64,000 nucleotides of DNA, taken from positions 34,542 to 98,541 of the IMG/VR virus record IMGVR_UViG_3300037011_000200; one strand, written 5' to 3'. This document shows positions 1-64,000 of the stretch, piece by piece. Each line of letters opens with the position of its first letter. The first letter of the stretch is position 1. The notes under the pieces were generated by a model. It saw nothing but the letters and a program-made list of their open reading frames with translations. It made no database searches and was not told the DNA's origin. The DNA is from a virus. The translations under genes and the position numbers were made by a program.

Positions 1-865
1 TCATTATTTAGATATTCTAGGTAGTTGTATTATTGATTGCAAAAGGAATATTATTGATTGGAATGTTACATTAGATAGTGAAATAGCTTATCTAGTTGGT
101 CTATATATTGGTGATGGATCATGGGGTACTGGTCCTGCGTATGCAATTGAGTTCGCGACTGGATTAAACTTGTATGAAGACTTTATTAGGAATTGTTCTA
201 AAAAGTTGGGATATCATTTTAAAGAATATTTTAGAATCGAGAATTGTGCAAAGGCAGTTATCTGTTCTATTCAGTTTCAGGCTATTCTCTACGAGCTAGG
301 ATTACGGAAAAGTGTTAATCATTCGGTTAAATTTATTCCAGAGATTTTCTTTTCGGCAACAGAGTCTACTCGAAAAGCTTTATTGTTGGGGCTATATCAT
401 AGTGATGGCAGTTTTTATTATGCCTTAGGTTATTCTCCTTGCCTTGATTTTCGTACTACATCAGAGAGTTTAAGAGATGGATTAACATTCTTATTACGTC
501 AGTTTGGGGTATTTCCATCATTGCGTACTCGTCCTCCAAACAAGAAATTGAAAGAGCAGTGGGGCCGTTCTACTATTATTGACAGGAAACCTATTTTTGT
601 TGTTACATGTAATCAGCAGCGTGACATTGTTAGTTTAGACTTTATTTGTAGGATGTTTAACTTAGAGAATCTATCTAAATATAAAACACCTGTTGTTGAT
701 TTTATGGCACGTACTAGAGATTTTATTCCACTAACTGAAACGGTGTCTGCGGTTAGAATTCGGAGGATCGAAGAAGTAAGTTATGCTTATGATAGAGTTT
801 ACGACTTGGAAGTTGAAGAGCATCATAATTTCGGAATTGGCATGACAGGAATGATACTCCGAAAT
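1..865 (+). other. LAGLIDADG intein in the topoisomerase gene (partial)
   Basis: Two LAGLIDADG-type motifs are visible, LVGLYIGDGS (about 92-121) and LLLGLYHSDGS, spaced as in a two-motif homing endonuclease. The splicing C-terminus follows: VYDLEVEEHHNF (block F), then GMILRN ending at the Asn codon 863-865, with Ser as first residue of the C-extein. The usual penultimate His of block G is replaced by Arg. The intein N-terminus is outside the window. Family knowledge: such inteins spread by cutting intein-free alleles and sit in conserved active-site motifs, here the Toprim DxDxDG. Confidence 0.85.
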
Positions 866-1270
866 AGTGACGGAAAACATATAACTTGCTTACTTTTAAC
901 ATTCTTTTTGCAATGGATGAGACCTTTGATTGAGCAAGGGTATATTTATATTGCTAGATCTCCTCTCTATCGAATTGTAGAAAAGACAAAGATTCAGTTT
1001 GCATATTCTGATATTGAGTTATCTAAAATACAGAAATCTCCAGGCGCGATTATTACTCGCTTTAAAGGGTTAGGTGAATTGAATCCAAATGAATTGGCTA
1101 AGGCAATATTTGATCCTTTAACTAGGCATTTGAGTTGTGTTTCGTTAAATGATCTTACGCAGGCAGCTACAGTTACTTATTGTTTAATGGGGCCTGATCG
1201 TGAGATGCGTTGGGATTTCATAAATGAATTTATGTCACAGATTGATTATGAATGGAAAGGGGAAGTATAA
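1..1270 (+). CDS. Type II DNA topoisomerase B subunit (GyrB/ParE-like), 3' part, with intein
   Basis: Incomplete at the left edge; the frame is open from base 2. Bases 2-865 encode an intein and 866-1270 the topoisomerase C-terminal part. After the intein the protein continues SDGKHI, then LLLTFF, MRPLIEQGYIYIA and PLYR, and later FKGLGELNPNEL. These are the Toprim-domain end and the FKGLGEMNP block typical of GyrB/ParE, the ATPase and Toprim subunit of type II topoisomerases that manage supercoiling and decatenation. The intein interrupts the metal-binding DxDxDG motif, so activity needs protein splicing. The next gene starts directly after the stop codon. GyrB versus ParE versus a phage-type large subunit cannot be settled because the N-terminus lies outside the window. 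Confidence 0.85.
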   Translation, partial: HYLDILGSCIIDCKRNIIDWNVTLDSEIAYLVGLYIGDGSWGTGPAYAIEFATGLNLYEDFIRNCSKKLGYHFKEYFRIENCAKAVICSIQFQAILYELGLRKSVNHSVKFIPEIFFSATESTRKALLLGLYHSDGSFYYALGYSPCLDFRTTSESLRDGLTFLLRQFGVFPSLRTRPPNKKLKEQWGRSTIIDRKPIFVVTCNQQRDIVSLDFICRMFNLENLSKYKTPVVDFMARTRDFIPLTETVSAVRIRRIEEVSYAYDRVYDLEVEEHHNFGIGMTGMILRNSDGKHITCLLLTFFLQWMRPLIEQGYIYIARSPLYRIVEKTKIQFAYSDIELSKIQKSPGAIITRFKGLGELNPNELAKAIFDPLTRHLSCVSLNDLTQAATVTYCLMGPDREMRWDFINEFMSQIDYEWKGEV

Positions 1271-1624
1271 ATGTCAGTATCAGCTTATGAGACAAAGTTG
1301 AATAAGACGCTCGATGATCTTCAAAGTTTAAAAGAGGTGCTTCAAGAATTACAGCGACTAAAAGATAAAAATTTGTCATTGGCCTACTTCGTAGAAGTCT
1401 TGCAACGTGATAATAAACTACTTCTATCACGTGTAAAGAAGATAGATGAGGATATTGTGAAAGGTGCAACTGAACAGGAAGCGTTACTTTTGGATAAGAT
1501 TCGGCAATTACAAAGCGACTTTTCTGATATGTATGATGCTCATCGAACTACATTTAGGCGTTGTGTAAAGTGTAACCATTTACGAGAGCAAGGATTAATT
1601 TGTCCAAGTTGCGGAAATAATTAA
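1271..1624 (+). CDS. Coiled-coil protein with C-terminal zinc ribbon, unknown function
   Basis: 117 residues. Residues about 5-85 are heptad-like and rich in Leu, Lys and Glu, suggesting a long helix or coiled coil. The last 25 residues hold two CxxC pairs, CVKC and CPSC, likely binding one zinc. It abuts the topoisomerase stop codon, so the two are probably translated together. No specific family recognised; a small DNA- or protein-binding adaptor is possible, but that is inference. Confidence 0.75.
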   Translation: MSVSAYETKLNKTLDDLQSLKEVLQELQRLKDKNLSLAYFVEVLQRDNKLLLSRVKKIDEDIVKGATEQEALLLDKIRQLQSDFSDMYDAHRTTFRRCVKCNHLREQGLICPSCGNN

Positions 1625-1731
1625 GGTGGAAGAGCAATTTATCACCTACAGATTCTGCAGAGATGTAATATTGGTTGAAATTCCAGAAAAGAATTGGACT
1701 TGATCGTCGTTAGAATTAAGGAAGGAATATT

Positions 1732-2055
1732 ATGACTGAAAAAGAAGTGTGGTGGAATACGGTTGAGAAATACTGGGAGCATCTTTTCGCAATCATAATA
1801 AAATTTCTTCCTAATGTGACATTCATTGGTTGTGAGGGTAACATAATTTCTCATGATACGTTGATGGAAATCACTTTACTAAAAGAATGTAAAGATCCTC
1901 GACTGTGTCGTTATCTTTTTATGGTATGGGATGCAGCACTTGATGATCCATCAATTCATAGTATTTCTGGTTGGAGAATTTTATGTGACCTTCTTTCTGA
2001 AGAGTACATCTTCAATGAAGGGGAGGACAATGGGAATCTTGGTAAAGATGATTAG
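1732..2055 (+). CDS. Hypothetical acidic protein
   Basis: 107 residues starting at ATG 1732 after AAGGAA. Trp-rich N-terminus (WWNTVEKYWEH), a mixed hydrophobic core and an acidic tail ending EDNGNLGKDD. Its 3' end overlaps the next gene by 26 bases, a sign of translational coupling. No motif recognised. The gap before it (1625-1731) shows no convincing gene. Confidence 0.6.
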   Translation: MTEKEVWWNTVEKYWEHLFAIIIKFLPNVTFIGCEGNIISHDTLMEITLLKECKDPRLCRYLFMVWDAALDDPSIHSISGWRILCDLLSEEYIFNEGEDNGNLGKDD

Positions 2056-2218
2056 AGAGCTTATTGCTCGTGGAGAACCCCCTACACGCATTAAGTTTTT
2101 GCTAGGAATACCAAAGGAGTTCTTCGATACTTTTTATTCGACTGCAATTTATCAACATCAAAAGAAGGTTTTGTCAAAACGAGGGTATTATGTTAAGGTC
2201 AGTGAAACTATGTGCTGA
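2030..2218 (+). CDS. Hypothetical small protein
   Basis: 62 residues from ATG 2030, chosen because GGGAGG lies at 2021-2026; an upstream in-frame ATG (1931) has no ribosome site and would overlap the preceding gene far more. Basic, helical-looking sequence (IRELIARGEPPTRIKFLLGIP) that could be a small helix-turn-helix, though nothing specific is recognised. It sits between a hypothetical gene and the Mre11-like nuclease gene. Confidence 0.5.
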   Translation: MGILVKMIRELIARGEPPTRIKFLLGIPKEFFDTFYSTAIYQHQKKVLSKRGYYVKVSETMC

Positions 2219-2280
2219 GTAGTGTAGTGGTGAGCACCAGTCCTGCACCCCTAAGCTGGCCTTTTTGGGAAAGGGATATT

Positions 2281-3264
2281 ATGTCAATTTTAATCACGTC
2301 TGATTTGCATTTCGATGAAAAGATTGTTAATGATGGGTATCATGAAAAGCTTTCAGGGTTTCTGAGAGAACAGCAGACCGCTCACAGGGCAAATATGCTT
2401 TTCATTTTAGGTGATTTCTTTAGTGAGCATTTAGACCCTCATCGGCGTATTGCTTTCAAAGTACTTGATGCGATCGCAGATTTTTTCCATTCATTGGACT
2501 TCGAAAAGATTGTCATTTTGAAAGGTAATCATGACGAGTCGTTTATCGGTCATCATAATCTGAAGATTCTCTCGTTGGATTTCCGTGTACAAATAATCGA
2601 TACACCTACAATAGTTAAGATTAACAACATAAAATTCCTCTTCATTCCTTTCTGCAAGGATAAAGATCTTTTTTATTCGATTATTGATCAGGCTGAAGGT
2701 GGTGAGAATGTGATCGCTTTGATTCATCAACCGATAGTTGGATTTCGAGTAAGTGCAAAACATGCTTGCACGAATGGGATTGATTCTAACAAACTGCATA
2801 AGTTTGCTTTAGTTGTTGCAGGTGATTTTCACGATTATCAGAGTCAAGGTAATGTGGTATTTATTGGATCACCATATCAGGTACGGCGTGACGAAGATCT
2901 CAAAAAGTTCATGATGTCAATATCTGATGATCGTGTGTCGCTTATAGAGTTACCTGTAGCTTTGTCTCAAAGGTTCATTTTTGTGGAGAATGCTACACAG
3001 ATTGATCAGTTGGGGGACTTGCGAGGGAAAATTGTAGTTGTATCTGAAGATGTTGATATTGATAAAATTAACCAGCTTAGAGATAAAGGAGTTAAGATTG
3101 TTTCTTCAAAGGCATTAATGAAGGAAAGTGCTCCTGTTGTTGAAGTGGATTTGTCATCCTTTTCGGTTAATCTTTTGAAATCAGCTGTTGAAAGAATGAC
3201 TGATCCTTATATGAAGGCTGTAGGCCAAGATTTATTAGAAAGGATTGGTTATGGCTCATCGTAA
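2281..3264 (+). CDS. Mre11/SbcD/T4 gp47-like recombination exonuclease subunit
   Basis: 327 residues. ATG 2281 is preceded by GAAAGGG; a longer reading from 2212 adds a non-conserved leader without a ribosome site. Calcineurin-like phosphoesterase motifs appear in order: SDLHFDE (D-x-H), ILGDFF (GD), LKGNHDE (GNHD), LIHQPI and VAGDFHDYQ (GDxH). These bind two Mn ions in the Mre11/SbcD/gp47 family, which trims DNA ends together with a Rad50-type ATPase. That partner lies at 3813. Shorter than most SbcD proteins and closer in size to T4 gp47. Role inferred: end resection for recombination-dependent replication. Confidence 0.88.
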   Translation: MSILITSDLHFDEKIVNDGYHEKLSGFLREQQTAHRANMLFILGDFFSEHLDPHRRIAFKVLDAIADFFHSLDFEKIVILKGNHDESFIGHHNLKILSLDFRVQIIDTPTIVKINNIKFLFIPFCKDKDLFYSIIDQAEGGENVIALIHQPIVGFRVSAKHACTNGIDSNKLHKFALVVAGDFHDYQSQGNVVFIGSPYQVRRDEDLKKFMMSISDDRVSLIELPVALSQRFIFVENATQIDQLGDLRGKIVVVSEDVDIDKINQLRDKGVKIVSSKALMKESAPVVEVDLSSFSVNLLKSAVERMTDPYMKAVGQDLLERIGYGSS

Positions 3265-3472
3265 ATATCCGAGGTTGGGTAGCCAATATAAAACTCAGGT
3301 TACAGGGGAAGAAGGCTTCTTAAAGTGTGATCAGTGCCAGACGTATTTGGTGAAGGGTGAAACAGTTGTGAAGCAGGATATTCAGCTTGACTGGTTTCGT
3401 GAGGATGATGACGTGAAGAATTTATGTAAAAAGTGTGTACAGATTCTAGATTTGTCGAAGTTGTCGAAGTGA
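3251..3472 (+). CDS. Small zinc-ribbon protein
   Basis: 73 residues from ATG 3251, overlapping the end of the nuclease gene, with AAAGGA just upstream (a TTG at 3245 is the alternative). Two Cys pairs, CDQC and CKKC, about 40 residues apart probably form a zinc ribbon. The last residues are basic. Its place inside the gp47-gp46 pair suggests an accessory to that complex, but this is only context. Confidence 0.65.
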   Translation: MAHRKYPRLGSQYKTQVTGEEGFLKCDQCQTYLVKGETVVKQDIQLDWFREDDDVKNLCKKCVQILDLSKLSK

Positions 3473-3811
3473 TTGAAGGAGTCTGTTATTCGGTGTATGA
3501 ATTGTGGCTATTGTTGTATCTATTATGATGTTATAATTTTAAAGCCTGGAATTAACCTTTCCAAGTTACGGGCTGTAAAAACTGAAGATGTTATTCAACA
3601 CAAAAGAGGGGGTGAATGTTGCCCTCATTTAGAATGGCTTGCTGATGGCAAAGCGAATTGTAAGATTCATCACTTCAAGATTTATAAGAAGACACCTTGT
3701 TTTTCTCATAGTCAGATAGAGCGGAATTTTGAATGTAATTGTCGAATGGGTGAATATATTTGGAAGCAAGGACGTGCTAAGGAAATCAGGAAGGAATTTG
3801 AGGGAAGGTAA
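3473..3811 (+). CDS. YkgJ-like Cys-cluster protein
   Basis: 112 residues. The N-terminal CMNCGYCC motif, a later CC-P-H-L, C-x-I-H and a further C-x-C pattern match the YkgJ/UPF0153 type of zinc- or iron-cluster proteins of unknown biochemical role. The frame opens at TTG 3473 immediately after a stop; an ATT at 3488 has a better-placed AAGGAG (3476-3481), so the true start is uncertain by five codons. It lies between the Mre11-like and Rad50-like genes. Confidence 0.65.
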   Translation: MKESVIRCMNCGYCCIYYDVIILKPGINLSKLRAVKTEDVIQHKRGGECCPHLEWLADGKANCKIHHFKIYKKTPCFSHSQIERNFECNCRMGEYIWKQGRAKEIRKEFEGR

Positions 3812-3812
3812 A

Positions 3813-5663
3813 ATGGAAGTAGTTTTTGAAAGTATGAAGCTCAAGAATTTTCGATCTTTCGTTGAGGCTGATGTTACGTTTGTTCCTGGAGTTCATTTAG
3901 TGCTGGGTAGAAATGAGAAGGAAAGCAGTGCGGATTCCAATGGTGCAGGTAAGTCAACCATTTTTTCATATGCTCCGCCATACATAATATTTGGCCGTTT
4001 CAAATCACCCAACGGCAAAATAGTTCGAACTGGTATGGAACGACGCAACGCAGATGATAATTGTTTTGGTGAGATGAATTTACGTGTTTCGAATCAACCT
4101 ATAGTTATTACTCGGGGTCGATCGAAAGGGAAACCTTTCTTGAAGTTGTCAGGTACTAAAACTCCTGTAAAGGCTGATCAAGAGTTGTCTTTTCTTGTTG
4201 GGTGTGACTTTGATGCCTTTTCTTCCTTGCAGGTTTTAACAAGATCGTCGTTTGAGTCGGGATTGTTTTATGGGACAGACACCCAGCGTAAAGATTTCTT
4301 TTTATCAGTAGCTGGGATAGATAAACTAATTGAGCAATCTCTAGAAGTACTAAAAAGTGATAAAGTAGACTATTCACTGAAGGCGTTAGAGATGAGAACG
4401 ATGTATAACGCTGAGGAGTCTGCGAATACATTAGCTTTTCGTATGAGTGAGATTAATCAAGAAGTCTTGCGGCTTGAGTCAAATATTTCGAGTGCGGATT
4501 TATTGATCGCGAATTATCAAAGTGAATTAATGAAGCGGACAGATGAGCTGGTAGCTACACAGGGTGTATTGAAGGAGAAGGAGCGAAAGGTTTTAGAACT
4601 ATCTGAAGTTTCTGGTGAGTTTAAGCGTCTTCATAAAATGTATGAGGAAAAGGGAGAACTACAAGGAAAGGTTAATAGTCTTAAGGACGCAATCTCTGAG
4701 AGATCGAAATACTGTGCTCGTTTGCAATCCTTGTCAGGGGCTGAATGTCTTAATTGTGGTCAATTGGTTAGAGAGGATTACGTCCGTAAAATCTTAACGA
4801 ATATGCAGGAGATTATTCAGTCTTCGAAAACTGCTTTAAAGGAAGCAGAGTCAACCTTTGACAAGACATCTTCTTCGATATCCGAGATGGAAGAACTCAA
4901 GCGTCAGGTGGATAATCTTGATCGTACATTGCAAGCTGGACTTAGGACATTGCGCGACGAAATCAATAGGTTGCAATCTGATATTCGGGTTATGACGAGT
5001 CAGTATGAGCAAGCACTTCAAAATTTACAGCAATATAAGGATGCTCGTGAAGCGCATACTTGTGCTCTAGAAGAGTTGAGGAGACGAGAACATTTTATAT
5101 TGCGTAGATTGGGCGCTATTAGAGATGATGCTCTTTGTTTTGGAAATCTAGAAAGTGCATGTCTTAAATGGGTTGATTTCTTCAAAAATCAATTACCAGC
5201 GCAAGCATTAACTGATATCACAAAGTTTTTGGGAAACTTCTCTGAACAGTGTCTTCGCACTTTGTGGGACATGAAGGTATCTATGCAGGTATACTTTGAT
5301 CCTGCTACACAGAAACCTATTATCGATGTGAAGGATTCGGATGGTGATTTGGTTAATATCGATTCTTTAAGTGGAGGAGAGCAAGCTCGGGTTTATTTGT
5401 CTCTTACACTGGGTTCTATTCTTGCGACAAGAAGTTTTCGTGGTTGGAGTTCGAATTTGTTTGTGCTTGATGAAGTGTTTGATGGGTGTCTCGACAGAAC
5501 TGGCCGAGAAATCATTCTTTCGCTTTTGCATGAGATGGCTTTGAAATTCAATTTATGTGTTTATGTTATTTCGCATCATTTAGATTACGCAAGAGAGAGT
5601 GTACCAGGTAGCATCTATACGTCGGTAAAAACTGTTGAAGGTAGTTATTTAGAGGTTTCATGA
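3813..5663 (+). CDS. Rad50/SbcC/T4 gp46-like SMC-type ATPase
   Basis: 616 residues from ATG 3813 with GGGAAGG upstream. P-loop SNGAGKST near residue 45, two long coiled-coil arms, a zinc-hook CLNCGQ near residue 311 where two molecules would dimerise, signature LSGGEQAR near 520, Walker B LFVLDEVFDG near 552 and an H-loop ISHH. This is the complete layout of a phage-sized Rad50. It should drive the gp47-like nuclease encoded at 2281 in end resection. The first 35 residues (MKLKNFRSF) fit the family start. Confidence 0.93.
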   Translation: MEVVFESMKLKNFRSFVEADVTFVPGVHLVLGRNEKESSADSNGAGKSTIFSYAPPYIIFGRFKSPNGKIVRTGMERRNADDNCFGEMNLRVSNQPIVITRGRSKGKPFLKLSGTKTPVKADQELSFLVGCDFDAFSSLQVLTRSSFESGLFYGTDTQRKDFFLSVAGIDKLIEQSLEVLKSDKVDYSLKALEMRTMYNAEESANTLAFRMSEINQEVLRLESNISSADLLIANYQSELMKRTDELVATQGVLKEKERKVLELSEVSGEFKRLHKMYEEKGELQGKVNSLKDAISERSKYCARLQSLSGAECLNCGQLVREDYVRKILTNMQEIIQSSKTALKEAESTFDKTSSSISEMEELKRQVDNLDRTLQAGLRTLRDEINRLQSDIRVMTSQYEQALQNLQQYKDAREAHTCALEELRRREHFILRRLGAIRDDALCFGNLESACLKWVDFFKNQLPAQALTDITKFLGNFSEQCLRTLWDMKVSMQVYFDPATQKPIIDVKDSDGDLVNIDSLSGGEQARVYLSLTLGSILATRSFRGWSSNLFVLDEVFDGCLDRTGREIILSLLHEMALKFNLCVYVISHHLDYARESVPGSIYTSVKTVEGSYLEVS

Positions 5664-5724
5664 AAGTGCCCCGTGAAAAATAAATTGAGTTTTTGTATAA
5701 TCTCATAATGAAGAGGAGTGCGCT

Positions 5725-6612
5725 GTGTTAACGGTTCATGATTTACAGCCAGATGTTCAGTTAAAGATTCAGAAAGTTGGTATTCGTAAGATTTCGGTTC
5801 CTGTTCAGTTTTCGTTAGATAGCTTTTTATATGGAGGTTTTCAATCTGATGTTTCTGTTCAGTCTTTGTTAGCTGATGCTTCGTGTTACGCTGAATTGAA
5901 TCAAGATCAGAAAGGAGCACATCTTAGTCGGTTTGCAGAAATTTTACGCAAATGGTCTCCTATAACGCTTTATGAGGGTCTACCGCTTCGCTTGATTCAG
6001 GATCTTGCGAATCGTCATGAGTCGCATTGTGTATATCTTAAATTGAGATTTGTACCTCTCTTCGAAGGAATATTTACAGTTACATATCAGAAGAAAGCTG
6101 AGCCCTTTCTTGTAGACGATACTTTTATTCGTCATCCCGTCAATGTCAGTTTTCCGTTTCAAATGATTGTTCCTATGATTTTTGAATATTCTGCATATCG
6201 AGATGGAAAGGTTAAGTTTTTTGTAACCTTCGAATTAATAGGTTTCAATGTTTGTCCTTGTGCGCTGAAGGAGTGTGATGGCCTTGCTTCACACTCCCAA
6301 CGCGCACTGTTACGTGTGAGTTTAGATCTCAGTTCGGTGAAGGCAAGTGTAATTACGTGGGATGAGTTGTTTCATGGTTTGATAAATACAACGTTCGCTG
6401 CACCTGCTGGCACGGTATTAAAGCGTGATCAAGAGTTAGCAGTCATCCAAACGGGCTTTCAGAACCCTCGATTCGTAGAAGATAGTGTTCGATTTGCAGC
6501 TTCTTATCTAACTGAACTCTTACCAGGTGTTCCTTATTCATTGGTATGCGATTCTGATGAAAGTATTCATTATCATAATGCAGTTGCAGTGATTCTAAAT
6601 GGTATGCCATGA
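5725..6612 (+). CDS. folE2: GTP cyclohydrolase IB (FolE2 family)
   Basis: 295 residues from GTG 5725, with AAGAGG upstream. Hallmarks of the type IB enzyme: N-terminal DVQ and VGIRKISVPV; the active-site block VCPCALKE followed by ASHSQR at about 176-194, giving the Cys and His; and NPRFVEDSVR near 250, giving the catalytic Glu. The reaction turns GTP into 7,8-dihydroneopterin triphosphate, the first step to folate and to 7-deazaguanines (preQ0/queuosine). Phages use the latter route to modify DNA; no QueD, QueE or QueC homologue is in this window. The stop overlaps the next ATG. Confidence 0.88.
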   Translation: MLTVHDLQPDVQLKIQKVGIRKISVPVQFSLDSFLYGGFQSDVSVQSLLADASCYAELNQDQKGAHLSRFAEILRKWSPITLYEGLPLRLIQDLANRHESHCVYLKLRFVPLFEGIFTVTYQKKAEPFLVDDTFIRHPVNVSFPFQMIVPMIFEYSAYRDGKVKFFVTFELIGFNVCPCALKECDGLASHSQRALLRVSLDLSSVKASVITWDELFHGLINTTFAAPAGTVLKRDQELAVIQTGFQNPRFVEDSVRFAASYLTELLPGVPYSLVCDSDESIHYHNAVAVILNGMP

Positions 6613-6965
6613 TTGATGAAGGCGCTTTAGAGTTTAAGATAAAATTCTTTGAAGTTATTGGGGATGAGTTTACAGCAGCTAATTTACGAGTCGAGCTTTC
6701 ATTACAACGCCTTCACATTGCAATGTGGAGCGTATCACTTACGGCTCAGCAAACTGCAGATGCATTTAAAGTGTTTACTGATAAGGTAAAAAAAGCAACT
6801 CTGGAGACATTTACATTTATGCTTTCTCTTAATCTCATTGGTAAGGTTAATGAGTATTATGGTTTTCCCCCTCTTACTGCTTTTTATGGAGTGGACTATG
6901 GGAAAAAGAAAGTTGCTTCCGCTATTTTTAGTAGTGCTACTCGTAGGATGTTCAAGCTTCGTTAA
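6609..6965 (+). CDS. Hypothetical protein sharing a duplicated segment with the gene at 7429
   Basis: 118 residues, ATG overlapping the folE2 stop (ATGA). Its first 16 residues (MIDEGALEFKIKFFE and one more position) are encoded by 49 bases identical to 7519-7567. Compared with that second gene it lacks an N-terminal part of about 31 residues, so it may be a 5'-truncated paralogue that was captured downstream of folE2. The rest is helical-looking. Function unknown. Confidence 0.6.
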   Translation: MIDEGALEFKIKFFEVIGDEFTAANLRVELSLQRLHIAMWSVSLTAQQTADAFKVFTDKVKKATLETFTFMLSLNLIGKVNEYYGFPPLTAFYGVDYGKKKVASAIFSSATRRMFKLR

Positions 6966-7239
6966 GGATGCCTACAAAACGATTGACGATACAGGAACCG
7001 TGTATCAGGAGTCTGTTAATCTGTACAACAACAAAACCCTTATTATAGATTTACAGGGCCACGCCGCAGTTCGCGCTGCAGCAACTAAGGTGTATACTGA
7101 TTACAAGGGTGCAATAGATACTCTTGAGAGATACAAGTTGAACAAGACTGATCAAAATAAAGCGTCAGTTAGTGACGCGTTGGTCAAATTATCTAATTCA
7201 AGAGTTGAGTTAGAGAGGTTAATCCAAAAATATTATTAG
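6898..7239 (+). CDS. Predicted lipoprotein
   Basis: 113 residues from ATG 6898, nested in the end of the previous gene in another frame, with GGAG just upstream. Signal peptide: basic MGKRK, hydrophobic LLPLFLVVLLV and lipobox LLVGC with Cys near residue 18. The mature part is a helical, charged chain without obvious domains. Small phage lipoproteins can be outer spanins or superinfection-exclusion proteins. No inner-spanin partner is evident, although the 7251 gene is adjacent. Confidence 0.75.
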   Translation: MGKRKLLPLFLVVLLVGCSSFVKDAYKTIDDTGTVYQESVNLYNNKTLIIDLQGHAAVRAAATKVYTDYKGAIDTLERYKLNKTDQNKASVSDALVKLSNSRVELERLIQKYY

Positions 7240-7250
7240 GAGGTTCTGTT

Positions 7251-7436
7251 ATGGGAAAAAATTCAGTTAATTCAGCACAAGCCGAATTTTTGTCACTGTT
7301 GATACGGATGGGAATTGAACAAGGTATTCCTGCTATCATTCAACTCTGTAAGAATTTGAGTGATGAGCCCTCGCTCGAGGAAATTCGAGCATTGCGAAAG
7401 AAGGTTCTTCCTCCTGAAGAAGCTTTTCATGACTGA
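7251..7436 (+). CDS. Hypothetical small protein downstream of the lipoprotein
   Basis: 61 residues, ATG 7251 with an excellent AGGAGG. A central moderately hydrophobic helix (FLSLLIRMGIEQGIPAIIQL) is followed by an acidic, Pro-containing tail. It resembles small phage proteins encoded near lysis or membrane functions, but no family is recognised. It overlaps the next gene by 8 bases. Confidence 0.6.
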   Translation: MGKNSVNSAQAEFLSLLIRMGIEQGIPAIIQLCKNLSDEPSLEEIRALRKKVLPPEEAFHD

Positions 7437-7659
7437 AGAGGAAAAGTTTGGTGCAATGGCAAGCTTGTGGCCATTAAATGTAATAAGTGTAAGTGAGGCA
7501 CGTAAGTTATTGAGTTTTGCCATGATTGATGAAGGCGCTTTAGAGTTTAAGATAAAATTCTTTGAAGCTATCGGTGACTCCGAGACGACTGAGAAGTATC
7601 GTGCAGAAGGGTTATGGTTACACTTTACACAACGCCTAATGGTATACACTTTGGTCTAA
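7429..7659 (+). CDS. Hypothetical protein, full-length relative of the 6609 product
   Basis: 76 residues from ATG 7429, chosen because it overlaps the upstream stop and has GAAGAAG before it. Residues 31-47 repeat the MIDEGALEFKIKFFE segment of the 6609 gene at DNA level (7519-7567); beyond this point the two diverge but keep a similar pattern of charged and hydrophobic residues. Acidic N-terminus MTEEEKFG. Function unknown. Confidence 0.55.
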   Translation: MTEEEKFGAMASLWPLNVISVSEARKLLSFAMIDEGALEFKIKFFEAIGDSETTEKYRAEGLWLHFTQRLMVYTLV

Positions 7660-7748
7660 TATAACTTATATCTCTAATCCTAAAAGTTTTGATTTTCGTC
7701 AACAGTATCAGGGAGATTGATCATTTTTAAAGAAGAAAGGGGGTGAAG

Positions 7749-7841
7749 ATGAAAAAAGATTGTTGGCATCCAGAAGACGTTCCTCTGTGGAGAAAGGTAT
7801 GGTTGTTAATCCGTTACGCAATCAAATACCATAGGAGGTAA
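7749..7841 (+). CDS. 30-residue cationic microprotein, copy 1
   Basis: ATG 7749 after AAAGGGGGTG. The product reads MKKDCWHPEDVPLWRKVWLL and continues IRYAIKYHRR: a Trp-rich, basic, probably amphipathic helix. Bases 7746-7825 are identical to 61333-61412, where a second copy of the gene lies. The copies diverge only in the last few codons, just before a GGAGGTA sequence. Coding is supported by the ribosome site and by conservation of the frame in both copies. Function unknown; membrane or protein binding would suit such a helix. Confidence 0.6.
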   Translation: MKKDCWHPEDVPLWRKVWLLIRYAIKYHRR

Positions 7842-7846
7842 CAAGC

Positions 7847-8278
7847 TTGCTCCAGTTTAGTGTAGAGTCCATCGAAGACATTTCAAAGTGTTTAGATTGG
7901 ATTCTTAGTGTTTCGTCTGTCGTTGAGTCTCAATCAATTTCTGATTATTCGGATAGAGCATTAGGCTGGATGGGCTCGTTAGGTAGATTGCAAGCAATTT
8001 CTGATGCTAAACTGCTGGAAGTTGAAGTGAATATGAATACGCAATCTGCGAGACTCATAGTGAAGAAGGCTGATGTTTTACCGGAACTGAAGTATCGACT
8101 TATTGATATGTTGTGTGCTACCGATGAAGAATATCTCAAACTTGTCAATTTGAAGAAGAAGTTGAAGGAGCTCAACACGATTGCTTCGTCATTATGGAGA
8201 GTTTTAGAGTTGTCAGTTCGTACAACGCATAGGTTACTGGACATTCGTAAGCGGGATGATATGGCACCGCCTACGTAG
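7847..8278 (+). CDS. Hypothetical phage protein upstream of the SSB gene
   Basis: 143 residues from TTG 7847, with AGGAGG (7833-7838) at good spacing. Mostly helical, with an amphipathic central part and a Lys-rich helix LKKKLKELNTIASSLW. No motif recognised. It directly precedes the single-strand binding protein gene, so a replication accessory role is possible by context only. Confidence 0.6.
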   Translation: MLQFSVESIEDISKCLDWILSVSSVVESQSISDYSDRALGWMGSLGRLQAISDAKLLEVEVNMNTQSARLIVKKADVLPELKYRLIDMLCATDEEYLKLVNLKKKLKELNTIASSLWRVLELSVRTTHRLLDIRKRDDMAPPT

Positions 8279-8296
8279 TTCGAAAGGAGAATTGTC

Positions 8297-9238
8297 ATGG
8301 CAGAAAGTATGCAGGATTTCTCGTTTCAGGCTGCTCTGGATTACTTCAAAGATAAAGGTGCCCCTGAAGCGGGTATAATGCAACGTCAGCCTCTTCAGTA
8401 TCTCAAGGCGAAGGAAGCTCATAAGCTTCGTATTCTTCCAGGAGTTTTGGTTCCTGTTGAGTGGTTTGTCGCTTGCAGGCGCCACTACTTAGGGAACCCT
8501 CCAGTTCAGGTTATTCGTAGAGCTGGTCTTCGATTCAACGCGTTCATCTGTCCTCAGAGTGTTGGAAAAGGGCCTTGCTGGGGGTGTCACGCACGGAGTT
8601 ACCTGGAGGCTCTATCTTCTCAGCTGTCTCAGGAATTCTTTGCCCGTGAAGCGGCAATTGTGAATGCATATAGGCCCAATCTTGCTGAGCCCACTACTCA
8701 GTCTTATCTTTTGACTAAGACTGTTCTGGATCAGCTTATAACCAAGTGGCGTGAGGGGTATGTCTTTTTTCATCCCACGGAAGGATGTACCGTTGAATTA
8801 GCTCCTGTGGCAAATATGAACGTTTTTGCAGTTCAGTTAGACTTGATGAAGAAGGTGCCTGTTCCACCTCCAATCATGAGTCAGGCAAAACCTTTAAGTG
8901 AAGTTATTGACATTCTGATGATTGATTCGAAGATTATCAAGAATTGGTTTATTGAAGCCTTCGTGCAGAATGTTGATCATTTCATTCAGACAGGTGAAGC
9001 GAGACCTATCGATCTGACAAAGTTGTTAACTCCACTTTCTACAGCCCCTCCTCCTTCTACGGGAGAGGTTTCTGCAGCTCCGTCAGTCGCTGTGGGGGAA
9101 CCAACAGATATGGGTATGCATACGCCCCTTCCAACCCCTGTTGATCAACCTCTTCCCACTCCTCCCCCTGCAGCAGCCGCTGGGCAACCTAGCTTTCTTT
9201 CTGATCTGAAAGATAGGGTTGCGAAGCTAGGTTCTTAA
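8297..9238 (+). CDS. Single-stranded DNA-binding protein, T4 gp32-like
   Basis: 313 residues; ATG 8297 after GAAAGGAG. N-terminal LRILPG and a zinc-binding pattern (RRHYLGN, then FICPQSVGKGPCWGCHA at about 83-98) correspond to the gp32-type core with its Cys/His zinc site. A core domain of about 240 residues is followed by a long Pro/Ala/Thr-rich linker and a short C-terminal helix (FLSDLKDRVAKLG), similar to SSB tails used for partner recruitment, though less acidic. C/G-ending codons are commoner here than in neighbours, and a strong terminator follows, consistent with high expression. Confidence 0.7.
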   Translation: MAESMQDFSFQAALDYFKDKGAPEAGIMQRQPLQYLKAKEAHKLRILPGVLVPVEWFVACRRHYLGNPPVQVIRRAGLRFNAFICPQSVGKGPCWGCHARSYLEALSSQLSQEFFAREAAIVNAYRPNLAEPTTQSYLLTKTVLDQLITKWREGYVFFHPTEGCTVELAPVANMNVFAVQLDLMKKVPVPPPIMSQAKPLSEVIDILMIDSKIIKNWFIEAFVQNVDHFIQTGEARPIDLTKLLTPLSTAPPPSTGEVSAAPSVAVGEPTDMGMHTPLPTPVDQPLPTPPPAAAAGQPSFLSDLKDRVAKLGS

Positions 9239-9243
9239 CTCCA

Positions 9244-9292
9244 AGAGAACCCGAGGATCCTTCATCGGTCTTTGGGTTCTCTCTCTTTTTTT
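9244..9292 (+). terminator. Rho-independent terminator after the SSB gene
   Basis: AGAGAACCC (9244-9252) pairs with GGGTTCTCT (9274-9282), and a CTCTTTTTTT tract follows. The hairpin sits 6 bases after the SSB stop and just before the recombinase gene. Confidence 0.85.
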
Positions 9293-9302
9293 GAGGTTCG
9301 TC

Positions 9303-10355
9303 ATGGAATTGGATTCAATAGGTATAATTCGTAAGGCGTTATCAGTAAGTGATGCACAATTCAGGATCCCTACTATACCTACAGGCCTTTTAACTCTCGA
9401 CTTAATGGTTGGGGGTGGCTTTCCGTTAGGACGCACTACTAGTATAGCGGGCTTGGGGGGGTGTGGAAAGACAACATTAGTATGGACTTTTTTAGATAAC
9501 GTCGCAAAATTAGGTGGAGTACCTGTTCTGATTGATACAGAATATTATTATACAGAGCAGAGGGTACAAGAATTAGGTTTAACTCATCTCGCCGAGAGAA
9601 TAATTTTAAAGCATGAATTAACCACTGGTACTCTATTCACACAATTTAAGGAAATCCTTGAGACGATTGCAAGTGTTAAGGGATATCGTTTTGGATTTAT
9701 CGTAATTGATTCGTGGTCTGATACTCCTTCAGTAGAAGAAATGACATCAGGTAAGCCTGGTGTAGGTATTCATGCAAAGAGTGCAAGACATTTCTTTCGA
9801 AGTGCGTTACATTGGATGGTTAGGTTCAATATAGGTGTAATCTTTGTTTGTCAATCTACAAAAAGAATTTCAACGATGCCGGGTTTTAAGGGAGGTTCTA
9901 CATATCTTTCTCATGATGCGATATTTGCCAACTCTTTTTTAGAGATTCAAATGGCGCGCATCAAGAATATGAAAAAAGGTGGGGCTACTGTTGGCTTTCA
10001 GACAAAAGTTGATATTAAGAAAAATAAGTTGGCTCCTCCTTTTCAAGAATTAACGTTAGACTATTATTTTCATTTAGGATATGACAGGGCTCGTAGTGTT
10101 CTGAATGCGTTAGTCAATTTAGGGTTGTCTTCTCATAGTAAAGGTTGGTATGCAATTCCAGGGACTGAGGAAAAGATTCAAGCAGCGCAGCTGAGAAATA
10201 ATCTCAAATTGTTTGATGCCCTTGAAACCTTAGCATATGAAGAAGGAATGAAAGCTTCTACAGTCGAGATTAAGGATGTGATTGATGGTGAGGATTTGAG
10301 TGCTCCTGATGCAGATATTGAAGTAGAGGACTACACACCTGAAGAAGGTGTATAA
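9303..10355 (+). CDS. RecA/UvsX-family recombinase
   Basis: 350 residues from ATG 9303 with TTGAGG upstream. P-loop GLGGCGKTT near residue 50, IDTEYYYTEQRV (catalytic Glu region), FIVIDSWSD (Walker B) and VIFVCQSTKR fit a RecA/UvsX core. The preceding PTGLLTLDLMVGGGFPLGR is typical of the fold. It would load on gp32-coated single strands and act with the Mre11/Rad50-like pair in recombination-dependent replication. Its last base overlaps the next start (TAATG). Confidence 0.88.
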   Translation: MELDSIGIIRKALSVSDAQFRIPTIPTGLLTLDLMVGGGFPLGRTTSIAGLGGCGKTTLVWTFLDNVAKLGGVPVLIDTEYYYTEQRVQELGLTHLAERIILKHELTTGTLFTQFKEILETIASVKGYRFGFIVIDSWSDTPSVEEMTSGKPGVGIHAKSARHFFRSALHWMVRFNIGVIFVCQSTKRISTMPGFKGGSTYLSHDAIFANSFLEIQMARIKNMKKGGATVGFQTKVDIKKNKLAPPFQELTLDYYFHLGYDRARSVLNALVNLGLSSHSKGWYAIPGTEEKIQAAQLRNNLKLFDALETLAYEEGMKASTVEIKDVIDGEDLSAPDADIEVEDYTPEEGV

Positions 10356-11065
10356 TGGCTCTAGATGTTCAGTTACATAAAGAAGCGTATCTATGTCATA
10401 GACAAGGTATGCGATTAGCTGAAATGGCTGACAAGATAAAAGTTTCAATAGCTACATTACATAGATGGTCTTCTGATGACCCGTCATGTGATTGTTCTTG
10501 GCATAAATGGAGTGCTCTCAAATTACTTGATTCAGATGAGAATCATAGTCGAGCTTTAGGATTACGAGGATCAGGGCATAATGTTGAACAAATCAGTATT
10601 GGATTAGGTGTGCCTCTTGATATAGTTCAGTCTTGGGGGGATAAAAATTATCCTTGTATGTGTGGAAGTCATGGATGGCTTACTGGACTTACTGAAATAG
10701 TAGTTGCAGAAAAGCTTTCTCTTCCATCATTAGTAGTCATTTCTGACAGTGGAACTATTAACAGTTCTCATACAACAGCTCTAATAACTGTTTTGGACTC
10801 TCTTTCACAGGCAGTTCAAAAAGGAGAAGTTGCGCTACGATCATGGCGTGATGTTTTAGATACACTGAAAATCTGCTCTGAAGTCATTGAAAAGTTAGGG
10901 TCTTTACCAAACGATAAAAAGCCATCTGTTGCAAGAATAAAGGAGTCGAGGACTGTAGAGTTCCCAATGAAGGAAGGTACCTCTGCAGATCTCACACGCA
11001 AAGCTAGTAGTCTGTCAGAGGAGTTAATGGCAACTGCAAGGGACTTTCGAGAGTCTAAACGGTGA
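10355..11065 (+). CDS. Candidate small terminase subunit with duplicated HTH-CxC modules
   Basis: 236 residues. Two helix-turn-helix-like segments (RLAEMADKIKVSIATLHRW, and EQISIGLGVPLDIVQSW) are each followed by a similar Cys motif: PSCDCSWHKW and YPCMCGSHGW. This gives a tandem HTH plus CxCxxHxW arrangement. It lies directly upstream of the large terminase gene, the usual place of the DNA-recognising small subunit. The C-terminal half is helical and Ser-rich. The terminase assignment is from position and HTH content rather than a recognised family. Confidence 0.6.
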   Translation: MALDVQLHKEAYLCHRQGMRLAEMADKIKVSIATLHRWSSDDPSCDCSWHKWSALKLLDSDENHSRALGLRGSGHNVEQISIGLGVPLDIVQSWGDKNYPCMCGSHGWLTGLTEIVVAEKLSLPSLVVISDSGTINSSHTTALITVLDSLSQAVQKGEVALRSWRDVLDTLKICSEVIEKLGSLPNDKKPSVARIKESRTVEFPMKEGTSADLTRKASSLSEELMATARDFRESKR

Positions 11066-11166
11066 CGCTTCCTCTAAGTAAGACCACTGAAATCTTGCCT
11101 TTGTACCACTCTGGTACTTCGATTATTCTTCTCACTAGACATTCCGAAGTATGAAAGGGGCACAAC

Positions 11167-13422
11167 ATTCGTTTCTCATTCCCAAGTCTTGAGTCTATAT
11201 CACCTTATCTGTTCGGTAGAACGGAATACGATCTTCGAGATCCTGAGATTCGTGATGAAGTTCGAAGGTTGACTCTCAATGATGAGGATTTTTATTTTCG
11301 TGTTGTCCTCAACTGTGATTTCTATCAGGAATTTCACCGTGATTGGTTTCGCTTTGGAGCTCAAAATTCAAGAACCCTCCTTTTAGGTCCTCGTGATTCT
11401 TTAAAGTGTGCTCACCCGTTAACTCTTATCCCTTCTGATGATTCTGTCTCCTATCTTTTTTCTTTGAAACGTAATCAAGAGATTTCTTCAGTCTTTAAGA
11501 GCTTATCTTCACGTGTTCAGGTTAGAGGTGAACGAGATGTCAAAAGAGTTTTTCGTGTAAAGGTTGGGCCTCCTTTTGACTTTTGGGTCTATCTTTCCCC
11601 TGAACATAAAGTTTTTTGTTATGATGTGGTTCAGGATTCCTTTGACGTTGTTGAGACGCAAAAGTTAAGTAAAACATCTCATCTTGTATTCCTCGCTCGA
11701 CCCCCTATATTCAATCCTTTATTATCTGTTAAATCAAAAGAAAAGTTGAAGCTTATTCTTGCGAACACATTTTCGTCGAAGAAGATTCTAGATGAGAACG
11801 TTCTAAAGATGAATACCAAATCTTTTTCTAGGCTTCTTGCTGTTATCGACGATCATTATAAGCATGATGAATTAAAAGAAGCTCATTCATTTCTTTATAA
11901 TAAATTACAAGTAATGAAATTTTATCATGGTCTTATTAAACCAGATTCAACTTCCGCGTTAACCCTTATGAAGGGGTCTTGTCTAAGAAATCGATCAAAG
12001 CTTGATCGGGATAAGATTGCCTTCTTGGTGGATGAACAGACAGATTTTGCACCTTCACCTGTTCAAGTTAATTCGGATTTTTGCTGCTTTGCATGTATTG
12101 AGGAGATAAAGGAAGTTCTTCTAGATGGGCCTGTTACATTTTTTGATTGTAATGTCACCAATTCACATTATATTGCAAATGGATTTGTAACTCATAATTC
12201 GACCTTTCATACTGTAGGCCGAGTCCTTCATGATGCTTTAGAGAACCCTGAGAAACGTTATGCTATTATTTCAGCAACGAGTAAGTTAGCTGCGGGTCAA
12301 GTTTCAAGAATTCAGCGTATATGTCAAAGTAGTCCTGTTGTTAGGTATTGTTTTAGTGATGTAATTAATCCTAGAGAGATTCGTCGTTGGTCGGGTGAAT
12401 CATTAGAATTTATTCGTAAGTCGATATATCCCGAACCTACTATTTGGGCTTTAGGTGTTGGAACGGATTTTACGGGTTTTCACTTTGAGGAGGCTTACTT
12501 CGACGATTTAGTTACAATACGACATAGGAAATCTGCCACTTTACGGACACAGACATGGGATTGGTTTCGTTTAACGGCTATCCCTGCATTAGACAAGTTG
12601 AGAGGTCGTGGTCACGTTATTGGTACTCGATATCATTGGGATGATATGTATGGAAAATTGTATGAGATCGCTCAATCATCTGGTGGGTGGAAAATTTCAA
12701 GAACTCCTGCCCTAGATGAGGAATTACTTTCACAGGATATTGCAAGGTCTTTTTGGCCTGAGAGATTTCCGGAAGAGGATTTACTTCAAATAAGATCAGA
12801 TTATGGTGAAGATGTTTTTCAGTTGCAGTATCAATGCGCAGCAGGCATTGTATTAGCCGAACAAAATAAACAGTATATAGCTAAACTCCGAGACTCAATA
12901 GTACCCATGTCAATAAAAGATAAGGTGGTTGATATTGTGTTAGGTGTCGACTTAGCCTCTAGAGGAAGCGGTACATTACCTGATGCGAAAAAAGCTTCCT
13001 TCAGTATAAGTGCTACTGGAAAGCATATGGAGACAGGTAAGTTTATTACTCTTGAGGTCATTAAGATCAAACACCCCACTCTCAATGACAAGAAAGAGTG
13101 GGTTAAAACTATGCATAATAGATATAATCCGTTGCTTGTTGCGGTTGAAGCTCATTCACAGCAGTCGGATTTTTTAGAATATTTAGCCGAGGATGATTTT
13201 CCATATTCAGTTAAACCCGTTAAGAGTTTTGAGTCTAAAGAAGCCCGATTTGATTATGTATTAAACCTCATTGGTTCTGGATCTTTGTTTTTTGTGGAGG
13301 GAATGTGTCAACCTCTATTAGAAGAAATGTATATATTTCCAGAGACTACAGGAGACGCTATTGATTCTGAGTTTTACTCGTTAAGAGCTTCTTATCGTGA
13401 GCCTAATATAAGATTCATGTAA
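11167..13422 (+). CDS. terL: Terminase large subunit with intein
   Basis: Packaging motor ATPase and nuclease. The extein P-loop GPRDSLK-S is split by an intein; Walker B FEEAYFDDL follows, then a nuclease domain beginning VLGVDLASRG with later acidic residues (AVEAHSQQSD). The start is uncertain. TTG 11269 is the first conventional start, but terminase-like sequence (SPYLFGRTEYDLRDPEIRDE) continues upstream. ATT 11167 follows AAAGGGG at ideal spacing and is used here. The same frame runs back past a TGA (11152-11154) to GTG 11062, which overlaps the small-terminase stop. After intein removal the protein is about 490 residues, normal for the family. Confidence 0.87.
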   Translation: MRFSFPSLESISPYLFGRTEYDLRDPEIRDEVRRLTLNDEDFYFRVVLNCDFYQEFHRDWFRFGAQNSRTLLLGPRDSLKCAHPLTLIPSDDSVSYLFSLKRNQEISSVFKSLSSRVQVRGERDVKRVFRVKVGPPFDFWVYLSPEHKVFCYDVVQDSFDVVETQKLSKTSHLVFLARPPIFNPLLSVKSKEKLKLILANTFSSKKILDENVLKMNTKSFSRLLAVIDDHYKHDELKEAHSFLYNKLQVMKFYHGLIKPDSTSALTLMKGSCLRNRSKLDRDKIAFLVDEQTDFAPSPVQVNSDFCCFACIEEIKEVLLDGPVTFFDCNVTNSHYIANGFVTHNSTFHTVGRVLHDALENPEKRYAIISATSKLAAGQVSRIQRICQSSPVVRYCFSDVINPREIRRWSGESLEFIRKSIYPEPTIWALGVGTDFTGFHFEEAYFDDLVTIRHRKSATLRTQTWDWFRLTAIPALDKLRGRGHVIGTRYHWDDMYGKLYEIAQSSGGWKISRTPALDEELLSQDIARSFWPERFPEEDLLQIRSDYGEDVFQLQYQCAAGIVLAEQNKQYIAKLRDSIVPMSIKDKVVDIVLGVDLASRGSGTLPDAKKASFSISATGKHMETGKFITLEVIKIKHPTLNDKKEWVKTMHNRYNPLLVAVEAHSQQSDFLEYLAEDDFPYSVKPVKSFESKEARFDYVLNLIGSGSLFFVEGMCQPLLEEMYIFPETTGDAIDSEFYSLRASYREPNIRFM
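11407..12198 (+). other. Intein in the terminase P-loop
   Basis: 264 residues, from Cys (codon 11407) to Asn (12196-12198), with Ser as the +1 residue. Splicing motifs: LSPEHKVF (block B, TxxH-like) and FFDCNVTNSHYIANGFVTHN (blocks F and G with canonical HN). No clear LAGLIDADG or HNH motif in the central 120 residues, so the endonuclease is absent, degenerate or unrecognised. It splits GPRDSLK from STFHT, the Walker A Lys from its Ser. Confidence 0.88.
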
Positions 13423-13432
13423 GGAGTCATTT

Positions 13433-13741
13433 ATGAAGTCTGTCACAATGTGTATCTTTACTGATGAGAAACATCTTGGTGATGTGAAAAACTTAGTTTT
13501 GCCTGTAGATTCTACTCTTTACGTATTAGGTTTAAACAAGAAGGAACATAAGACTTGTATACAGGTTGCGAAGAAGCATAGAGCGTTCAATTTATTAGAG
13601 GAGCATGGTATTGTGATGGTTATCATCGAAGCTGGTAACCGTCTTATAAAAGTCGCAGGGGCGGAAGCGATTGATCAATTTCTCTCCATGTATTTCGCTC
13701 AAACCCCTCAGAAGCCTGAAATAAATTTGGAGCGCTTGTAA
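13433..13741 (+). CDS. Hypothetical protein between terminase and portal
   Basis: 102 residues; ATG 13433 with AAGGAG. Alternating hydrophobic segments (TLYVLGL, GIVMVIIEAGNRLIKVAG) suggest a small alpha/beta protein. Its last base overlaps the portal start (TAATG). No family recognised; genes at this position often encode packaging or head accessory proteins. Confidence 0.65.
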   Translation: MKSVTMCIFTDEKHLGDVKNLVLPVDSTLYVLGLNKKEHKTCIQVAKKHRAFNLLEEHGIVMVIIEAGNRLIKVAGAEAIDQFLSMYFAQTPQKPEINLERL

Positions 13742-15069
13742 TGTCGAATACTGTTACGAAGGTTTGGCAGAGTACTCTTGGTAAGCTAGTTGAAGTAAAA
13801 TTCTTTCCACGACGTACTCCTGAACAGATTCCACAAAGTAAAATCATCAAGGAAACTTTGTCTGATTATCCTTCACCGGCTCAATTCCCCAATCTTTTTA
13901 CTTTGTATAAGAGAAATTCCTGGATCTTTTCTTCTGTTAACATGATTGTGCAGTCTTGTGTTGCTGTGCCTTTACGTGTTCGTGATCGATCAACTAAACG
14001 TATTATTTCTCCTACTGAGACTACTGAAGTAGGAATAGTTTTAAAGTATCCTAATCCATTTATGACTCAGATGGAATTGATGGAGCGTCTTTTTTTACAT
14101 TTAGAGATTGTAGGGAATGCATTTTGGGAAATGGTAGTCCAGGGAAATAAACTTCTCGCGATTTATCCTCTTGATCCTACCTCGATGACGATTATACCTG
14201 ATGCACGCAATCTTGTCAAGGAATATGTTTATTCGGTAAATGGGAAAGATACTCACTTTGCGCCCAATGAGATTATACACTTTAAGTATGTTGATCCTCA
14301 GAGTGAATTTTGGGGCTGGGCTCCAGTAATGGTGATGATGCGTCAAGCCAGATTAGAAGACAAACTGAAAACATATGGTGAAAAATTCTTTGATAATGAT
14401 GCTACCCCTAGTGTTGTTTTGAAGACAGACCGTATTCTTTCTGATCCTACTTATGAACGTTTACGTAAACGGTGGCTGGAGCGGCATCAAGGCGCTGCGA
14501 ATAAATTTTCTGTTGCAATTCTCGAAGATGGGATGTCTTTTGAAAAAGCTGGCACAATAATGTCCGAGTTAGATTATTCTGCCATCGAGGATAAGGTTCG
14601 CGATGAAATTACAGTGTCGTCAGGAGTTCCTCCTACGTTGTTAGGGATTCCGGGAGTTGCAAATTATGCCTCCGCTCGAGTAGCTCAGTCGATGTTCTTT
14701 GATTCGATCATTGCACCTCGTTTACGTAAAATTGCAATGACTGTTGACAAAGATATAATGAATCGATTTGATCGTGATCGTGAAGCCGTCTTTGACACTT
14801 CGGTTGCACCCATAAATATTGTGAAGCTTAGTGCGAATTCTCGAGTGGTGGCTAGATTATATACGCTAGATCTTATGACTTTGGATGAAGCTCGAAATTT
14901 GTTAGGTTTAACTCCAGATGATAAAATAGGTGACAAATATAAGAGTGAAGTAGATGCGGAGAGAAGAAAAAGGGCTGCTGCTAGTGAGGGAGGAGATTCT
15001 AGTACAGGAGCAGACGCAGGCAGCGCTGCTGAAGGGACTCAGCAGGACCCTGGTGATATAGGAGATTAA
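13741..15069 (+). CDS. Portal protein, HK97 type
   Basis: 442 residues. The sequence has the usual portal succession: NSWIFSSVNMIVQSCVAVPLRV, a YPNPFMTQMELMERL region with NAFWEM, LLAIYPLDPTSM, EIIHFKY, WGWAPVMV, and SSGVPPTLLGIPG with the following NYASARVAQ helix. The C-terminus is a low-complexity Gly/Ser/Asp tail. The dodecameric portal forms the DNA channel and docks the terminase. Position after terL supports the call. Confidence 0.9.
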   Translation: MSNTVTKVWQSTLGKLVEVKFFPRRTPEQIPQSKIIKETLSDYPSPAQFPNLFTLYKRNSWIFSSVNMIVQSCVAVPLRVRDRSTKRIISPTETTEVGIVLKYPNPFMTQMELMERLFLHLEIVGNAFWEMVVQGNKLLAIYPLDPTSMTIIPDARNLVKEYVYSVNGKDTHFAPNEIIHFKYVDPQSEFWGWAPVMVMMRQARLEDKLKTYGEKFFDNDATPSVVLKTDRILSDPTYERLRKRWLERHQGAANKFSVAILEDGMSFEKAGTIMSELDYSAIEDKVRDEITVSSGVPPTLLGIPGVANYASARVAQSMFFDSIIAPRLRKIAMTVDKDIMNRFDRDREAVFDTSVAPINIVKLSANSRVVARLYTLDLMTLDEARNLLGLTPDDKIGDKYKSEVDAERRKRAAASEGGDSSTGADAGSAAEGTQQDPGDIGD

Positions 15070-15076
15070 TATAAAG

Positions 15077-16099
15077 ATGACTTTAGATGATCTTTTGAAT
15101 GCAGCCTTAGGTAAGGTTAGTGATAAAGAACTTCTGGAAGGGCACCTCCGTTTACATCAATGGTTTATGAATGCGCCAAAAGAGGATGTTAATGCTCGTC
15201 AGGATTTGTTAAGAGCCCATCAAAAAGTATACTTGGAATTCATTAGAAGGGGGCTGCATCATTCTCCTGGTGAGGGTATTGATAGAATTGATTTAGCATA
15301 TCCTAAAATTGAAAGTTCAATGTATTCTGATTACTCTAATGCTGAAGCAATATTGGGCCAGAGTATTCCTAATACAAATGTGGGGTGGCATGCTTCATTG
15401 CATGACATTTGGATTGCGGTTAAAATGAGGATGGGTTTGACGAAACCTGAGGAACAGTTGATTAATACTCATGACATTGTTACTAATAAAATGGGCCATC
15501 ATCCTATTTGGGATGAATTGGATGCTGATTGGGTATCTCAGTTTAAAAGCTTTTCTATGATGGTAGATGAGGATCCTGAGTTTATTTCTCTAGAGAAGGT
15601 CCTTCAAGGTTTTCCTGATAAGATTACTCTTGTTTCAGGTGCGGTTACTTTTAAGAAAGGATCTATTTATATTGTAAAAGGAATTATGGGCTCTTTGCGT
15701 GTTGCGATTTTAGTCAAGTTGCTTCGGAGAACAACAGGTTCTGAGTTGCCCGATCTGCCAGAAGATCCTGATAGTGTTTTTGATCTTGATTTGGTTAATC
15801 ATAGAGTAGTTGATTCATTGATATTGTCTTATACTGATTCAGCTTTTCCTCCTTTATATTGGATTAGCCGACCATTTGTTTATCTGGTTGGAGGTGTTGT
15901 TGAAAGCAGGATTTCATTAGTAGATGCAGATATTTTGATTCGTAGTGGCCTTCCTGATTGGTTTTATCAACATGTAGTATCTACTCTGACTCTAGAACAC
16001 CCAGAGGGGCATAATTTACATTTTTCGGCTGATATAGGTTTAGGGCCTTTATCACATAATATTCCTCTGTATGATTTAGTGTTGGAGTTAGCCGTTTGA
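15077..16099 (+). CDS. Phage protein of unknown function, possibly related to XkdF-associated domains
   Basis: 340 residues from ATG 15077, with GGAG at longer spacing. The first 70 residues are helical with a His- and Arg-rich pattern (EGHLRLHQWF, then EFIRRGLHH), reminiscent of a segment I associate with phage proteins carrying XkdF-like or ligase domains. That resemblance is from memory and weak. The remainder has a hydrophobic beta-rich region (KITLVSGAVTFKKGSIYIVKG) and many acidic residues. It follows the portal gene and overlaps the next gene by 4 bases. Confidence 0.55.
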   Translation: MTLDDLLNAALGKVSDKELLEGHLRLHQWFMNAPKEDVNARQDLLRAHQKVYLEFIRRGLHHSPGEGIDRIDLAYPKIESSMYSDYSNAEAILGQSIPNTNVGWHASLHDIWIAVKMRMGLTKPEEQLINTHDIVTNKMGHHPIWDELDADWVSQFKSFSMMVDEDPEFISLEKVLQGFPDKITLVSGAVTFKKGSIYIVKGIMGSLRVAILVKLLRRTTGSELPDLPEDPDSVFDLDLVNHRVVDSLILSYTDSAFPPLYWISRPFVYLVGGVVESRISLVDADILIRSGLPDWFYQHVVSTLTLEHPEGHNLHFSADIGLGPLSHNIPLYDLVLELAV

Positions 16100-16650
16100 T
16101 ACTTCAAATTGGGCCTGCTAAAGTAGAGATTTCGATTGATGATGGTGCCACCTTCTCTGAAGCTTTCGCGTCATCAGAAGCTAATATTACTCTCAATTTT
16201 CAGTATCGTGATCGTGTCAATGATGGTGTAGTAGTTGAATCTGCATATGAATCAGCTACTTTAACATTTGAATTGAACGCTACAGAATGGTCAATAGATG
16301 TTCTGAAGGCATTGTTCCCTTTTAGTTATTCTTATACTGATGCACCTACAGGAGTTCCCCGCACTACTAGAAGTCATCTTTTTGATTTGGGGGGTTTGAC
16401 AGAAGAAGTTGAGACTAGTAATTATACACAATGTATTGTGTTTAAGAATGTACCTACCTGCTGGATAAAGTTTACACCTAATGTTACAGGCAAGGCAATA
16501 GGAGCTGAAATTCCAAAGGCAAGATTTGCTGAGGAGTTATCCATTCCGTTTGCACCTTCACAGGAAGTAATACCTATTAAAGGAATAGGAATGAAATCAC
16601 CTAATCAAAGTTTATTACTTATTTGGATGAATCAATGTATAATTCTATGA
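16096..16650 (+). CDS. Probable virion structural protein
   Basis: 184 residues from TTG 16096, overlapping the previous stop. Beta-rich sequence with ISIDDGATFSEA, ANITLNFQYRDRV and YESATLTFELNATEW, resembling tail-tube or decoration-type beta proteins, but no family is recognised. The stop overlaps the next ATG (ATGA). Confidence 0.5.
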   Translation: MILQIGPAKVEISIDDGATFSEAFASSEANITLNFQYRDRVNDGVVVESAYESATLTFELNATEWSIDVLKALFPFSYSYTDAPTGVPRTTRSHLFDLGGLTEEVETSNYTQCIVFKNVPTCWIKFTPNVTGKAIGAEIPKARFAEELSIPFAPSQEVIPIKGIGMKSPNQSLLLIWMNQCIIL

Positions 16651-16796
16651 TAGGCAAAAAAATTTGGCATCAGAGTCGCCAGGTTATAATACGTAAGATT
16701 GTAAGATCGTGTTGTGGCAAGACAAGATTTCTTGTCGAAGACTCCAAGACAGGAAAACAAGAAATGATTATCGGCCGCCTTCCAGGTCAAAGATGA
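16647..16796 (+). CDS. Small basic protein coupled to the methyltransferase gene
   Basis: 49 residues, start overlapping the previous stop and stop overlapping the methyltransferase start, both as ATGA. Sequence begins MIGKKIWHQSRQVIIRKIVR and contains a CC pair and a KTGKQEMIIGR segment that reads like a small beta-hairpin. Coding is supported by the double coupling. Function unknown. Confidence 0.6.
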   Translation: MIGKKIWHQSRQVIIRKIVRSCCGKTRFLVEDSKTGKQEMIIGRLPGQR

Positions 16797-17248
16797 CTCC
16801 TCAAGTCTTAGAATTTGTACAAAAACTAAATTTACAAGGCCGAACACTTGATGTTGGAAGTATGGATGTCAATGGAAGTGTTCGTGATTTTTTTATAAAC
16901 TATATTGGTCTTGACATGCGCCTTGGGAAAAATGTTGATATAGTTGCGAAGGCAAATCATCTTCCTTTCGTTAGTAATTTATTCGATAATGTGACATGCC
17001 TAGAAATGCTGGAGCACGATGATTGTTTCTGGGAAAGCATTCCTGAAATGATAAGAGTGTTAAAGATAGGTGGTTCTTTCGTTTTAACTGCTAGAGGAAT
17101 TCATTTTGAGAAGCATGAATATCCTCATGATTATTGGCGCTTTACAAAAGAATCTTTTGAATTACTATGTAAAGGTTTAGCGAATATTGTTTGTATTGAT
17201 GAAACCGGTGAAAGTGGTGTGTTCTTATGTGGAGTGAAGGGTGCCTAA
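16793..17248 (+). CDS. Class I SAM-dependent methyltransferase
   Basis: 151 residues from ATG 16793. Motif I TLDVGSMDVNG, then YIGLDMR (acidic end of strand 2), NVTCLEMLEH (motif IV region) and VLKIGGSFVLTARG (motif VI) define a short Rossmann methyltransferase of the Methyltransf_11 kind. Such enzymes next to glycosyltransferases often methylate sugars; here two glycosyltransferase genes follow immediately. The substrate cannot be read from the sequence. Confidence 0.82.
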   Translation: MTPQVLEFVQKLNLQGRTLDVGSMDVNGSVRDFFINYIGLDMRLGKNVDIVAKANHLPFVSNLFDNVTCLEMLEHDDCFWESIPEMIRVLKIGGSFVLTARGIHFEKHEYPHDYWRFTKESFELLCKGLANIVCIDETGESGVFLCGVKGA

Positions 17249-18827
17249 ACTTTCTGTTTCTGTTGCAGTAATGAATCAGAAGGAGATCACTCAAACTTTT
17301 TTTGAGTCGTTGTATGCATTTACTATAGACTTTGAATTGATTATAACAGATAATGGATCAGGCGATGAGACAGCTCAATTTCTAAGTGAGTTTGTTCAGG
17401 CTCACGAGAATGCGGTTCTCATTAGACACAAGTTGAATGTAGGATTTGGTAAAGCACACAATATAGCTTCACGTCGTGCTCAAGGCCAGTTTTTTGCTGT
17501 TTTAAATAACGACATTGAATTTTTTGAATTCTGGGCTGAAAAACTGTATCCTCTGTTCGATGAATCTAATGTTGCATTAGTAGGGCCATCAAATGGAGTT
17601 TGTAATTCGTTAACACCAGATGCACAAGGAGTATTCAACCCCGAGAAAGTAAATGATCCTGATTACTGTGAAGGGTCATGTTTAATGATGCGAACTAAGC
17701 TAGCGCGTAAGTTTGGTCCATTCGACGAGGCTTATAGACTAGGATATTATGAAGACTCAGACTTAGGAATTCGAATAAGGAAGGCAGGCTTCAAGTTAAA
17801 GACTGTACCTCTTGATTGGGTTCACTATCGTGCAAAGACTTCTTCTGCTGTAGCTGAAACACTTGATATACCAGGAATCCATTTTGTTAATGAGCAGATC
17901 TTTCGACGTCGATGGACAAGTTATCTTCTCCGTAAAAGGTTTGGTAAAACGTATATTATACAACGCAAAGGATCTCATGGAGATGTTCTCTTAACTACTC
18001 CAATTATTGAAGCAATTAAGAAAAGAGAGCCTGAATCAGTAATTTGTTTTTCTACACAATGTCCTGAGACTATAGCAAGAAATTCTCAGATTGATTATCT
18101 AATCCCTCCTGATCTTCCATTTCAATGTGATGAGTTCATTAATCTGGACAGTTCTTATGAGAGGAGATTTAATGAGCATATTATTGATGTGTATGCTCGT
18201 GTAGCAAAAGTAAAAGTATTAAGGAAGAGAGCAAAGGTTACTTTGTTGAAAGACGACTTCAAATTTATTGAGAGGTATCTTCCCCCCAAATTTAACTCTT
18301 ATATAGTAGTTGATGTTAGTGATACATGGCAAGGAAAACAGTGGACTATTGAGAATTGGGCTGGAGTTACTGAAGAATTAAGGAAACACAACATCACAGT
18401 TGTGTCTGTAGGCATTTCTAAAACACGCAATCTGAAAGGGATTGCACAAATAGATCTTATCAATAAATTAAGCATATCGCAAACGTCTGCTGTGATTTGT
18501 CGTGCTGCAGGATTCATAGGAGCTGAAGGATTAACCGCTCATGTATCTCAGGCTGTTGACACCCCCTGTTTAGTTCTATATGGATGCACTTCTCCTCAAT
18601 ATGTTAGTTGTTCAGATGCAATGATTGAGCATGTAATTTCATCTGTTGCATGTCAAGGTTGTAGACATGTTTCATACCCTTCTGGAGTTACAGTTATTTG
18701 TAAACGTGATTATGAATGCATGAAGCGCATAACGGTTCAACACGTAATAGATCAGTTTGCTGTGTTAATGCAAAAATATGGCAAATTAGAAAAGGTAGTC
18801 CATTTGAAGGACGTTCCTAATGCGTAA
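17241..18827 (+). CDS. GT2-GT9 fusion glycosyltransferase
   Basis: 528 residues from GTG 17241. The N-terminal 240 residues are a GT2 (GT-A) enzyme: SVSVAVMNQKEIT, ELIITDNGSGDET, NVGFGKAHN, VLNNDIEF (DxD-like) and YEDSDLGIRIRKAG. Residues from about 235 are GT9/heptosyltransferase-like: YIIQRKGSHGDVLLTTP, and later GFIGAEGLTAHVSQAVDTP. The two domains in one chain would add two sugars in sequence or act as transferase plus chain extender. It overlaps its neighbours on both sides, so it belongs to one operon with the methyltransferase and the next glycosyltransferase. Confidence 0.85.
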   Translation: MPKLSVSVAVMNQKEITQTFFESLYAFTIDFELIITDNGSGDETAQFLSEFVQAHENAVLIRHKLNVGFGKAHNIASRRAQGQFFAVLNNDIEFFEFWAEKLYPLFDESNVALVGPSNGVCNSLTPDAQGVFNPEKVNDPDYCEGSCLMMRTKLARKFGPFDEAYRLGYYEDSDLGIRIRKAGFKLKTVPLDWVHYRAKTSSAVAETLDIPGIHFVNEQIFRRRWTSYLLRKRFGKTYIIQRKGSHGDVLLTTPIIEAIKKREPESVICFSTQCPETIARNSQIDYLIPPDLPFQCDEFINLDSSYERRFNEHIIDVYARVAKVKVLRKRAKVTLLKDDFKFIERYLPPKFNSYIVVDVSDTWQGKQWTIENWAGVTEELRKHNITVVSVGISKTRNLKGIAQIDLINKLSISQTSAVICRAAGFIGAEGLTAHVSQAVDTPCLVLYGCTSPQYVSCSDAMIEHVISSVACQGCRHVSYPSGVTVICKRDYECMKRITVQHVIDQFAVLMQKYGKLEKVVHLKDVPNA

Positions 18828-19824
18828 ATTGAAGGTATGTTTCTTATCCGCAGATACTGGAGGATCTGGGTATTATCGTACAAAGTTGCCTGCGAAGTAT
18901 TTACAACAGAGTCGATATGATGATCTTGAAGTTATGCACTATGATGATTTCAGGTTGATTAAAGATCCCTTCGATGTTTTAATAATACAACGTCAATGGA
19001 GAGATCATATTCTTGTTTGGTGTCTACAGTTAAAAAAGCAGGGTACGAGAATCATTTTTGAATTAGATGACAATTTATGGTCTATTCCATCAACTATAGA
19101 TTCTCATAAAATATATCAACTTGACACGCTACATAAAATAGAAAACTTTATTCGTATGAGTAATGCTGTAATTACCACTTCTGATCCTCTTAGAGTAATC
19201 TTATCGCAATTCAATTCAAATGTATGTGTTATTCCTAATTTTGTAGAGATTCCTGAAATCATTCCGCAGTTGCCGAAGCGTAGAATAAAAATCGGGTTTT
19301 GTGGAAGTGTATCTCATGTTGAGCATCTTAAGATTTTAACTCCTATTTTAATTCGATTGAATGCGATCTGCCCCAAGATTGAATTAATTGTTATGGGATT
19401 ACCGTGCCCAGAATTGAGTTTGTACGCAACAACGATTTTACCGGCTTCTCCTGAGTCTTTTATCAATGCATTGGCTTCTCTTGAGCTTGATATCGGTCTC
19501 GCATATGTATTTGACAATATTTTCGATAAATGTAGAAGTTGGTTGAAGTTTTTAGAGTATTCTATCACGGGTGCTGTGACGGTGGCTCCGAATCTTGAAC
19601 CATATTCAAATATTATTACAAATGGTGAAAATGGTATTTTAATAAATAAGGATTCAGATTGGCTCTCCACTTTAACTGAGCTTGTGAAAAGTGGAGATTA
19701 CAAATCGATGGCAAGAGTCGCTTATCAAGAAACTTTGAATTCTTGGTTAATACAAAATAATGTTTATCGGTGGTATAATGTTATTCAGGAGACTGTAGAT
19801 GGACAAAGAGAACAATGTGCGTGA
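18820..19824 (+). CDS. GT4-like glycosyltransferase (GT-B)
   Basis: 334 residues. VCFLSADTGGSGYYRTKLPA at the N-terminus, then IIFELDDNLW, NAVITTSDPLR, VIPNFVE, IKIGFCGSVSHVEHLK and SWLKFLEYSITGAVTVAPN with NGILINKD. This is the GT-B layout, the last part being the nucleotide-sugar binding region of GT4 enzymes. Overlaps the previous gene by 8 bases and the next by 26. It probably works with the GT2-GT9 fusion on a virion or cell-surface glycan. Confidence 0.82.
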   Translation: MRKLKVCFLSADTGGSGYYRTKLPAKYLQQSRYDDLEVMHYDDFRLIKDPFDVLIIQRQWRDHILVWCLQLKKQGTRIIFELDDNLWSIPSTIDSHKIYQLDTLHKIENFIRMSNAVITTSDPLRVILSQFNSNVCVIPNFVEIPEIIPQLPKRRIKIGFCGSVSHVEHLKILTPILIRLNAICPKIELIVMGLPCPELSLYATTILPASPESFINALASLELDIGLAYVFDNIFDKCRSWLKFLEYSITGAVTVAPNLEPYSNIITNGENGILINKDSDWLSTLTELVKSGDYKSMARVAYQETLNSWLIQNNVYRWYNVIQETVDGQREQCA

Positions 19825-22357
19825 AGCTGACGCGCAAGCTAAAACCAATGAACTTTTAGGTCCTGGACACTTCTTCTGGGTTCCAAAGACATCAGTTTCT
19901 ATAGTTAGTTATCGAGAGGCTGAAGTATATTCAGTCACACAACTTATGGAATATGTTGATCTTCTTGAAAGAAAGTATCATACATTTCCTGAGATAGCTA
20001 TTCAAAAGAAGTATGATGGTGATAATATCGAGTTTCACCGGGATACTCATGGGAAGTTTACAATTTTTACGGATAATGGATCTACGGTTACGAATCGTGT
20101 ACCTGGCCTCATTAAGCTTTCAGAGAAACTTTTTTCTGATAAGTCATATATTCTAATTGGTGAATTGGAAGGATGGTCTCATGGTGTTCATTCTGGTCGT
20201 GAACAAGTCTCAGGATATTTGAATGCACAAACTCCTCCTAATGATTCTACGTTGTGTATAAGCTTTTTCGATTGTGTGTGGTTTGATGGAAAGGATTTGC
20301 ATGGTGAGCCGTATAATGTGAGATATGGGCTTCTCGAGAAAGAGTTCAAGATTTCTCAATCACTCATAACCAATTTGCAACCCGGTTTCAATCTTGCGCC
20401 AACCTTCATAGTTAAAGCGAAAGCTGCTTTACAGAGTGCAGTGCAACAGGTAGTACGACCAAGAGAAAGCGAGGGCGCCGTTCTTAAGATTTGGAATGGG
20501 TTTAAATTTTCCCTAAACAAGAGTGCCAATGAGATGATTAAGTTTAAGAAATGGGCAGAAGCTCATTTTGTTGTATTACAGAAACGTCAAATTGCAGGGT
20601 CAAAACAAACGTTTCAGTATTGGATAGGTATTAAGGTTTTGGTGTCTGAGCGTGATACTGTTGTTCAGAATAAGGTTGAGGAATATGGTGGACAGAATTA
20701 CTTGCGTTGTGCCAAGACATTTAACACGAATGTCCAAGCAAAGGTAGGTGATATAATTACAGTTAGATTTAGCAATGTTTTTGTATATCATGAACAGGAT
20801 AAAATCTATTTTGGTATTTATGCGCCCAATGTTTATGAGAATAGAACTGTGCAACAGCATGATGAGGAACCTGATACTGTTTCTACATTGTTAAGGATAG
20901 GGGAAGAGTCTGGACTGATTGTGCAGAAAGGTATAGGAGTTTTCATTTCTAAGGCTACTGATGCTTTCATGCAATATCCTCCAGAAGCAAAACCTTGCAA
21001 GTATGTTATGCAAGAACATTTCAGAGGGAAGACTGCTCATATTGATTTCCGTATCCAGTCTATTTCAGATACTTTGATTGGTTATACTATCATGAATCAG
21101 GTTGAGGGAAAGATTAAGACCCCAATTCTAAATGTAGCACAAGGGCGTAAAGTTTTAAAACAGTCTGATAATTGGAAGTTTGATGCTATCAAAGGTATTT
21201 TTCAACGACGTCGAATTGCAGGTGGAGAGATTCGATTTGCCAGTCTTCAGGTTGCACTCAAACAATCGGAGCCAGAAAATTGGCTTTCAGTAGAGGGCGT
21301 TTCCGAAGTTGGTGGGACGGGAGCCACTTCAAAATGGCCTGGAGTATTTGTCATTGCATCGCAAGGACAGTTAGCATATGGCTATCGAGAAGTTTACTTT
21401 CACGAGTATTTTGTGTATAATGATAAATGGCCTGATGGGGGTCTCCGAATGTTGTTTAGACTTCTCTCAGGTCCTGAATTACAGCAAGCATCAATTCCGA
21501 TATCGAATTTGTTAGAACCTTTCACTGATGAACCTGACAAGTTTACTGTTGAGAATAACGAAATTATTTTTGATAATGGAACGATTTCTATGCATGACTT
21601 CGAAGTAGATCGTCTTGGCAAATCTCTGCATAAGATACTTCCTCCTTCGGAGGAGCCTGGGCGTGAAATGCCTTTTGTTTGGCTTCTAGTTAAACCAAAA
21701 ACGAATGAACCATATATATTATCTGCGCGGGCAAGGCTGAAAAAGAAATATTCTCCTGTAGGAGTATCGACTTTACCTGCTTCGGTCAAGAAACAAATCC
21801 CTGCTTCCTTGAGATATTGGGAAGCATCCTCTTCACAGAAGATGCAAGCTATGCTTGATGAGCTGAGAGATAAAATTAAAGGACATGAAGTCGAGTTGGA
21901 CTATAGTGATAAGGTTGTTTTCAAACGTGCAAGTAGCTTTGTTTTGGAAAAGGCAGCTGAGTCAAGTTATATCTTGAAGCGACGCTGGTGGCGGGGGCCC
22001 ATAGTTATCAGATTGGGATCATCTGCGGAATTTTATGATTTGTATTTCCAAAAAGATCAGGAATGGGATCAGTTTATTTTAACGCAGAATCCTGTTAACT
22101 ATGATTCATTCGCAGGATGGTTACGAATTAATATTACCCAAGATGAAGTTAATTTTGAGGGAACTTTGCCCCCTGGTCATGAGCTCAATCCAAATAAAAA
22201 GTTAGCAGCCGAGACGAAGATTGTTGGATCAGGTACTTTTAGTTTGAATGAGATATCCCGTGATGTTTGGCAATTAGAATTTAAAGATGGAACTTTGAAG
22301 GATAGATCTTTTACAGCGACGCGTGATGCTGGTATATGGAAGTTTAGTTTGGGTTGA
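19799..22357 (+). CDS. ATP-dependent polynucleotide ligase fused to a 3'-phosphoesterase-like domain
   Basis: 852 residues. Nucleotidyltransferase motifs: KYDGD with the adenylated Lys near residue 69, ILIGELEGW, EGAVLK near 224, IKFKKW near 246, and an OB-fold region (GDIITVRFSNVFVY). From about 400, YVMQEHFRGKTAHIDFRIQ matches the H-x-DFR core of the LigD 3'-phosphoesterase domain. The last 150 residues contain a second similar element (FVLEKAAESSYILKRRWWRG), role unclear. Expected reactions are nick sealing and 3'-end cleaning. Placement between glycosyltransferases and capsid genes, away from the replication block, is unusual. Confidence 0.8.
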   Translation: MDKENNVREADAQAKTNELLGPGHFFWVPKTSVSIVSYREAEVYSVTQLMEYVDLLERKYHTFPEIAIQKKYDGDNIEFHRDTHGKFTIFTDNGSTVTNRVPGLIKLSEKLFSDKSYILIGELEGWSHGVHSGREQVSGYLNAQTPPNDSTLCISFFDCVWFDGKDLHGEPYNVRYGLLEKEFKISQSLITNLQPGFNLAPTFIVKAKAALQSAVQQVVRPRESEGAVLKIWNGFKFSLNKSANEMIKFKKWAEAHFVVLQKRQIAGSKQTFQYWIGIKVLVSERDTVVQNKVEEYGGQNYLRCAKTFNTNVQAKVGDIITVRFSNVFVYHEQDKIYFGIYAPNVYENRTVQQHDEEPDTVSTLLRIGEESGLIVQKGIGVFISKATDAFMQYPPEAKPCKYVMQEHFRGKTAHIDFRIQSISDTLIGYTIMNQVEGKIKTPILNVAQGRKVLKQSDNWKFDAIKGIFQRRRIAGGEIRFASLQVALKQSEPENWLSVEGVSEVGGTGATSKWPGVFVIASQGQLAYGYREVYFHEYFVYNDKWPDGGLRMLFRLLSGPELQQASIPISNLLEPFTDEPDKFTVENNEIIFDNGTISMHDFEVDRLGKSLHKILPPSEEPGREMPFVWLLVKPKTNEPYILSARARLKKKYSPVGVSTLPASVKKQIPASLRYWEASSSQKMQAMLDELRDKIKGHEVELDYSDKVVFKRASSFVLEKAAESSYILKRRWWRGPIVIRLGSSAEFYDLYFQKDQEWDQFILTQNPVNYDSFAGWLRINITQDEVNFEGTLPPGHELNPNKKLAAETKIVGSGTFSLNEISRDVWQLEFKDGTLKDRSFTATRDAGIWKFSLG

Positions 22358-22421
22358 TTTGAGTGCCTGTGCGTTTTATCTGATTTAGGATCAATATTTC
22401 TTAAAGAGAGGAGACCTGTAG

Positions 22422-22454
22422 AGGTTCTGCGTGCTTGTGACGTAGAACCTTTTA
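22422..22454 (+). terminator. Terminator before the capsid block
   Basis: AGGTTCTGCGT (22422-22432) pairs with ACGTAGAACCT (22440-22450), one G-U wobble, with a 7-base loop and a TTT run. It lies in the 150-base gap after the ligase gene and isolates the strongly translated virion gene at 22508. Confidence 0.75.
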
Positions 22455-22507
22455 TGCATGATGTCTCATAGTTTTCATTTGGTTGGCATTTAAGGAGGAC
22501 TTTCATT

Positions 22508-23155
22508 ATGCCTACTTACAAAAACAACAGGTCCGAACGTTTGGTTGTTATGGGGATTGCCTTTCTTCCGGGTCAACAGAAGACGACTGACAAGATCTTG
22601 ATGGAAACCACTCTTGAGGTTTCTGCAATATCAACCGCTTTCCAGGTAGGTGAAACTGTCAGTGCTGGATCTCCTACAGCGACTGGGAAGATTTTGAGAG
22701 TTAGGACAAATCCTGATCTCTTGGATCTTGTTGGTCGCAATAGCAACGATTTCGTGACAGGTACTACCCTTACGGGTGGAACTTCGAGCTGTTTTGCGAG
22801 CGTTGAACGAATCAGTGAGTTGGTAACAGCCATCTCGGCCGAGCCGTATTACAATCCCAAGACAACTGCTCATACGGTGACTGCTAGTGGGGCTGAAGTT
22901 GAAGTGATGTATCTCTCCGACTTTTTCAATACCAGATATCTCAAGATTTCGGATGTGTCGGGGGGTATCACCATTGATATTTATTTCCGTAGTGAGTCTA
23001 ACACACCTGCGGTCGTTGACGGAATGGGAAACATCGATGATCCCATTATTCTCGCTGTTAATCAGAATGTGGAGTGCCTAGCAATTGATTTCTCCGGAGC
23101 GGGAACCTGTATCGTGGAGGAATTCACAACTCTTGAAGCCGCGGAGATTGGATAA
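22508..23155 (+). CDS. Virion protein, possible head decoration protein
   Basis: 215 residues; ATG 22508 after AAGGAGG. Beta-rich, with small repeats such as VGETVSAGSPTATGKILRV and DFVTGTTLTGGTSSC, which look like a short attachment domain found in phage structural proteins. More C/G-ending codons than the upstream genes, suggesting an abundant product. Located directly before the prohead protease and capsid genes. Decoration or accessory capsid protein is inferred from position. Confidence 0.6.
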   Translation: MPTYKNNRSERLVVMGIAFLPGQQKTTDKILMETTLEVSAISTAFQVGETVSAGSPTATGKILRVRTNPDLLDLVGRNSNDFVTGTTLTGGTSSCFASVERISELVTAISAEPYYNPKTTAHTVTASGAEVEVMYLSDFFNTRYLKISDVSGGITIDIYFRSESNTPAVVDGMGNIDDPIILAVNQNVECLAIDFSGAGTCIVEEFTTLEAAEIG

Positions 23156-23174
23156 CTCCAACAGGGGGTAAATT

Positions 23175-24194
23175 ATGCCTAAAGTACAACTCAAGAAGCT
23201 CTTGAAGCCTGTCAAGTTTGAGGCAAGCCTTCATATCGAGAAGATTCAGGAAGTTCCTGAGTCTGATCAAAGCAATGCTGAAATCAAACGCATTGTTGAA
23301 GGTTATGCAATTGTTGCAGGTAACGTTGACGAGCAGAGAGATCGTATTGAACCCAGTGCTCTAGCGAAAGCAGTAGAGTACCTTAAGAGCTATACTACTG
23401 TTCTGTTTAATCATGATCCGAATCGACCCATTGGCAAGATTCTCGACATTGCAGTGCGCGAAGCCAAAATCTGGGTGAAGGTGCTCATCAGTAATTCCGA
23501 AGATGAAATCTGGGGTAAGGTTGTAGAGAAGATTATTAACAGTTTCTCTATCAGTGGAGAAATCGATGAATTCGCTTATGAATATGACAAGGCTCTACAA
23601 TCTCAGGTTCGGGTCATAAAGAGTTTTAGGGTGTATGAAATTTCTTTGGTTTCAGTACCCGCAAATTCTGAGGCTAAGACTTTTAACGCGTATATTTCCA
23701 AATCGCTTCAGGACGCAGGGTACAGTTTTGAGTCTACGAATGAGGACCAATCGAATGTATCGGAAATGCTTGAGTTCCTTAACATTGGCATGGAGGTCGT
23801 GAAAGCTATGGACTGGAAAGAAAAACTCACAAAGGCAATCAAGGCGTTGGGTGATGTGGCCGCAAAGATCGAAGATGCGCAGGTTCGGGATACTCTCAAA
23901 GAGATCCAGAAACTGTTGACAGATGTGGCCGCAGAGGTTCCCCAGAATTATCCCGCTGCCAACAAGGATCTCCAGGACGCGCTCGACAAAATCAAGGGCT
24001 TGGAAGGCAAGATTGGTAGTGTCGAGAAGACTCTTGCAGATCGTCTTGAAAAGGTGGAAAAGGATCTGGGGAGTGTCGATGAGATCCTCGGTGGTATGAC
24101 CGAAATGCTCAAGTCCTCGGGCGAGACTGACGCAGCAGCTGCGGCGAAAGCTGCTGCGGCGGCGGCGAAAGGCACTCATATCAGCGCTGACTAA
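23175..24194 (+). CDS. Prohead maturation protease with C-terminal scaffold region
   Basis: 339 residues. The N-terminal 180 residues match the HK97-type (S78/U35) protease: IVEGYAIVAG, VLFNHDPNRPIGKI with the catalytic His near 80, SFSISGE with the catalytic Ser near 126, and RVYEISLVSVPAN. From about 200 the chain is a charged coiled coil ending in an Ala-rich stretch, typical of a fused scaffold or delta domain. It should guide assembly of the 24259 capsid protein and then cleave it. Confidence 0.9.
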   Translation: MPKVQLKKLLKPVKFEASLHIEKIQEVPESDQSNAEIKRIVEGYAIVAGNVDEQRDRIEPSALAKAVEYLKSYTTVLFNHDPNRPIGKILDIAVREAKIWVKVLISNSEDEIWGKVVEKIINSFSISGEIDEFAYEYDKALQSQVRVIKSFRVYEISLVSVPANSEAKTFNAYISKSLQDAGYSFESTNEDQSNVSEMLEFLNIGMEVVKAMDWKEKLTKAIKALGDVAAKIEDAQVRDTLKEIQKLLTDVAAEVPQNYPAANKDLQDALDKIKGLEGKIGSVEKTLADRLEKVEKDLGSVDEILGGMTEMLKSSGETDAAAAAKAAAAAAKGTHISAD

Positions 24195-24258
24195 CGACTT
24201 AAAGGGCCGAGAGCCATACTGGAACATGTAACGGTTTAACACAAAGGAGATAAGGCCC

Positions 24259-25620
24259 ATGAAAAATTTGGAGATAGCCAAGAAATTGATCCATGACGCA
24301 GCTCTGCTTCGTAAGACGCAGGCTGACCAGTCACAGGTCAATGAATTGGTCAAAACGGCTATTGAGCAACAGATGAAGGCTCTCGGCGGTCAGCCCTCTC
24401 TGCGTAAAGGACAATTCAATCTCAGTATGGCGAATGCAGTTGCCGTCGGTGGCGCCAAGGGACAGCCTCTGCAGAAGGCTCTTCTGAGTCCGGCGGGTAA
24501 GGCTGATGATGCGCGCGAGTTCCAGAAGATGAGTGATACCGTATATATCACTTCGGTACTCGTCGGGTGCCATCCGACCGATCTTGAGTGTTACAAGATG
24601 CTCAGGAGCAACAAGCTGTTCAAGGACGCGTACTCGTCAGGCGATTTCGACGCTACGTGGTGGTGGCCGGACACTCTTTCTCGTGACATGATCGAAGAGG
24701 TCGAGAAGGAGTTGAAGGTTGCGGCTCTCCACAGAACGATTCAGATGCCTACCAACCCGTACAAGATCCCTGCGAAATCGGGTAGGACGAAAACTTATCT
24801 GGTTGGGGAGTCAACTGACGACGCGGGGACCAAGCCGTCTTCCAGCAAGGGGCCAACTCCTGGTACCGGTATCACCTTCGATGCAAAGAAGCTGATGGCG
24901 TATTCCATTGTGTCGGAGGAAACCAGCGAGGATATGGTCCTCCCCATCATTGATCTCATCAAGGAAGATGTCGGGAAGTCCATGGCCGAGGCTATCGAGA
25001 CTGCTGTTCTCAACGGTCAGATCGTTGCAGAGACCATCGATACCGCGGCAGCTTATGCTGCGAACGATTCTGTTCGCGCATGGAATGGATATCGAGTGCA
25101 CGCTCTTGGTGGTGGATGGACAGTTGACTTCTCAGGGTGGACCAAGTCAACGGCAGTTGACTTGATGAGGAAACTCAGGGCGACCATGGGAAGGTATGCT
25201 GTCGGAATCGACAAGCTGGCGTGGTTGGTATCCATCAATGGGTACAATCATCTGCTCAACACTGAAGAGATGTTGACCCTTGACAAGTACGGCGCCAATG
25301 CGACTCTGCTCAAAGGTGAGCTCGGAAGGTTTGATAACATTCCGATCATCATCACTGAGTTCCTTCCTGAGAATCTGAATGCATCAGGGGCTTACACTTC
25401 GGATGTCGACAACGACAATACTTGTGTTCTCTTGGTGTACAAGGATGGTTGGGTTCACGGTGAACGAGCAAGCTTTACTGTGAAACAGGGCGAGGAGATC
25501 AAGACGGACCAGAAGTATTTGATCTCTCGCGCTCGTAGGGATTTTCAGCCCCTTTATATGGGGACCTCGTATTCTCAGTCTATCGTTGCAGCTGGTTATG
25601 GCTTGCCCAATACCCTGTAG
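24259..25620 (+). CDS. Major capsid protein, HK97 fold
   Basis: 453 residues; ATG 24259 with AAAGGAGAT. A helical N-terminal part of about 100 residues ending in LSPAGKADDAREFQ, probably the delta domain removed by the protease. Then the HK97-type core: PTNPYKIPAKSGRTKTYLVGES, KKLMAYSIVSEETSEDMV, LPIIDLIKEDVGKSMAEAIE and a C-terminal RARRDFQPLYMG. Codons are clearly richer in C and G at third positions than most of the window, as expected for the most abundant virion protein. Confidence 0.88.
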   Translation: MKNLEIAKKLIHDAALLRKTQADQSQVNELVKTAIEQQMKALGGQPSLRKGQFNLSMANAVAVGGAKGQPLQKALLSPAGKADDAREFQKMSDTVYITSVLVGCHPTDLECYKMLRSNKLFKDAYSSGDFDATWWWPDTLSRDMIEEVEKELKVAALHRTIQMPTNPYKIPAKSGRTKTYLVGESTDDAGTKPSSSKGPTPGTGITFDAKKLMAYSIVSEETSEDMVLPIIDLIKEDVGKSMAEAIETAVLNGQIVAETIDTAAAYAANDSVRAWNGYRVHALGGGWTVDFSGWTKSTAVDLMRKLRATMGRYAVGIDKLAWLVSINGYNHLLNTEEMLTLDKYGANATLLKGELGRFDNIPIIITEFLPENLNASGAYTSDVDNDNTCVLLVYKDGWVHGERASFTVKQGEEIKTDQKYLISRARRDFQPLYMGTSYSQSIVAAGYGLPNTL

Positions 25621-25656
25621 TTGATAGTCTGGGAAGTTCATAGATGTGTACAATGA

Positions 25657-25688
25657 AGAGAAGCAGGTAGGGCCCTACCTGCTTCTCT
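25657..25688 (+). terminator. 32-base perfect palindrome after the capsid gene
   Basis: AGAGAAGCAGGTAGGG is followed at once by its exact reverse complement, 16 bp per arm with no spacer. It lies 37 bases after the capsid stop and 20 before the next gene. There is no T-run, so a pause, RNA-processing or mRNA-stabilising hairpin is as likely as a terminator; as duplex DNA it could also be a protein site. Confidence 0.65.
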
Positions 25689-25707
25689 GTTCTGAGCAGG
25701 TAGACTG

Positions 25708-26316
25708 ATGATCGGTGATGCAAATGAGTTTGCGACATATCTGGGAATTTCTCCTTTAGAGGATACTGTCACCGGTTCCGCCCGCGCAAATTTATCTCTT
25801 GAACTCGCCCAAGGTTTTATCGAATTCATTATCAGTTACCCTCTTGAGCTTGCAGATCGATCTGTGGTACTTGATGGCACAGGCACTTCTAATATCTTTC
25901 TTCCTAATTTTCCAGTTACTTCAATAACATCCGCACAGTATTTTGATGAGAGTGACCAAGAATGGAAAGATTACACCGTTTCCAAGATTAGATGCAATGG
26001 TCAGACAGGAGAAGTCTATTGTGGCAATGATGATAATATAACTAAGTGGCCTATTGGATTCCAGAATATAAGGATTAATTACAGGCAGGGATTCGATTTC
26101 TCTGCAAGTCCATTAGATTCAATGGCTGCAAGTTTGAAATTTGCTTTGTACGAGATTGCGGGGTTGCTATTTAACAATTCAGGCATCCTCTCTTTCCTTT
26201 CTGTTGATGATGGAATGAATCGACAACGATTTTTCAATCAAAATGTGATGCATATGATTAGTCCAGAAATTACCCTTATTTTAACTTCAGCTGGAAAACG
26301 GGGTGATGCACGATAA
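25708..26316 (+). CDS. Head-tail connector (gp6/gp15-like adaptor)
   Basis: 202 residues from ATG 25708. ANEFATYLGIS at the N-terminus, a helical LSLELAQGFIEFIISYPLE, then NIFLPNFPVTSITSAQYFDES and IRINYRQGFD followed by a helix LKFALYEIAGLLF. This pattern is that of head-completion adaptors bound under the portal. Position directly after the capsid gene supports it. Confidence 0.78.
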   Translation: MIGDANEFATYLGISPLEDTVTGSARANLSLELAQGFIEFIISYPLELADRSVVLDGTGTSNIFLPNFPVTSITSAQYFDESDQEWKDYTVSKIRCNGQTGEVYCGNDDNITKWPIGFQNIRINYRQGFDFSASPLDSMAASLKFALYEIAGLLFNNSGILSFLSVDDGMNRQRFFNQNVMHMISPEITLILTSAGKRGDAR

Positions 26317-26865
26317 ATGGGACTTAGTGATGCATACTTTTATAAGCGTACTGAGTTTCTATTCGATGGAGTTTTAGTGGGTGTTCGATTCATCGATATA
26401 GATGTTTCTCCTTGGGGTTTCATTCGAGTTTCAGGTGATAGCGTAGTTCAAGTTGAAGGGCAAATGGAAGGTGAATCAGTTTCAGAAGATGTAGGGAAAA
26501 TTTCTTCATACCGTTTTGATCGTGTGTTAACTATCACTCCAAAAGAATTAAGTTTTACTGGCAGAGTATTTGTAGTAGACTCGAATGGTGTTAAGGTACC
26601 TACAAATAGATTCCTATTCAAAATACCAGTATATGTAAATTACCCTTTTCTTCGACAAAGTGCAGCAGTAAGAACTCAACAAGAACCCGGTATAATTTCT
26701 GTTGATGACGTAATACAATTATCAGTGATTCATTTGGGACTTGAGAATGTAGAAGTTGGAGATTTGGTCAAGATAGATAATAAGATATTTACAGTACGTA
26801 ACATCAAGCGCGTGCTCAACAGATGGATGATTCAAGCAGTAATACAAGATGCCCCTCCAATTTAG
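26317..26865 (+). CDS. Probable head-closure protein
   Basis: 182 residues, starting one base after the previous stop and overlapping the next gene by 17 bases. Beta-rich, with a C-terminal VGDLVKIDNKIFTVRNIKRV that resembles the small beta-barrel of head-tail stoppers. Assignment rests on order (adaptor, stopper, neck) and on that segment. Confidence 0.55.
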   Translation: MGLSDAYFYKRTEFLFDGVLVGVRFIDIDVSPWGFIRVSGDSVVQVEGQMEGESVSEDVGKISSYRFDRVLTITPKELSFTGRVFVVDSNGVKVPTNRFLFKIPVYVNYPFLRQSAAVRTQQEPGIISVDDVIQLSVIHLGLENVEVGDLVKIDNKIFTVRNIKRVLNRWMIQAVIQDAPPI

Positions 26866-27229
26866 GACTATAAAGAGACCCGAACTTTCTTTCGACAAAA
26901 TTGAAAAGGCAAAACAGCTTGCATTAGAACAAATTGGTAATCTTATTTTTCAGGAGCTGTTCGTTTTAACATCAGGGCGTGTAGGTGGTGACAAAGATGC
27001 GGTAGGAGCCAAAACAGGAACTCTCAGACGAAGTTTGAGAATGGATTTTATCGGTGACGAAGTTCACGTTTACTTTAATCCTTCTGAAGCAGTACACGCT
27101 GGCTTTGTAATTGAAGGAACGCGATTCATTACAGGAAGGAACATAATAAATACAGCGTTGAATCGTGTTTCTGATAGTCAGGAGTTTCAACAGGTCAAGA
27201 AAGATTTTTTCAAAAATGCGTTTGGGTGA
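26849..27229 (+). CDS. Neck / tail-completion protein (HK97 gp10-like)
   Basis: 126 residues. KTGTLRRSLRMDF followed by VYFNPSEAVHAGFVIEGTRF is the typical core of HK97-gp10-like neck proteins, which pack T-G-x-L-R-x-S and Y-A-x-x-x-E-x-G elements. It ends in a helical basic tail. It fits between the head-closure and tail-terminator genes. Confidence 0.72.
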   Translation: MPLQFRTIKRPELSFDKIEKAKQLALEQIGNLIFQELFVLTSGRVGGDKDAVGAKTGTLRRSLRMDFIGDEVHVYFNPSEAVHAGFVIEGTRFITGRNIINTALNRVSDSQEFQQVKKDFFKNAFG

Positions 27230-27232
27230 CAA

Positions 27233-27637
27233 GTGAATTTAGACGTTGTTGCGAAATCTGTTATTGGCTTAATATTGTCTTTTGATAATGAGTCTGTTTT
27301 AAGTGGTGTTTATCATGCAGAAGATCCTGACCAAGTTCCATCGCAAGTTCCAGTATGCACCTTCGCCTTTGTACCTGCGCCCTACAGCAAAATTTTCGAT
27401 GAATTTTACATGGAATGGACATTCTGGTTTAATAACCCCTTCTTCAGTAATGTTTCTGATATAGTGAATCGTATTGAGGAAAATTCAGACGAGTGGGTAG
27501 ATTGTGTACAAGATGGAAAAGTTTTAGGTAGGGTATGGTTTCTTTTGAATCGGTCTCCTCAAACAGGTGGGCGTAACAATTTAAAGTATATTACCTTATT
27601 CATTAAGGTGCGTGCAACGTTTAATGAAATATGCTGA
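27233..27637 (+). CDS. Tail-terminator-like protein
   Basis: 134 residues from GTG 27233. Position between the neck and tail-tube genes, size and alternating beta segments (EWTFWFNNPF, VLGRVWFLLNR, KYITLFIKVRATF) match tail terminator proteins, which cap the tail tube and join it to the head. No diagnostic motif is visible. Confidence 0.55.
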   Translation: MNLDVVAKSVIGLILSFDNESVLSGVYHAEDPDQVPSQVPVCTFAFVPAPYSKIFDEFYMEWTFWFNNPFFSNVSDIVNRIEENSDEWVDCVQDGKVLGRVWFLLNRSPQTGGRNNLKYITLFIKVRATFNEIC

Positions 27638-27667
27638 AGAGCCCTTAGAGCTTTTATGGAGAGCATT

Positions 27668-27940
27668 ATGAATGAGGGTAGCAAGTGGAAAGATGAAAAA
27701 TGGAAGGACAAACCTTGGAAGTGTACAAACTGCTCTTTCTTGTTAGGGGTGCTATCACAGGACTTAACTACATTAAGGATTAAGTGGCGTGATTTGTTTG
27801 TGACTGTGATCGAGGCTCAACAGGTGAAAGTGATTTGTCGGCGGTGTGGCCGCGAGAATGTCTTAATGGGTGGAACTCCAAAGGAAGTTGGCTCTAAACC
27901 TGGTGAAAATGGTCAATCATCTGTTAAGGCCAGTATATAA
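27668..27940 (+). CDS. Com-like zinc-finger protein
   Basis: 90 residues from ATG 27668, with GGAG at 27658-27661 (ATG 27656 is the alternative). WKCTNCSFLLG, about 45 residues, then VICRRCGRENVL: two CxxC pairs in the layout of Mu Com, a zinc-binding RNA protein that activates translation of the mom DNA-modification gene. Com-like proteins are common in phages lacking mom. No mom-like gene is visible here. The N-terminus is Trp/Lys-rich and the C-terminus disordered. Confidence 0.65.
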   Translation: MNEGSKWKDEKWKDKPWKCTNCSFLLGVLSQDLTTLRIKWRDLFVTVIEAQQVKVICRRCGRENVLMGGTPKEVGSKPGENGQSSVKASI

Positions 27941-28021
27941 TTTCAAAGCGAGAGCGTCTGGAATGCCCTGCTGGTGTAACACAAGGAGAATTGATAACAA
28001 ATCAGTAGGGAGGAACTAGCA

Positions 28022-29170
28022 ATGCCATTCAATTTGCCAAAGTACAACACTTCCAGGTTCAGTATTGGTCCTTGCGTTGTCTATATGGCGCCCTTCTGTA
28101 CTACCGGTACGGCGTGTATTCCCAGTACAGATGTGGGGGCTGTAAATGCAGGAGCAACTCTGACGACAACTCGTGAGAAGACGGAAATCTTTCAGGGATT
28201 TCCCAAAACGTTGGTTGATCAGCTCGCGACCCAGGAAACTGCAACTCTCAAGTTTGAATCGATTGAATGGAATCTTGCCAACTTGGCTAAGGCGCTCGGT
28301 ACGGGAATTCTGGATGTTGGGTCGGACGCCGTTGGATCGACGCCCTCGCCCATAAGCCTTACCGGTATTGGGACAGGTCCTTACGTTGGGACGATCACCA
28401 TCGCGGCTGGTTTGGCAATTGTTCCTGGTTCCGTTCAGATCTTGGATGGTACCTTAGTTGAAGAGAGCGACGATGGCAACGAAAGCTTCGCGGTTGGTAC
28501 GGGAACCGTTGATTATGGGACAGGAGCTGTCGAGTATACCTTCGATGTCTCACCAACGGGGACAGTCATGGCTAGCTGTCAACTCGGCGAGCTCGTTTGT
28601 GCTGCTGGAGCGATCGATCTGATGACTCTGTTTCTCAAGTGGCCTTATGTCACCCCAGATTCTGTAACCATTACCGCTCAGCATGCTGCTGGTGCGCTGG
28701 TGGTCACAGATGATGGATCTGGCGGTTTGTCTGGTGACACCGCGGTACCTGGATCCGGAGAAGCTGCGAACTCAATCGAGTATGAAACGGGGAAGATTTC
28801 GGTCAAGTTCAGTTCAGCGCTAGTAGCTGGCGCTGTGGTTGTGGCAACCTACAATGGTACCATGACTGAAACCCTGAGTTTCGGTGGTGAGATCTCCTTC
28901 CAGGAGGTGGCAATCAAGCTCGTTCACCAAACGCCGAAGGGGATGACCATCACAGTCAAGATCTGGAAGGCACAAGGGTCCGGTGCGGTTGAGATGAACT
29001 TTGGAAATGATCCTCACGCTTTCCCGATGGAGTTCAGTGGAATGGTGCCCTTCGATCCTTGCCTCAAGCAGATTGTGGACTGGGAGGGTAACCTTCTCGT
29101 ACCTGGTAAACAGCTGTTTGAGGTCACGATCACCAAGGCGGCTAACACCTGCGCAAGTCAGTGTAGCTAA
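28022..29170 (+). CDS. Major tail tube protein with inserted beta domains
   Basis: 382 residues; ATG 28022 after GGGAGGAACT. N-terminus PCVVYMAP and TTTREKTEIFQGFP, and a C-terminus with EMNFGNDPHAFPMEFSGM, are typical of siphovirus tail-tube proteins. The middle holds two extra beta modules (IEYETGKISVKFSS and VDYGTGAVEYTFD), probably displayed on the tail surface. C/G-ending codons are common, as in the capsid gene. A strong terminator follows. No sheath gene precedes it, supporting a siphovirus. Confidence 0.8.
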   Translation: MPFNLPKYNTSRFSIGPCVVYMAPFCTTGTACIPSTDVGAVNAGATLTTTREKTEIFQGFPKTLVDQLATQETATLKFESIEWNLANLAKALGTGILDVGSDAVGSTPSPISLTGIGTGPYVGTITIAAGLAIVPGSVQILDGTLVEESDDGNESFAVGTGTVDYGTGAVEYTFDVSPTGTVMASCQLGELVCAAGAIDLMTLFLKWPYVTPDSVTITAQHAAGALVVTDDGSGGLSGDTAVPGSGEAANSIEYETGKISVKFSSALVAGAVVVATYNGTMTETLSFGGEISFQEVAIKLVHQTPKGMTITVKIWKAQGSGAVEMNFGNDPHAFPMEFSGMVPFDPCLKQIVDWEGNLLVPGKQLFEVTITKAANTCASQCS

Positions 29171-29185
29171 AGGGCCTCACTTTCA

Positions 29186-29219
29186 GGAGGTGGAAAGAGT
29201 TTAGGTTCTTTCCACCTCC
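29186..29219 (+). terminator. Terminator after the tail tube gene
   Basis: GGAGGTGGAAAGA (29186-29198) pairs perfectly with TCTTTCCACCTCC (29207-29219), 8-base loop, followed by GCTCTTTCTC. A 13-bp stem, 15 bases after the stop codon. Confidence 0.85.
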
Positions 29220-29249
29220 GCTCTTTCTCGATGAAGGGAGGTGCGAACA

Positions 29250-29447
29250 ATGGCAATCGACTATGGAAACACGGATGTGAAAACCCAACCTCGAGTTTCG
29301 GGACCCAAGGTTACTTCTGGGTCAAAGGAAGTCAGAGTTGCCCTACCTGGAATTTCCCCTCAGCCCAATGTGGGGAATCAGAGGGCGAAGGGTACCCTCG
29401 GCGTGGTGAAGCCGCCTAGCCCCAAGGCCGGTGCGGGTGGTGGTTAA
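29250..29447 (+). CDS. Small Pro/Gly-rich basic protein
   Basis: 65 residues from ATG 29250, with GGAGG eight bases upstream. Composition dominated by Pro, Gly, Lys and Val (PRVSGPKVTSGSKEVRV, VVKPPSPKAGAGGG), so probably disordered. It is framed by two strong terminators and has GC-rich codons, suggesting independent high expression. The tail of the 47272 product is similarly Pro/Arg/Gly-rich. Function unknown. Confidence 0.6.
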   Translation: MAIDYGNTDVKTQPRVSGPKVTSGSKEVRVALPGISPQPNVGNQRAKGTLGVVKPPSPKAGAGGG

Positions 29448-29486
29448 CCCGAGTCTCAGGACGGTGTATCGGAAACCCTCCTTGAT

Positions 29487-29515
29487 GGGGCGGCATTAAG
29501 ACCGCCCCCGTTTTT
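29487..29515 (+). terminator. Terminator
   Basis: GGGGCGG (29487-29493) pairs with CCGCCCC (29502-29508), followed by CGTTTTT. Closes the small Pro/Gly-rich gene. Confidence 0.85.
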
Positions 29516-29555
29516 CTACTTTCTAATTTCCTTAGAGGAATAGAGGAGAAAGAAA

Positions 29556-30098
29556 ATGACAGAGTCTACGTCGGTTGATTCCAAGGTGATTATCCCTGAA
29601 CTTATTATTCCCCTCAAGTTCACACTCTCCAAGGTTAATGGTGATCCCGTTGACATTCCTTCAGTTCTATCTTGGGGAAAAGAGAAAAAGGTTTTGGCTA
29701 TTGTTGGCCAGGCTTTCAAAAAGCTTATGCCTGACAGTAAGGATAAGAAATCTTCCTTTGACGCAAATGATTTTCTTGACTTCCTGAATACTCTTCCTGA
29801 ATTCTCTCAGAATGAGGAACTCAAAAGAACTGTCTCTTCCGCGGTCACCAAGTATAATCTCACCCAAACGGCTTTTGGTCGAATTGATGCGGCTGCTCTA
29901 TTGCAGTTTTTCTCTTCTGAAGCTCCCACCTTGATTACCGATCTAGTTTCAATTGTTACGGCTACTCCGGCGAGCGATGTAGACGAAAACTTTGATGGCA
30001 CCTCAGTTCTAGGATTCGCAATCCCTTACATTCTTCATGCAATGAGAAAGTACGCCGGATCTTTTGCAGCTGCGACGCCAATATCTCCTCTCGAGTGA
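29556..30098 (+). CDS. Tail assembly chaperone candidate 1
   Basis: 180 residues; ATG 29556 with GAGGAGA. It sits between the tail tube and tape measure genes, where lambda gpG-type chaperones are encoded. N-terminal beta part (KVIIPELIIPLKFTLSKVNG) and then helices. No slippery frameshift site is evident at its end, unlike lambda G/GT. Assignment by position. Confidence 0.6.
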   Translation: MTESTSVDSKVIIPELIIPLKFTLSKVNGDPVDIPSVLSWGKEKKVLAIVGQAFKKLMPDSKDKKSSFDANDFLDFLNTLPEFSQNEELKRTVSSAVTKYNLTQTAFGRIDAAALLQFFSSEAPTLITDLVSIVTATPASDVDENFDGTSVLGFAIPYILHAMRKYAGSFAAATPISPLE

Positions 30099-30111
30099 GA
30101 TTGTCTAGTGA

Positions 30112-30729
30112 ATGTACAAAACTCGATGGGTGAAGAGCCTTTCAGGGAAGTGGTATAAGTTTAGGACTCCTGTCTCATTGGAGTTGGAATTAAATCTGGT
30201 CTCCCTGCTGCAGTCTTCATTAGATCCCTTGTCTGTGATTTCAGATGCTGTTTCTGAAATTCTTGATCTTTCCCCTGTTGTAGTTGACGCAGAATTTACT
30301 GGTGATCAAATACTTAATGTTTTTAACTTAGCCTTTCCCAAGGTAAATCCTGAAGAGTCCTCTCAAAAGCTTGAAGAGGTTCAAATTAATTTAGAGAAGG
30401 AGGGTGGATCGCTTATTGATTCGTTATCGAAGATGTTAACTTTTTTGACGTTCTATGGGCGATTTCAACCTTCTGAAATTCTGAGATTGCCTAGAGCAAC
30501 CGTTGAAGAAATTCTTAGAGAAACTACCGGGCTACTTGAGGCCGATAAGAAGTTTCAGTTTGAACTCTCTGTAGTTCATGCTTTAGGTATGATCTTCGGA
30601 GAGGGCAAATCGTCAGGCTCAAGTAGCTCTTCGTTTAATAAGGATACTGTAGATCTTTCGAATATAGGTGAAGAGGATCTCGGTAAAATTCCTCCTGATA
30701 TGAGGAGTTTTATAAAGGTAGTCAAGTAA
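30112..30729 (+). CDS. Tail assembly chaperone candidate 2
   Basis: 205 residues from ATG 30112, in a different frame from the preceding gene and separated from it by 13 bases. Helical, acidic, with a Ser-rich linker (SSGSSSSSF) near the C-terminus. The helical segment EILRLPRATVEEILRETTGL resembles the small helical domain often found just upstream of tape measure genes. The stop overlaps the tape measure start (TAATG). Confidence 0.55.
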   Translation: MYKTRWVKSLSGKWYKFRTPVSLELELNLVSLLQSSLDPLSVISDAVSEILDLSPVVVDAEFTGDQILNVFNLAFPKVNPEESSQKLEEVQINLEKEGGSLIDSLSKMLTFLTFYGRFQPSEILRLPRATVEEILRETTGLLEADKKFQFELSVVHALGMIFGEGKSSGSSSSSFNKDTVDLSNIGEEDLGKIPPDMRSFIKVVK

Positions 30730-33700
30730 TGGAACAGCTTGGCATTGTTGGTTCTCTTGACATAAGTCAAATAAAAAGCCAAGTTGATGAACTTAACCGC
30801 GTGTTAGGAACCCTCGAAAACTCCTTCCGAAAAGTTGAAAACGTTTTCTCGTCTGTAGAATCCTCATTAGGAAAAGTTCAGGGTGCATCTAAAGGTCTGT
30901 CTGATACGTTAGCTGGTGTTCGTACAAGTTTATCTGGAATGGGAAATATTACACAAGTTGCAACTCAAGTACAAAAGAGTGTTCAGGAAATTCAAAAAAC
31001 TGCAACTGGTATAAAATTAGACTTTAAGATTAGTGATCCTGGTAAGTCAATTAAACCTTGGATTGATGAATTGCAATTGGTTGAAAAACAGGTTAGGTCT
31101 GTTACTGAAAAGATTAATAAAGAAACACAACAGACTCGATCTCGGTTCTCGGATAGTGCGGATGAGATTTCTAACTTTAGAGGTGCAATGGTTGCGACCG
31201 GAAAGGGTCAAATACCTATATGGAATGAAGCTCGTACTAATCTTCAATCAATGGTTGACGTCCTGGGAAGTTATGTTGTAAACTTGGAAAAGGCAAATCA
31301 GAGGGGAAAATTATTAGGGAAGAAATCTCTACGCACCGAAATGATAACTGGGCCATTTCAGCAAGCTCAGGATATGCTGTTCTCCTTTACTGATATGGTA
31401 AAGGGCACCCCCGTATCTGAATTATTTGCTGACTGGGAAGATCCGCTGCGTTCGTTTTCTACATCGATGGAGAAAACGTTTGGTTCTACAAAGTGGCTTA
31501 CTTTATTTCAGAAGAACTTTGAACCTTTCCGGGGAACTCTTGCAGAATTAGCTGCTGTACCAGCACAGCAGATGTCAACAGCTTTTACGTCTTTAATTCC
31601 TGAGAGCAAGGCAATGGGTGCGCTCTTTATGGATATTTTTACTGCGAAAGGTCCTCAGGAACTTGAAGCAAGTTTACGTAGTCTAAGAGCCAATTTAGCA
31701 ATGTTGATGCCTGAGTCAGCAGGTGCAAAAGCTCTCTTTATGAATTTTCAAGAGTTAGCTACACTGTTGAGAACTCGATTCCTTGCCACTTCATTTATAG
31801 ATTTCGAACCTGTTATCACTCAAGCTCTCTTTCGTGTCGGTCAGTTAACCGAAGAATTTATACAAGCTAAGGCTGCTGGAAGAGATACTTCACAGATTGT
31901 AATCGGTCTTGCTGCCGCGGCAAGAGAGTTGGCTTCTGAAGCACAAAGAGTAGGAGTTGGGATTCAAGGATTTATGGCGCGGGCACCTGGGGCGGGGATG
32001 GAAACTTCTATTACTCGACTTGAATCAGCTTTTCAAGAGGAAGGATTGGTTGCTCAGGAGACTGGTAACCGTGCACAAGAATTCTTTAATATAATTCGAG
32101 CAGGCCAAACTAGTCTTAAACAAACTGCAAATGAGATAGAAAAGACTGCTGCCGCTACTGGAAAATGGGGTGAGTTAGCCCGAAGCACTTATGTAGATCT
32201 TAGACGAATTGTGTCTACCTATCAATCTTTTGGCCGCCCCACAGTTATTTCAGGCATTCCAGAGTCGGCGTCAACAAGTGCAGAGAAACTCTCTTCGACT
32301 GCTGCAATTCCTCGAGATTTGAAACGCCAAGTTGATTCATTAGCTGGGGCTTATGGACTTTGGGCCACAGCTGATATTACTGCTCGACAAAGTTTTCAGA
32401 GAACTGGCTATATCACTTTGGATATTCTTAGACAATTATATAAAGGGTTTGGAGAGGTTGCGGCTCGACCAATGATGCCTGCTGCGCGTGTTCAGGAGTT
32501 GCAACGTGTACGTGGAGCGCTTGAAAAGTTGCTGCCGCCAATGGAATTGTCTAAAACTGTTTCTACGACTGCGTACAATTCGTTTCAATTTTTAGCTCGA
32601 GGCGCAACTCAGTTCTCAAATCTCATCCCTAAGATAGTTGAACGTCTTAACGCTTCGATTCTTAAAACTCGGGTTGATATTGTAGATCCCACTGCCGCTA
32701 CTAAGGCAATTCAACCCTTCGAAGCACTTAAAAAGGTTTTAGTGGGTTTACAAGGAGATCTTCAAGTAATCGCTCAAGAAATTACTTTGCTATATGCTAA
32801 GGGAGCGCCTAGCATTGAGGCTATTGCTCAGGCCTTTATGAAAATACGCCCAGAGACCTTGGAACGTGCTTTTCAAGCAGTAACAGAATTGCAGGGTGCT
32901 GGTCGAATGTTGGGAGCTCGTGCTGTTACTGGACCTTTGGATGTTGCTCTTGCACAAGTGAAAGCTATCGGTCAAATTCCTCCAGCATTTGAACAGGCCT
33001 TCGCTAAAATTCAACCTATGACCACTGGCTTTCTGGACCCTGAAGTAGCTAAGCGGTCAATGAAAGTTTTCGCGGCTGATCTTGCAGGAATGTTTGGGGG
33101 TATAGATGTTGTTCGGTCCGCTCGTAAGAACGGTGAGCAATGGGCTGTCAATTTCACTCAGGCAGTGAATCAAGGTGTAAAGCCTATCTCTCAATTTATT
33201 AAAGAGCAACCAGGTGCACCTATACCTCCTGAGATGGTTCAAAAGTTACAGTCTCAGATGGCTCAGGCATTCTTTAGTGCTAAGTTACCTCAACTGTTTA
33301 GTGGTATTGAGGAAAGTCTTTTTACTTCTGTAGGTATTCTCAATAGAATGGGCCCGGCAGCTGAGAAGTTCAGAGCGCCATTACAGCAGGCGCAGTTAGA
33401 TACACAACGTTTAGTTGAGCTTTTCTTGAAGATCAAGTTTCCTGATCTTCGTGCTGGTGAAGATGTTGGGGTTCTGGAAAGAGATTTTAGTAAACTCTCG
33501 AGCAAGATTTCTACTGACTTAAAAGCTTCTTTTGGTGGTGTAGGTGAAACTATAATGGGTCAGTTAGCCCAAGCTTACAAGAGCTTGGGAAAACTACCAA
33601 TGGGGGCTCAATTATTTGGACTTGCTGGTAATACAGATCAAATGTTGCGTCAAGTATTTGGTGTATTCTCTCGATTGTTACCTACACTGAAGACTGAAAT

Positions 33701-36700
33701 GCTTCAGACGTTTGATATGCCTTTGGAAATGGCTACAGAATTCTTCGGTAAACTCCAACAGGATGCTATTCAATTCAGGGCTCTTGTTTCTCAGTCAGCA
33801 CAACCTTTGATTAGTATGAAGGACGCCTTAGCTGGTACTGCAAACGTGTTCGAGCGTTTAAATATGGCTCGACGTTTGGGGGCGCCCGCAGAGGTTGTTG
33901 AAAGCATCAGAGCTGAGGCAGATGCCTTCATGAAAGATAAGGAACAAGCTCGTCAGTTAAGTAAACAGAAGGAAGAACTTGGTGCTGCTGAATCAAACGT
34001 TGGGCGATTAACAGAACTTGCAATTACATTCTTAGAACGAGAAACTAAATCATTTAGCAATTTGGGCCAGGCTGCAAATATCTCTTTAGGTGCTCTGACA
34101 AGTGTAATTTCAAAACAGGCGGGGCTCTTCAAAGGTTTGACTCGTGATATGGGAATCAAAGACTTGTTAACCTTTGAAGGTGTTGTTCCTACAGGTATTA
34201 CCCCAGAAGTATCGAAATATCTCCAAGCATTTTATAATAATGTTGGTACCAATTTAGATAAGTTACGCCAGGTTACGGATCAAAAGATCGGGGTATGGTC
34301 TGTTGGTTTCGGAAAAGGAATGAACAACTTTGCTTCAGTCGTCAAACAGAATGCCTTCCGACTTCGTGGAGTAATGGAAACAGTTCAAAGTTCTGCTGCA
34401 ACTGGTGCACAATTTCGCTGGGAAGGCCTTTTTGATGAACCTACTGTTTTAGCTCTTCAGAAATCTTCAGGACGTATCTCTTCTGTACTAAAAAGATTCC
34501 AAGAAGATCTTATGAAGTTTGGGCAGGGTACAGCTCGTCGAGTGGAATTTGGCCCTGTTACACAAAGTTTACAACAAGAACTTGCTTTCGTTTTAAACCT
34601 TGCTGAGTCTGTACGGCAAAAAATTGCTGTAGGCGAAGTAGGTACTGAACAGTTACCGGCGGTTAATCGTTTGTTTCAATATGCAATTCAACTTGATGGT
34701 GCGATTACTGCTCTCGAACGTCCTTACCAAAGAATGAGTGAAGTTGCCTCCAAGGGGAAAGCTTCATTCACCCAGTTAGGCAGAACTTTTGGTTCTGAGC
34801 TTTATAAAGCAACCCAGGAGATGGGAAGGTCTGTTACAGGACTTAAACAGCCTATTGGTTTAATCGTTCAGAAGATGTTCGGAGAAATCTTCGTTCCTGA
34901 GAATCTGGAGAGGATTACAGAGTTTCGTGGGATTACAGAGTTCCTTGGAGAACGGTTTCCCTCACAAGTTCAGTTTGCTTTGAATGTAGCTGCGAAGAGA
35001 GGAATTCCTGTACAAAAACTTCTTCAGCAAATGATTCCAGTTAATGCAGCTACTCTTGAGGAAGCTTTTCGTAATGCACCTGATGTACCTCGCGTACTTT
35101 TGGAAAAAATGTTTAGACCAGAATCTTCACTCAAGTTTCAGCAAACAGCAAAAGGTGTGGTTGAACAAATCATTCGAGCACCTATGAAAGAAGGATTGCA
35201 GCGTGCATCTGAATTAATGAGTGTTGATGCTTTGAAGAGTTTTTCTCAATTCAGTCTCGCGGATTCTATTCTTCAACCAGCACGTCGTGATTTATCCAAG
35301 TTACGTCAAGTAGGTCCTGAGTATGCTAGTCAGTTGAATCAAGTAATAAATTATATTAGTGCAGTTCTTAAAACAGTACCTACAGGAAGACGGATGGGTG
35401 GTATCCTGGAACAAGCAGGATTTGACTACTCTCAAATACAAGCGTTACAAGCTTTTGTACGTGGCGCACAAGGGCCTTTATATCAGTTAAGAAATATTCT
35501 TACACAAGCCGCTGATCCTCTAAAGGGGATCTCACCTGAGAAGATGAAGCTTGATTTGGGCCTTGATCGTACTGTTATGGGTAACCTGCAGAGAGCGGCA
35601 GGTGATGAAGAAAAACTTGGTAAAATGACTCAGTTCTTGAGTACTATGTATGATCAAGCTGGGGCCTCTTTAATTGAGTTTGTAGCTCGTCAAGAGACGT
35701 GGTCTAGTAAATCAATTCAAGATCTTACCGAGTTGATGTCCTTCTGGAAAGGCCTGGGTGAGATAATACGCCTGATCACCCAGGAATTACCCAAGATGGG
35801 AACAGCTCAGGGCTTAATGGGGTTTGAATTCAAAGCTAGTGATTTACTCACACGAGGAGCTGAAGCTGGGTCAAGCTTTCGTCAAGGCTTAATGCAATCT
35901 ATGGATCTTGCTGCCATTGGAGGTGGCATCGGCAAGATGCTCGCGGCTATTATTGCTAAAGATCCTGAAATGATCTTTGAGATTATGAGAACGGGGTCTA
36001 TCAGACTGAGAGAAGAATTGCGTCGATTAGGTTATGAAGGAAAAGGTAGTATTGGTGCGCTTGCAAGTTCTATTGAAAAACTTCTTCCAGGAACTACTTT
36101 AGGGCCTCAGTTCTTTGGTGCTTACTTTGAAGCTAATGAACGTTTCTTCTTGGAGAGTGATAAGACTACTCTTGCTATAATGAATATAGTGCAAGGCTTT
36201 GAACAGATAAGGCCAACTGCTGCTGCTAACCTAGTAGCTACCCTTGAGAGAGCCTCTGCTGCATTGCATGAGGCAGATATTTCTTTTAGAGGTTTTGGTG
36301 AGGGTTTAGGAGCTCATACAGTAGAGTTTAAAGCCTTCTCTGATAAGCAGCGTACTTTGATTCAACAGTATGCGTCTGGAATGGCTGGTGCAATTAAAAG
36401 TCAAGCTGCCTTGTATCAGGCAGATCCTTTTGAGCGTAGCTTTGTAAGATTGATACGTAGTGAAGATACACTCTTTGATCAGTTACGTAATGTTATTCAA
36501 ACACGCGGTAATGAAATTAAGCAAGTTAATGAGCAAGCTTATAAGGGCTTAACCGAATTTATTTCGAAACCTATCTCTACTCGTACGGTTGCTGACATTG
36601 CAAAAGTTTCTCAGATGCCTGGCTTGGAACAGTTTACAGATATAGGTGGTCTGCTAACTAAGCTAGCAGGTGTGAGGAGACTGTTTGAGAATGTAGGACA

Positions 36701-39700
36701 ATCTGTTAAGTCATTACAAGGAATGAAACCCTTTGAAGGTTATGTACGAGATGCTGCTAGCCTTGAAGTGAACATGTTAAAGGTAATGAGAACGATTACT
36801 TCAAGCCTTGATCGTATTAGTCAAGGCAAAGGTATGCAATTAAATGTAAAGGAGTCCCTTGTCGAGTTAGGTTCCTTGCGAGAACGTTTGAGCGTCATCA
36901 CTTCGGAGATGCAGGGCTGGGCTCAAGCATCTGCTGCTGGTGGGGCACAATTGCCTTATTCCTTCGAGTTGACTGCAAACTCCGTTGCAAAGATGGGCCG
37001 AGTATTAGAGAATGTAATTTCTGTGCTGCGTGCACTCCCTGCGTCTGGAAGAGTAACTGAACAAAGTCTTCAAAGATTGAATGACTTGTCAAAGGATTTA
37101 TGGGGAAGTTTGAAAGCTGTTGACCAAATCACTTTAAAAGATTTAGGGGCACAGATTGAAGCTATCTTTTCGAAAGCCTTTGGTGAGAAGATGGGTCCTT
37201 GGCTTTATCAAGGATTTGCTAAAGTTCCTGCAGGAGCGCGAACCTTCTTTGGAAACTTTCAGAAACAGTTGCAAACGGAAGGATCAAATGTTAATGTTTT
37301 ACTACAAACTATGTCTACCGAATTTCAAAGTATCTTCGCAAAGTTTGGTGGCAGACCTCAGTTGATGTTACAGTACTTTGAAAAAGCAACTCCGCAAATG
37401 CGATTGCTTCTGTCTCAGTTTTTCGAGCAAGCAGGTCTTTTGACTGGAGCGGGTTTCCAAAGTTGGATTACTCAATGGTCGCAATATATGGGTGAAATGA
37501 ACATTGAGGAAAAGAAAGGTCTTGAGAAACTTCAGAAGCAAATGCTAGAAGGCCTTTCTACTTTCCGTGAAACAAAATTCTTTCCAGAGCCGAAGGTTCC
37601 TACCACATTGTTTGATGTAGCTAAAGCTTTACGTCAAGTGGGGATGAGCTTACAAGAGATTCGTCAGATTAGTGATTTGGGGTTCATCAAGTTATGGGGT
37701 GAAGCTCTTACTCAGCCTTTCAAAATGATTATTGGTCAAGCTGGTGAGGTTAGTGTTGGCTTGGGTGGAGTCTTTTCAATTATTGGCAATAAGATGGCTG
37801 TCTTTGCTAATTCTCTTGACGCTGTGCGTCAAGCTTTCCTTGGGTTAAGACAAGATAGTGTACAAGTGCAAGAAGGATTTGTGGCTTTTATTACCTTAAT
37901 AGAGAAATTGTCTGCAGCCTTCAGAGAATCAAAAGTTGTAGGGTCTCAATGGGGTGTAGAAATTGTTTCTCAGTTGAGTGTCTTAGGAACTGTTGGCAAG
38001 AGTCTTAGTGATTTCACTAAAGGTGCAGCAGGTATAGCCGACTTTCCAAGAATCTTGCGTGAGATTGATTTTGGTGGTCTTGGTCAACAGTTAACTACAT
38101 TTATGACAGGTATGGGAGGTGCAGCTGCACAAACGCAAGTTCCTGAACAGTTTATGGCACCTTTGAAATCATTCCTTGGAATGGCGAAGCAGTTGAATCA
38201 GTTTGCGTTTGCTGCAGAAAATATTCTTAAGTTAACTCAAGCCTTTTCAACGTTACAAGCACAACTTGGTTCTAGTCAAGCAGTGTTTCAAAGCTTTGAA
38301 GGTACATTTCAGATTTTCAGAAAAATGTTTGAACTACTTCCTACTCTCTCGATACCTATGGGTCCTGCAGTCCCTGCTGGAGCTATAGAGAGTGCACGAA
38401 ACTTTGCACAAGTAATTGCACCTTTAGCTAGTGCAATTCGTAGTGTACAAGACATTAACTTTGATGCTGCTATCAATAATATTAATCGTGCAGCCACTGA
38501 ATTCAAAGCTGCTCTTGAGAAATTGTTTCTAGCTTTAGAACAAGTACCTATCTCTTCGCAAACTCAGAAGGTGATTTCATTTTTATCAAGACTTGCTACA
38601 GCTTTCTCTAAGATTGATTGGACAGTTAATCCTCAAGTGATTACTCAGCAGTTTGTAAGTACTGCAAGAGCAATTGAAAAAGGCCAGCAAATTGTAGAAG
38701 GTCAAGTTCAGGAAGGTGCTGCACAAATTGCATCAGCTGCAGAGAAGGCTGGAGATCAAATAAAACGTTCTGGGCTAGGTAGCCTAGGTGATTTAGTTGA
38801 GCCTAGTTTAATTTCTCTCTTTGGTGCTGGTGAAGAACCAGTTCCTGAGTACTTGCGAACCACTTCTCAAGCATACACCCAAACATTGCAGGGAATTGGT
38901 GAACGTACTCGAATGTTGGTTACTGAATTCGCTCAGGCTTCCGGTCAAGCTAATATTTTTGGTGAAACATTAATGCAAATGGCACGAGGAGGGCCGTCTG
39001 CAGCATTCCGTCAAATGGTTGATGACCTTATTATGTTAGGCCCTGCTATTACTCAGGACACTACAAAGTTTAATGAGATGCGCCAGTCGTTAGAACGTTT
39101 CCTTACTGATGTATCTCAAATGAAGGGTGTAGGAGCTCAGTTTACCGAATTGTCTGCTCGTATTGGAACGCCAGCTATGATGGGGCCTTCTGGCTTGGTA
39201 CAAACATTGTCTGATACGGCGCGGGCTATAGATAAGGTTCAAAAGGCAGGGGCAGAAACTACATTCTTGGATATGATGATCAAGAGTCGGTCGAAAGCTC
39301 AAGAACTGCATATTCAGGTTGGAGGCCTTTTGAATTATATGCAGTCTATGGGCCCACGCTTAAGAGAATCTCTTACTACGGGATTTGCCAGACGAGAATT
39401 TTATTCGCAGATTTCTGATATTCGTCGTGCGCTTGAACAAGCAATGACTCCTTTGCGAGGCTTTGTCGGCTTCCCTCAGATTCGTGTAGACATGGAAAAG
39501 ATGTCATCGGACCTCTCAAGAATGTCGTCAATGTCTACGGGGATACTTACAGTATGGGATAGATTCTCAGGTGTAATTCGAAGTGCTCGTGATAGTTTCC
39601 TGAACTTGATTGCTTATCAAACACGATGGTATTTATCTATGCAGATTTTCTGGGCAGTGTTTGGTCAGATGGATCAAGTTATAATGAATTTTGGAAAACT

Positions 39701-42700
39701 AGATACTGAGGTGAGACGCGCAACTCGTACAATTCGTGATTTGAACTTTGCAGTATTAGGTGTAGATCCTGCATTGCGTGCAATGGCTCAGGTTGGGGTT
39801 GAGTCTGCAAGACACATTGAGAAAATTTTCCGTACCTTGTTTATGGCTCAAATACGTACCACTTTTTATAATATGATGCGATCTCTAGGGGCTTCTACTC
39901 AAGAAGTTGGAGAAGTGTTGTATCAATTAGGATCTGCAGGATTAAACGTAAACACGTCGTTAGCGGCTGTGGTTCCAACTTTACGTATGATCATTGGGTC
40001 AGAGGCTGATACAACAGAGTCTACCAAATTGGTTGCTGGGGCTTACTATTTATATGGTGATTCACTTCAGGGTGCAATGACTGATACAGAGAAGTTTGCA
40101 CGTATTACAGATATTTTGTCAGCATCGTTTCGTGATCACTTGGTGGAATTGAATGAAATGGTTACTGGTATGGGATATGTGATCACGACTGGAAAATTAT
40201 CAGGGTTATCTTTTGAAGAACTGGCTGCTGCTTTGGGTGTTCTCAATGATAATATGTTGCGGGGATCGAAAGCAGGGCGTTCATTAAATCAGATGCTAGT
40301 TCATTTAGCTCAGCGCACTCAAGATGTTAAAATATCTTTAATGCAAGTTGCTCAGCAGCACGGTGCTGGTGATGTTGTAGCTGAAGCTTTTAAAAAAATA
40401 GAACAAGAAGCTGCTACACAAGGGCGTCAAGTTCGGCCGTTTGATTATCTTATTGAAGCTGGAAAAATTCTAGAACCTGTACTTGCAAAGGCAGGGCTCT
40501 CAACAGAAAATTTAGCTAATCAAGCTCAGATTATGGGAATTATTGGATCAAGAGCGTATGCAGTTCTCTTATTAAAAGCTAGAGAATATGGGCAAGCTCT
40601 CTTCCAGTTGCAATATACATCTTTCGGTGCAGGCGAGCAAATGTCTGATGTAATGGTTACCGGCTTCGCTCGTGCTGTAAATAGGATTGAAGGCTTTGCT
40701 CGCTCAGGTATGGGACGTGTGTTTGGAATCTTTAAAGGTACTGTAGAAGGAATTGGAGGAAGTCTTGTTCGTCTGGAAGATACCACACGTGGTGTATTTG
40801 GTACATTTGGACTTGAGGTTAACAATGCGAAGAGTTTAATATCTAGCTTTTTGTTAATCTTGTCTGCACAAGCAGTTCTGAAGATTTGGGGAAAGAGTTT
40901 GCCTTTCTTTCCTAACATTAAGAAGACAATTGAAGACTTCAAAAATTGGAGAGCAACTACCCAGGAAACTTCAGCTGCTTTTATGAACTTTTCTAGAGCA
41001 GCTTTTACTTCAACTACTCCAATTGAAAAACTGGGTTTATTGACTAGACAATACTTTGAGAAAGTTCCTGAGACTGGTCGACTGTCTTCTGCTCTACGGG
41101 GGGCTAACTTACAATTTGTTGCGCTTACAGGAAATGTTGGTGCATTGACAGAACAGCAGCGTGTTGCTGTTCAAAGTGTAACTCAGTTTGGAAAAGTCTT
41201 AACTCAAGTGATGGCTGGTGCTCCAATTGGGCAAATGCGTTTATACTTGGATCAAGTCTCTCAAGTAAGTGCTGTACAACAAATCCTTACAACTAGGCCT
41301 TTCAAAATACAAATAGATACAGCTGAGGCAGTTGCGCGGTTGAGATCAGGCGAGCTTAGTATAGGATCTTTCAGGCAGAAGTTTTTTGAGTTACAGAAAG
41401 AGGCAGCAAAGGGGGGTATTAAGTTTCCTCAGTTTATGGGTGCAACTTTTCTTACTTCAGGGGTAGAGGCTATACGTTCACTTAGTGGTACATATGCTCA
41501 GTTTGAAGATGTTATTCGTGGAGTGAGTAAGGGATCAATTGGAGATTTCACTAAGTTTCAACAGGTAGTGTCTGATCCTGCTGCTTGGAATCAATTTGTA
41601 ACTACTGTAAAGACAGCAGCTCAAACTGGTGAAGAAAGTATGGTTCGACTGTCTGAGTCAATTGTTGGGATAAACGAAAAAGGAACTATTCCGGCAGCAC
41701 GAGCGTTTGAAGCTCAAATGGCAAGATTTGGGGTTGCTGTACAAACAGAGGCAATGAAATCAATGACATGGGGTCGATATCTTGGGGAAGTATTCAAAGT
41801 TGCATTTCCGGGGCTAGTGAATTTATGGAGTGGTATTAAAAACTTTGGTGCAACCTCCCAAAGAGTTTTTTCGGCTTTTGTAGTACTTATAAGAAGCGCA
41901 ACTAGTAGCATGAGAGGTTTGGAGACAGCATCTGCTCTTGCTACTATTCGAATAGCTGGTCTAGGAGCTGCTGCAAAGGCTTTCGCAGCTTTGAGGGCTG
42001 TCCTTGCAGCTGTGACTGGTAATCTTTTACAACTTGCTTTACAAATTGCGACAACTCTTCTTTATGCATATGGATTTGATAAAGCATTAAATTGGTGGGA
42101 AAGACTCACCAGAGGAGTAGATAAATATGCTGAGGAGGTAGGTCAGGCGGGTGCAGAGTTTCAAAAGAGTGTTGCTTTTATGACTGCACCATTACCTCAA
42201 ATGATTTCGTACTTTGAGAGAGTCGGTGAAACACTTGATGAGATGATGGCATCAGATCGAACCTTCTTTGTAAAAACTGATAGTATTGACAATGCGGTTG
42301 CTAAATTTAGTGAATTAAGTATGTTGGTTCAAAGCAGTACCATGTCAGAGATTAAGATTCTTGTAGATACTGGGAGACTTACGGAGGCAAATGTATTATT
42401 GCGGCAGTCAATACCTGAAATAGTAAAAGCGCGTGAGGAAGCTGCTAAAAGAGTTTTCATGAACTTTGGCAATTTTGGTAGAGACTTTAGTATTATGGTG
42501 ATGTCAAGCAAACCTGCTATTAATAAAGCAATGAAAGAAATTAGTGAGTTAGTATACAAAAGTTTATCAGATGCTGAACGTATGAAAATCGATCCGAACA
42601 TGTTAAAAGTCAAAACTCTTAACATTTCGAAAATTCCTTTGGATAAACTAACACCCGAAGTTATTCAGTGGCAAAAGGTGGGTATTAAGGCTGCTGAACA

Positions 42701-45700
42701 AATTGCAGAAGGCGCTGCTTCCGTATTTCAGACAGGTGCTCGAGTTTTGAGTTTGATGATGAGGATCGACCCTTCAAAGGTGGGCAAGGAGTTTGCATTA
42801 AAGTTTACTAGGGAAATACAAAAGACTGTACCTTTAATTGAGGGTTCCTTTCAAGAAATTTCCAGAGAAATGCAGCAAGGTGTTTTTGGAGATCCTCGGG
42901 TTATCGAAGAAAGCCTTGACAGAATAACAAAAGCTTTTGTACGTACTGCTTCAGGGAAAAAGTATATTGGTGACCTTACTAGAGCAATGAAGGATTTTAG
43001 AGAAGAAGTGTTTGAGACCAAAGGGATGACTCCTGAAAGGTTTGTTTTTACATATCTTCCACTCTTAGCTAAAGAAAGTTCACAAGAGGTTCAACAACTT
43101 GCAAAAGTTTTGGATGATCCTCTTGTAACTGATTTGCGAAAAGCTCTCTTGTTAGTCAATGCTTTTAATAAAGAGTTGGCTGTTTTTGTTGCAGAACAAA
43201 CAAAAATTCAAGAAGGGGCCAGTATTGCATGGAATTTACAATCGGTTGCTGACCTAGTTGATGCTTTGCGTGATAAATTTGAGACACTACGTCAAAAGAT
43301 TGAGCTTGTAGGTGCTGAACCTGTCGCTGATATGAAACAAAATATAGAATCTAGTTTCAAGGAAATTGAAGGAAAGATTAGAGGACATAAGAACCTCTCA
43401 CTCAAGTTGGATGTGGGATTAGTAATGACTGATTGGGCTGTTGATTTTAATAAAGCATTTGAAGGGGCATTTACATATGCACCAGAATCTGTTTTGGGTA
43501 AATGGGAACGTGAGTTTTATAAAACGGCCGATCCTTTAAGAGAAGCATTCTCAAGTGCCTTTACTGAAATATCTTTTTGGGCTGAAGATGCCGGAAGAAG
43601 TATCGAACAAGGATTATCTATCCCGGGTTTTGATGCAATTGTAAAAGCATCTCAATCGGGCTTAACTGTATTGGAAAGAGGCCAACGAGATTGGGTATTA
43701 GATCTTCGTCATAATTTTCATTCTGCAGAGTTATATCAGGAAGAATACATAAAAACATTAAATTCACTTGCTAAATCGGGCCAGTTGACACTGTCTCAGG
43801 TTTCTACCGAAAGAATTCCTACTGTGGACTTAGGAGGTAAAGGAGGTGAAGGCGGTGGAGAGACTTCACGACTCGAAGAAACCAAGAAAGAGTTGCAAGC
43901 TAGTTTGAAGGAAGGACTTGACGAAGCTCAAAAGTTAGCAGAAGCTATTCAGAAGAATGTTCGTGGTGCCATTGATAGTACTATTAAACGTGTTGAAGCA
44001 TTGCTTTCAGCTCTTTCTAAGGTAGTTGAAGTAAATATCAAAGTAGCTGAATCAGCTAGAAAAATGTCTTCAGGCTATAATCTCGCTAATAAGTTGTTGG
44101 AAACCACAATAGGGTATGCAGAGAAGTTATCTGAACAAACGAATTTGTGGGCGGTTCAACTTCAAAGATTACAAGTTGGTTTTGATGTAAGTCGAATCGC
44201 AAAACAGTTTGAAAGAGTTACTCAGGCATATCAGGGTAGTGGTCCTGAGTTGCAAATAGGTCCTGAAAAAGCAGCTGAGCGAATGGGTCAGATCATTGAC
44301 GAATTGAATAAGTCTGTTGATCAATCAATGGGTAATCTTATCAATGCGGTTACTCGTGCATTTGATATAGCTGCAAAGGAAGATGAGAAATATATTGACA
44401 AACGATTGAAAAACAACCTAAAATGGTCTGATGAAATTTCAGCTTCTGATGACACATATTATCAAAACCAGATTCAGGAGATTGATAAGTTAACTAGTGT
44501 TAGTGAAACGGAAAAGGAAAGACGCAAAGCTCAAATTCAGAGTGAGATTGAATGGTCAAAGAAAGTAGCAGATGTGAGGAAGGCTAAACTTGAAGCTGAA
44601 GCTGAACGATCTAAAGAATTAGATCAAGAGATACGGACAGGTGAACTTGTTCGGTTTATGAAAGAGATATTTGGAAAGAAGGGTGAACTTACACTTGATG
44701 AGCAAGGAATGGAAACAGCTCTTCAAAAGTTATCTATCAAAAGTCCTGAGTTGATGTTTGCTCTAAAGAGTTATCAAGGAACACAGGAAGCAGCTAAAAA
44801 TCAGTTAGAAGCAATAGCTACTTTTAATGAGTCAATCGAAAAAAATATTAGAAATAATCTCAAACAAGCTGAGGATCAATTAAAGGAATTGAGTATTATA
44901 GATAAATCAGTGGAAAAATTCGCGATCGATGTAGGTAAACAGTTGCGTGAGATTGCATTTGCTCTTAAGAAAGGCAAGATAGGGAATGGTCCAGGTGAAG
45001 TCTTTGACTTAATGGACAAGTTGAAGGGTACTGTTTCTATACCTAATATTGCAGAGACATCTAGTGGTACATATAAGCTAGCGTCAGAAGAAACCTCAGC
45101 ACGTGCCCTTGATATAAATATGGTTAAGGAGTCTGTGCTAGCCTTTGATCAATCACTTGATCAAGTATCAAAATCCCTTTCAGAGGGAGGGTTTGAACAG
45201 CTCCAACAAAATCTTCAAGCGCTTTCCGGAGGAATGAATAACTTTCTCCAGCGAATGATAGAGGGACAAAGTCCTGAACAATTGAGGCAAGCAGCCGTAT
45301 CTGTGAGGCAAGCAGCCGTATCTGTTTCAGAAACTCTTGAATCAGCTCAAACAAAATTATCCGGAGCAGCCGCAAATAATGTTAATATGCTTGAAGAGGT
45401 GGTACGTGCAACCAGAAGTCTAGGTACTTTACCCTATATTGCAGAGACATCTAAGCCAGCGCCAAAAGAGACTACATTGCGTGCCTTTGGTATGACTTAT
45501 GGGAAAGTTACGTTTGATTTGAATTCAGTGGGTGAAAAGATTCAAAATGGAGCAGCCACAATACAGCAGGGTGCACAGGTAACAGGTCAAGCTTTAGTAG
45601 ACGCAGGCCAAGAAATTGAACGAAGTGGGGTGGCCGCAGCACAAAGAATAGCTGGTGTTGAGATTTCAACTCCAATAAACCAAATGAAAACTTCTCTGAC

Positions 45701-46661
45701 ATCTTATAGTAGGGGCTTCACAAATGTTATGTCATCAATGAAAGACAAGCTTCAGGTGTTCACAGAGTTTAGAATGCCTGATCAAGATCCTGCAGCTCTT
45801 ACACGTATATTCGGGGATTTAGTTTCTAGTTTTGGCGGATACTCTGAAAGTCTAAGGAGAATTACACTTCCTGAAGGAATTCCTGAATTTGGTATGGTTA
45901 AGGAGTCTGTGCTAGCCTTTGATCAATCACTTGATCAAGTATCAAAATCCTTGGGAGAGTCACAAATCAGTTCTAAAGGGTTTGAACAGCTCCAACAAAA
46001 TCTTCAAGCGCTTTCCGGAGGAATGAATAACTTTCTCCAGCGAATGATAGAGGGACAAAGTCCTGAACAATTGAGGCAAGCAGCCGTATCTGTTTCAAAA
46101 ACTCTTGAATCAGCTCAAACAAAATTATCCGGATTATCCGGAGCAGCCGCAATACAGCAGGGTGCTCCTGCAATTGCTGCTGCAACGGATTTGGTGAATA
46201 TAAGTTTTAATACAGTTGCTGATAATGCTAAAAATCTTGCTAATATACTTGAAGAGGTGGTACGTGAGATTGGAAGTCGAGGTTCTATACCTATACCTAC
46301 AAGTGGAGTAGTCACTAAGCAGTTTGGTGGTCCCATTCCGGGTTTTGGTGGGGGTGATAAACATCATGTATTAGCTGAGGGTGGAGAATTTGTTATTCGT
46401 AAGGAGATGGTCAGACGATACGGCCAGGATTTGTTCAACGCATATAATGAAGGAAAGATTAAAGCAGATGAACTTGCAGCATGGATGGGGATATCTGCAA
46501 TTAAGTCTGCAGTACAAAAACAAAAGATTCTTGAATCGCCTGTGAAAAGATTCTCACTTGATATTGTAGGTACTCCATTCAAGGGTTTGGCAACAGAAGA
46601 TATGTTAACTCAACTTGAGAAGGGTCTCAAGAGAAAACGTATGGTGGGCCAAAATAAATAA
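30729..46661 (+). CDS. Giant tape measure protein (5310 residues)
   Basis: One uninterrupted frame of 15.9 kb, a quarter of the window. Sequence is almost wholly helical with Gln-, Ala- and Leu-rich repeats. A PhageMin_Tail-like core lies near residues 3000-3200 (VGEVLYQLGSAGLNVNTS, GLSFEELAAALGVLNDNM, GSKAGRSLNQML), then hydrophobic segments near 3735-3785 that may enter the host membrane. The C-terminus has the classic GPIPGFGGGDKHHVLAEGGE with FVIRKE. Tape measures set tail length at roughly 0.15 nm per residue, giving a tail near 0.8 micrometre. Comparable lengths are known from Thermus phages P23-45 and P74-26. Internal duplications occur near residues 4800-5140. Confidence 0.95.
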   Translation: MEQLGIVGSLDISQIKSQVDELNRVLGTLENSFRKVENVFSSVESSLGKVQGASKGLSDTLAGVRTSLSGMGNITQVATQVQKSVQEIQKTATGIKLDFKISDPGKSIKPWIDELQLVEKQVRSVTEKINKETQQTRSRFSDSADEISNFRGAMVATGKGQIPIWNEARTNLQSMVDVLGSYVVNLEKANQRGKLLGKKSLRTEMITGPFQQAQDMLFSFTDMVKGTPVSELFADWEDPLRSFSTSMEKTFGSTKWLTLFQKNFEPFRGTLAELAAVPAQQMSTAFTSLIPESKAMGALFMDIFTAKGPQELEASLRSLRANLAMLMPESAGAKALFMNFQELATLLRTRFLATSFIDFEPVITQALFRVGQLTEEFIQAKAAGRDTSQIVIGLAAAARELASEAQRVGVGIQGFMARAPGAGMETSITRLESAFQEEGLVAQETGNRAQEFFNIIRAGQTSLKQTANEIEKTAAATGKWGELARSTYVDLRRIVSTYQSFGRPTVISGIPESASTSAEKLSSTAAIPRDLKRQVDSLAGAYGLWATADITARQSFQRTGYITLDILRQLYKGFGEVAARPMMPAARVQELQRVRGALEKLLPPMELSKTVSTTAYNSFQFLARGATQFSNLIPKIVERLNASILKTRVDIVDPTAATKAIQPFEALKKVLVGLQGDLQVIAQEITLLYAKGAPSIEAIAQAFMKIRPETLERAFQAVTELQGAGRMLGARAVTGPLDVALAQVKAIGQIPPAFEQAFAKIQPMTTGFLDPEVAKRSMKVFAADLAGMFGGIDVVRSARKNGEQWAVNFTQAVNQGVKPISQFIKEQPGAPIPPEMVQKLQSQMAQAFFSAKLPQLFSGIEESLFTSVGILNRMGPAAEKFRAPLQQAQLDTQRLVELFLKIKFPDLRAGEDVGVLERDFSKLSSKISTDLKASFGGVGETIMGQLAQAYKSLGKLPMGAQLFGLAGNTDQMLRQVFGVFSRLLPTLKTEMLQTFDMPLEMATEFFGKLQQDAIQFRALVSQSAQPLISMKDALAGTANVFERLNMARRLGAPAEVVESIRAEADAFMKDKEQARQLSKQKEELGAAESNVGRLTELAITFLERETKSFSNLGQAANISLGALTSVISKQAGLFKGLTRDMGIKDLLTFEGVVPTGITPEVSKYLQAFYNNVGTNLDKLRQVTDQKIGVWSVGFGKGMNNFASVVKQNAFRLRGVMETVQSSAATGAQFRWEGLFDEPTVLALQKSSGRISSVLKRFQEDLMKFGQGTARRVEFGPVTQSLQQELAFVLNLAESVRQKIAVGEVGTEQLPAVNRLFQYAIQLDGAITALERPYQRMSEVASKGKASFTQLGRTFGSELYKATQEMGRSVTGLKQPIGLIVQKMFGEIFVPENLERITEFRGITEFLGERFPSQVQFALNVAAKRGIPVQKLLQQMIPVNAATLEEAFRNAPDVPRVLLEKMFRPESSLKFQQTAKGVVEQIIRAPMKEGLQRASELMSVDALKSFSQFSLADSILQPARRDLSKLRQVGPEYASQLNQVINYISAVLKTVPTGRRMGGILEQAGFDYSQIQALQAFVRGAQGPLYQLRNILTQAADPLKGISPEKMKLDLGLDRTVMGNLQRAAGDEEKLGKMTQFLSTMYDQAGASLIEFVARQETWSSKSIQDLTELMSFWKGLGEIIRLITQELPKMGTAQGLMGFEFKASDLLTRGAEAGSSFRQGLMQSMDLAAIGGGIGKMLAAIIAKDPEMIFEIMRTGSIRLREELRRLGYEGKGSIGALASSIEKLLPGTTLGPQFFGAYFEANERFFLESDKTTLAIMNIVQGFEQIRPTAAANLVATLERASAALHEADISFRGFGEGLGAHTVEFKAFSDKQRTLIQQYASGMAGAIKSQAALYQADPFERSFVRLIRSEDTLFDQLRNVIQTRGNEIKQVNEQAYKGLTEFISKPISTRTVADIAKVSQMPGLEQFTDIGGLLTKLAGVRRLFENVGQSVKSLQGMKPFEGYVRDAASLEVNMLKVMRTITSSLDRISQGKGMQLNVKESLVELGSLRERLSVITSEMQGWAQASAAGGAQLPYSFELTANSVAKMGRVLENVISVLRALPASGRVTEQSLQRLNDLSKDLWGSLKAVDQITLKDLGAQIEAIFSKAFGEKMGPWLYQGFAKVPAGARTFFGNFQKQLQTEGSNVNVLLQTMSTEFQSIFAKFGGRPQLMLQYFEKATPQMRLLLSQFFEQAGLLTGAGFQSWITQWSQYMGEMNIEEKKGLEKLQKQMLEGLSTFRETKFFPEPKVPTTLFDVAKALRQVGMSLQEIRQISDLGFIKLWGEALTQPFKMIIGQAGEVSVGLGGVFSIIGNKMAVFANSLDAVRQAFLGLRQDSVQVQEGFVAFITLIEKLSAAFRESKVVGSQWGVEIVSQLSVLGTVGKSLSDFTKGAAGIADFPRILREIDFGGLGQQLTTFMTGMGGAAAQTQVPEQFMAPLKSFLGMAKQLNQFAFAAENILKLTQAFSTLQAQLGSSQAVFQSFEGTFQIFRKMFELLPTLSIPMGPAVPAGAIESARNFAQVIAPLASAIRSVQDINFDAAINNINRAATEFKAALEKLFLALEQVPISSQTQKVISFLSRLATAFSKIDWTVNPQVITQQFVSTARAIEKGQQIVEGQVQEGAAQIASAAEKAGDQIKRSGLGSLGDLVEPSLISLFGAGEEPVPEYLRTTSQAYTQTLQGIGERTRMLVTEFAQASGQANIFGETLMQMARGGPSAAFRQMVDDLIMLGPAITQDTTKFNEMRQSLERFLTDVSQMKGVGAQFTELSARIGTPAMMGPSGLVQTLSDTARAIDKVQKAGAETTFLDMMIKSRSKAQELHIQVGGLLNYMQSMGPRLRESLTTGFARREFYSQISDIRRALEQAMTPLRGFVGFPQIRVDMEKMSSDLSRMSSMSTGILTVWDRFSGVIRSARDSFLNLIAYQTRWYLSMQIFWAVFGQMDQVIMNFGKLDTEVRRATRTIRDLNFAVLGVDPALRAMAQVGVESARHIEKIFRTLFMAQIRTTFYNMMRSLGASTQEVGEVLYQLGSAGLNVNTSLAAVVPTLRMIIGSEADTTESTKLVAGAYYLYGDSLQGAMTDTEKFARITDILSASFRDHLVELNEMVTGMGYVITTGKLSGLSFEELAAALGVLNDNMLRGSKAGRSLNQMLVHLAQRTQDVKISLMQVAQQHGAGDVVAEAFKKIEQEAATQGRQVRPFDYLIEAGKILEPVLAKAGLSTENLANQAQIMGIIGSRAYAVLLLKAREYGQALFQLQYTSFGAGEQMSDVMVTGFARAVNRIEGFARSGMGRVFGIFKGTVEGIGGSLVRLEDTTRGVFGTFGLEVNNAKSLISSFLLILSAQAVLKIWGKSLPFFPNIKKTIEDFKNWRATTQETSAAFMNFSRAAFTSTTPIEKLGLLTRQYFEKVPETGRLSSALRGANLQFVALTGNVGALTEQQRVAVQSVTQFGKVLTQVMAGAPIGQMRLYLDQVSQVSAVQQILTTRPFKIQIDTAEAVARLRSGELSIGSFRQKFFELQKEAAKGGIKFPQFMGATFLTSGVEAIRSLSGTYAQFEDVIRGVSKGSIGDFTKFQQVVSDPAAWNQFVTTVKTAAQTGEESMVRLSESIVGINEKGTIPAARAFEAQMARFGVAVQTEAMKSMTWGRYLGEVFKVAFPGLVNLWSGIKNFGATSQRVFSAFVVLIRSATSSMRGLETASALATIRIAGLGAAAKAFAALRAVLAAVTGNLLQLALQIATTLLYAYGFDKALNWWERLTRGVDKYAEEVGQAGAEFQKSVAFMTAPLPQMISYFERVGETLDEMMASDRTFFVKTDSIDNAVAKFSELSMLVQSSTMSEIKILVDTGRLTEANVLLRQSIPEIVKAREEAAKRVFMNFGNFGRDFSIMVMSSKPAINKAMKEISELVYKSLSDAERMKIDPNMLKVKTLNISKIPLDKLTPEVIQWQKVGIKAAEQIAEGAASVFQTGARVLSLMMRIDPSKVGKEFALKFTREIQKTVPLIEGSFQEISREMQQGVFGDPRVIEESLDRITKAFVRTASGKKYIGDLTRAMKDFREEVFETKGMTPERFVFTYLPLLAKESSQEVQQLAKVLDDPLVTDLRKALLLVNAFNKELAVFVAEQTKIQEGASIAWNLQSVADLVDALRDKFETLRQKIELVGAEPVADMKQNIESSFKEIEGKIRGHKNLSLKLDVGLVMTDWAVDFNKAFEGAFTYAPESVLGKWEREFYKTADPLREAFSSAFTEISFWAEDAGRSIEQGLSIPGFDAIVKASQSGLTVLERGQRDWVLDLRHNFHSAELYQEEYIKTLNSLAKSGQLTLSQVSTERIPTVDLGGKGGEGGGETSRLEETKKELQASLKEGLDEAQKLAEAIQKNVRGAIDSTIKRVEALLSALSKVVEVNIKVAESARKMSSGYNLANKLLETTIGYAEKLSEQTNLWAVQLQRLQVGFDVSRIAKQFERVTQAYQGSGPELQIGPEKAAERMGQIIDELNKSVDQSMGNLINAVTRAFDIAAKEDEKYIDKRLKNNLKWSDEISASDDTYYQNQIQEIDKLTSVSETEKERRKAQIQSEIEWSKKVADVRKAKLEAEAERSKELDQEIRTGELVRFMKEIFGKKGELTLDEQGMETALQKLSIKSPELMFALKSYQGTQEAAKNQLEAIATFNESIEKNIRNNLKQAEDQLKELSIIDKSVEKFAIDVGKQLREIAFALKKGKIGNGPGEVFDLMDKLKGTVSIPNIAETSSGTYKLASEETSARALDINMVKESVLAFDQSLDQVSKSLSEGGFEQLQQNLQALSGGMNNFLQRMIEGQSPEQLRQAAVSVRQAAVSVSETLESAQTKLSGAAANNVNMLEEVVRATRSLGTLPYIAETSKPAPKETTLRAFGMTYGKVTFDLNSVGEKIQNGAATIQQGAQVTGQALVDAGQEIERSGVAAAQRIAGVEISTPINQMKTSLTSYSRGFTNVMSSMKDKLQVFTEFRMPDQDPAALTRIFGDLVSSFGGYSESLRRITLPEGIPEFGMVKESVLAFDQSLDQVSKSLGESQISSKGFEQLQQNLQALSGGMNNFLQRMIEGQSPEQLRQAAVSVSKTLESAQTKLSGLSGAAAIQQGAPAIAAATDLVNISFNTVADNAKNLANILEEVVREIGSRGSIPIPTSGVVTKQFGGPIPGFGGGDKHHVLAEGGEFVIRKEMVRRYGQDLFNAYNEGKIKADELAAWMGISAIKSAVQKQKILESPVKRFSLDIVGTPFKGLATEDMLTQLEKGLKRKRMVGQNK
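45120..45340 (+). repeat. Tape-measure internal duplication, copy A
   Basis: Encodes VKESVLAFDQSLDQVSKSL, then GFEQLQQNLQALSGGMNNFL and QRMIEGQSPEQLRQAAVSV. Nearly identical DNA recurs at 45894-46140. Copy A also carries an in-frame 21-base tandem duplication (45284-45304 and 45305-45325), doubling the heptapeptide RQAAVSV. Confidence 0.85.
45894..46140 (+). repeat. Tape-measure internal duplication, copy B
   Basis: Second copy of the module at 45120, with an insertion of about eight codons (GESQISSK) after VSKSL and a single RQAAVSV. The near-identity at DNA level implies a recent event that would lengthen the ruler without disturbing the frame. Confidence 0.85.
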
Positions 46662-47098
46662 TGGAATATCAATTGACTGTAATGGATCCTAGTTTAATCA
46701 TCGATCTCCCAGGAGATATGGTTTTTGAGAATGAGTTTGACTGGTCTGATATAAAAGGGTCTAATGATCGAACTCTTGGTGGTACTCTTATCATTTGGAC
46801 CAATACAGTATTTAAGGGAAGACCGATTGATTTAGTAGCAACAGATAATCGAGGATGGATTTCACGTAGTACTATAGAGAAGCTTTATACTGCTGTTCAA
46901 GCAATGTCAACTATGGAGTTAAAACTTACTTTCACAAGAAGGTTGAAAAGTACAGGAGAACCAGAAACAGTAACTTATAATGTAATGTGGCGGTATAATG
47001 AACCACCTGTTATGGAAGTAAGGCCTTTGATTGCTTCCAGAGTTGAATTAGTAGATGGTGATTATTATACTGGAACACTAAAGTTTGTGGAGGTCTAA
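46661..47098 (+). CDS. Tail protein downstream of the tape measure
   Basis: 145 residues, start overlapping the tape measure stop. Beta-rich (GGTLIIWTNTVFKGRPIDLVA, ETVTYNVMWRYNEPPVME). The ending TGTLKFVEV resembles small distal-tail or baseplate-initiator proteins. Assignment by position and character only. Confidence 0.55.
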   Translation: MEYQLTVMDPSLIIDLPGDMVFENEFDWSDIKGSNDRTLGGTLIIWTNTVFKGRPIDLVATDNRGWISRSTIEKLYTAVQAMSTMELKLTFTRRLKSTGEPETVTYNVMWRYNEPPVMEVRPLIASRVELVDGDYYTGTLKFVEV

Positions 47099-47101
47099 GA
47101 G

Positions 47102-47272
47102 ATGCCAGAGCAAACATTAGTCATTTATGATAACATATTGAAGGCTGAAATCACTTTGTTCTTTGAGGGAGAGAAGAAGGAGAAGGTAACCACTATTGAA
47201 ATAATGTATGGGGAGCCTCAGGATCTCTCAGGATTTTTTAACTTCACCGGTTTAATGAGAGAGGTGAAGTGA
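47102..47272 (+). CDS. Small hypothetical tail-region protein
   Basis: 56 residues from ATG 47102, 3 bases after the previous stop; its stop overlaps the next ATG. Begins MPEQTLVIYDNILKAEITLF and has a Glu/Lys-rich centre. The coupling on both sides supports coding. Function unknown. Confidence 0.6.
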   Translation: MPEQTLVIYDNILKAEITLFFEGEKKEKVTTIEIMYGEPQDLSGFFNFTGLMREVK

Positions 47273-47571
47273 TGGAAAATATAAGAATGATAGAATTGAG
47301 AGATGACAAATCAAAGAGTACTATCAGTTTGATGGTCAATCTTAATGATAAGGTGATTGGTGTAAGAATTCAATTTGATGAGCCACGGAGTATTACTGAC
47401 TTCCTCAATAAGCGGAGATTGGCTCAGGGAGTTCTGGGTTCAGGAGTTATATCAGGATCTAGCGCACAACCTCGTGTAGCTATAAAGACACCGCTGGGAA
47501 TGAGACCTATTGGAGGACGTAGAGTGTTAGCGAGTCCTCCTCAATCAAGGCCTTGCAAAAATTGTCCATAA
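47272..47571 (+). CDS. Hypothetical protein with Pro/Arg-rich tail
   Basis: 99 residues from ATG 47272. A beta N-terminal half (TISLMVNLNDKVIGVRIQF) is followed by a disordered basic tail with PRVAIKTPLGMRPIGGRR and a terminal CKNC. The tail recalls the small protein at 29250. Possibly a tail accessory protein. Confidence 0.55.
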   Translation: MENIRMIELRDDKSKSTISLMVNLNDKVIGVRIQFDEPRSITDFLNKRRLAQGVLGSGVISGSSAQPRVAIKTPLGMRPIGGRRVLASPPQSRPCKNCP

Positions 47572-47586
47572 AGGGAGGGCTGTATT

Positions 47587-49008
47587 ATGGCAGTTGAAAG
47601 ATCAGACATACGATTCGTAAAGAGTGCAACCGTGACAGATACCACCAGCAATGGTGGGAAGATGAGTTATAATTATATTCAGAATCGAGTAAAGTATAAT
47701 TTATTCCCACGTGTCACAAGGCCTGAACGTGTAGCAGGAATTATCAGATATCGCAAGGAGTATATCTGGAACCGAGAGGCGTCAGGTGAAACAGCCTTCG
47801 GTTTACTTACGTATATCATTTTGCCTAGCTTGGCTGATGATCTCTTCCGTATTGCGGAAGCAACTCAAGATGATACACAAGGTGATATCGATGACGATTA
47901 TGATTGGTATGGAGCTGGTAATTTGAATGCTGGCGCTTCAGCAGGAGCAAGTTCCATAAATGTCAACTTTGAGGATGACGACATCGCTCTCAAGAATGGT
48001 GTTTTGCTTGCGATCAATAGTCATTTCTTGATGAGTGAAAATATTGATTCTGCTGTCAAACCTTTCAGTCAGGTGTATTGGAATGGCTCGAAATGGATTG
48101 CGCAGAATGCGCCTACAGAAGATGCTGAAGATGTTTATCCTTATGGGACTTGTATTCAGGTTCTCGGTGGTGGAAAGGGCAACATCTTCTCATATAACTC
48201 TGCTGGAAACCTTGAGTATCATCGTATAGATGATCCTACATACACTGAAAATATGACTCCTGCTCCTACAGGAGGAGTAGTTGCATACACATTGGTTGCA
48301 GCGAACACTCCAGTTTTGGAAGAATCCGTTTCAGTAGAATATTGCTTCTCGAGTGTTATGCATACAGCTACTGATGATGGAGAAGGGCATATCACAGGAA
48401 GTCATATTGTTTCGGGTGCTGTAGTGTATTCTACAGGAAACATGAATATCACTTTTTCTACGAATCCTGATCCTAGTACACAGATCGCGGTGACCTATCA
48501 TGAGAATATCGTTTCATGGGCAGGTACAGTTGCGACTGTGCAACTCGAAGATACCCTACTTAACAACTTTCTTTCTGCGAACACTAAAGTAGGCATGTGC
48601 CTCGAATTGGGAGACTTGGCTCCAATTGTCGAACTTATTTCAGAGGCTTTTGGTGATCCTTCAGGAGACTTTGATGAGTCTTTGGTTACTGGAACTAACA
48701 AAGGTTCCATTGAAGAGACCTGGACCCTTCAGTTCACTTCTGTGAATGCGTTCACTGTAACCGGGGCTGGAGTAGGTGTCATTGGATCTGGGTCTAAGAC
48801 GGTTACATATTCTCCTCTTAACTCGGGTCAGGGAGCTGCTTACTTCTCGATTCCTGCGACAGCATGGAGTGGAACCACACAGGCAGGTGATACTGTAATA
48901 TTCAAGACATATCCTGCAGCTGCTCCCATTTGGTGGAAGGAAATAGTTCCATCAAGTACAAATGCGTTTAGCAACAATGTTGTTATGCTTGAAATTTACG
49001 TTGAGTAA
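47587..49008 (+). CDS. Tail tip structural protein with beta modules
   Basis: 473 residues; ATG 47587 after GGAGGGCTG. N-terminus RSDIRFVKSATVTDTTSNGG and a middle acidic region (DDTQGDIDDDYDWYG) are followed by a module VVYSTGNMNITFSTNPDPS with IAVTYHE. That matches in style the tail-tube inserts at 28022 (YETGKISVKFSSALVAGAVV). C-terminal residues are beta-rich. A baseplate or tail-tip component is likely; no enzymatic motif seen. Confidence 0.6.
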   Translation: MAVERSDIRFVKSATVTDTTSNGGKMSYNYIQNRVKYNLFPRVTRPERVAGIIRYRKEYIWNREASGETAFGLLTYIILPSLADDLFRIAEATQDDTQGDIDDDYDWYGAGNLNAGASAGASSINVNFEDDDIALKNGVLLAINSHFLMSENIDSAVKPFSQVYWNGSKWIAQNAPTEDAEDVYPYGTCIQVLGGGKGNIFSYNSAGNLEYHRIDDPTYTENMTPAPTGGVVAYTLVAANTPVLEESVSVEYCFSSVMHTATDDGEGHITGSHIVSGAVVYSTGNMNITFSTNPDPSTQIAVTYHENIVSWAGTVATVQLEDTLLNNFLSANTKVGMCLELGDLAPIVELISEAFGDPSGDFDESLVTGTNKGSIEETWTLQFTSVNAFTVTGAGVGVIGSGSKTVTYSPLNSGQGAAYFSIPATAWSGTTQAGDTVIFKTYPAAAPIWWKEIVPSSTNAFSNNVVMLEIYVE

Positions 49009-49048
49009 CTATGAGTAATTATCATGTCATTATGTCTATTATTCACGA

Positions 49049-49073
49049 GGGGTAATCCAGGTTGGGTTACCCC
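49049..49073 (+). terminator. Hairpin between tail tip genes
   Basis: GGGGTAA (49049-49055) pairs with TTACCCC (49067-49073); inner bases can extend the stem. No T-run, so attenuation or mRNA processing is as likely as termination. It argues against a start at 49024 for the next gene. Confidence 0.45.
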
Positions 49074-49092
49074 TGCTATACCGGAGGGTCTT

Positions 49093-49524
49093 ATGGAAGT
49101 TAATATTCGTGACGCACAAACTAGGCTGCCTGTTCCTGTTGCGGGCATTGAGTCTGAGAATGGTAAATTTCTCCAATCAGCTGTGATGACTTACAGTCCA
49201 CTTGAGTATACTGTAGTAGCAGACGCTGTATCATCTGAAGAATGGTATTCGCTCGCAGTTAATGTAGAACGCAAGTCAATAGTTATAATGAGGTGTTCAT
49301 TTTCAGATAGTGGAGCGAATGCTGTAATCCGATTTGTCCTTTATGATCAGCCTGGGTTAGCTTTGCCATCTGCTACGTTTACAGTGACTGCCTCAGACTT
49401 GCAACAGGATGGAAGATATCTAGCGCCTATGCAAACGTTCAATGCATATGGTGCGGTTCAGGTTAAGATTTACATTGACTCAATTTCGGCGGGTGATGTG
49501 ACCATTCACTTAGCTGCGGTGTAA
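49093..49524 (+). CDS. Tail tip protein, unknown
   Basis: 143 residues from ATG 49093, chosen because GGAGG (49083-49087) is well placed and the upstream ATG 49024 would translate a hairpin. Beta-rich with a jelly-roll-like alternation (SIVIMRCSFSDSGANAVIRF, AVQVKIYIDSISAGDVTIHL). Likely a tail structural or carbohydrate-binding module; no family recognised. Confidence 0.6.
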   Translation: MEVNIRDAQTRLPVPVAGIESENGKFLQSAVMTYSPLEYTVVADAVSSEEWYSLAVNVERKSIVIMRCSFSDSGANAVIRFVLYDQPGLALPSATFTVTASDLQQDGRYLAPMQTFNAYGAVQVKIYIDSISAGDVTIHLAAV

Positions 49525-49527
49525 GGA

Positions 49528-51879
49528 ATGGGAATTGTATTACTTGGGTATGTTGAGGGTCGAACCTTTGGTGCATGGCGTGGAAATGACATCAAGGAGG
49601 GATATTTCTGGAGTTGCTATCAATGCATAGGTTTTAATGAATATATTGTTCAATACCTTCCTAATATTATTGAGATGATACCAAACCAGGAAGGTATTCA
49701 AGTATCATGTAGGCCCACCTCTTTAGCATCATTGGCAAACTCAATTTTATATACTCCACTTGGAAGTGAATGCATTCACGGATCTTGGAATGTTCTTCAT
49801 AGTCAAATAAATAAGACTGTAATCATCCCTGTTCCATTAGCTCTTAATGGATTTGAATTTCCAAGATTCATAGGTTCAGGAATTAGTAAACAGCCCTCTC
49901 AAGTTTTTAATGTTCCATTAATTGAAGGTGTACTTGTTGAGCAGTTTAATCCTGTTATAATACGAGACTCTGATTTATCATTTACTAATGTAATTCCAAC
50001 GGGATTTGCAGATCGTCCTATAATAGAGTCAAGAGTAAATGATCTTATACTTTCTGTTTCTTTACCTCTCTTTATAACAAGTTCTTTAGCACATTCTGAT
50101 ATCTCAATGATTCAATATATGTCAGGATCTGTAGGAGAATATATTGTAAAGGTTCGAGTAAATGATCTTATTGAAGGGCTGCAGATTTCTCAATGGGTTA
50201 GTTTTGAAGTATTAGATCATCCTGCAACCTTTATTCACGAGTTGGGTTTAGACATAACCAATTTCACTCTACTATTTTCTTTTACTATCCCTTCTGAAAT
50301 TGAGCCTAGAGTTCCCTTCGGTAAGGAAGATTCTGATCCTGCAATATTATGGTATGACCCTCCGCCAGCACCTATTCCATCTATTTTACCGATTCTCAAA
50401 GTTATTCAATTTGATATTCTGATTGATGGCATATCATGTAGGAATAGACTTTCCGGTGCAAGTATCACTCAACAAGAGTCTGACATTTTAACACATGTTG
50501 AATTAGTTTTCAAGGATACTACTTTCTTCAGTCAGTGTAGCATTACTGCAGGATCGGGGCCAGGAACCGAACGAATTACTGTTCGAGTAGGTGAAGATAT
50601 TACTGATCCTAATAGACATACATTATATAAATTTTTACTTGAGGAAAGATCTGCTTCTGAAGCGGGTTTACAGTTTACTGTTTGGGGGAGATCGAAGGCA
50701 GCTATTCTCACAGAACCATTTAGCCCTACAATTACTAAGACTTATGAGAATATGAATGCGAGTACAATTGTGAGTGATCTTGCAGGAAGCATTCCAATAG
50801 TTTGGGGTATTGATGATCATGTGCATTATGAGTTTAACGTTGATGGTTATCCCTTAGATGCGATCCAACAATTGGCTGAAGTGATAGGAGGTGTTGTTAG
50901 AGCAACGCCTGAAGGAAGTCTTGTAGTTCGTCGAAAGTTTCCAGCACGTCCTAGAGATTTGATAAGAGGTGATATTGTTACTGGAAATGTTTTGGATAGG
51001 TACTCAGCTATTGTAGAAGCTGATTATTCCGAGGAGCAACCTCAGTATAATGCAGTTGATGTCTTAGGAGGTGGAAAGTATTCATCTTGGGATTTTTCCA
51101 TAGAAGCTGAGAATGATTGTATCGAACCAGGAACACCTGCTTTCTTTAAGGTGTATCACTCTCCAGGGATTACTATATATAATCCTAACGAATCTGGTGT
51201 TGTAGGGTATCAAGTTTGTACTACAATTTCATTGGCTGAAGTTAACAATCTCAATGTAGTGGAAACTATTACAGATGAATATATCGATATTATAAATGAA
51301 GCTGGAAGTTTGAATCGTGAGTGTTTTAGATTAATTTCTACTGAATGGCATGGGACTCCTAAAGGGTCGCAGTGTATTGAACCTGATGATATAGAAATTA
51401 CGATTACCGGAAAGGATATTTCAGTTCCCAATGTTTTGACAGGCCGTTTAAAGGTAAGCTATGAAACACAATATGACCGATTCAAAATTCAGTATGATCA
51501 GGAAGCTGATATCCTTATAGGTATATTGGCACCTGAACATGAGGGTATTTATATTCGTGTTATCATGCAAGGGACGCCTGGAGATAAGTTAGGACCTGAA
51601 ATTCAAGATGATCTTATAACTAACGAGAATATGGCGGTTCTAAGGGGTCAATCTTTTCTTGATGATATGTACTACCGCAAACATAAGTGGACGCTTAAGA
51701 TTCCTTTCTATCTACCTCAAGGTTTATTTGATGGCAGTATTGTTAGAATGGAAGATGACTTTTGGGGGTTAGTAGGTAATGCTATAATTAGGCAGGCAGA
51801 TATTTCCTTTGACCTAGAAGAGGAAGATGTTCATAAGATCTGGCAGAATTTAGAGGTTCATATGTTTTCTTATCCATGA
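49528..51879 (+). CDS. Tail hub / baseplate protein
   Basis: 783 residues. The N-terminal 250 residues are beta-rich. From about 290 the pattern resembles tail-hub proteins of the gp27/gp44 kind: ILIDGISCRNRLSGASIT, FTVWGRSKAAILTEPFSPT, NASTIVSDLAGSIP, QQLAEVIGGVVRATPEGSLVVRRK. The C-terminal part contains KHKWTLKIPFYL and GSIVRMEDDFWG. It would sit at the tail tip, through which the tape measure and DNA leave. Followed by a small OB-like protein gene, as in many hubs. Confidence 0.65.
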   Translation: MGIVLLGYVEGRTFGAWRGNDIKEGYFWSCYQCIGFNEYIVQYLPNIIEMIPNQEGIQVSCRPTSLASLANSILYTPLGSECIHGSWNVLHSQINKTVIIPVPLALNGFEFPRFIGSGISKQPSQVFNVPLIEGVLVEQFNPVIIRDSDLSFTNVIPTGFADRPIIESRVNDLILSVSLPLFITSSLAHSDISMIQYMSGSVGEYIVKVRVNDLIEGLQISQWVSFEVLDHPATFIHELGLDITNFTLLFSFTIPSEIEPRVPFGKEDSDPAILWYDPPPAPIPSILPILKVIQFDILIDGISCRNRLSGASITQQESDILTHVELVFKDTTFFSQCSITAGSGPGTERITVRVGEDITDPNRHTLYKFLLEERSASEAGLQFTVWGRSKAAILTEPFSPTITKTYENMNASTIVSDLAGSIPIVWGIDDHVHYEFNVDGYPLDAIQQLAEVIGGVVRATPEGSLVVRRKFPARPRDLIRGDIVTGNVLDRYSAIVEADYSEEQPQYNAVDVLGGGKYSSWDFSIEAENDCIEPGTPAFFKVYHSPGITIYNPNESGVVGYQVCTTISLAEVNNLNVVETITDEYIDIINEAGSLNRECFRLISTEWHGTPKGSQCIEPDDIEITITGKDISVPNVLTGRLKVSYETQYDRFKIQYDQEADILIGILAPEHEGIYIRVIMQGTPGDKLGPEIQDDLITNENMAVLRGQSFLDDMYYRKHKWTLKIPFYLPQGLFDGSIVRMEDDFWGLVGNAIIRQADISFDLEEEDVHKIWQNLEVHMFSYP

Positions 51880-51886
51880 GGTTGTT

Positions 51887-52117
51887 ATGATACAACTCAG
51901 TCCGTTAAAGAAGCAACTCAGTAAAGGAAAAGTAATTGGGATGACTGCAGGGCGGTATCTTGTTCAGGTAGGGCAGGGAACCGTTATGGCTTACAGTAAA
52001 TCCAAATATATTGTAGGTGATTCAGTTGTACTAGCACTCATGGATAAAACGTTTCAAATCATATCTGACCACCGAATGGTGTCTAGACAAATAAAGGAGG
52101 TTTACATCGATGGCTGA
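51887..52117 (+). CDS. Small OB-fold-like tail tip protein
   Basis: 76 residues; ATG 51887 after GAGG. KGKVIGMTAGRYLVQVGQG and YIVGDSVVLALMD read as a small beta-barrel of the type encoded next to tail hubs. Overlaps the next gene by 8 bases. Confidence 0.55.
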   Translation: MIQLSPLKKQLSKGKVIGMTAGRYLVQVGQGTVMAYSKSKYIVGDSVVLALMDKTFQIISDHRMVSRQIKEVYIDG

Positions 52118-52700
52118 TCAAAAAGAAGTTGTCAAAGGCAATATAACTGTAACATTTTCATACAAATGTTTATCGACGTCGAGCATCTCTATTGAGCTTG
52201 ATGACAAAAAGAATAATGACAAGACTTGTTTCTTATTTGGTGAAACAGTCTACTTTAAGGTATATACAATACCCTCGGATATGAATCTGGCAATTTTTTC
52301 CAGTGCAGGCAGCGTTGACTTGTCTGGCAGTCAGACAACCGAAACCGTTCGAGGTACTGTTCAGGAGTTTATTGATGAAATCACTGCAACAGTAAACAAA
52401 CCTATCATTGACGGTCCGAACAATGTACTTTGGTTTGGAAATGATTGGGGTCCTCTGGTCAAGGTTGATGAAGGCTCATTCAAAGCATCGGGTGCAGAAA
52501 ACCTTGATGATCCAGATAATGCACGAGTAAATCTCGAACATATAGCTTGCTGCATCTTCAATTATGGAACTTCATATAGATCTGGTTCCCTGTCCAATGT
52601 TGGTGAAAACCTTAATGATAATATTTCAGATCTTGAAGTATCTGTGATTGTGTATGTGGTGGAAACGACTGAGGGTGGTATAGTAAATCCTTACGTGTAG
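52110..52700 (+). CDS. Tail tip/fibre protein, unknown
   Basis: 196 residues; ATG 52110 with AAAGGAGG. Shares with the next protein the N-terminal layout xITVTFSYKC, then ISIELDDKKN and an F-x-x-G-E/D-x-x-Y-F/I-x-V-Y element, so the two look paralogous. The C-terminal half has a CC pair and Asn-rich loops. Probably a receptor-contact component. Confidence 0.55.
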   Translation: MADQKEVVKGNITVTFSYKCLSTSSISIELDDKKNNDKTCFLFGETVYFKVYTIPSDMNLAIFSSAGSVDLSGSQTTETVRGTVQEFIDEITATVNKPIIDGPNNVLWFGNDWGPLVKVDEGSFKASGAENLDDPDNARVNLEHIACCIFNYGTSYRSGSLSNVGENLNDNISDLEVSVIVYVVETTEGGIVNPYV

Positions 52701-52709
52701 GATAAGTTT

Positions 52710-53570
52710 ATGGCTCAAAGTGAACTTGCAAAAGCAACGTTAACAGTAACGTATAAAGAGGTCTGTGAAGCCACTAATAAAGGTTTCACACTTCAACTGG
52801 ATGACGTTAAGAATGTTGGTAAAACGTCATTCGCTCCAGGTGATATTGCTTACATTCGAGTTTATCCGGGAGGGTTCAGACCGGATCGATACATCACAAT
52901 GGGTAATTCGACGTCTGTAGGTTCCGGAGTAGATGAGATTGATGATGAGTGTGTAACGTTTGTGCGGTCTGATAGTGGATCAAAGCAGTACTATAGTGAA
53001 AGATGTTCCTTCGAATGGTTGGGTAGATATCGAATTGTTGATAATCGTGATAGTAAAAATATTTATAAAGATTCTGATTCTGATTCTAAGGGAGGATCAT
53101 CAAGTTCTGGGTTCTCTACGGAGTTCGTTAAGGTAAGGTTTGACGGGTGGGATATTTATGTGTCTGAAGTAGTTTCGGGAATAATGAAATTGACTTATGA
53201 TGCTCTATATGATCTTTGGTCTTTAACATGTAGTGAAGAAGCTACAGTTCTGGTAGAAGCTGAGTTGCTCGGGCACCCCAAATTTGGTGATATGTATGGA
53301 AGTATTATTGTTGACTTTACTGCAGAAACAACAATTCGAGATTGCTTCATTACGGTAAAGGATGCTTGTACTGGATCTATTGTTGCGGGGGCATCTATAG
53401 GATTAGGTACACCTGGAGGAGTAAAAAGCTTTGTTACTGATGCTGCAGGGCGTGCTCATGTAGGCCAATTGATGACAGGTGCCTCCTATCCTATTGATGT
53501 GTCTGCATATGGATATCAAAGCTCGAATGCTGATCGCTTAGCTAATGACTCTATCACAATTCAAGGTTAA
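52710..53570 (+). CDS. Tail tip/fibre protein with C-terminal Ig-like regulatory domain
   Basis: 286 residues. The N-terminal 60 residues parallel the 52110 product (ATLTVTYKEVC, FTLQLDDVKN, FAPGDIAYIRVY). A Ser/Asp-rich linker (DSDSDSKGGSSSSGF) follows. The last 75 residues resemble a carboxypeptidase-regulatory or CnaB-like fold: FITVKDACTGSIVAGASI, FVTDAAGRAHVGQL, YPIDVSAYGYQ. Such modules are frequent at phage tail tips and often mediate surface binding. Confidence 0.65.
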   Translation: MAQSELAKATLTVTYKEVCEATNKGFTLQLDDVKNVGKTSFAPGDIAYIRVYPGGFRPDRYITMGNSTSVGSGVDEIDDECVTFVRSDSGSKQYYSERCSFEWLGRYRIVDNRDSKNIYKDSDSDSKGGSSSSGFSTEFVKVRFDGWDIYVSEVVSGIMKLTYDALYDLWSLTCSEEATVLVEAELLGHPKFGDMYGSIIVDFTAETTIRDCFITVKDACTGSIVAGASIGLGTPGGVKSFVTDAAGRAHVGQLMTGASYPIDVSAYGYQSSNADRLANDSITIQG

Positions 53571-53575
53571 AATAT

Positions 53576-55702
53576 ATGTCTGATGCTTGTGTTCAGCAAA
53601 GTCTTAGTTCTGTAGACTTAACTGTTTATCTCGAGAGGGACAGCTTTTGGTCAAATGGTGTTATGGACGGTCGCTTCAAATGCAAGACGTCCATTGAGGA
53701 AACCTATCCAGAGAAGGAGAAAGAACAGGAGCGGGTTCCTTTCTCTATGGCAATAATGAGTGAAACTATAAGTTTCAACAATAGTGATACTGCGCACTTA
53801 AGTGCAATCTATTTAGGTCCTGCAAATAAAAGAGGAGCTCCATATCGGTGGTTATTTAATATACAAGAGTATGAAACGAAGACAGAGTGGTATAAAGATA
53901 AAGAGGCTTCAACATTTCCTCCTGTTTGGAAACATCGATTTACGAAAACTTTAAAGCTCGCGCCTAGTGTAACTCTTTCTGAAGGTAGCAATGAAGTAAA
54001 ATTAGATTCGCCTTCGACTGGACGTTTGCAGGTAATGTACAAGTATGATACTTCTCCTGCATACGTTGCAAAGAGAGCCAAACGTGCAACAGCAGATCCT
54101 GTAGAAATTAGCGTCCCCCTAAACGCTAAAGGATACGATGCGACAGCCAATGAGTTTGAAGTATTTTTGGTTCCTAATGATAAGGACGAGATTGGATGTT
54201 TGCTGTGTAATCCGCTTACTAGTGGTCCAAAGAAACCTTGGAAGGATAAAAGCTCTTCTTATGAATTGGCAGATGAACTTGCAGCTCATCTGAATTGGGC
54301 CAGAGCTACTCATCCTGAATTATGTCCTGGCGGTTCTGCTCTTGAAGTTGAATACTACTTAATGCAGAGTGCTCAACACTATGCTGGTGTAATCAATATG
54401 CAGAATCCGATTAGTGGATGGACACAAGAAGGAACGATCACAGGATATCATTCCGAGGATGGAGGAAATTTTGAAGCCCGAATCGGTATATGGTATTATC
54501 AAGAAGAATATTACTGTGTCAAAGGAGAATCCGTCGCAATCATAACTGAGATCATTCCTGTAAATCAAAGTTTTACACAATTGGCTGGAGAAGCATTAGC
54601 TAACAAATTAACTGAATTTTGGGGCGGGGCTGATCATACAATATATAATCCGATGTTTGATAGGCTTGGTTGTGGTATCGTTGAATCAACAGTTGCACCA
54701 TTTAATTTTGTTATTATTGGCCCATATCAAATAAAGCGTACAATCGTAGTTGCTCACTTTGTAGGATTCCCAGGCGTTGACGTTCCAACTACTTATGAAC
54801 TCATTCCTGAAATAAGAGATCCATGTTCTCTAGACTGTACAAAGAAGATTGAATGGTATCAAGACTTCTACGAAACAGAAGAATACGTTTTTGACGAAGG
54901 AATGAAGACTGTTAAGCATCCTTTGGAGAATCTTGTGATCCCTTTAAAGCAAATTCCTTTCATCTGTGGAATGAGAAAGATTGTTTTGATTGCTGAAGAG
55001 AGTGGAGTAAAGGGTGAATATATTCCTCCCTTCGGTAGTTTACAGCCAGTCCCATTAGATGGTTCGATGCAGGTTCTTGGAGTTGAAGAATTGGAATTTC
55101 GTTTAAATCTATCTAATATCGCACCGCCTCTTATTCCTGGGGAGTGGATTGCTTTTGTAGCAGAAGTGGGTATACTTAATCCGCCTTGGAGTGAGTGTAA
55201 TTATATCGTGATTGCTGAGGGATGGTTTGAAACTAAATGCCTCACTTCAGGATTCGTTATTGGAAGTGGGCTAATTGAACAACAGCAAGACACTGATGAT
55301 GAAGGCAATCCAAAATTAGATTCTCATCGTAAACCCATTATGAAACTCGTTGTTATTGAAGGTGGTGAAGATTACGCTCTGGATACAAGGTGGATTGGTG
55401 ATGAGCGTATGAGTTGGTATTTACAATTTAAGATGGAGAAGTTTTGGATACGCCCCAGTGATTACGCCCGATATAGTTTAGGACAAAGGGTTTTCATTTA
55501 CAAAAATGGATTTACTCCTGTGAATGAAGGGTCAGGAGTAGCTTTAAAATTAGAAGCTGGATGTCGTTCTCATTCCATTCAGCAGACTATGGAAACGGAA
55601 AATCGACTGGAACCGTTGTCTTTCAGTGATGTATCATATGAACTCGATATAGAGAAGGACATAGTTGTTCCTGAGAAACTTGCAACGGTTATAGGATGGT
55701 AA
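53576..55702 (+). CDS. Tail fibre protein with internal CAP-like domain
   Basis: 708 residues. Residues about 228-371 fit a CAP (SCP/PR1) domain: ELADELAAHLNWARATHPEL, YYLMQSAQHYAGVINM, SEDGGNFEARIGIWYY, then LANKLTEFWGG with ADHTIYNPMFDRLGCGIVES. The flanking regions are beta-rich and unknown. CAP domains occur in secreted proteins that bind lipids, sterols or glycans or, in some cases, have hydrolase activity. The normal H/E catalytic set is only partly visible. Position at the end of the tail operon suggests host contact. Confidence 0.65.
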   Translation: MSDACVQQSLSSVDLTVYLERDSFWSNGVMDGRFKCKTSIEETYPEKEKEQERVPFSMAIMSETISFNNSDTAHLSAIYLGPANKRGAPYRWLFNIQEYETKTEWYKDKEASTFPPVWKHRFTKTLKLAPSVTLSEGSNEVKLDSPSTGRLQVMYKYDTSPAYVAKRAKRATADPVEISVPLNAKGYDATANEFEVFLVPNDKDEIGCLLCNPLTSGPKKPWKDKSSSYELADELAAHLNWARATHPELCPGGSALEVEYYLMQSAQHYAGVINMQNPISGWTQEGTITGYHSEDGGNFEARIGIWYYQEEYYCVKGESVAIITEIIPVNQSFTQLAGEALANKLTEFWGGADHTIYNPMFDRLGCGIVESTVAPFNFVIIGPYQIKRTIVVAHFVGFPGVDVPTTYELIPEIRDPCSLDCTKKIEWYQDFYETEEYVFDEGMKTVKHPLENLVIPLKQIPFICGMRKIVLIAEESGVKGEYIPPFGSLQPVPLDGSMQVLGVEELEFRLNLSNIAPPLIPGEWIAFVAEVGILNPPWSECNYIVIAEGWFETKCLTSGFVIGSGLIEQQQDTDDEGNPKLDSHRKPIMKLVVIEGGEDYALDTRWIGDERMSWYLQFKMEKFWIRPSDYARYSLGQRVFIYKNGFTPVNEGSGVALKLEAGCRSHSIQQTMETENRLEPLSFSDVSYELDIEKDIVVPEKLATVIGW

Positions 55703-55703
55703 G

Positions 55704-58682
55704 ATGCCTCGAATAGAGCACAGAGACGTTTTGTTTTCTGTATCGTCGAGATATTTTTGGGCTCGGATAGATGAAATCAATTCTGATGATGACACAGCTG
55801 ATATTGTTCTAGTTGATTCGAATTCTGAAGACATGTTAGATCCTGAGACAGGAGATCCAATTCTGATTGAAGATGTTCCTATATTTTTCCATTGTGATCC
55901 TGATCCTATTCAACGACCTAATCTCGCGTTAGAAGGAGGTTCAGCAGCGTTTGATATTGACGATATTGTTTACTGTAGGAAGTCTCAAGGCTCATTTATC
56001 AAACCTTTTGTCATTGCTAATTCAGTCTTAAAGAGTTGTGAACCTCCAGGGTTAATCATTGCAACTCCTTCTGGCTTGATTCACATGGATCCTATTTCAG
56101 CTAATCCTCCTGCTGATTATTTCAGGCAAGACTTCTATATGCGTTGGATAGGCAACAACCGAAAGCATCCTTTAGTTCAGAGAACAGTGGGAGAATTCTT
56201 CTTAGATACACCATGTATTACAATGGATGGTAATGTTGATAAGTGGGCCTATGAAAACAATAAAAGACGTGTAGCAATAGGTGAAGAAGCTAAGCATGAA
56301 GGATTTGCTAAAGCATTCGCCCAAATCAATATGACTACATATAACATGCAGCATCCCATTTTAACTTGTGATCCGAAAACATGGTCAAGTACCGCTGGAA
56401 TTTTCGAGCAACACCAAGCTATCTATTATATGAAAGACTATGCAATCCTGTTTGACAAAATGTTTGATCTTGCAGGAGCAAGTGACGGCTGGGGGAGACT
56501 TGGCATCACTTACGGTAAAACGCAACCTATAGATCGCTCTGATGATGACCCTGAAACCGCTGCATTAAGCTTCCCCATTGTTTTCCCAGGCACTAATTAT
56601 GGAGAGAGAGCACAGACACCTAACCCAATTATTAGTGGTAGTGCTAGATTTTTCAAGTGGGTAAACGACGAGAGAAAGAACTTTCATTTAATTCACGAGC
56701 TTAATATAAATTCTGATTTGAACGCCTGTGCACAATCGTATGCTTCTTATTGTGCAACGAATATGTGTCTCGCACATGATTGTGATGGACGAACTCCTGG
56801 TGAGAGAGTAAGTGATTATATTGATCCTTGGCATCTCGTAGGAGAAGTTGTTGTTGCAATTCCTGGTCAAGATCCTCCTTTATCTCTCAACGATGTAATC
56901 GATGCTATGTGGATTGGATGGACAGAAAGTGAACTTCATTATGCTGGGCTAATGAACCCTCAAATGAATCACATTGGATTTGGGTATGCGTTCAATGCTG
57001 GTTGGGGTGCTAATGGTATGTATATAGGTGTTGCCTTAATGCTTAAGAAGATAAGCAAAGGCACATGTGAAAGAGCATACGCGGCACCTTCATATGAAGG
57101 TGACAGATCACCTAATCCGTATCCAATTAATCTAACAGCTTTTTCCCCGCTAGTTACTGAAGCGCATCCACCTAGGTTAAGCCTCCTGTATGGTGGTGAC
57201 TCAATCATTAATAGTTACAAAGCCTTCAGTGCATTTAGTAGGAGACCTAGTTCAACTTACTTATATGGAATCAATATTGAAGCAGACAGAGTATTATATG
57301 ACCCAGATGATCCAGCTCAGACGTACATCTTAAGGATGTATGGATCATGTTGTGAAATTAGTCCATCGAGCTTTGCCCTAACTCCAGGCAATTCCAATCA
57401 ACAGTTCAGTGATACTGAGTACTATTACAATGATTTGATACTTTGGGCATTAGGAACATATATGTGGTTTCCTGGATATATACCAATTCCAACCTATCCA
57501 CCTCCATGGTGGCAAACCCCTCCCATTCCCAGAACATTAATTCCTGAAGGAAGGGAATACTTTGAATATCATCCCAGCGGAAGTTCATTCGTTAAGTTTG
57601 ATATACGAGGGCATACTCCACAAGAGCTTTACGTTGATGATAACCTTGTTGATTCTGGATTCGATCCTCTTGATCCTCCAATCATAGAAGGAGATGGTTC
57701 TCTCATCACGAGAACTCTATTTAGAAACTCAGCCAGAGTTGCCATTAAATCTCTTACTAGTATTCAACCTTTATCTGTATTCCGAACTTGCACAACAAAT
57801 TATACAGCTGTACTTTACTCCAAAAGTGAAACAAATCTTATCTCCTCAATCAATCAAGTGTGCCATAGCAATCGACTCTTAGCCTATTATTTTGAAACTG
57901 TTATAACTACTTATCTCGCTCTCATTTGCAACGATTCAGTTGTTGATAGAGTTCAATTGCAATCATTCCCTTCACATAATTTAAACGATGACACAGCACC
58001 TTCATGCGGAGGAGGCATCCCCAAAACCATTTCATGGCGAGCAGATAGTATTCAAGAGAATTTCATTTTTCTTTTTGATGGTTGCATTTCTGATATAACA
58101 ATATCATATGTCAATCCTGATGATAATGTATTATACTCTTATGCATATGAAGACATCGAACTTGGTCCTTGTCCTGTAGCATTCAAGAATATAGAGCGTT
58201 ATCAGGGCTTAGTAGAGATTGCTTTTGGTCAGCCAGCTCCCATTCGCAACGTCAATTGTACTTCCAGAGTATCTTCCAAATCTGAACCCGCTGAGCCTTG
58301 GAGCTATACTTTTTATTGGTCCTTCATTCATTACAATGAGTACGAAGAATTTATTATCCCTCATTCCTTAAATGGTTTTGTATCCTTATCTCATTCAATT
58401 TCTATGTCTGAAGATGGAACCTATATTTTAGTATCAAACACTCCTATGGATGTAACTTTAATTCCATATATAAATTCAATCCCAGGCGACCCTAATTTTT
58501 GTGATGACGTTTACTCTTATATCATCTCGACAGATCCATCTGAATGGACAATTGACTTTCCTGACAAAGAACGTCCTAAATCAGTGGTTCAATTATTTAA
58601 TAACAATCTAGAACCTTTAACTGATCCTATCTTAACAGGTCAAACATCCAAAGGGATGGGAGAGTATTGTATAGTAAATTAA
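55704..58682 (+). CDS. Large tail fibre/tip protein with CAP domain
   Basis: 992 residues, the last large gene of the tail block. Residues about 310-450 are a clear CAP (SCP/PR1) domain: FFKWVNDERKNF, LNACAQSYASYCATNMCLAH, GRTPGERVSD, LVGEVVVAIPG, IDAMWIGWTESELHYAGL and MNHIGFGYAFNAGWG. The N-terminal part includes an OB-like segment and DFYMRWIGNNRKHP; the C-terminal 500 residues are beta- and Pro-rich with Cys pairs, probably receptor-binding. The preceding gene has a second, more divergent CAP domain. Confidence 0.75.
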   Translation: MPRIEHRDVLFSVSSRYFWARIDEINSDDDTADIVLVDSNSEDMLDPETGDPILIEDVPIFFHCDPDPIQRPNLALEGGSAAFDIDDIVYCRKSQGSFIKPFVIANSVLKSCEPPGLIIATPSGLIHMDPISANPPADYFRQDFYMRWIGNNRKHPLVQRTVGEFFLDTPCITMDGNVDKWAYENNKRRVAIGEEAKHEGFAKAFAQINMTTYNMQHPILTCDPKTWSSTAGIFEQHQAIYYMKDYAILFDKMFDLAGASDGWGRLGITYGKTQPIDRSDDDPETAALSFPIVFPGTNYGERAQTPNPIISGSARFFKWVNDERKNFHLIHELNINSDLNACAQSYASYCATNMCLAHDCDGRTPGERVSDYIDPWHLVGEVVVAIPGQDPPLSLNDVIDAMWIGWTESELHYAGLMNPQMNHIGFGYAFNAGWGANGMYIGVALMLKKISKGTCERAYAAPSYEGDRSPNPYPINLTAFSPLVTEAHPPRLSLLYGGDSIINSYKAFSAFSRRPSSTYLYGINIEADRVLYDPDDPAQTYILRMYGSCCEISPSSFALTPGNSNQQFSDTEYYYNDLILWALGTYMWFPGYIPIPTYPPPWWQTPPIPRTLIPEGREYFEYHPSGSSFVKFDIRGHTPQELYVDDNLVDSGFDPLDPPIIEGDGSLITRTLFRNSARVAIKSLTSIQPLSVFRTCTTNYTAVLYSKSETNLISSINQVCHSNRLLAYYFETVITTYLALICNDSVVDRVQLQSFPSHNLNDDTAPSCGGGIPKTISWRADSIQENFIFLFDGCISDITISYVNPDDNVLYSYAYEDIELGPCPVAFKNIERYQGLVEIAFGQPAPIRNVNCTSRVSSKSEPAEPWSYTFYWSFIHYNEYEEFIIPHSLNGFVSLSHSISMSEDGTYILVSNTPMDVTLIPYINSIPGDPNFCDDVYSYIISTDPSEWTIDFPDKERPKSVVQLFNNNLEPLTDPILTGQTSKGMGEYCIVN

Positions 58683-58703
58683 ATTAAATATAGCTTGTTG
58701 ATT

Positions 58704-58728
58704 AAGGAGTTGTCTAGCTAACAACCTT
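58704..58728 (+). terminator. Weak hairpin after the last tail gene
   Basis: AAGG and TTGT (58704-58713, two-base bulge) pair with ACAACCTT (58721-58728), loop CTAGCTA. No T-run. It is the only candidate end of the long tail operon before the repeat array. Confidence 0.3.
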
Positions 58729-58766
58729 ATAAATACCTCATATTTCCTTCCTATACACACACAGCA

Positions 58767-59110
58767 TAAATACCTCATAAATACCTCATAAATACCTTAA
58801 CTTTCTCCACTTATTTAGGCTAACGCTAACGCTAACGCTATAAATACCTCTTATTTAGTTAAGCTAACGCTAACGCTATAAATACCTCTTATTTAGTTAA
58901 GCTAAGGCTAAAGCTAAAGCTAACGTTAAAGCTAAGCTAACGCTATAAATACCTCTTATTTAGTTAAGCTAACGTTAAAGCTAAAGCTAAAGCTAACGTT
59001 AAAGCTAAAGCTAAAGCTAACGCTAAATAAATACCTCTTATTTAGTTAAGCTAACGCTAACGTTAACGCTAAAGCTAAAGCTAAATAAATACCTCATAAA
59101 TACCTCTTAT
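58767..59110 (+). repeat. Satellite array A: GCTAAN hexamers between copies of a 22-base spacer
   Basis: Hexamers GCTAAC, GCTAAA and GCTAAG, with GTTAAA/GTTAAC variants, run in blocks of 2 to 10. Four exact copies of a 22-base spacer separate them (starting 58841, 58879, 58946 and 59028). The spacer holds TAAATA and TATTTA around CCTCT, so it can form a small hairpin. The array is framed by TAAATACCTC decamers. The 680-base region from the tail gene to 59384 contains no gene I can support. Confidence 0.9.
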
Positions 59111-59158
59111 TATGGCTAAAAAGCTGTTTGGGAATGTAAATATTGGGCGCCAAATGAT

Positions 59159-59185
59159 GGCCTCCCGCTGGGGGGGAGCGGGGCC
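59159..59185. other. GC-rich hairpin with a G7 loop
   Basis: CCCGCT (59164-59169), seven G (59170-59176), AGCGGG (59177-59182), extended by GGC/GCC outside a two-base bulge. It stands alone in very AT-rich DNA just after array A. Confidence 0.5.
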
Positions 59186-59383
59186 GTAAAGTCTATGTTT
59201 TATATAGAAATTTCTAGAATCTTTTAGTCTAGAGTTTGAGGTAAATAGGCGCTATTTGAGGTATGTATATTATATGTGATTATGCGAATATCGATATATA
59301 GGAGGTATTTATCATTGAAAATATCATCATTATGAGTAATAGAGAAGGGTACTTTGTTTATTAACTACGAAAGGAGAAGTGCT

Positions 59384-59644
59384 ATGGAGAAAGAAGAGTT
59401 AGATCCTAATCTCAGTTTAACGAAAGGAGAATCTATGAAAGAAGACATTCAGATTCAAGAACAGTTCGTTAACCAGTACAAGGTAACACTCGATGAGTAC
59501 AAGCAGCGGGATGGCTTTTCAGAAATCTGGATCTGTGTTCGAGAGTTATCATCATTCGGAAGATGGATTCCTTCAAGAGATTACGTCGCTGTCAAGTTCA
59601 GGAGATGGCTTGCTGATGGGTTAAGGTTGAGAAACATCTATTAA
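59384..59644 (+). CDS. Hypothetical accessory protein
   Basis: 86 residues from ATG 59384 with AAAGGAG. A second in-frame ATG (59435) follows an almost identical CGAAAGGAGA, so a 69-residue form is equally plausible. Sequence has QFVNQYKVTLDEYKQRDGF and RWLADGLRLRNIY, a mixed alpha/beta look. First gene of the small-gene cluster after array A. Unknown. Confidence 0.6.
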   Translation: MEKEELDPNLSLTKGESMKEDIQIQEQFVNQYKVTLDEYKQRDGFSEIWICVRELSSFGRWIPSRDYVAVKFRRWLADGLRLRNIY

Positions 59645-59679
59645 CAATGACCACAACCAGAGAAGAATGGAGGTACAAG

Positions 59680-59973
59680 ATGAACAAATTAAAACTTATC
59701 GATTCAATGAGGCAATCAATCGAGGGAATGGTTAACAAACTTATCGAGGAGTATGGTGACAATTCAGGGCTCTTCGACGTGATTATTCGTCGTCAACATG
59801 TCAAAGGTTGTAAAGATGTCGAAGAAGGAATTGATGTCTTTGTATCTGTTGAGGTTGGTCGTGAATTCGTTGAGCTAGTTGATGACTCATGGGCCGTTGA
59901 AGAGGAATGGTACAATCAAATACCATACAAACATAAAAGTGCTTACAATCTGTGGAGAAAGTTACTGTGGTAG
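59680..59973 (+). CDS. Hypothetical acidic accessory protein
   Basis: 97 residues from ATG 59680, selected by GGAGG at 59670-59674. Acidic, with IEGMVNKLIEEYGDNSGLFD and VEEGIDVFVSVEVGREF. The leader CCAGAGAAGAATGGAGGT upstream is repeated before the 61084 gene. Unknown function. Confidence 0.6.
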   Translation: MNKLKLIDSMRQSIEGMVNKLIEEYGDNSGLFDVIIRRQHVKGCKDVEEGIDVFVSVEVGREFVELVDDSWAVEEEWYNQIPYKHKSAYNLWRKLLW

Positions 59974-59990
59974 AAATGACTAAACTTTTT

Positions 59991-60140
59991 AACATTCAAT
60001 GGAGGTGATTAAAAATGGCAATCAAAGATGAGCTTCTCGAAATCAATGAGATTCTGCAGCAGTGGTTAGAAGGAGGCATGACAGAAGAGGAAGCAATGAG
60101 GCATATTATCGTTGTTGTGGCTAAGCAATTGACTTCAATG
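59991..60140 (+). repeat. 150-base duplicated segment, copy 1
   Basis: Identical over its whole length, as read by eye, to 61490-61639. Contains the leader AATGGAGGTGATTAAAAATG and the first 42 codons of the microgene. Confidence 0.9.
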
Positions 60141-60200
60141 AAGGAAGATGTCTCTCCTGTGATAGGGCAATACGTGATCTGGAGCAAGAAATTTGAGTGA
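60015..60200 (+). CDS. Small helical protein, copy 1 of a duplicated microgene
   Basis: 61 residues: MAIKDELLEINEILQQWLEG followed by GMTEEEAMRHIIVVVAKQL. The first 150 bases including the leader (59991-60140) are identical to 61490-61639. An internal AGAAGGAGG-C-ATG gives a possible second start at MTEEEAM, the form used independently at 61434. Helical hairpin character; unknown. Confidence 0.65.
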   Translation: MAIKDELLEINEILQQWLEGGMTEEEAMRHIIVVVAKQLTSMKEDVSPVIGQYVIWSKKFE

Positions 60201-60352
60201 TTAATGTCAATACGAGATCTAAGCTTTACTGTTTAGGTCTCGTGTTTACTCTTAATCAGTGGTAACCGTTGTCTTTATAGGAGGGAATAGTTATGAAAGA
60301 ATATTACTGGTCAGCAGATACTTGATCTATTTCAGTAAGGGAGGGTATAATC

Positions 60353-60733
60353 ATGAGAAAGATTGTATTTGCAGTATCGTGTACATTCCTAATCGGTATC
60401 AACTTAACTCATTGTCATCAGTGTACGGTTTCTCGCGTGATAGATGGTGATACTATTGAATGTGCTGAATTCATTCGGCATATTAGACTTGAAGGAATTG
60501 ATACTCCTGAAGTAGGTGATCAACATGGCCTTATAGTTAAGGAGGTACTTGAAACATTCATTCTCGGAAAGGAGGTGACATTTAGGTATAATCATTGTGA
60601 TCACTATGGTCGTATTGTAGGTACTGTTTATGAAGGAGGTGATAACATTAACAAAGCAATGCTTAGATGTATCTATGTGAAACCATTTAGGTGGAAAGAT
60701 CAATCACGTAATCAACAATGTGAGATTGAATGA
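60353..60733 (+). CDS. Staphylococcal-nuclease-like protein with signal peptide
   Basis: 126 residues; ATG 60353 after AGGGAGGG. N-terminus MRKIVFAVSCTFLIGINL is a signal peptide, possibly ending in a lipobox-like NLTHC. Then the SNase fold: VSRVIDGDTIEC, HIRLEGIDTPE (catalytic Arg and Glu), LGKEVTFRY and DHYGRIVGTVY (second Arg). Ca-dependent cleavage of DNA or RNA outside the cytoplasm is expected. At the right flank of a phage it could attack competing extracellular or entering DNA. That role is inferred. Confidence 0.82.
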   Translation: MRKIVFAVSCTFLIGINLTHCHQCTVSRVIDGDTIECAEFIRHIRLEGIDTPEVGDQHGLIVKEVLETFILGKEVTFRYNHCDHYGRIVGTVYEGGDNINKAMLRCIYVKPFRWKDQSRNQQCEIE

Positions 60734-60750
60734 AAGGAGGTTATTATAAA

Positions 60751-61047
60751 ATGTCAGAAGAAGCATTGAAAGAGTTTGAGAGAGTACGACAAGAAATGCG
60801 CAATCCAGAACAACAGTCGATTGAACTTGACTGTGCTCCTGGGTATCCTCGCCCAGGAGATCTCATCGATGGAGTAATTGAAGGGTTAGGTCTCGAAAAG
60901 AAGGAGACATGCTCTAAAGTATTTGGTAATTGGAAATGGGTTTATCCAGAGGTTCCTGCAGAGAAGTGGAAAGAGATTCGAGAAGTACTCAAGGAAAGAA
61001 TTTCAAAGCTCTATAATAGTGGGGTAATTCGCTATGGTAGTTGGTAG
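60751..61047 (+). CDS. Hypothetical accessory protein
   Basis: 98 residues from ATG 60751 with AAAGGAGG. Charged helical ends and a central APGYPRPGDLIDGVIEGLGL. C-terminal KWKEIREVLKERISKLYNSG. Unknown. It follows the nuclease gene by 17 bases. Confidence 0.65.
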   Translation: MSEEALKEFERVRQEMRNPEQQSIELDCAPGYPRPGDLIDGVIEGLGLEKKETCSKVFGNWKWVYPEVPAEKWKEIREVLKERISKLYNSGVIRYGSW

Positions 61048-61083
61048 TAACGATTCATCCAGAGAAGAATGGAGGTGATTAAG

Positions 61084-61302
61084 ATGCTATTTGGTCCATG
61101 CGTTGGTGGTAAGTGTCCATATTACAGTAGAGCATTGAAGAAATGTAAACTCGGAAAGGCTAACCCTACAACAGAAAAGAGAACTCTCGAAGTTGTTGAG
61201 TTAATGGGCTGGTCTTACATCTGTATGCGGAACCCTTGGAAGAAAGAGGCCTTGTTTCAAATCTCACAGAAGAAAGGAGAGAGTGAGGTTGCAAGTTCTT
61301 GA
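61084..61302 (+). CDS. Small Cys-containing protein
   Basis: 72 residues from ATG 61084; GGAGG at 61071-61075 excludes the upstream ATG. PCVGGKCPYYSRALKKCKLG with a later ICMRNPW gives four Cys in the early and middle parts, compatible with a small metal site. The leader CCAGAGAAGAATGGAGGT is shared with the 59680 gene. Unknown function. Confidence 0.6.
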   Translation: MLFGPCVGGKCPYYSRALKKCKLGKANPTTEKRTLEVVELMGWSYICMRNPWKKEALFQISQKKGESEVASS

Positions 61303-61335
61303 TAATGAGTTATTTCCCGGAAGGAGAAAGCCAAG

Positions 61336-61437
61336 ATGAAAAAAGATTGTTGGCATCCAGAAGACGTTCCTCTGTGGAGAAAGGTATGGTTGTTAATCCG
61401 TTACGCAATCAAGAATCGTTGTAGAAAGGAGGTATGA
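61336..61437 (+). CDS. Cationic microprotein, copy 2
   Basis: 33 residues from ATG 61336, GGAGAAAG upstream. The first 26 residues equal those of the 7749 gene, encoded by identical DNA (61333-61412 versus 7746-7825). The end is replaced by NRCRKEV, running into AAAGGAGGTATGA, which forms the ribosome site and start of the next fragment. Confidence 0.55.
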   Translation: MKKDCWHPEDVPLWRKVWLLIRYAIKNRCRKEV

Positions 61438-61511
61438 CAGAAGAGGAAGCAATGAGGCATATTAGCGTTGTTGTGACTAAGCAATTGACAACATTCAATG
61501 GAGGTGATTAA
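61434..61511 (+). pseudogene. Partial copy of the duplicated microgene
   Basis: 25 codons from ATG 61434, MTEEEAMRHISVVVTKQL, corresponding to residues 22-39 of the 60015 product with a few substitutions. It then runs into the leader of the next copy. AAAGGAGG precedes it, so it may be translated as a shorter protein instead of being dead. Confidence 0.5.
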
Positions 61512-61639
61512 AAATGGCAATCAAAGATGAGCTTCTCGAAATCAATGAGATTCTGCAGCAGTGGTTAGAAGGAGGCATGACAGAAGAGGAAGCAATGAGG
61601 CATATTATCGTTGTTGTGGCTAAGCAATTGACTTCAATG
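61490..61639 (+). repeat. 150-base duplicated segment, copy 2
   Basis: Exact counterpart of 59991-60140. After this point the sequence departs into a third, degenerate leader copy (from about 61641). Confidence 0.9.
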
Positions 61640-61675
61640 TTGGTGGTGATTAAAAATGGCAATCAAAATCAATGA
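61514..61675 (+). CDS. Duplicated microgene, copy 2 with altered C-terminus
   Basis: 53 residues from ATG 61514 with GGAGGTGATT. Residues 1-42 equal the 60015 product. The tail is replaced by LVVIKNGNQNQ, read out of frame through the third leader copy. Overlaps the next gene. Likely a rearranged paralogue. Confidence 0.5.
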   Translation: MAIKDELLEINEILQQWLEGGMTEEEAMRHIIVVVAKQLTSMLVVIKNGNQNQ

Positions 61676-61793
61676 GAATCTGCAGCAGTGGTTAGAAGGA
61701 GGTGAAATGAGAATCGTTGTAGTTGTCTTCGGTTCATTAGTGTCTATGGCTATCTTTGCGTTAATGGTTTACATCGCTCATCAGATTCATTAG
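61656..61793 (+). CDS. Single-pass membrane microprotein (chimeric start)
   Basis: 45 residues from ATG 61656, or 28 from ATG 61707, which has AGAAGGAGGTGAA upstream. The first 16 residues are a shortened copy of the microgene (MAIKINENLQQWLEGG); the rest, MRIVVVVFGSLVSMAIFALM with VYIAHQIH, is a membrane segment. The joint lies at the GGAGG. Holin-like or regulatory membrane peptide possible; unknown. Confidence 0.5.
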   Translation: MAIKINENLQQWLEGGEMRIVVVVFGSLVSMAIFALMVYIAHQIH

Positions 61794-61804
61794 GAGGATT
61801 CACA

Positions 61805-62005
61805 ATGGAGATTAACAGAGAACTCGACAACTTCAAACAGCTGCTTGAGACTCGTAATCAGATCCTTCAAGACAAAATTCATCTTCTTGAGAAGGAGAGA
61901 CTCTTCCTTCAAGCTGCGAAGGAGTCGGTCTTGAATTTCGGTCTTGTGGATCTCCTCGATATCAACTGGTCTAAAATGAGATATTTCGTTCGACGTGGTG
62001 GCTAG
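61805..62005 (+). CDS. Small coiled-coil protein
   Basis: 66 residues from ATG 61805 with TAGGAGG. Heptad-like INRELDNFKQLLETRNQILQ and DKIHLLEKERLFLQ, then a basic end RYFVRRGG. Resembles the coiled-coil part of the 1271 product only in type. Unknown. Confidence 0.65.
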   Translation: MEINRELDNFKQLLETRNQILQDKIHLLEKERLFLQAAKESVLNFGLVDLLDINWSKMRYFVRRGG

Positions 62006-62022
62006 AACACCTAGGACCAGTC

Positions 62023-62068
62023 GAGTCACCTCTGATCCTTGAGTCACCTCTGATCCTTGAGTCACCTT
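62023..62068. repeat. 18-base tandem repeat
   Basis: GAGTCACCTCTGATCCTT occurs at 62023-62040 and 62041-62058 and begins a third time at 62059. It lies in the gap after the coiled-coil gene. Confidence 0.85.
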
Positions 62069-62127
62069 ACATCTAATACTAAAGTTAGTAGTTTATGCTT
62101 TGTGTGATTCTTGTGAAAGGAGGTGAT

Positions 62128-62184
62128 ATGGTTATCTATATTATACTCATACTCTTTGTGTGGGTATACTGGGGCAGGTGGTGA
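62128..62184 (+). CDS. Putative 18-residue membrane peptide
   Basis: ATG 62128 after AAAGGAGGTGAT, a very strong ribosome site. The peptide MVIYIILILFVWVYWGRW is almost wholly hydrophobic and would span or enter the membrane. Short length keeps confidence low, but the site is as good as those of its neighbours. Confidence 0.4.
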   Translation: MVIYIILILFVWVYWGRW

Positions 62185-62223
62185 GGGGGCTTAACGCCAC
62201 TATAGAGAGGAGGTGAAAACAGA

Positions 62224-62568
62224 ATGGCAGAAGACCTCAACGCAATGTTCGCAGCTGCCGAGAAGGCGGTGGCCAACGGCCTTGACAAGTACGCAGGTAC
62301 AGGTCAGGGTTTGAGAGGCATCATCTTCACGGCGATGGATGAGTTCAGGAAAGCGAACAAGAGCAAGACGTACAGACGCGCTGCTCTTGTACGATACCTC
62401 CTGACTCTGAAACCTGTTCAGGCCGGGCTGATTGCGACTGCAGAGCGTGTCATTGGCTTCGGTAAGCAAGACGCGATGCAGAGACTAAATAACCATCTCG
62501 GCCAGTGGTCCAAAAAGCGAGGCTGCAAGGAAGGCGGCGCTCGCGGAACGACCACAGTAACCCTGTAA
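62224..62568 (+). CDS. Unknown basic protein, predicted highly expressed
   Basis: 114 residues; ATG 62224 after GAGGAGGTG. Helical and basic: NAMFAAAEKAVANGLDKYAG, EFRKANKSKTYRRAALVRYL, QRLNNHLGQWSKKRG, with a Gly/Thr tail. Its codons are strikingly GC-rich for the region and resemble those of the capsid and SSB genes, and a strong terminator follows. This suggests an abundant product, for example a nucleic-acid-binding protein, but no family is recognised. Confidence 0.75.
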   Translation: MAEDLNAMFAAAEKAVANGLDKYAGTGQGLRGIIFTAMDEFRKANKSKTYRRAALVRYLLTLKPVQAGLIATAERVIGFGKQDAMQRLNNHLGQWSKKRGCKEGGARGTTTVTL

Positions 62569-62573
62569 CAGCT

Positions 62574-62608
62574 AGAGGAGGTAGGGCTTGTCCTTGCCTC
62601 CTCTTTTT
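62574..62608 (+). terminator. Terminator of the accessory cluster
   Basis: AGAGGAGG (62574-62581) pairs with CCTCCTCT (62597-62604), with inner GG/CC pairs, followed by TTTT. Marks the right end of coding in the window. Confidence 0.85.
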
Positions 62609-63223
62609 CTGCTTAACCAAAACATTTTTTTGTTTACCTCAAACCTATACACACACAGCTTACATGTCTCCTCGGTCCACTCCGCTCGGCGTCGTTACCT
62701 TTCCTGTTTGACTCAGCCTACGCGCCCCGCGGAACTTACTGGGGATTGTACGTTAAAAAGTTTAGTCATTGTATTTCCCATATTGTGAGATTAGTTTTCA
62801 GGTAGGGGCCGGCCCTAAAAACTTAGCTAACTATTTGATTTTATTATGTTTTTTGAAGAATGTGACTTGAGCAACTAATAGGGAATAATTGTTCTAAAAT
62901 AATCGTTAAGCACTATAAAAGTAGACAAGTTATATTCATGTCATTCCTAATGCTGTTCGCTAATTCATGTCATAGGCCAATAAAGATTTTCTTTGAGCCC
63001 GTGACTATTATATTATGAACAAATACAAACTGATACAAAACTCTAAAACAAACTGATACAAAACTCTAAAACAAGCTAATACGTTCAATGTGTTATAATG
63101 AGATAAAGTAAGCCCAAAGTTATTCTGTAACAAGTTTAGTCTTAATTCGTTTTAGTGATAAGTTTATTTGTTCCTTGATCCAAAGTTATTCTGATGCGCT
63201 AAGTGCTACCAGATATATAGTAT
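62609..63223. other. Non-coding AT-rich region
   Basis: No frame with a credible ribosome site or protein-like composition. It contains the CCTATACACACACAGC motif (62644-62659, also at 58750-58765), a GC patch near 62805-62815 and a 23-24-base direct repeat of AAACTGATACAAAACTCT type (63027-63073). AAAGTTATTCTG occurs twice (near 63116 and 63182). Looks like a regulatory or origin-type region leading into array B. Confidence 0.6.
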
Positions 63224-63230
63224 GCTGAGT

Positions 63231-63467
63231 GTCAATCGTTAGCTGAGAGTCAATCGTAAGTGTCAATCGTTAGCTGAGTGTCAATCGTAAGTGTCAATCG
63301 TTAGCTGAGAGTCAATCGTAAGTGTCAATCGTAAGTGTCAATCGTAAGTGTCAATCGTAAGTGTCAATCGTAAGTGTCAATCGTAAGTGTCAATCGTTAG
63401 CTGAGTGTCAATCGTAAGTGCCAATCGTTAGCTGAGTGTCAATCGTAAGTGTCAATCGTTAGCTGGG
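63231..63467. repeat. Satellite array B: 16 units of two alternating lengths
   Basis: Every unit begins GTCAATCGT (one GCCAATCGT). Ten short units read GTCAATCGTAAGT (13 bases) and six long ones GTCAATCGTTAGCTGAGT or a variant (18 bases). Order from left: L S L S L, six S, L S L S L. It ends in GGGGGCCCCCCCGGG. No unique spacers, so not a CRISPR. Iteron-like. Confidence 0.92.
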
Positions 63468-63573
63468 GGCCCCCCCGGGAAGAGATAATGAACGCGTAGC
63501 CGGGCTGGACCGGGCCGGGTAGGGTGCATTGAAATTAACTATTTCCAAAAGTAACTATTTCCGGAAATCGTGA

Positions 63574-64000
63574 TAGGGATAGGGCTAATAGTTATAGTTA
63601 TAGTTATAGTTTAAAGCTAAGGATAGGGCTAATAGTTATAGTTATAGTTATAGTTTAAAGCTAAGGCTAGGGCTAATAGTTATAGTTATAGTTATAGTTA
63701 TAGTTTAAAGCTAAGGCTAGGGCTAATAGTTATAGTTATAGTTTAAAGCTAAGGCTAGGGCTAATAGTTATAGTTATAGTTATAGTTTAAAGCTAAGGCT
63801 AGGGCTAATAGTTATAGTTATAGTTTAAAGCTAAGGCTAGGGCTAATAGTTATAGTTATAGTTATAGTTTAAGGCTAAGGCTAGGGCTAATAGTTATAGT
63901 TATAGTTTAAAGCTAAGGCTAGGGCTAATAGTTATAGTTATAGTTATAGTTTAAGGCTAAGGCTAGGGCTAATAGTTATAGTTATAGTTTAAAGCTAAGG
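63574..64000. repeat. Satellite array C: 38/44/50-base units
   Basis: Ten units visible, running off the right edge. Each reads GGCTAGGGCTAA, then 2 to 4 extra TAGTTA hexamers, then TAGTTTAAAGCTAA, so lengths step by six. Early units carry GGATAG in place of GGCTAG. Built from the same GCTARN-type hexamers as array A. Confidence 0.92.

Follow-up and report, generated by a model that had tools for sequence, protein, structure and literature searches.

Gene order at the end of the tail block

The window analysed here is the whole 64,000-base stretch, bases 34542-98541 of the 98,541-base IMG/VR record IMGVR_UViG_3300037011_000200, and its source is an uncultured long-tailed phage, as judged from genes for terminase, for tail proteins and for two head proteins, the protease and the major head protein. 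Two large ORFs lie at the end of a block of tail genes; the features of the block, in window coordinates, are as follows.

30729..46661, + strand: tape measure protein of 5310 aa, with which the tail-tip block starts (PhageMin_Tail PF10145, E=1.2e-17)
46661..47098, + strand: conserved gene directly 3' of the tape measure gene (phrog_4408; PHROG E=6.1e-23)
47587..49008, + strand: phrog_6128-like tail-block protein (E=4.4e-35; syntenic relatives)
49528..51879, + strand: hub-like tail protein (phrog_6079, E=1e-16)
51887..52117, + strand: small ORF of 76 aa between the hub gene and g52110 (from translation)
52110..52700, + strand: tail-block protein of 196 aa (g52110), with a relative in Vibrio phage KarBoss
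52710..53570, + strand: tail-block protein of 286 aa (g52710), one end of which is weakly CarboxypepD_reg-like and scores just under the cut-off
53576..55702, + strand: ORF1, 708 aa, encoded in the tail module, its CAP-like domain probable and diverged (open frame; tail-block position)
54254..54772, + strand: CAP-like region of ORF1, aa ~227-399, with H292, E318 and H354 (HMM, shuffles, hhalign, AlphaFold with a CAP alignment)
55704..58682, + strand: ORF2, 992 aa, tail-module protein with an interior CAP domain (open frame; N-terminus not signal peptide-like)
56640..57053, + strand: CAP domain of ORF2, aa ~313-450, with H358, E381, S409 and H412 (Pfam PF00188, HMM, hhalign)

The block runs from the tape measure gene through the phrog_4408, phrog_6128-like and phrog_6079 hub-like genes and the small genes to ORF1 and ORF2, its last two members, and it is tightly packed, with a gap of 5 bases before ORF1 and of a single base between ORF1 and ORF2. 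Both of the adjacent ORFs described in the first-pass annotation were found, on the same strand. In Vibrio siphophages and one freshwater phage, too, the tape measure gene is followed by a relative of the phrog_4408 gene. The order of tape measure, phrog_4408, phrog_6128-like and hub genes is shared with three reference phages, namely the 80-kb Vibrio siphophages CAU_VPP01 and KarBoss and the freshwater phage LR797314; by phmmer, all three contain relatives of g46661, of g47587 and of segments of the hub-like gene, in matching order, and one of them contains a relative of g52110, the hub segments corresponding, in order, to three consecutive genes of CAU_VPP01. In contrast, the examined stretches of the three reference phages yielded neither a CAP match nor a counterpart of ORF1 or ORF2.

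Since the upstream genes are syntenic with siphophage tails, ORF1 and ORF2 were placed last in a tail-tip module, a position in which adsorption proteins are common. The two had originally been called tail fibre genes; gene order and siphophage synteny bear out the tail placement but not the word fibre, and it is safer to speak of tail-tip or adsorption proteins.

Searches with exact peptide patterns in IMG/VR and with tblastn in annotated phages returned no relatives of ORF1 or ORF2, nor, consequently, any that could show co-conservation of the pair. The same exact-pattern search returned none for the hub-like gene, and none in IMG/VR for g47587, although such patterns catch close relatives only, so that zero matches do not prove that relatives are absent. 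The terminase search recovered two fragments only, identical across the matched part, and the NCBIfam search gave nothing useful. Pseudomonas was frequent among the matches listed, but one short pattern biases that listing, and an inference of the host from it was dropped.

Several further features of the record were observed. About 50 N-terminal residues are common to g52110 and g52710 (40% identity), and a module of ~50 aa is common to g52710 and the hub-like protein (49528-51879). By the rule of thumb of ~0.15 nm of tail per tape measure residue, the 5310-aa protein predicts a tail near 0.8 um. Such a length would be in the class of P74-26, whose tail has been described as the longest known for a virus (PMC10034513). 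Repeat-rich noncoding DNA with GCTAACGCTAAAG and ATAAATACCTC units follows ORF2 (58700-59110), and tandem arrays, long and similarly composed, continue up to the contig end (63228-64000); a Staphylococcal-nuclease-like protein with a hydrophobic, signal-like N-terminus is encoded at 60353-60733 (PF00565, E=8.5e-9). Elsewhere in the record, a QueC-like ORF (L003 1136-1873, record 19136-19873) and an ORF like QueD/6-pyruvoyl-tetrahydropterin synthase (L003 10610-11167, record 28610-29167), both read by eye, would point to a DNA modified with 7-deazaguanine.

The CAP domain of ORF2 and the CAP-like region of ORF1

The first-pass annotation had assigned a CAP domain to both proteins, an assignment that is certain for ORF2, with a Pfam score of 34.8 bits, and probable only for ORF1, which has no Pfam match. 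In ORF2, Pfam PF00188 matched aa 328-436 (E=3.4e-8; 34.8 bits, where the cut-off is 21.1), and the CAP search of the genome scored the protein at 39.1 bits. A home-built CAP HMM of 34 bacterial and phage CAP sequences, from which both window proteins were left out, placed ORF2 at the top of the genome ORFs (E=7.3e-15); its seed sequences had been chosen with ORF2 itself, so this HMM is not fully independent, whereas the Pfam model is. Comparison by hhalign with 31 non-redundant CAP sequences covered aa 314-432 at a probability of 97.7%, and the top phmmer match in the PDB was the bacterial CAP protein BB0689 (E=0.002). By its sequence, the domain is certainly a genuine member of the CAP superfamily (PF00188).

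H358, E381 and H412 of ORF2 fall in the family columns of the His/Glu/His cavity residues, which coordinate divalent metal in known CAP proteins, and the position of the second Glu is taken by Ser409, as in many of the aligned bacterial CAP sequences. Outside the cavity residues, identity with relatives is ~30%. Four cysteines (C342, C350, C355 and C360; 56727-56783, aa 342-360) surround the cavity residue His358; this 19-residue cluster is absent from the aligned bacterial CAP sequences and is possibly a metal site or a source of disulfides.

For ORF1, Pfam returned no match even at E<=10, below every curated cut-off, and the region is for that reason labelled CAP-like and not filed as a PF00188 member; phmmer against the PDB likewise returned no matches. 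The HMM built without the window proteins ranked ORF1 second among the genome ORFs, after ORF2 (8.6 bits, E=0.026; next-best ORF, E=1.2), the match being made up of two segments that are collinear and correctly ordered. Its score was reached by 0/5000 residue shuffles and by 1/5000 local shuffles. ORF1 was also second in the genome by hhalign, with aa 226-372 aligned over 113 columns (score 35.9, P=3.8e-4, probability 36%), against a maximum score of 21.1 for the other ORFs of the genome. In this alignment HSEDGGNFEARI of ORF1 pairs with the family motif HtgpDG....RI, KGESVA with GENIA, and IYNPMFDRLGCG with ILNPnFteIGvG. H292 and E318 pair with the CAP family, while MAFFT leaves H292 unplaced; insertions are present, and H354, the second cavity His, is two residues out of register. 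The cavity of ORF1 is, to judge from these alignments, altered relative to the family. A profile of five CAP sequences, which aligned 24 residues only and whose register was rejected, was replaced by the 31-sequence profile, which aligned over the full length.

A structural comparison with CAP folds, proposed at the outset as a check, was run on ORF1 and gave a divided answer. From the single sequence AlphaFold produced no usable model (pLDDT 35.6), whereas the addition of 32 CAP rows yielded a CAP fold with pLDDT 71 and pTM 0.67. Aligned with VIA-align, this model matched CAP chains at Z 9-12 and the first non-CAP chain at 4.6; the matches included 4ifa (Z 12.2, rmsd 3.1, 125 aligned), 4d53 (Z 11.9, rmsd 2.8, 124 aligned) and the CAP domain of PrgA (6z9l, 6z9k). 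As CAP sequences had been fed to AlphaFold, the test is partly circular, and the model speaks for compatibility and is not proof.

Taken as an alternative, the CAP domain would be confined to ORF2, and the likeness of ORF1 would be due to chance and to a structure prediction that the CAP alignment had steered. The silence of Pfam at E<=10, the failure of AlphaFold without CAP rows, the CAP input behind the better model and the one local shuffle in 5000 that equals the score all point that way. Against this, ORF1 ranks second among the genome ORFs in two profile methods, its match spans the full domain in the right order, and its gene adjoins a certain CAP gene. We consider the alternative unlikely, and that ORF1 carries a strongly diverged CAP-like domain quite probable.

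The description of the two domains as divergent copies overstated their relation. BLASTP and phmmer detected no significant similarity between ORF1 and ORF2, in the CAP region or elsewhere, and a recent duplication was rejected on that ground; direct alignment of the two proteins misplaced the motifs. Being without detectable similarity, they are not plain duplicates, and are best regarded as two unlike proteins.

CAP proteins of bacteria and of other phages

CAP domains usually sit in secreted proteins. A simple hydropathy scan detected neither a hydrophobic N-terminus nor a membrane segment in ORF1 or ORF2. Bacterial CAP/SCP proteins of the YkwD type (4ifa of B. anthracis, 4d53 of Borrelia, which is BB0689, and those of Pseudomonas) have the CAP sequence and the His/Glu/His residues in common with ORF2, and the CAP-guided model of ORF1 has the same fold; however, they are secreted or surface-anchored, whereas ORF1 and ORF2 are encoded in a tail block and lack a signal-like N-terminus. 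The enterococcal conjugation protein PrgA (6z9l) offers a likeness as a large protein of several domains, a CAP domain among them, whose site of action in DNA transfer is the cell surface, but it is a cell-wall anchored host protein, and no other domain was shown to be common to it and ORF1 or ORF2.

A scan of IMG/VR with the CAP alignment recovered 18 loci, mostly encoding small proteins, many of them with a hydrophobic, signal-like start, and one encoding a subtilase-like protease fused to a CAP domain. Small phage CAP proteins recur among these loci (L012-L025), and several are without the usual stretch from the first His to the GEN motif. Gene neighbours were scanned at four of the loci: lysis genes adjoin the CAP gene at L021; the neighbours are a methyltransferase, a phosphatase and a DNA polymerase at L019, and a glycosyltransferase and a helicase at L025; and at L012 a portal gene lies several kb away.

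In the literature covered, which was partial, the sole statement found on phage CAP proteins concerns Stills, a Bacillus phage that carries a LysM/SCP-PR1 (YkwD-like) CAP protein (PMC4541274), and, as the first-pass annotation had also held, no described role was found for a CAP pair of this kind. Stills, Slash, Stahl and Staley resemble the present phage in being tailed phages with an encoded CAP domain, annotated in their case as secreted LysM/SCP-PR1 domain or sporulation proteins. Their CAP proteins are of ~200 aa, contain LysM and lie away from tail genes in the stretch seen, whereas ORF1 and ORF2 do not share these features and, with 708 and 992 aa and no signal-like N-terminus, fall outside the Stills secreted type. 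In a predicted-structure library the best viral match of the ORF1 model was A0A8S5RW52 from Siphoviridae sp. ctHip2, a large siphovirus protein of 876 aa; to judge from this structure match, it may be another large CAP-bearing phage protein. Compared with the mostly small secreted phage CAP proteins found elsewhere, a tail protein that incorporates a CAP domain is an unusual architecture, a new variation on a known theme.

Possible roles at the tail tip

For proteins of the tail tip, contact with the host envelope would be the simplest role. ORF1 and ORF2 would be host-contacting distal tail-tip proteins whose CAP cavity engages the host surface at adsorption, a reading to which we assign a probability of about 0.5. 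Bacterial-type CAP domains would have been acquired by the phage as ready-made extracellular modules and built into the virion, at the tail tip, where the cavity (His/Glu/His in ORF2) would engage a glycan, lipid or protein of the host surface during adsorption. The two proteins, being unlike, could each contact a feature of its own, or could serve an early and a late step.

This role is favoured by the CAP domain observed in ORF2, with its cavity residues in the family columns, and by the weaker support for ORF1; by the position of both as the last genes of a tightly packed tail-tip block syntenic with siphophages; and by the lack of the hydrophobic N-terminus that many phage CAP proteins have. 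The CAP fold, an alpha-beta-alpha sandwich with a metal-coordinating cavity, acts mostly outside cells, and its eukaryotic members are documented to bind sterols and related compounds (PMC10189770), which also favours envelope contact. The proposed role is weakened by BB0689, a bacterial surface CAP protein that bound neither heparan sulfate nor any lipid tested (PMC11784157), and by ORF1, which stays below the cut-off and has its second His out of register. The narrower proposition that each of the two unlike tail-tip proteins bears its CAP domain as a metal-dependent receptor-binding or surface-cleaving module is doubtful.

If the cavity were catalytic, the CAP domain of ORF2 could be a tail-borne, peptidase-like hydrolase that opens a way for the tail by cutting a protein or polymer of the host surface, a rather unlikely role. 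Its precedent would be PrgA, described as a stalked surface protease that likely cleaves the adhesin PrgB (PMC10588982); the structural matches of the ORF1 model include the PrgA CAP domain, and CAP sites have been termed 'incomplete protease' active sites (PMC5842191), of which H358, E381 and H412 are kept in ORF2. Hydrolysis by CAP domains is nevertheless poorly documented, and the Ser in place of the second Glu in ORF2 and the rearranged site of ORF1 would be unexpected if both were enzymes.

Tail proteins often take up assorted extracellular folds as decoration, and it is conceivable, if improbable, that the CAP domains are passive spacers or trimer-packing parts of tail-tip proteins, with no ligand. 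The family signature of ORF1, eroded so far that Pfam misses it, would fit such parts; in ORF2, however, H358, E381 and H412 remain in register at ~30% identity elsewhere, which suggests a cavity in use. Release at lysis or secretion outside the virion, as for the phage CAP proteins known so far, which are mostly small, stand-alone and in many cases signal-like, with that of L021 beside lysis genes, is very improbable for two large, multidomain proteins encoded tightly after tail genes, without a signal-like N-terminus or membrane segment.

Widespread as they are, bacterial CAP domains have almost no assigned function. If CAP domains are indeed carried on the tail tip in contact with the host envelope, phage adsorption would provide a direct readout of prokaryotic CAP function, and one more fold would join the envelope-contacting domains of phages; were the metal-dependent receptor-binding or cleaving module also true, it would be the first defined role of a CAP domain in virus adsorption.

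Follow-up and report, generated by a model that had tools for sequence, protein, structure and literature searches.

Phage genomes are usually compact, and iterons, the short repeats of certain replication origins, are expected to show regular helical spacing. Several phage systems are built on repeats of this general sort: in the PLE satellite, non-coding repeats serve as origin iterons (PMC7145576), iteron sites are typically found in tight linkage with an initiator gene (PMC7157519), and precedents for DNA segregation through repeats exist in AlpAC/alpS (PMC4446434) and in the paired parS arrays of RedRock (PMC7157519). Repeats have also terminated phage assemblies in many cases, as described by Al-Shayeb et al. 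(PMC7162821). The locus considered here lies at the end of a 98,541-bp IMG/VR record, of which the final 64 kb (bases 34,542-98,541) are hereafter called the window, and it holds three tandem arrays:

58729..59111, plus strand: array A, ten ATAAATACCT boxes and, in between, GCTAAN/GTTAAN hexamer tracts that vary in length
63231..63465, plus strand: array B, in which a G[TC]CAATCG motif occurs 16 times, spaced by 13 or 18 bp
63580..64000, plus strand: array C, units of 38/44/50 bp made of TTATAG hexamers and GCTAAGGCTAGGGCTAA; a higher-order period of 82 bp is present, and the end of the contig truncates the array

These arrays are real and well above chance. The top Tandem Repeats Finder score was 706, against a maximum of 60 (mean 25) in 100 dinucleotide shuffles, and the remainder of the contig scored no higher than 86. 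Tandem Repeats Finder rows covered 1127 of the 5318 bases in the last 5.3 kb (21%) vs 190 of 93,224 elsewhere (0.2%), and this roughly 100-fold excess bears out the initial annotation, made from the letters alone, which had called the region unlike usual phage intergenic DNA. Its array coordinates were likewise correct, although array C, said to extend past 64 kb, stops at window base 64000, where the contig itself ends. The arrays are all non-coding and occupy the largest gaps of the gene map, i.e., they are above-chance tandem units in non-coding DNA, as in minisatellites. Coding repeats were considered for A and C and rejected, because most of the unit lengths (38, 67, 82, 58, 44) cannot be divided by three and neither array falls under a gene call. 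Folded as single strands, the array units did no better than shuffles, and searches for Rfam families and tRNAs gave no matches.

The virus belongs to the tailed phages, and its replisome is of bacterial type. Its contig carries head and packaging genes (large terminase subunit, portal, major capsid protein, and prohead protease) and, elsewhere than the arrays, replication genes for a DnaB-like helicase, a DnaG-like primase, and DNA polymerase A-type proteins, the second of which was assigned by eye. This uncultivated bacteriophage is probably lytic, judging by its genes, as no tyrosine integrase was detected on the incomplete contig. A portal search matched two contigs only, both from this same virus and with the arrays outside both, and a second assembly of the virus (99.997% identity, one mismatch in 34,969 bp) terminates inside an internal repeat of a giant ORF. 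By the same token, our contig probably ends in array C because the assembler failed to cross the repeat. One may then ask whether the arrays, chiefly C, are partly artefacts with a wrong copy number or order: the region comes from a single assembly whose end falls in C, and the 82-bp period of C is near-perfect. Against this, A and B lie inside the contig between unique flanking sequences and contain many variants of their units, and the second assembly differs by a single base over its matching length; we see only a very slim chance of such an artefact. Slimmer still is the chance that array C is a true genome end, at which a linear phage genome would finish in a telomere-like repeat. The contig does terminate in C, whose plus strand has an excess of G towards that end (skew 0.49), but the opposite end, where contig base 1 falls within an open frame, is mid-gene and repeat-free, the other assembly stops in an unrelated repeat, no protelomerase was found on the incomplete contig, and A and B, arrays of the same general kind, are internal. 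The genome-end structure that had been proposed for this locus thus finds no support, and an assembly break in a repeat is the simplest reading.

Array A sits in a gap of 671 bp, with a CAP-domain ORF of 992 aa on one side and a cluster of small accessory genes on the other. Its ATAAATACCT boxes are positioned at 58729, 58766, 58777, 58788, 58840, 58878, 58945, 59027, 59085, and 59096, and half of them (5/10) are followed by tracts of GCTAAC/GCTAAA/GTTAAA/GTTAAC hexamers. Two further features stand out in or beside it:

58840..58867, plus strand: 28-bp box ATAAATACCTCTTATTTAGTTAAGCTAA with the dyad TAAATA-N5-TATTTA, identical in four units (the others at 58878, 58945, and 59027)
59145..59184, no strand: G+C-rich island immediately downstream of array A; its 40 bp have 78% G+C, against about 39% for the genome

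The tracts between the identical 28-bp boxes differ in both length and letters. In array B, the motifs (of GTCAATCG type) run from 63231 to 63458, and the contig's only canonical G-quadruplex motif is found between this array and the next:

63502..63524, plus strand: G-quadruplex motif

Array C is mostly TTATAG hexamers, with one GCTAAGGCTAGGGCTAA segment per unit, and its units, beginning at 63586, 63630 ... 63970, are spaced 44,44,50,38,44,38,44,38,44 and reach the last base of the record. Length changes in steps of six, which had been claimed for A and C alike, hold exactly in C, where all differences between spacings are whole multiples of 6 and 38 alternates with 44, but are inexact in A (38, 67, 82, 58). 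Similarly, the description of both as GCTAAN-type arrays fits A and only part of C, and the vocabulary common to the three array units is not significant, being within the reach of composition: the longest common word is 12 nt for A and C (equalled in 9% of shuffles), 8 nt for A and B (21%), and 6 nt for B and C (77%). Common descent of A and C is therefore unsupported when judged against shuffles. Helical phase coherence is absent in A and C (Rayleigh p about 0.73 and 1.0) and weak in B (p about 0.03).

We consider that these are minisatellite-like non-coding arrays and that, within an accessory zone prone to duplication, slippage and unequal exchange enlarged them; we hold this explanation with about even confidence. 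Replication slippage would add or drop whole hexamers, and larger units, e.g., the 82-bp period of C, could be spread by unequal or recombination-dependent exchange, next to a cluster of tiny genes that itself bears fresh duplications; the placement of the arrays in the largest non-coding gaps would allow them to be tolerated. In array C, spacings that change by exactly six bases and the 82-bp period fit slippage and exchange, as do the recent duplications nearby and the lack of phasing; missing helical phase in A and C is what slippage predicts, unlike sites that need one face of the helix. Also in favour are the phage's own RecA, SbcC, and SbcD, together with two helicases, the second assembly that ends in a repeat, and the words common to the array units, which are no longer than composition explains. 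With the region known from one sequence, we infer both the slippage and recombination mechanism and the lack of a dedicated function. Some observations pull the other way: four identical dyad boxes amid varying tracts could mean selection on a putative binding site, three arrays in 5.3 kb with none elsewhere may mark a locus with a job, and array B retains its weak phase coherence.

The conserved dyad box of array A, to go by its letters, would be the best argument for a bound protein, and it brings in a second explanation, namely that the arrays are the protein-binding sites of a replication origin or of a multi-site operator. A dimeric protein sitting on the dyad boxes of A (perhaps also on B) would then open the DNA or control the accessory operon. 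Along with the identity of the 28-bp box in four units, the location of A upstream of that operon, which begins about 250 bp further on, and the weak phasing in B are consistent with such a role, yet the three array units are unrelated. As regards an origin, no initiator family was recognised in any of the nine ORFs of the region (0/9, Pfam and PHROGs scan), and the regular, helically phased sites expected of iterons are not seen, A and C being incoherent and B weak. Along the contig, the G-C skew is positive with two exceptions: it dips at 57.5-59.0 kb and comes close to zero at 62.5 kb. The replication origin suggested by the initial annotation thus finds no positive evidence, with neither a DnaA-box cluster near the arrays, nor a sustained skew change, nor helical phasing in A and C. 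The missing phase in A and C, coupled with units that have no above-chance word in common, weakens origin and centromere roles alike, and we regard the origin or operator as unlikely, though worth keeping in view beside slippage and exchange.

A centromere-like site deserves separate consideration, as the contig encodes an actin-like protein of the volactin family (contig 2120-3115, near the other contig end) with relatives in two huge phages, one with a genome of 485 kb and the other of 595 kb. The family match spans the whole protein, which would make it a candidate for the actin-like filament protein of an actin-type partition system. By way of an adaptor that binds the arrays, such an actin could move or segregate the phage's DNA, much as AlpAC/alpS does for CGP3, and its gene could be close to array C should the genome close over a short gap. 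On the other hand, no ParA, ParB, or integrase was detected on the incomplete contig, no adaptor family was recognised there, and the arrays lack a common motif. Around the actin gene, within the contig's first 34 kb, no array is present (the record lacks whatever DNA precedes contig base 1), and the actin gene of LR745208 has no neighbouring array either. Hence, of the partition site envisaged earlier, what stands is an actin-like gene near the opposite contig end, while the ParA, ParB, and integrase that might accompany it were not found, and we judge a centromere distinctly improbable. More far-fetched again would be a DNA-positioning system of a new type in a lytic phage, in which a volactin-family actin, an unrecognised adaptor, and hexamer centromere arrays would come to lie nearby once the genome is closed.

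Between A and B all ORFs are small (41-126 aa), in agreement with the earlier remark that only tiny genes lie between the arrays. The cluster and its surroundings contain the following:

59354..62568, plus strand: accessory cluster of small ORFs, 41-126 aa
60353-60733: staphylococcal-nuclease homologue inside the cluster
62574..62604, plus strand: intrinsic terminator, 13-pair stem and T-tract, closing the accessory transcription unit
59991..60140, plus strand: 150-bp segment, perfectly duplicated at 61490-61639, with partial extra copies at 61426-61504 and 61641-61702
61333..61412, plus strand: 80-bp segment identical to window 7746-7825, 53 kb away
58750..58765, plus strand: left copy of the 16-bp direct repeat CCTATACACACACAGC, two copies only in the contig
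62644..62659, plus strand: right copy of CCTATACACACACAGC

Arrays B and C both lie beyond the terminator. AlphaFold models of two orphan ORFs (114 and 94 aa) were of low confidence (54.6 and 55.8). With 18-bp and 23-bp tandem pairs also present, the zone is clearly duplication-prone, and this much of the recombination platform proposed by the initial annotation holds. In its full form, the proposal is that the arrays recruit cargo, the small-gene cluster having been inserted between repeats and exchanged through them. The 16-bp direct repeat, found solely at 58750 and 62644, the inverted copies of 26 and 12 nt that join the two cluster boundaries, and the fresh duplications within the cluster speak for it. 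Nevertheless, the partner of the 80-bp copy, 7746-7825, is an array-free site, so that duplication needs no array and the arrays are unnecessary as a platform; moreover, no empty or alternative site is known, and the direct repeat lies outside the hexamer tracts. A platform is therefore improbable in our view.

Similar arrays in related phages had been put forward as a check, but the exact unit patterns of A and C found no match in viral contigs. No relatives were recovered when viral contigs were searched with the 992-aa ORF, the 114-aa ORF, and the left-end ORF, or genome contigs with PolA, and scans of both contig sets found no relative carrying the array region. A scan with a 17-mer of the GCTAAA array gave at least 120 matches, and among the matches listed, 108 lie in open frames of at least 80 codons, mostly Ala-Lys-rich coding sequence, while none of the 12 others listed, outside such frames, is an array resembling A. 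A two-box pattern matched unrelated tandem repeats in Paenibacillus, Bacteroidetes, Shewanella, and others as well as in two viral contigs, one of which has three such boxes in AT-rich DNA and no detectable relation to this virus; matches of this kind indicate that the box by itself is unspecific. Array DNA compared with phage and plasmid records gave short weak matches only. Taken together, the first interpretation of the locus is partly supported.

More than 20% tandem repeat within a 5-kb zone of a phage is unusual and may mark the fastest-changing part of the genome. Given that short-read assemblies can stop at such arrays, they are possibly under-reported in viral metagenomes. If the boxes bind a protein, the locus would be a tractable example of an origin, an operator, or a partition site, and this in a phage without a close known relative.

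Compared with described systems, the arrays resemble iteron origins (lambda ori, P1 oriR, and the PLE non-coding region; PMC7145576, PMC11447400) in packing short direct repeats into a small region, but come without a recognised initiator or phasing in A and C, and the replication genes lie elsewhere in the contig. As in parABS mycobacteriophages such as RedRock, with parS-L/parS-R (PMC7157519), two arrays of short direct repeats occur in one phage region, although no ParA or ParB was detected here and the arrays have no motif in common. In the corynebacterial prophage CGP3, with AlpAC/alpS (PMC4446434), and in the virus alike, a single genome contains both repeat DNA and a phage actin gene, whereas here the volactin-family actin and the arrays are not adjacent in the contig and the adaptor is unrecognised. 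The accessory cluster recalls the SPO1 host-takeover module (PMC6873191) in its mostly small, clustered genes with strong-looking ribosome-binding sites; no sequence relation between the two was found, and tandem arrays fall outside the definition of that module. In minisatellites, population length variation is part of the type, whereas the phage arrays are read from one sequence and are unusually concentrated in one region of a compact phage genome; nonetheless, they have in common with minisatellites the head-to-tail units, the step-wise length differences, the higher-order period, and the non-coding position.

Within the accessory cluster, i.e., the small ORFs lying between the non-coding tandem-repeat arrays A (58729-59111) and B (63231-63465), positions 60353-60733 encode a staphylococcal-nuclease homologue whose N-terminus, judged by eye, is hydrophobic, and the protein is possibly exported. 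An orphan ORF of 114 aa (62224-62568), located within a G+C-richer stretch, is preceded by a strong ribosome-binding site and followed by an intrinsic terminator, and it may be highly expressed. Neither a family search nor a search for solved relatives returned any match to it, and its structure model was of low confidence.

Array A is followed by a G+C island, and the only canonical G-quadruplex motif of the contig (63502-63524) is found between arrays B and C (63580-64000). A perfect 80-bp repeat, containing the start of a tiny ORF, occurs in two copies 53 kb apart (7746-7825 and 61333-61412). An ORF of 992 aa with a CAP domain (55704-58682), without match in the phage records searched, shows a reversed G-C skew in its 3' third. 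A giant ORF (5310 aa, 30729-46661) harbors internal repeats (45119-45365 and 45893-46133), and G002, a second assembly of the same virus, ends inside a repeat of this ORF. The terminase large subunit (11269-13422) gave a sub-cutoff match to a Pfam intein-splicing domain (E 0.00048).

Beyond the window, at contig 2120-3115 (L005 2120-3115), lies a volactin-family actin gene (PF25216, 4.6e-68). Its product had no match in PHROGs and is 39.9% identical to the actin of LR745208 and 31.8% identical to that of LR756511, both of them huge phages.
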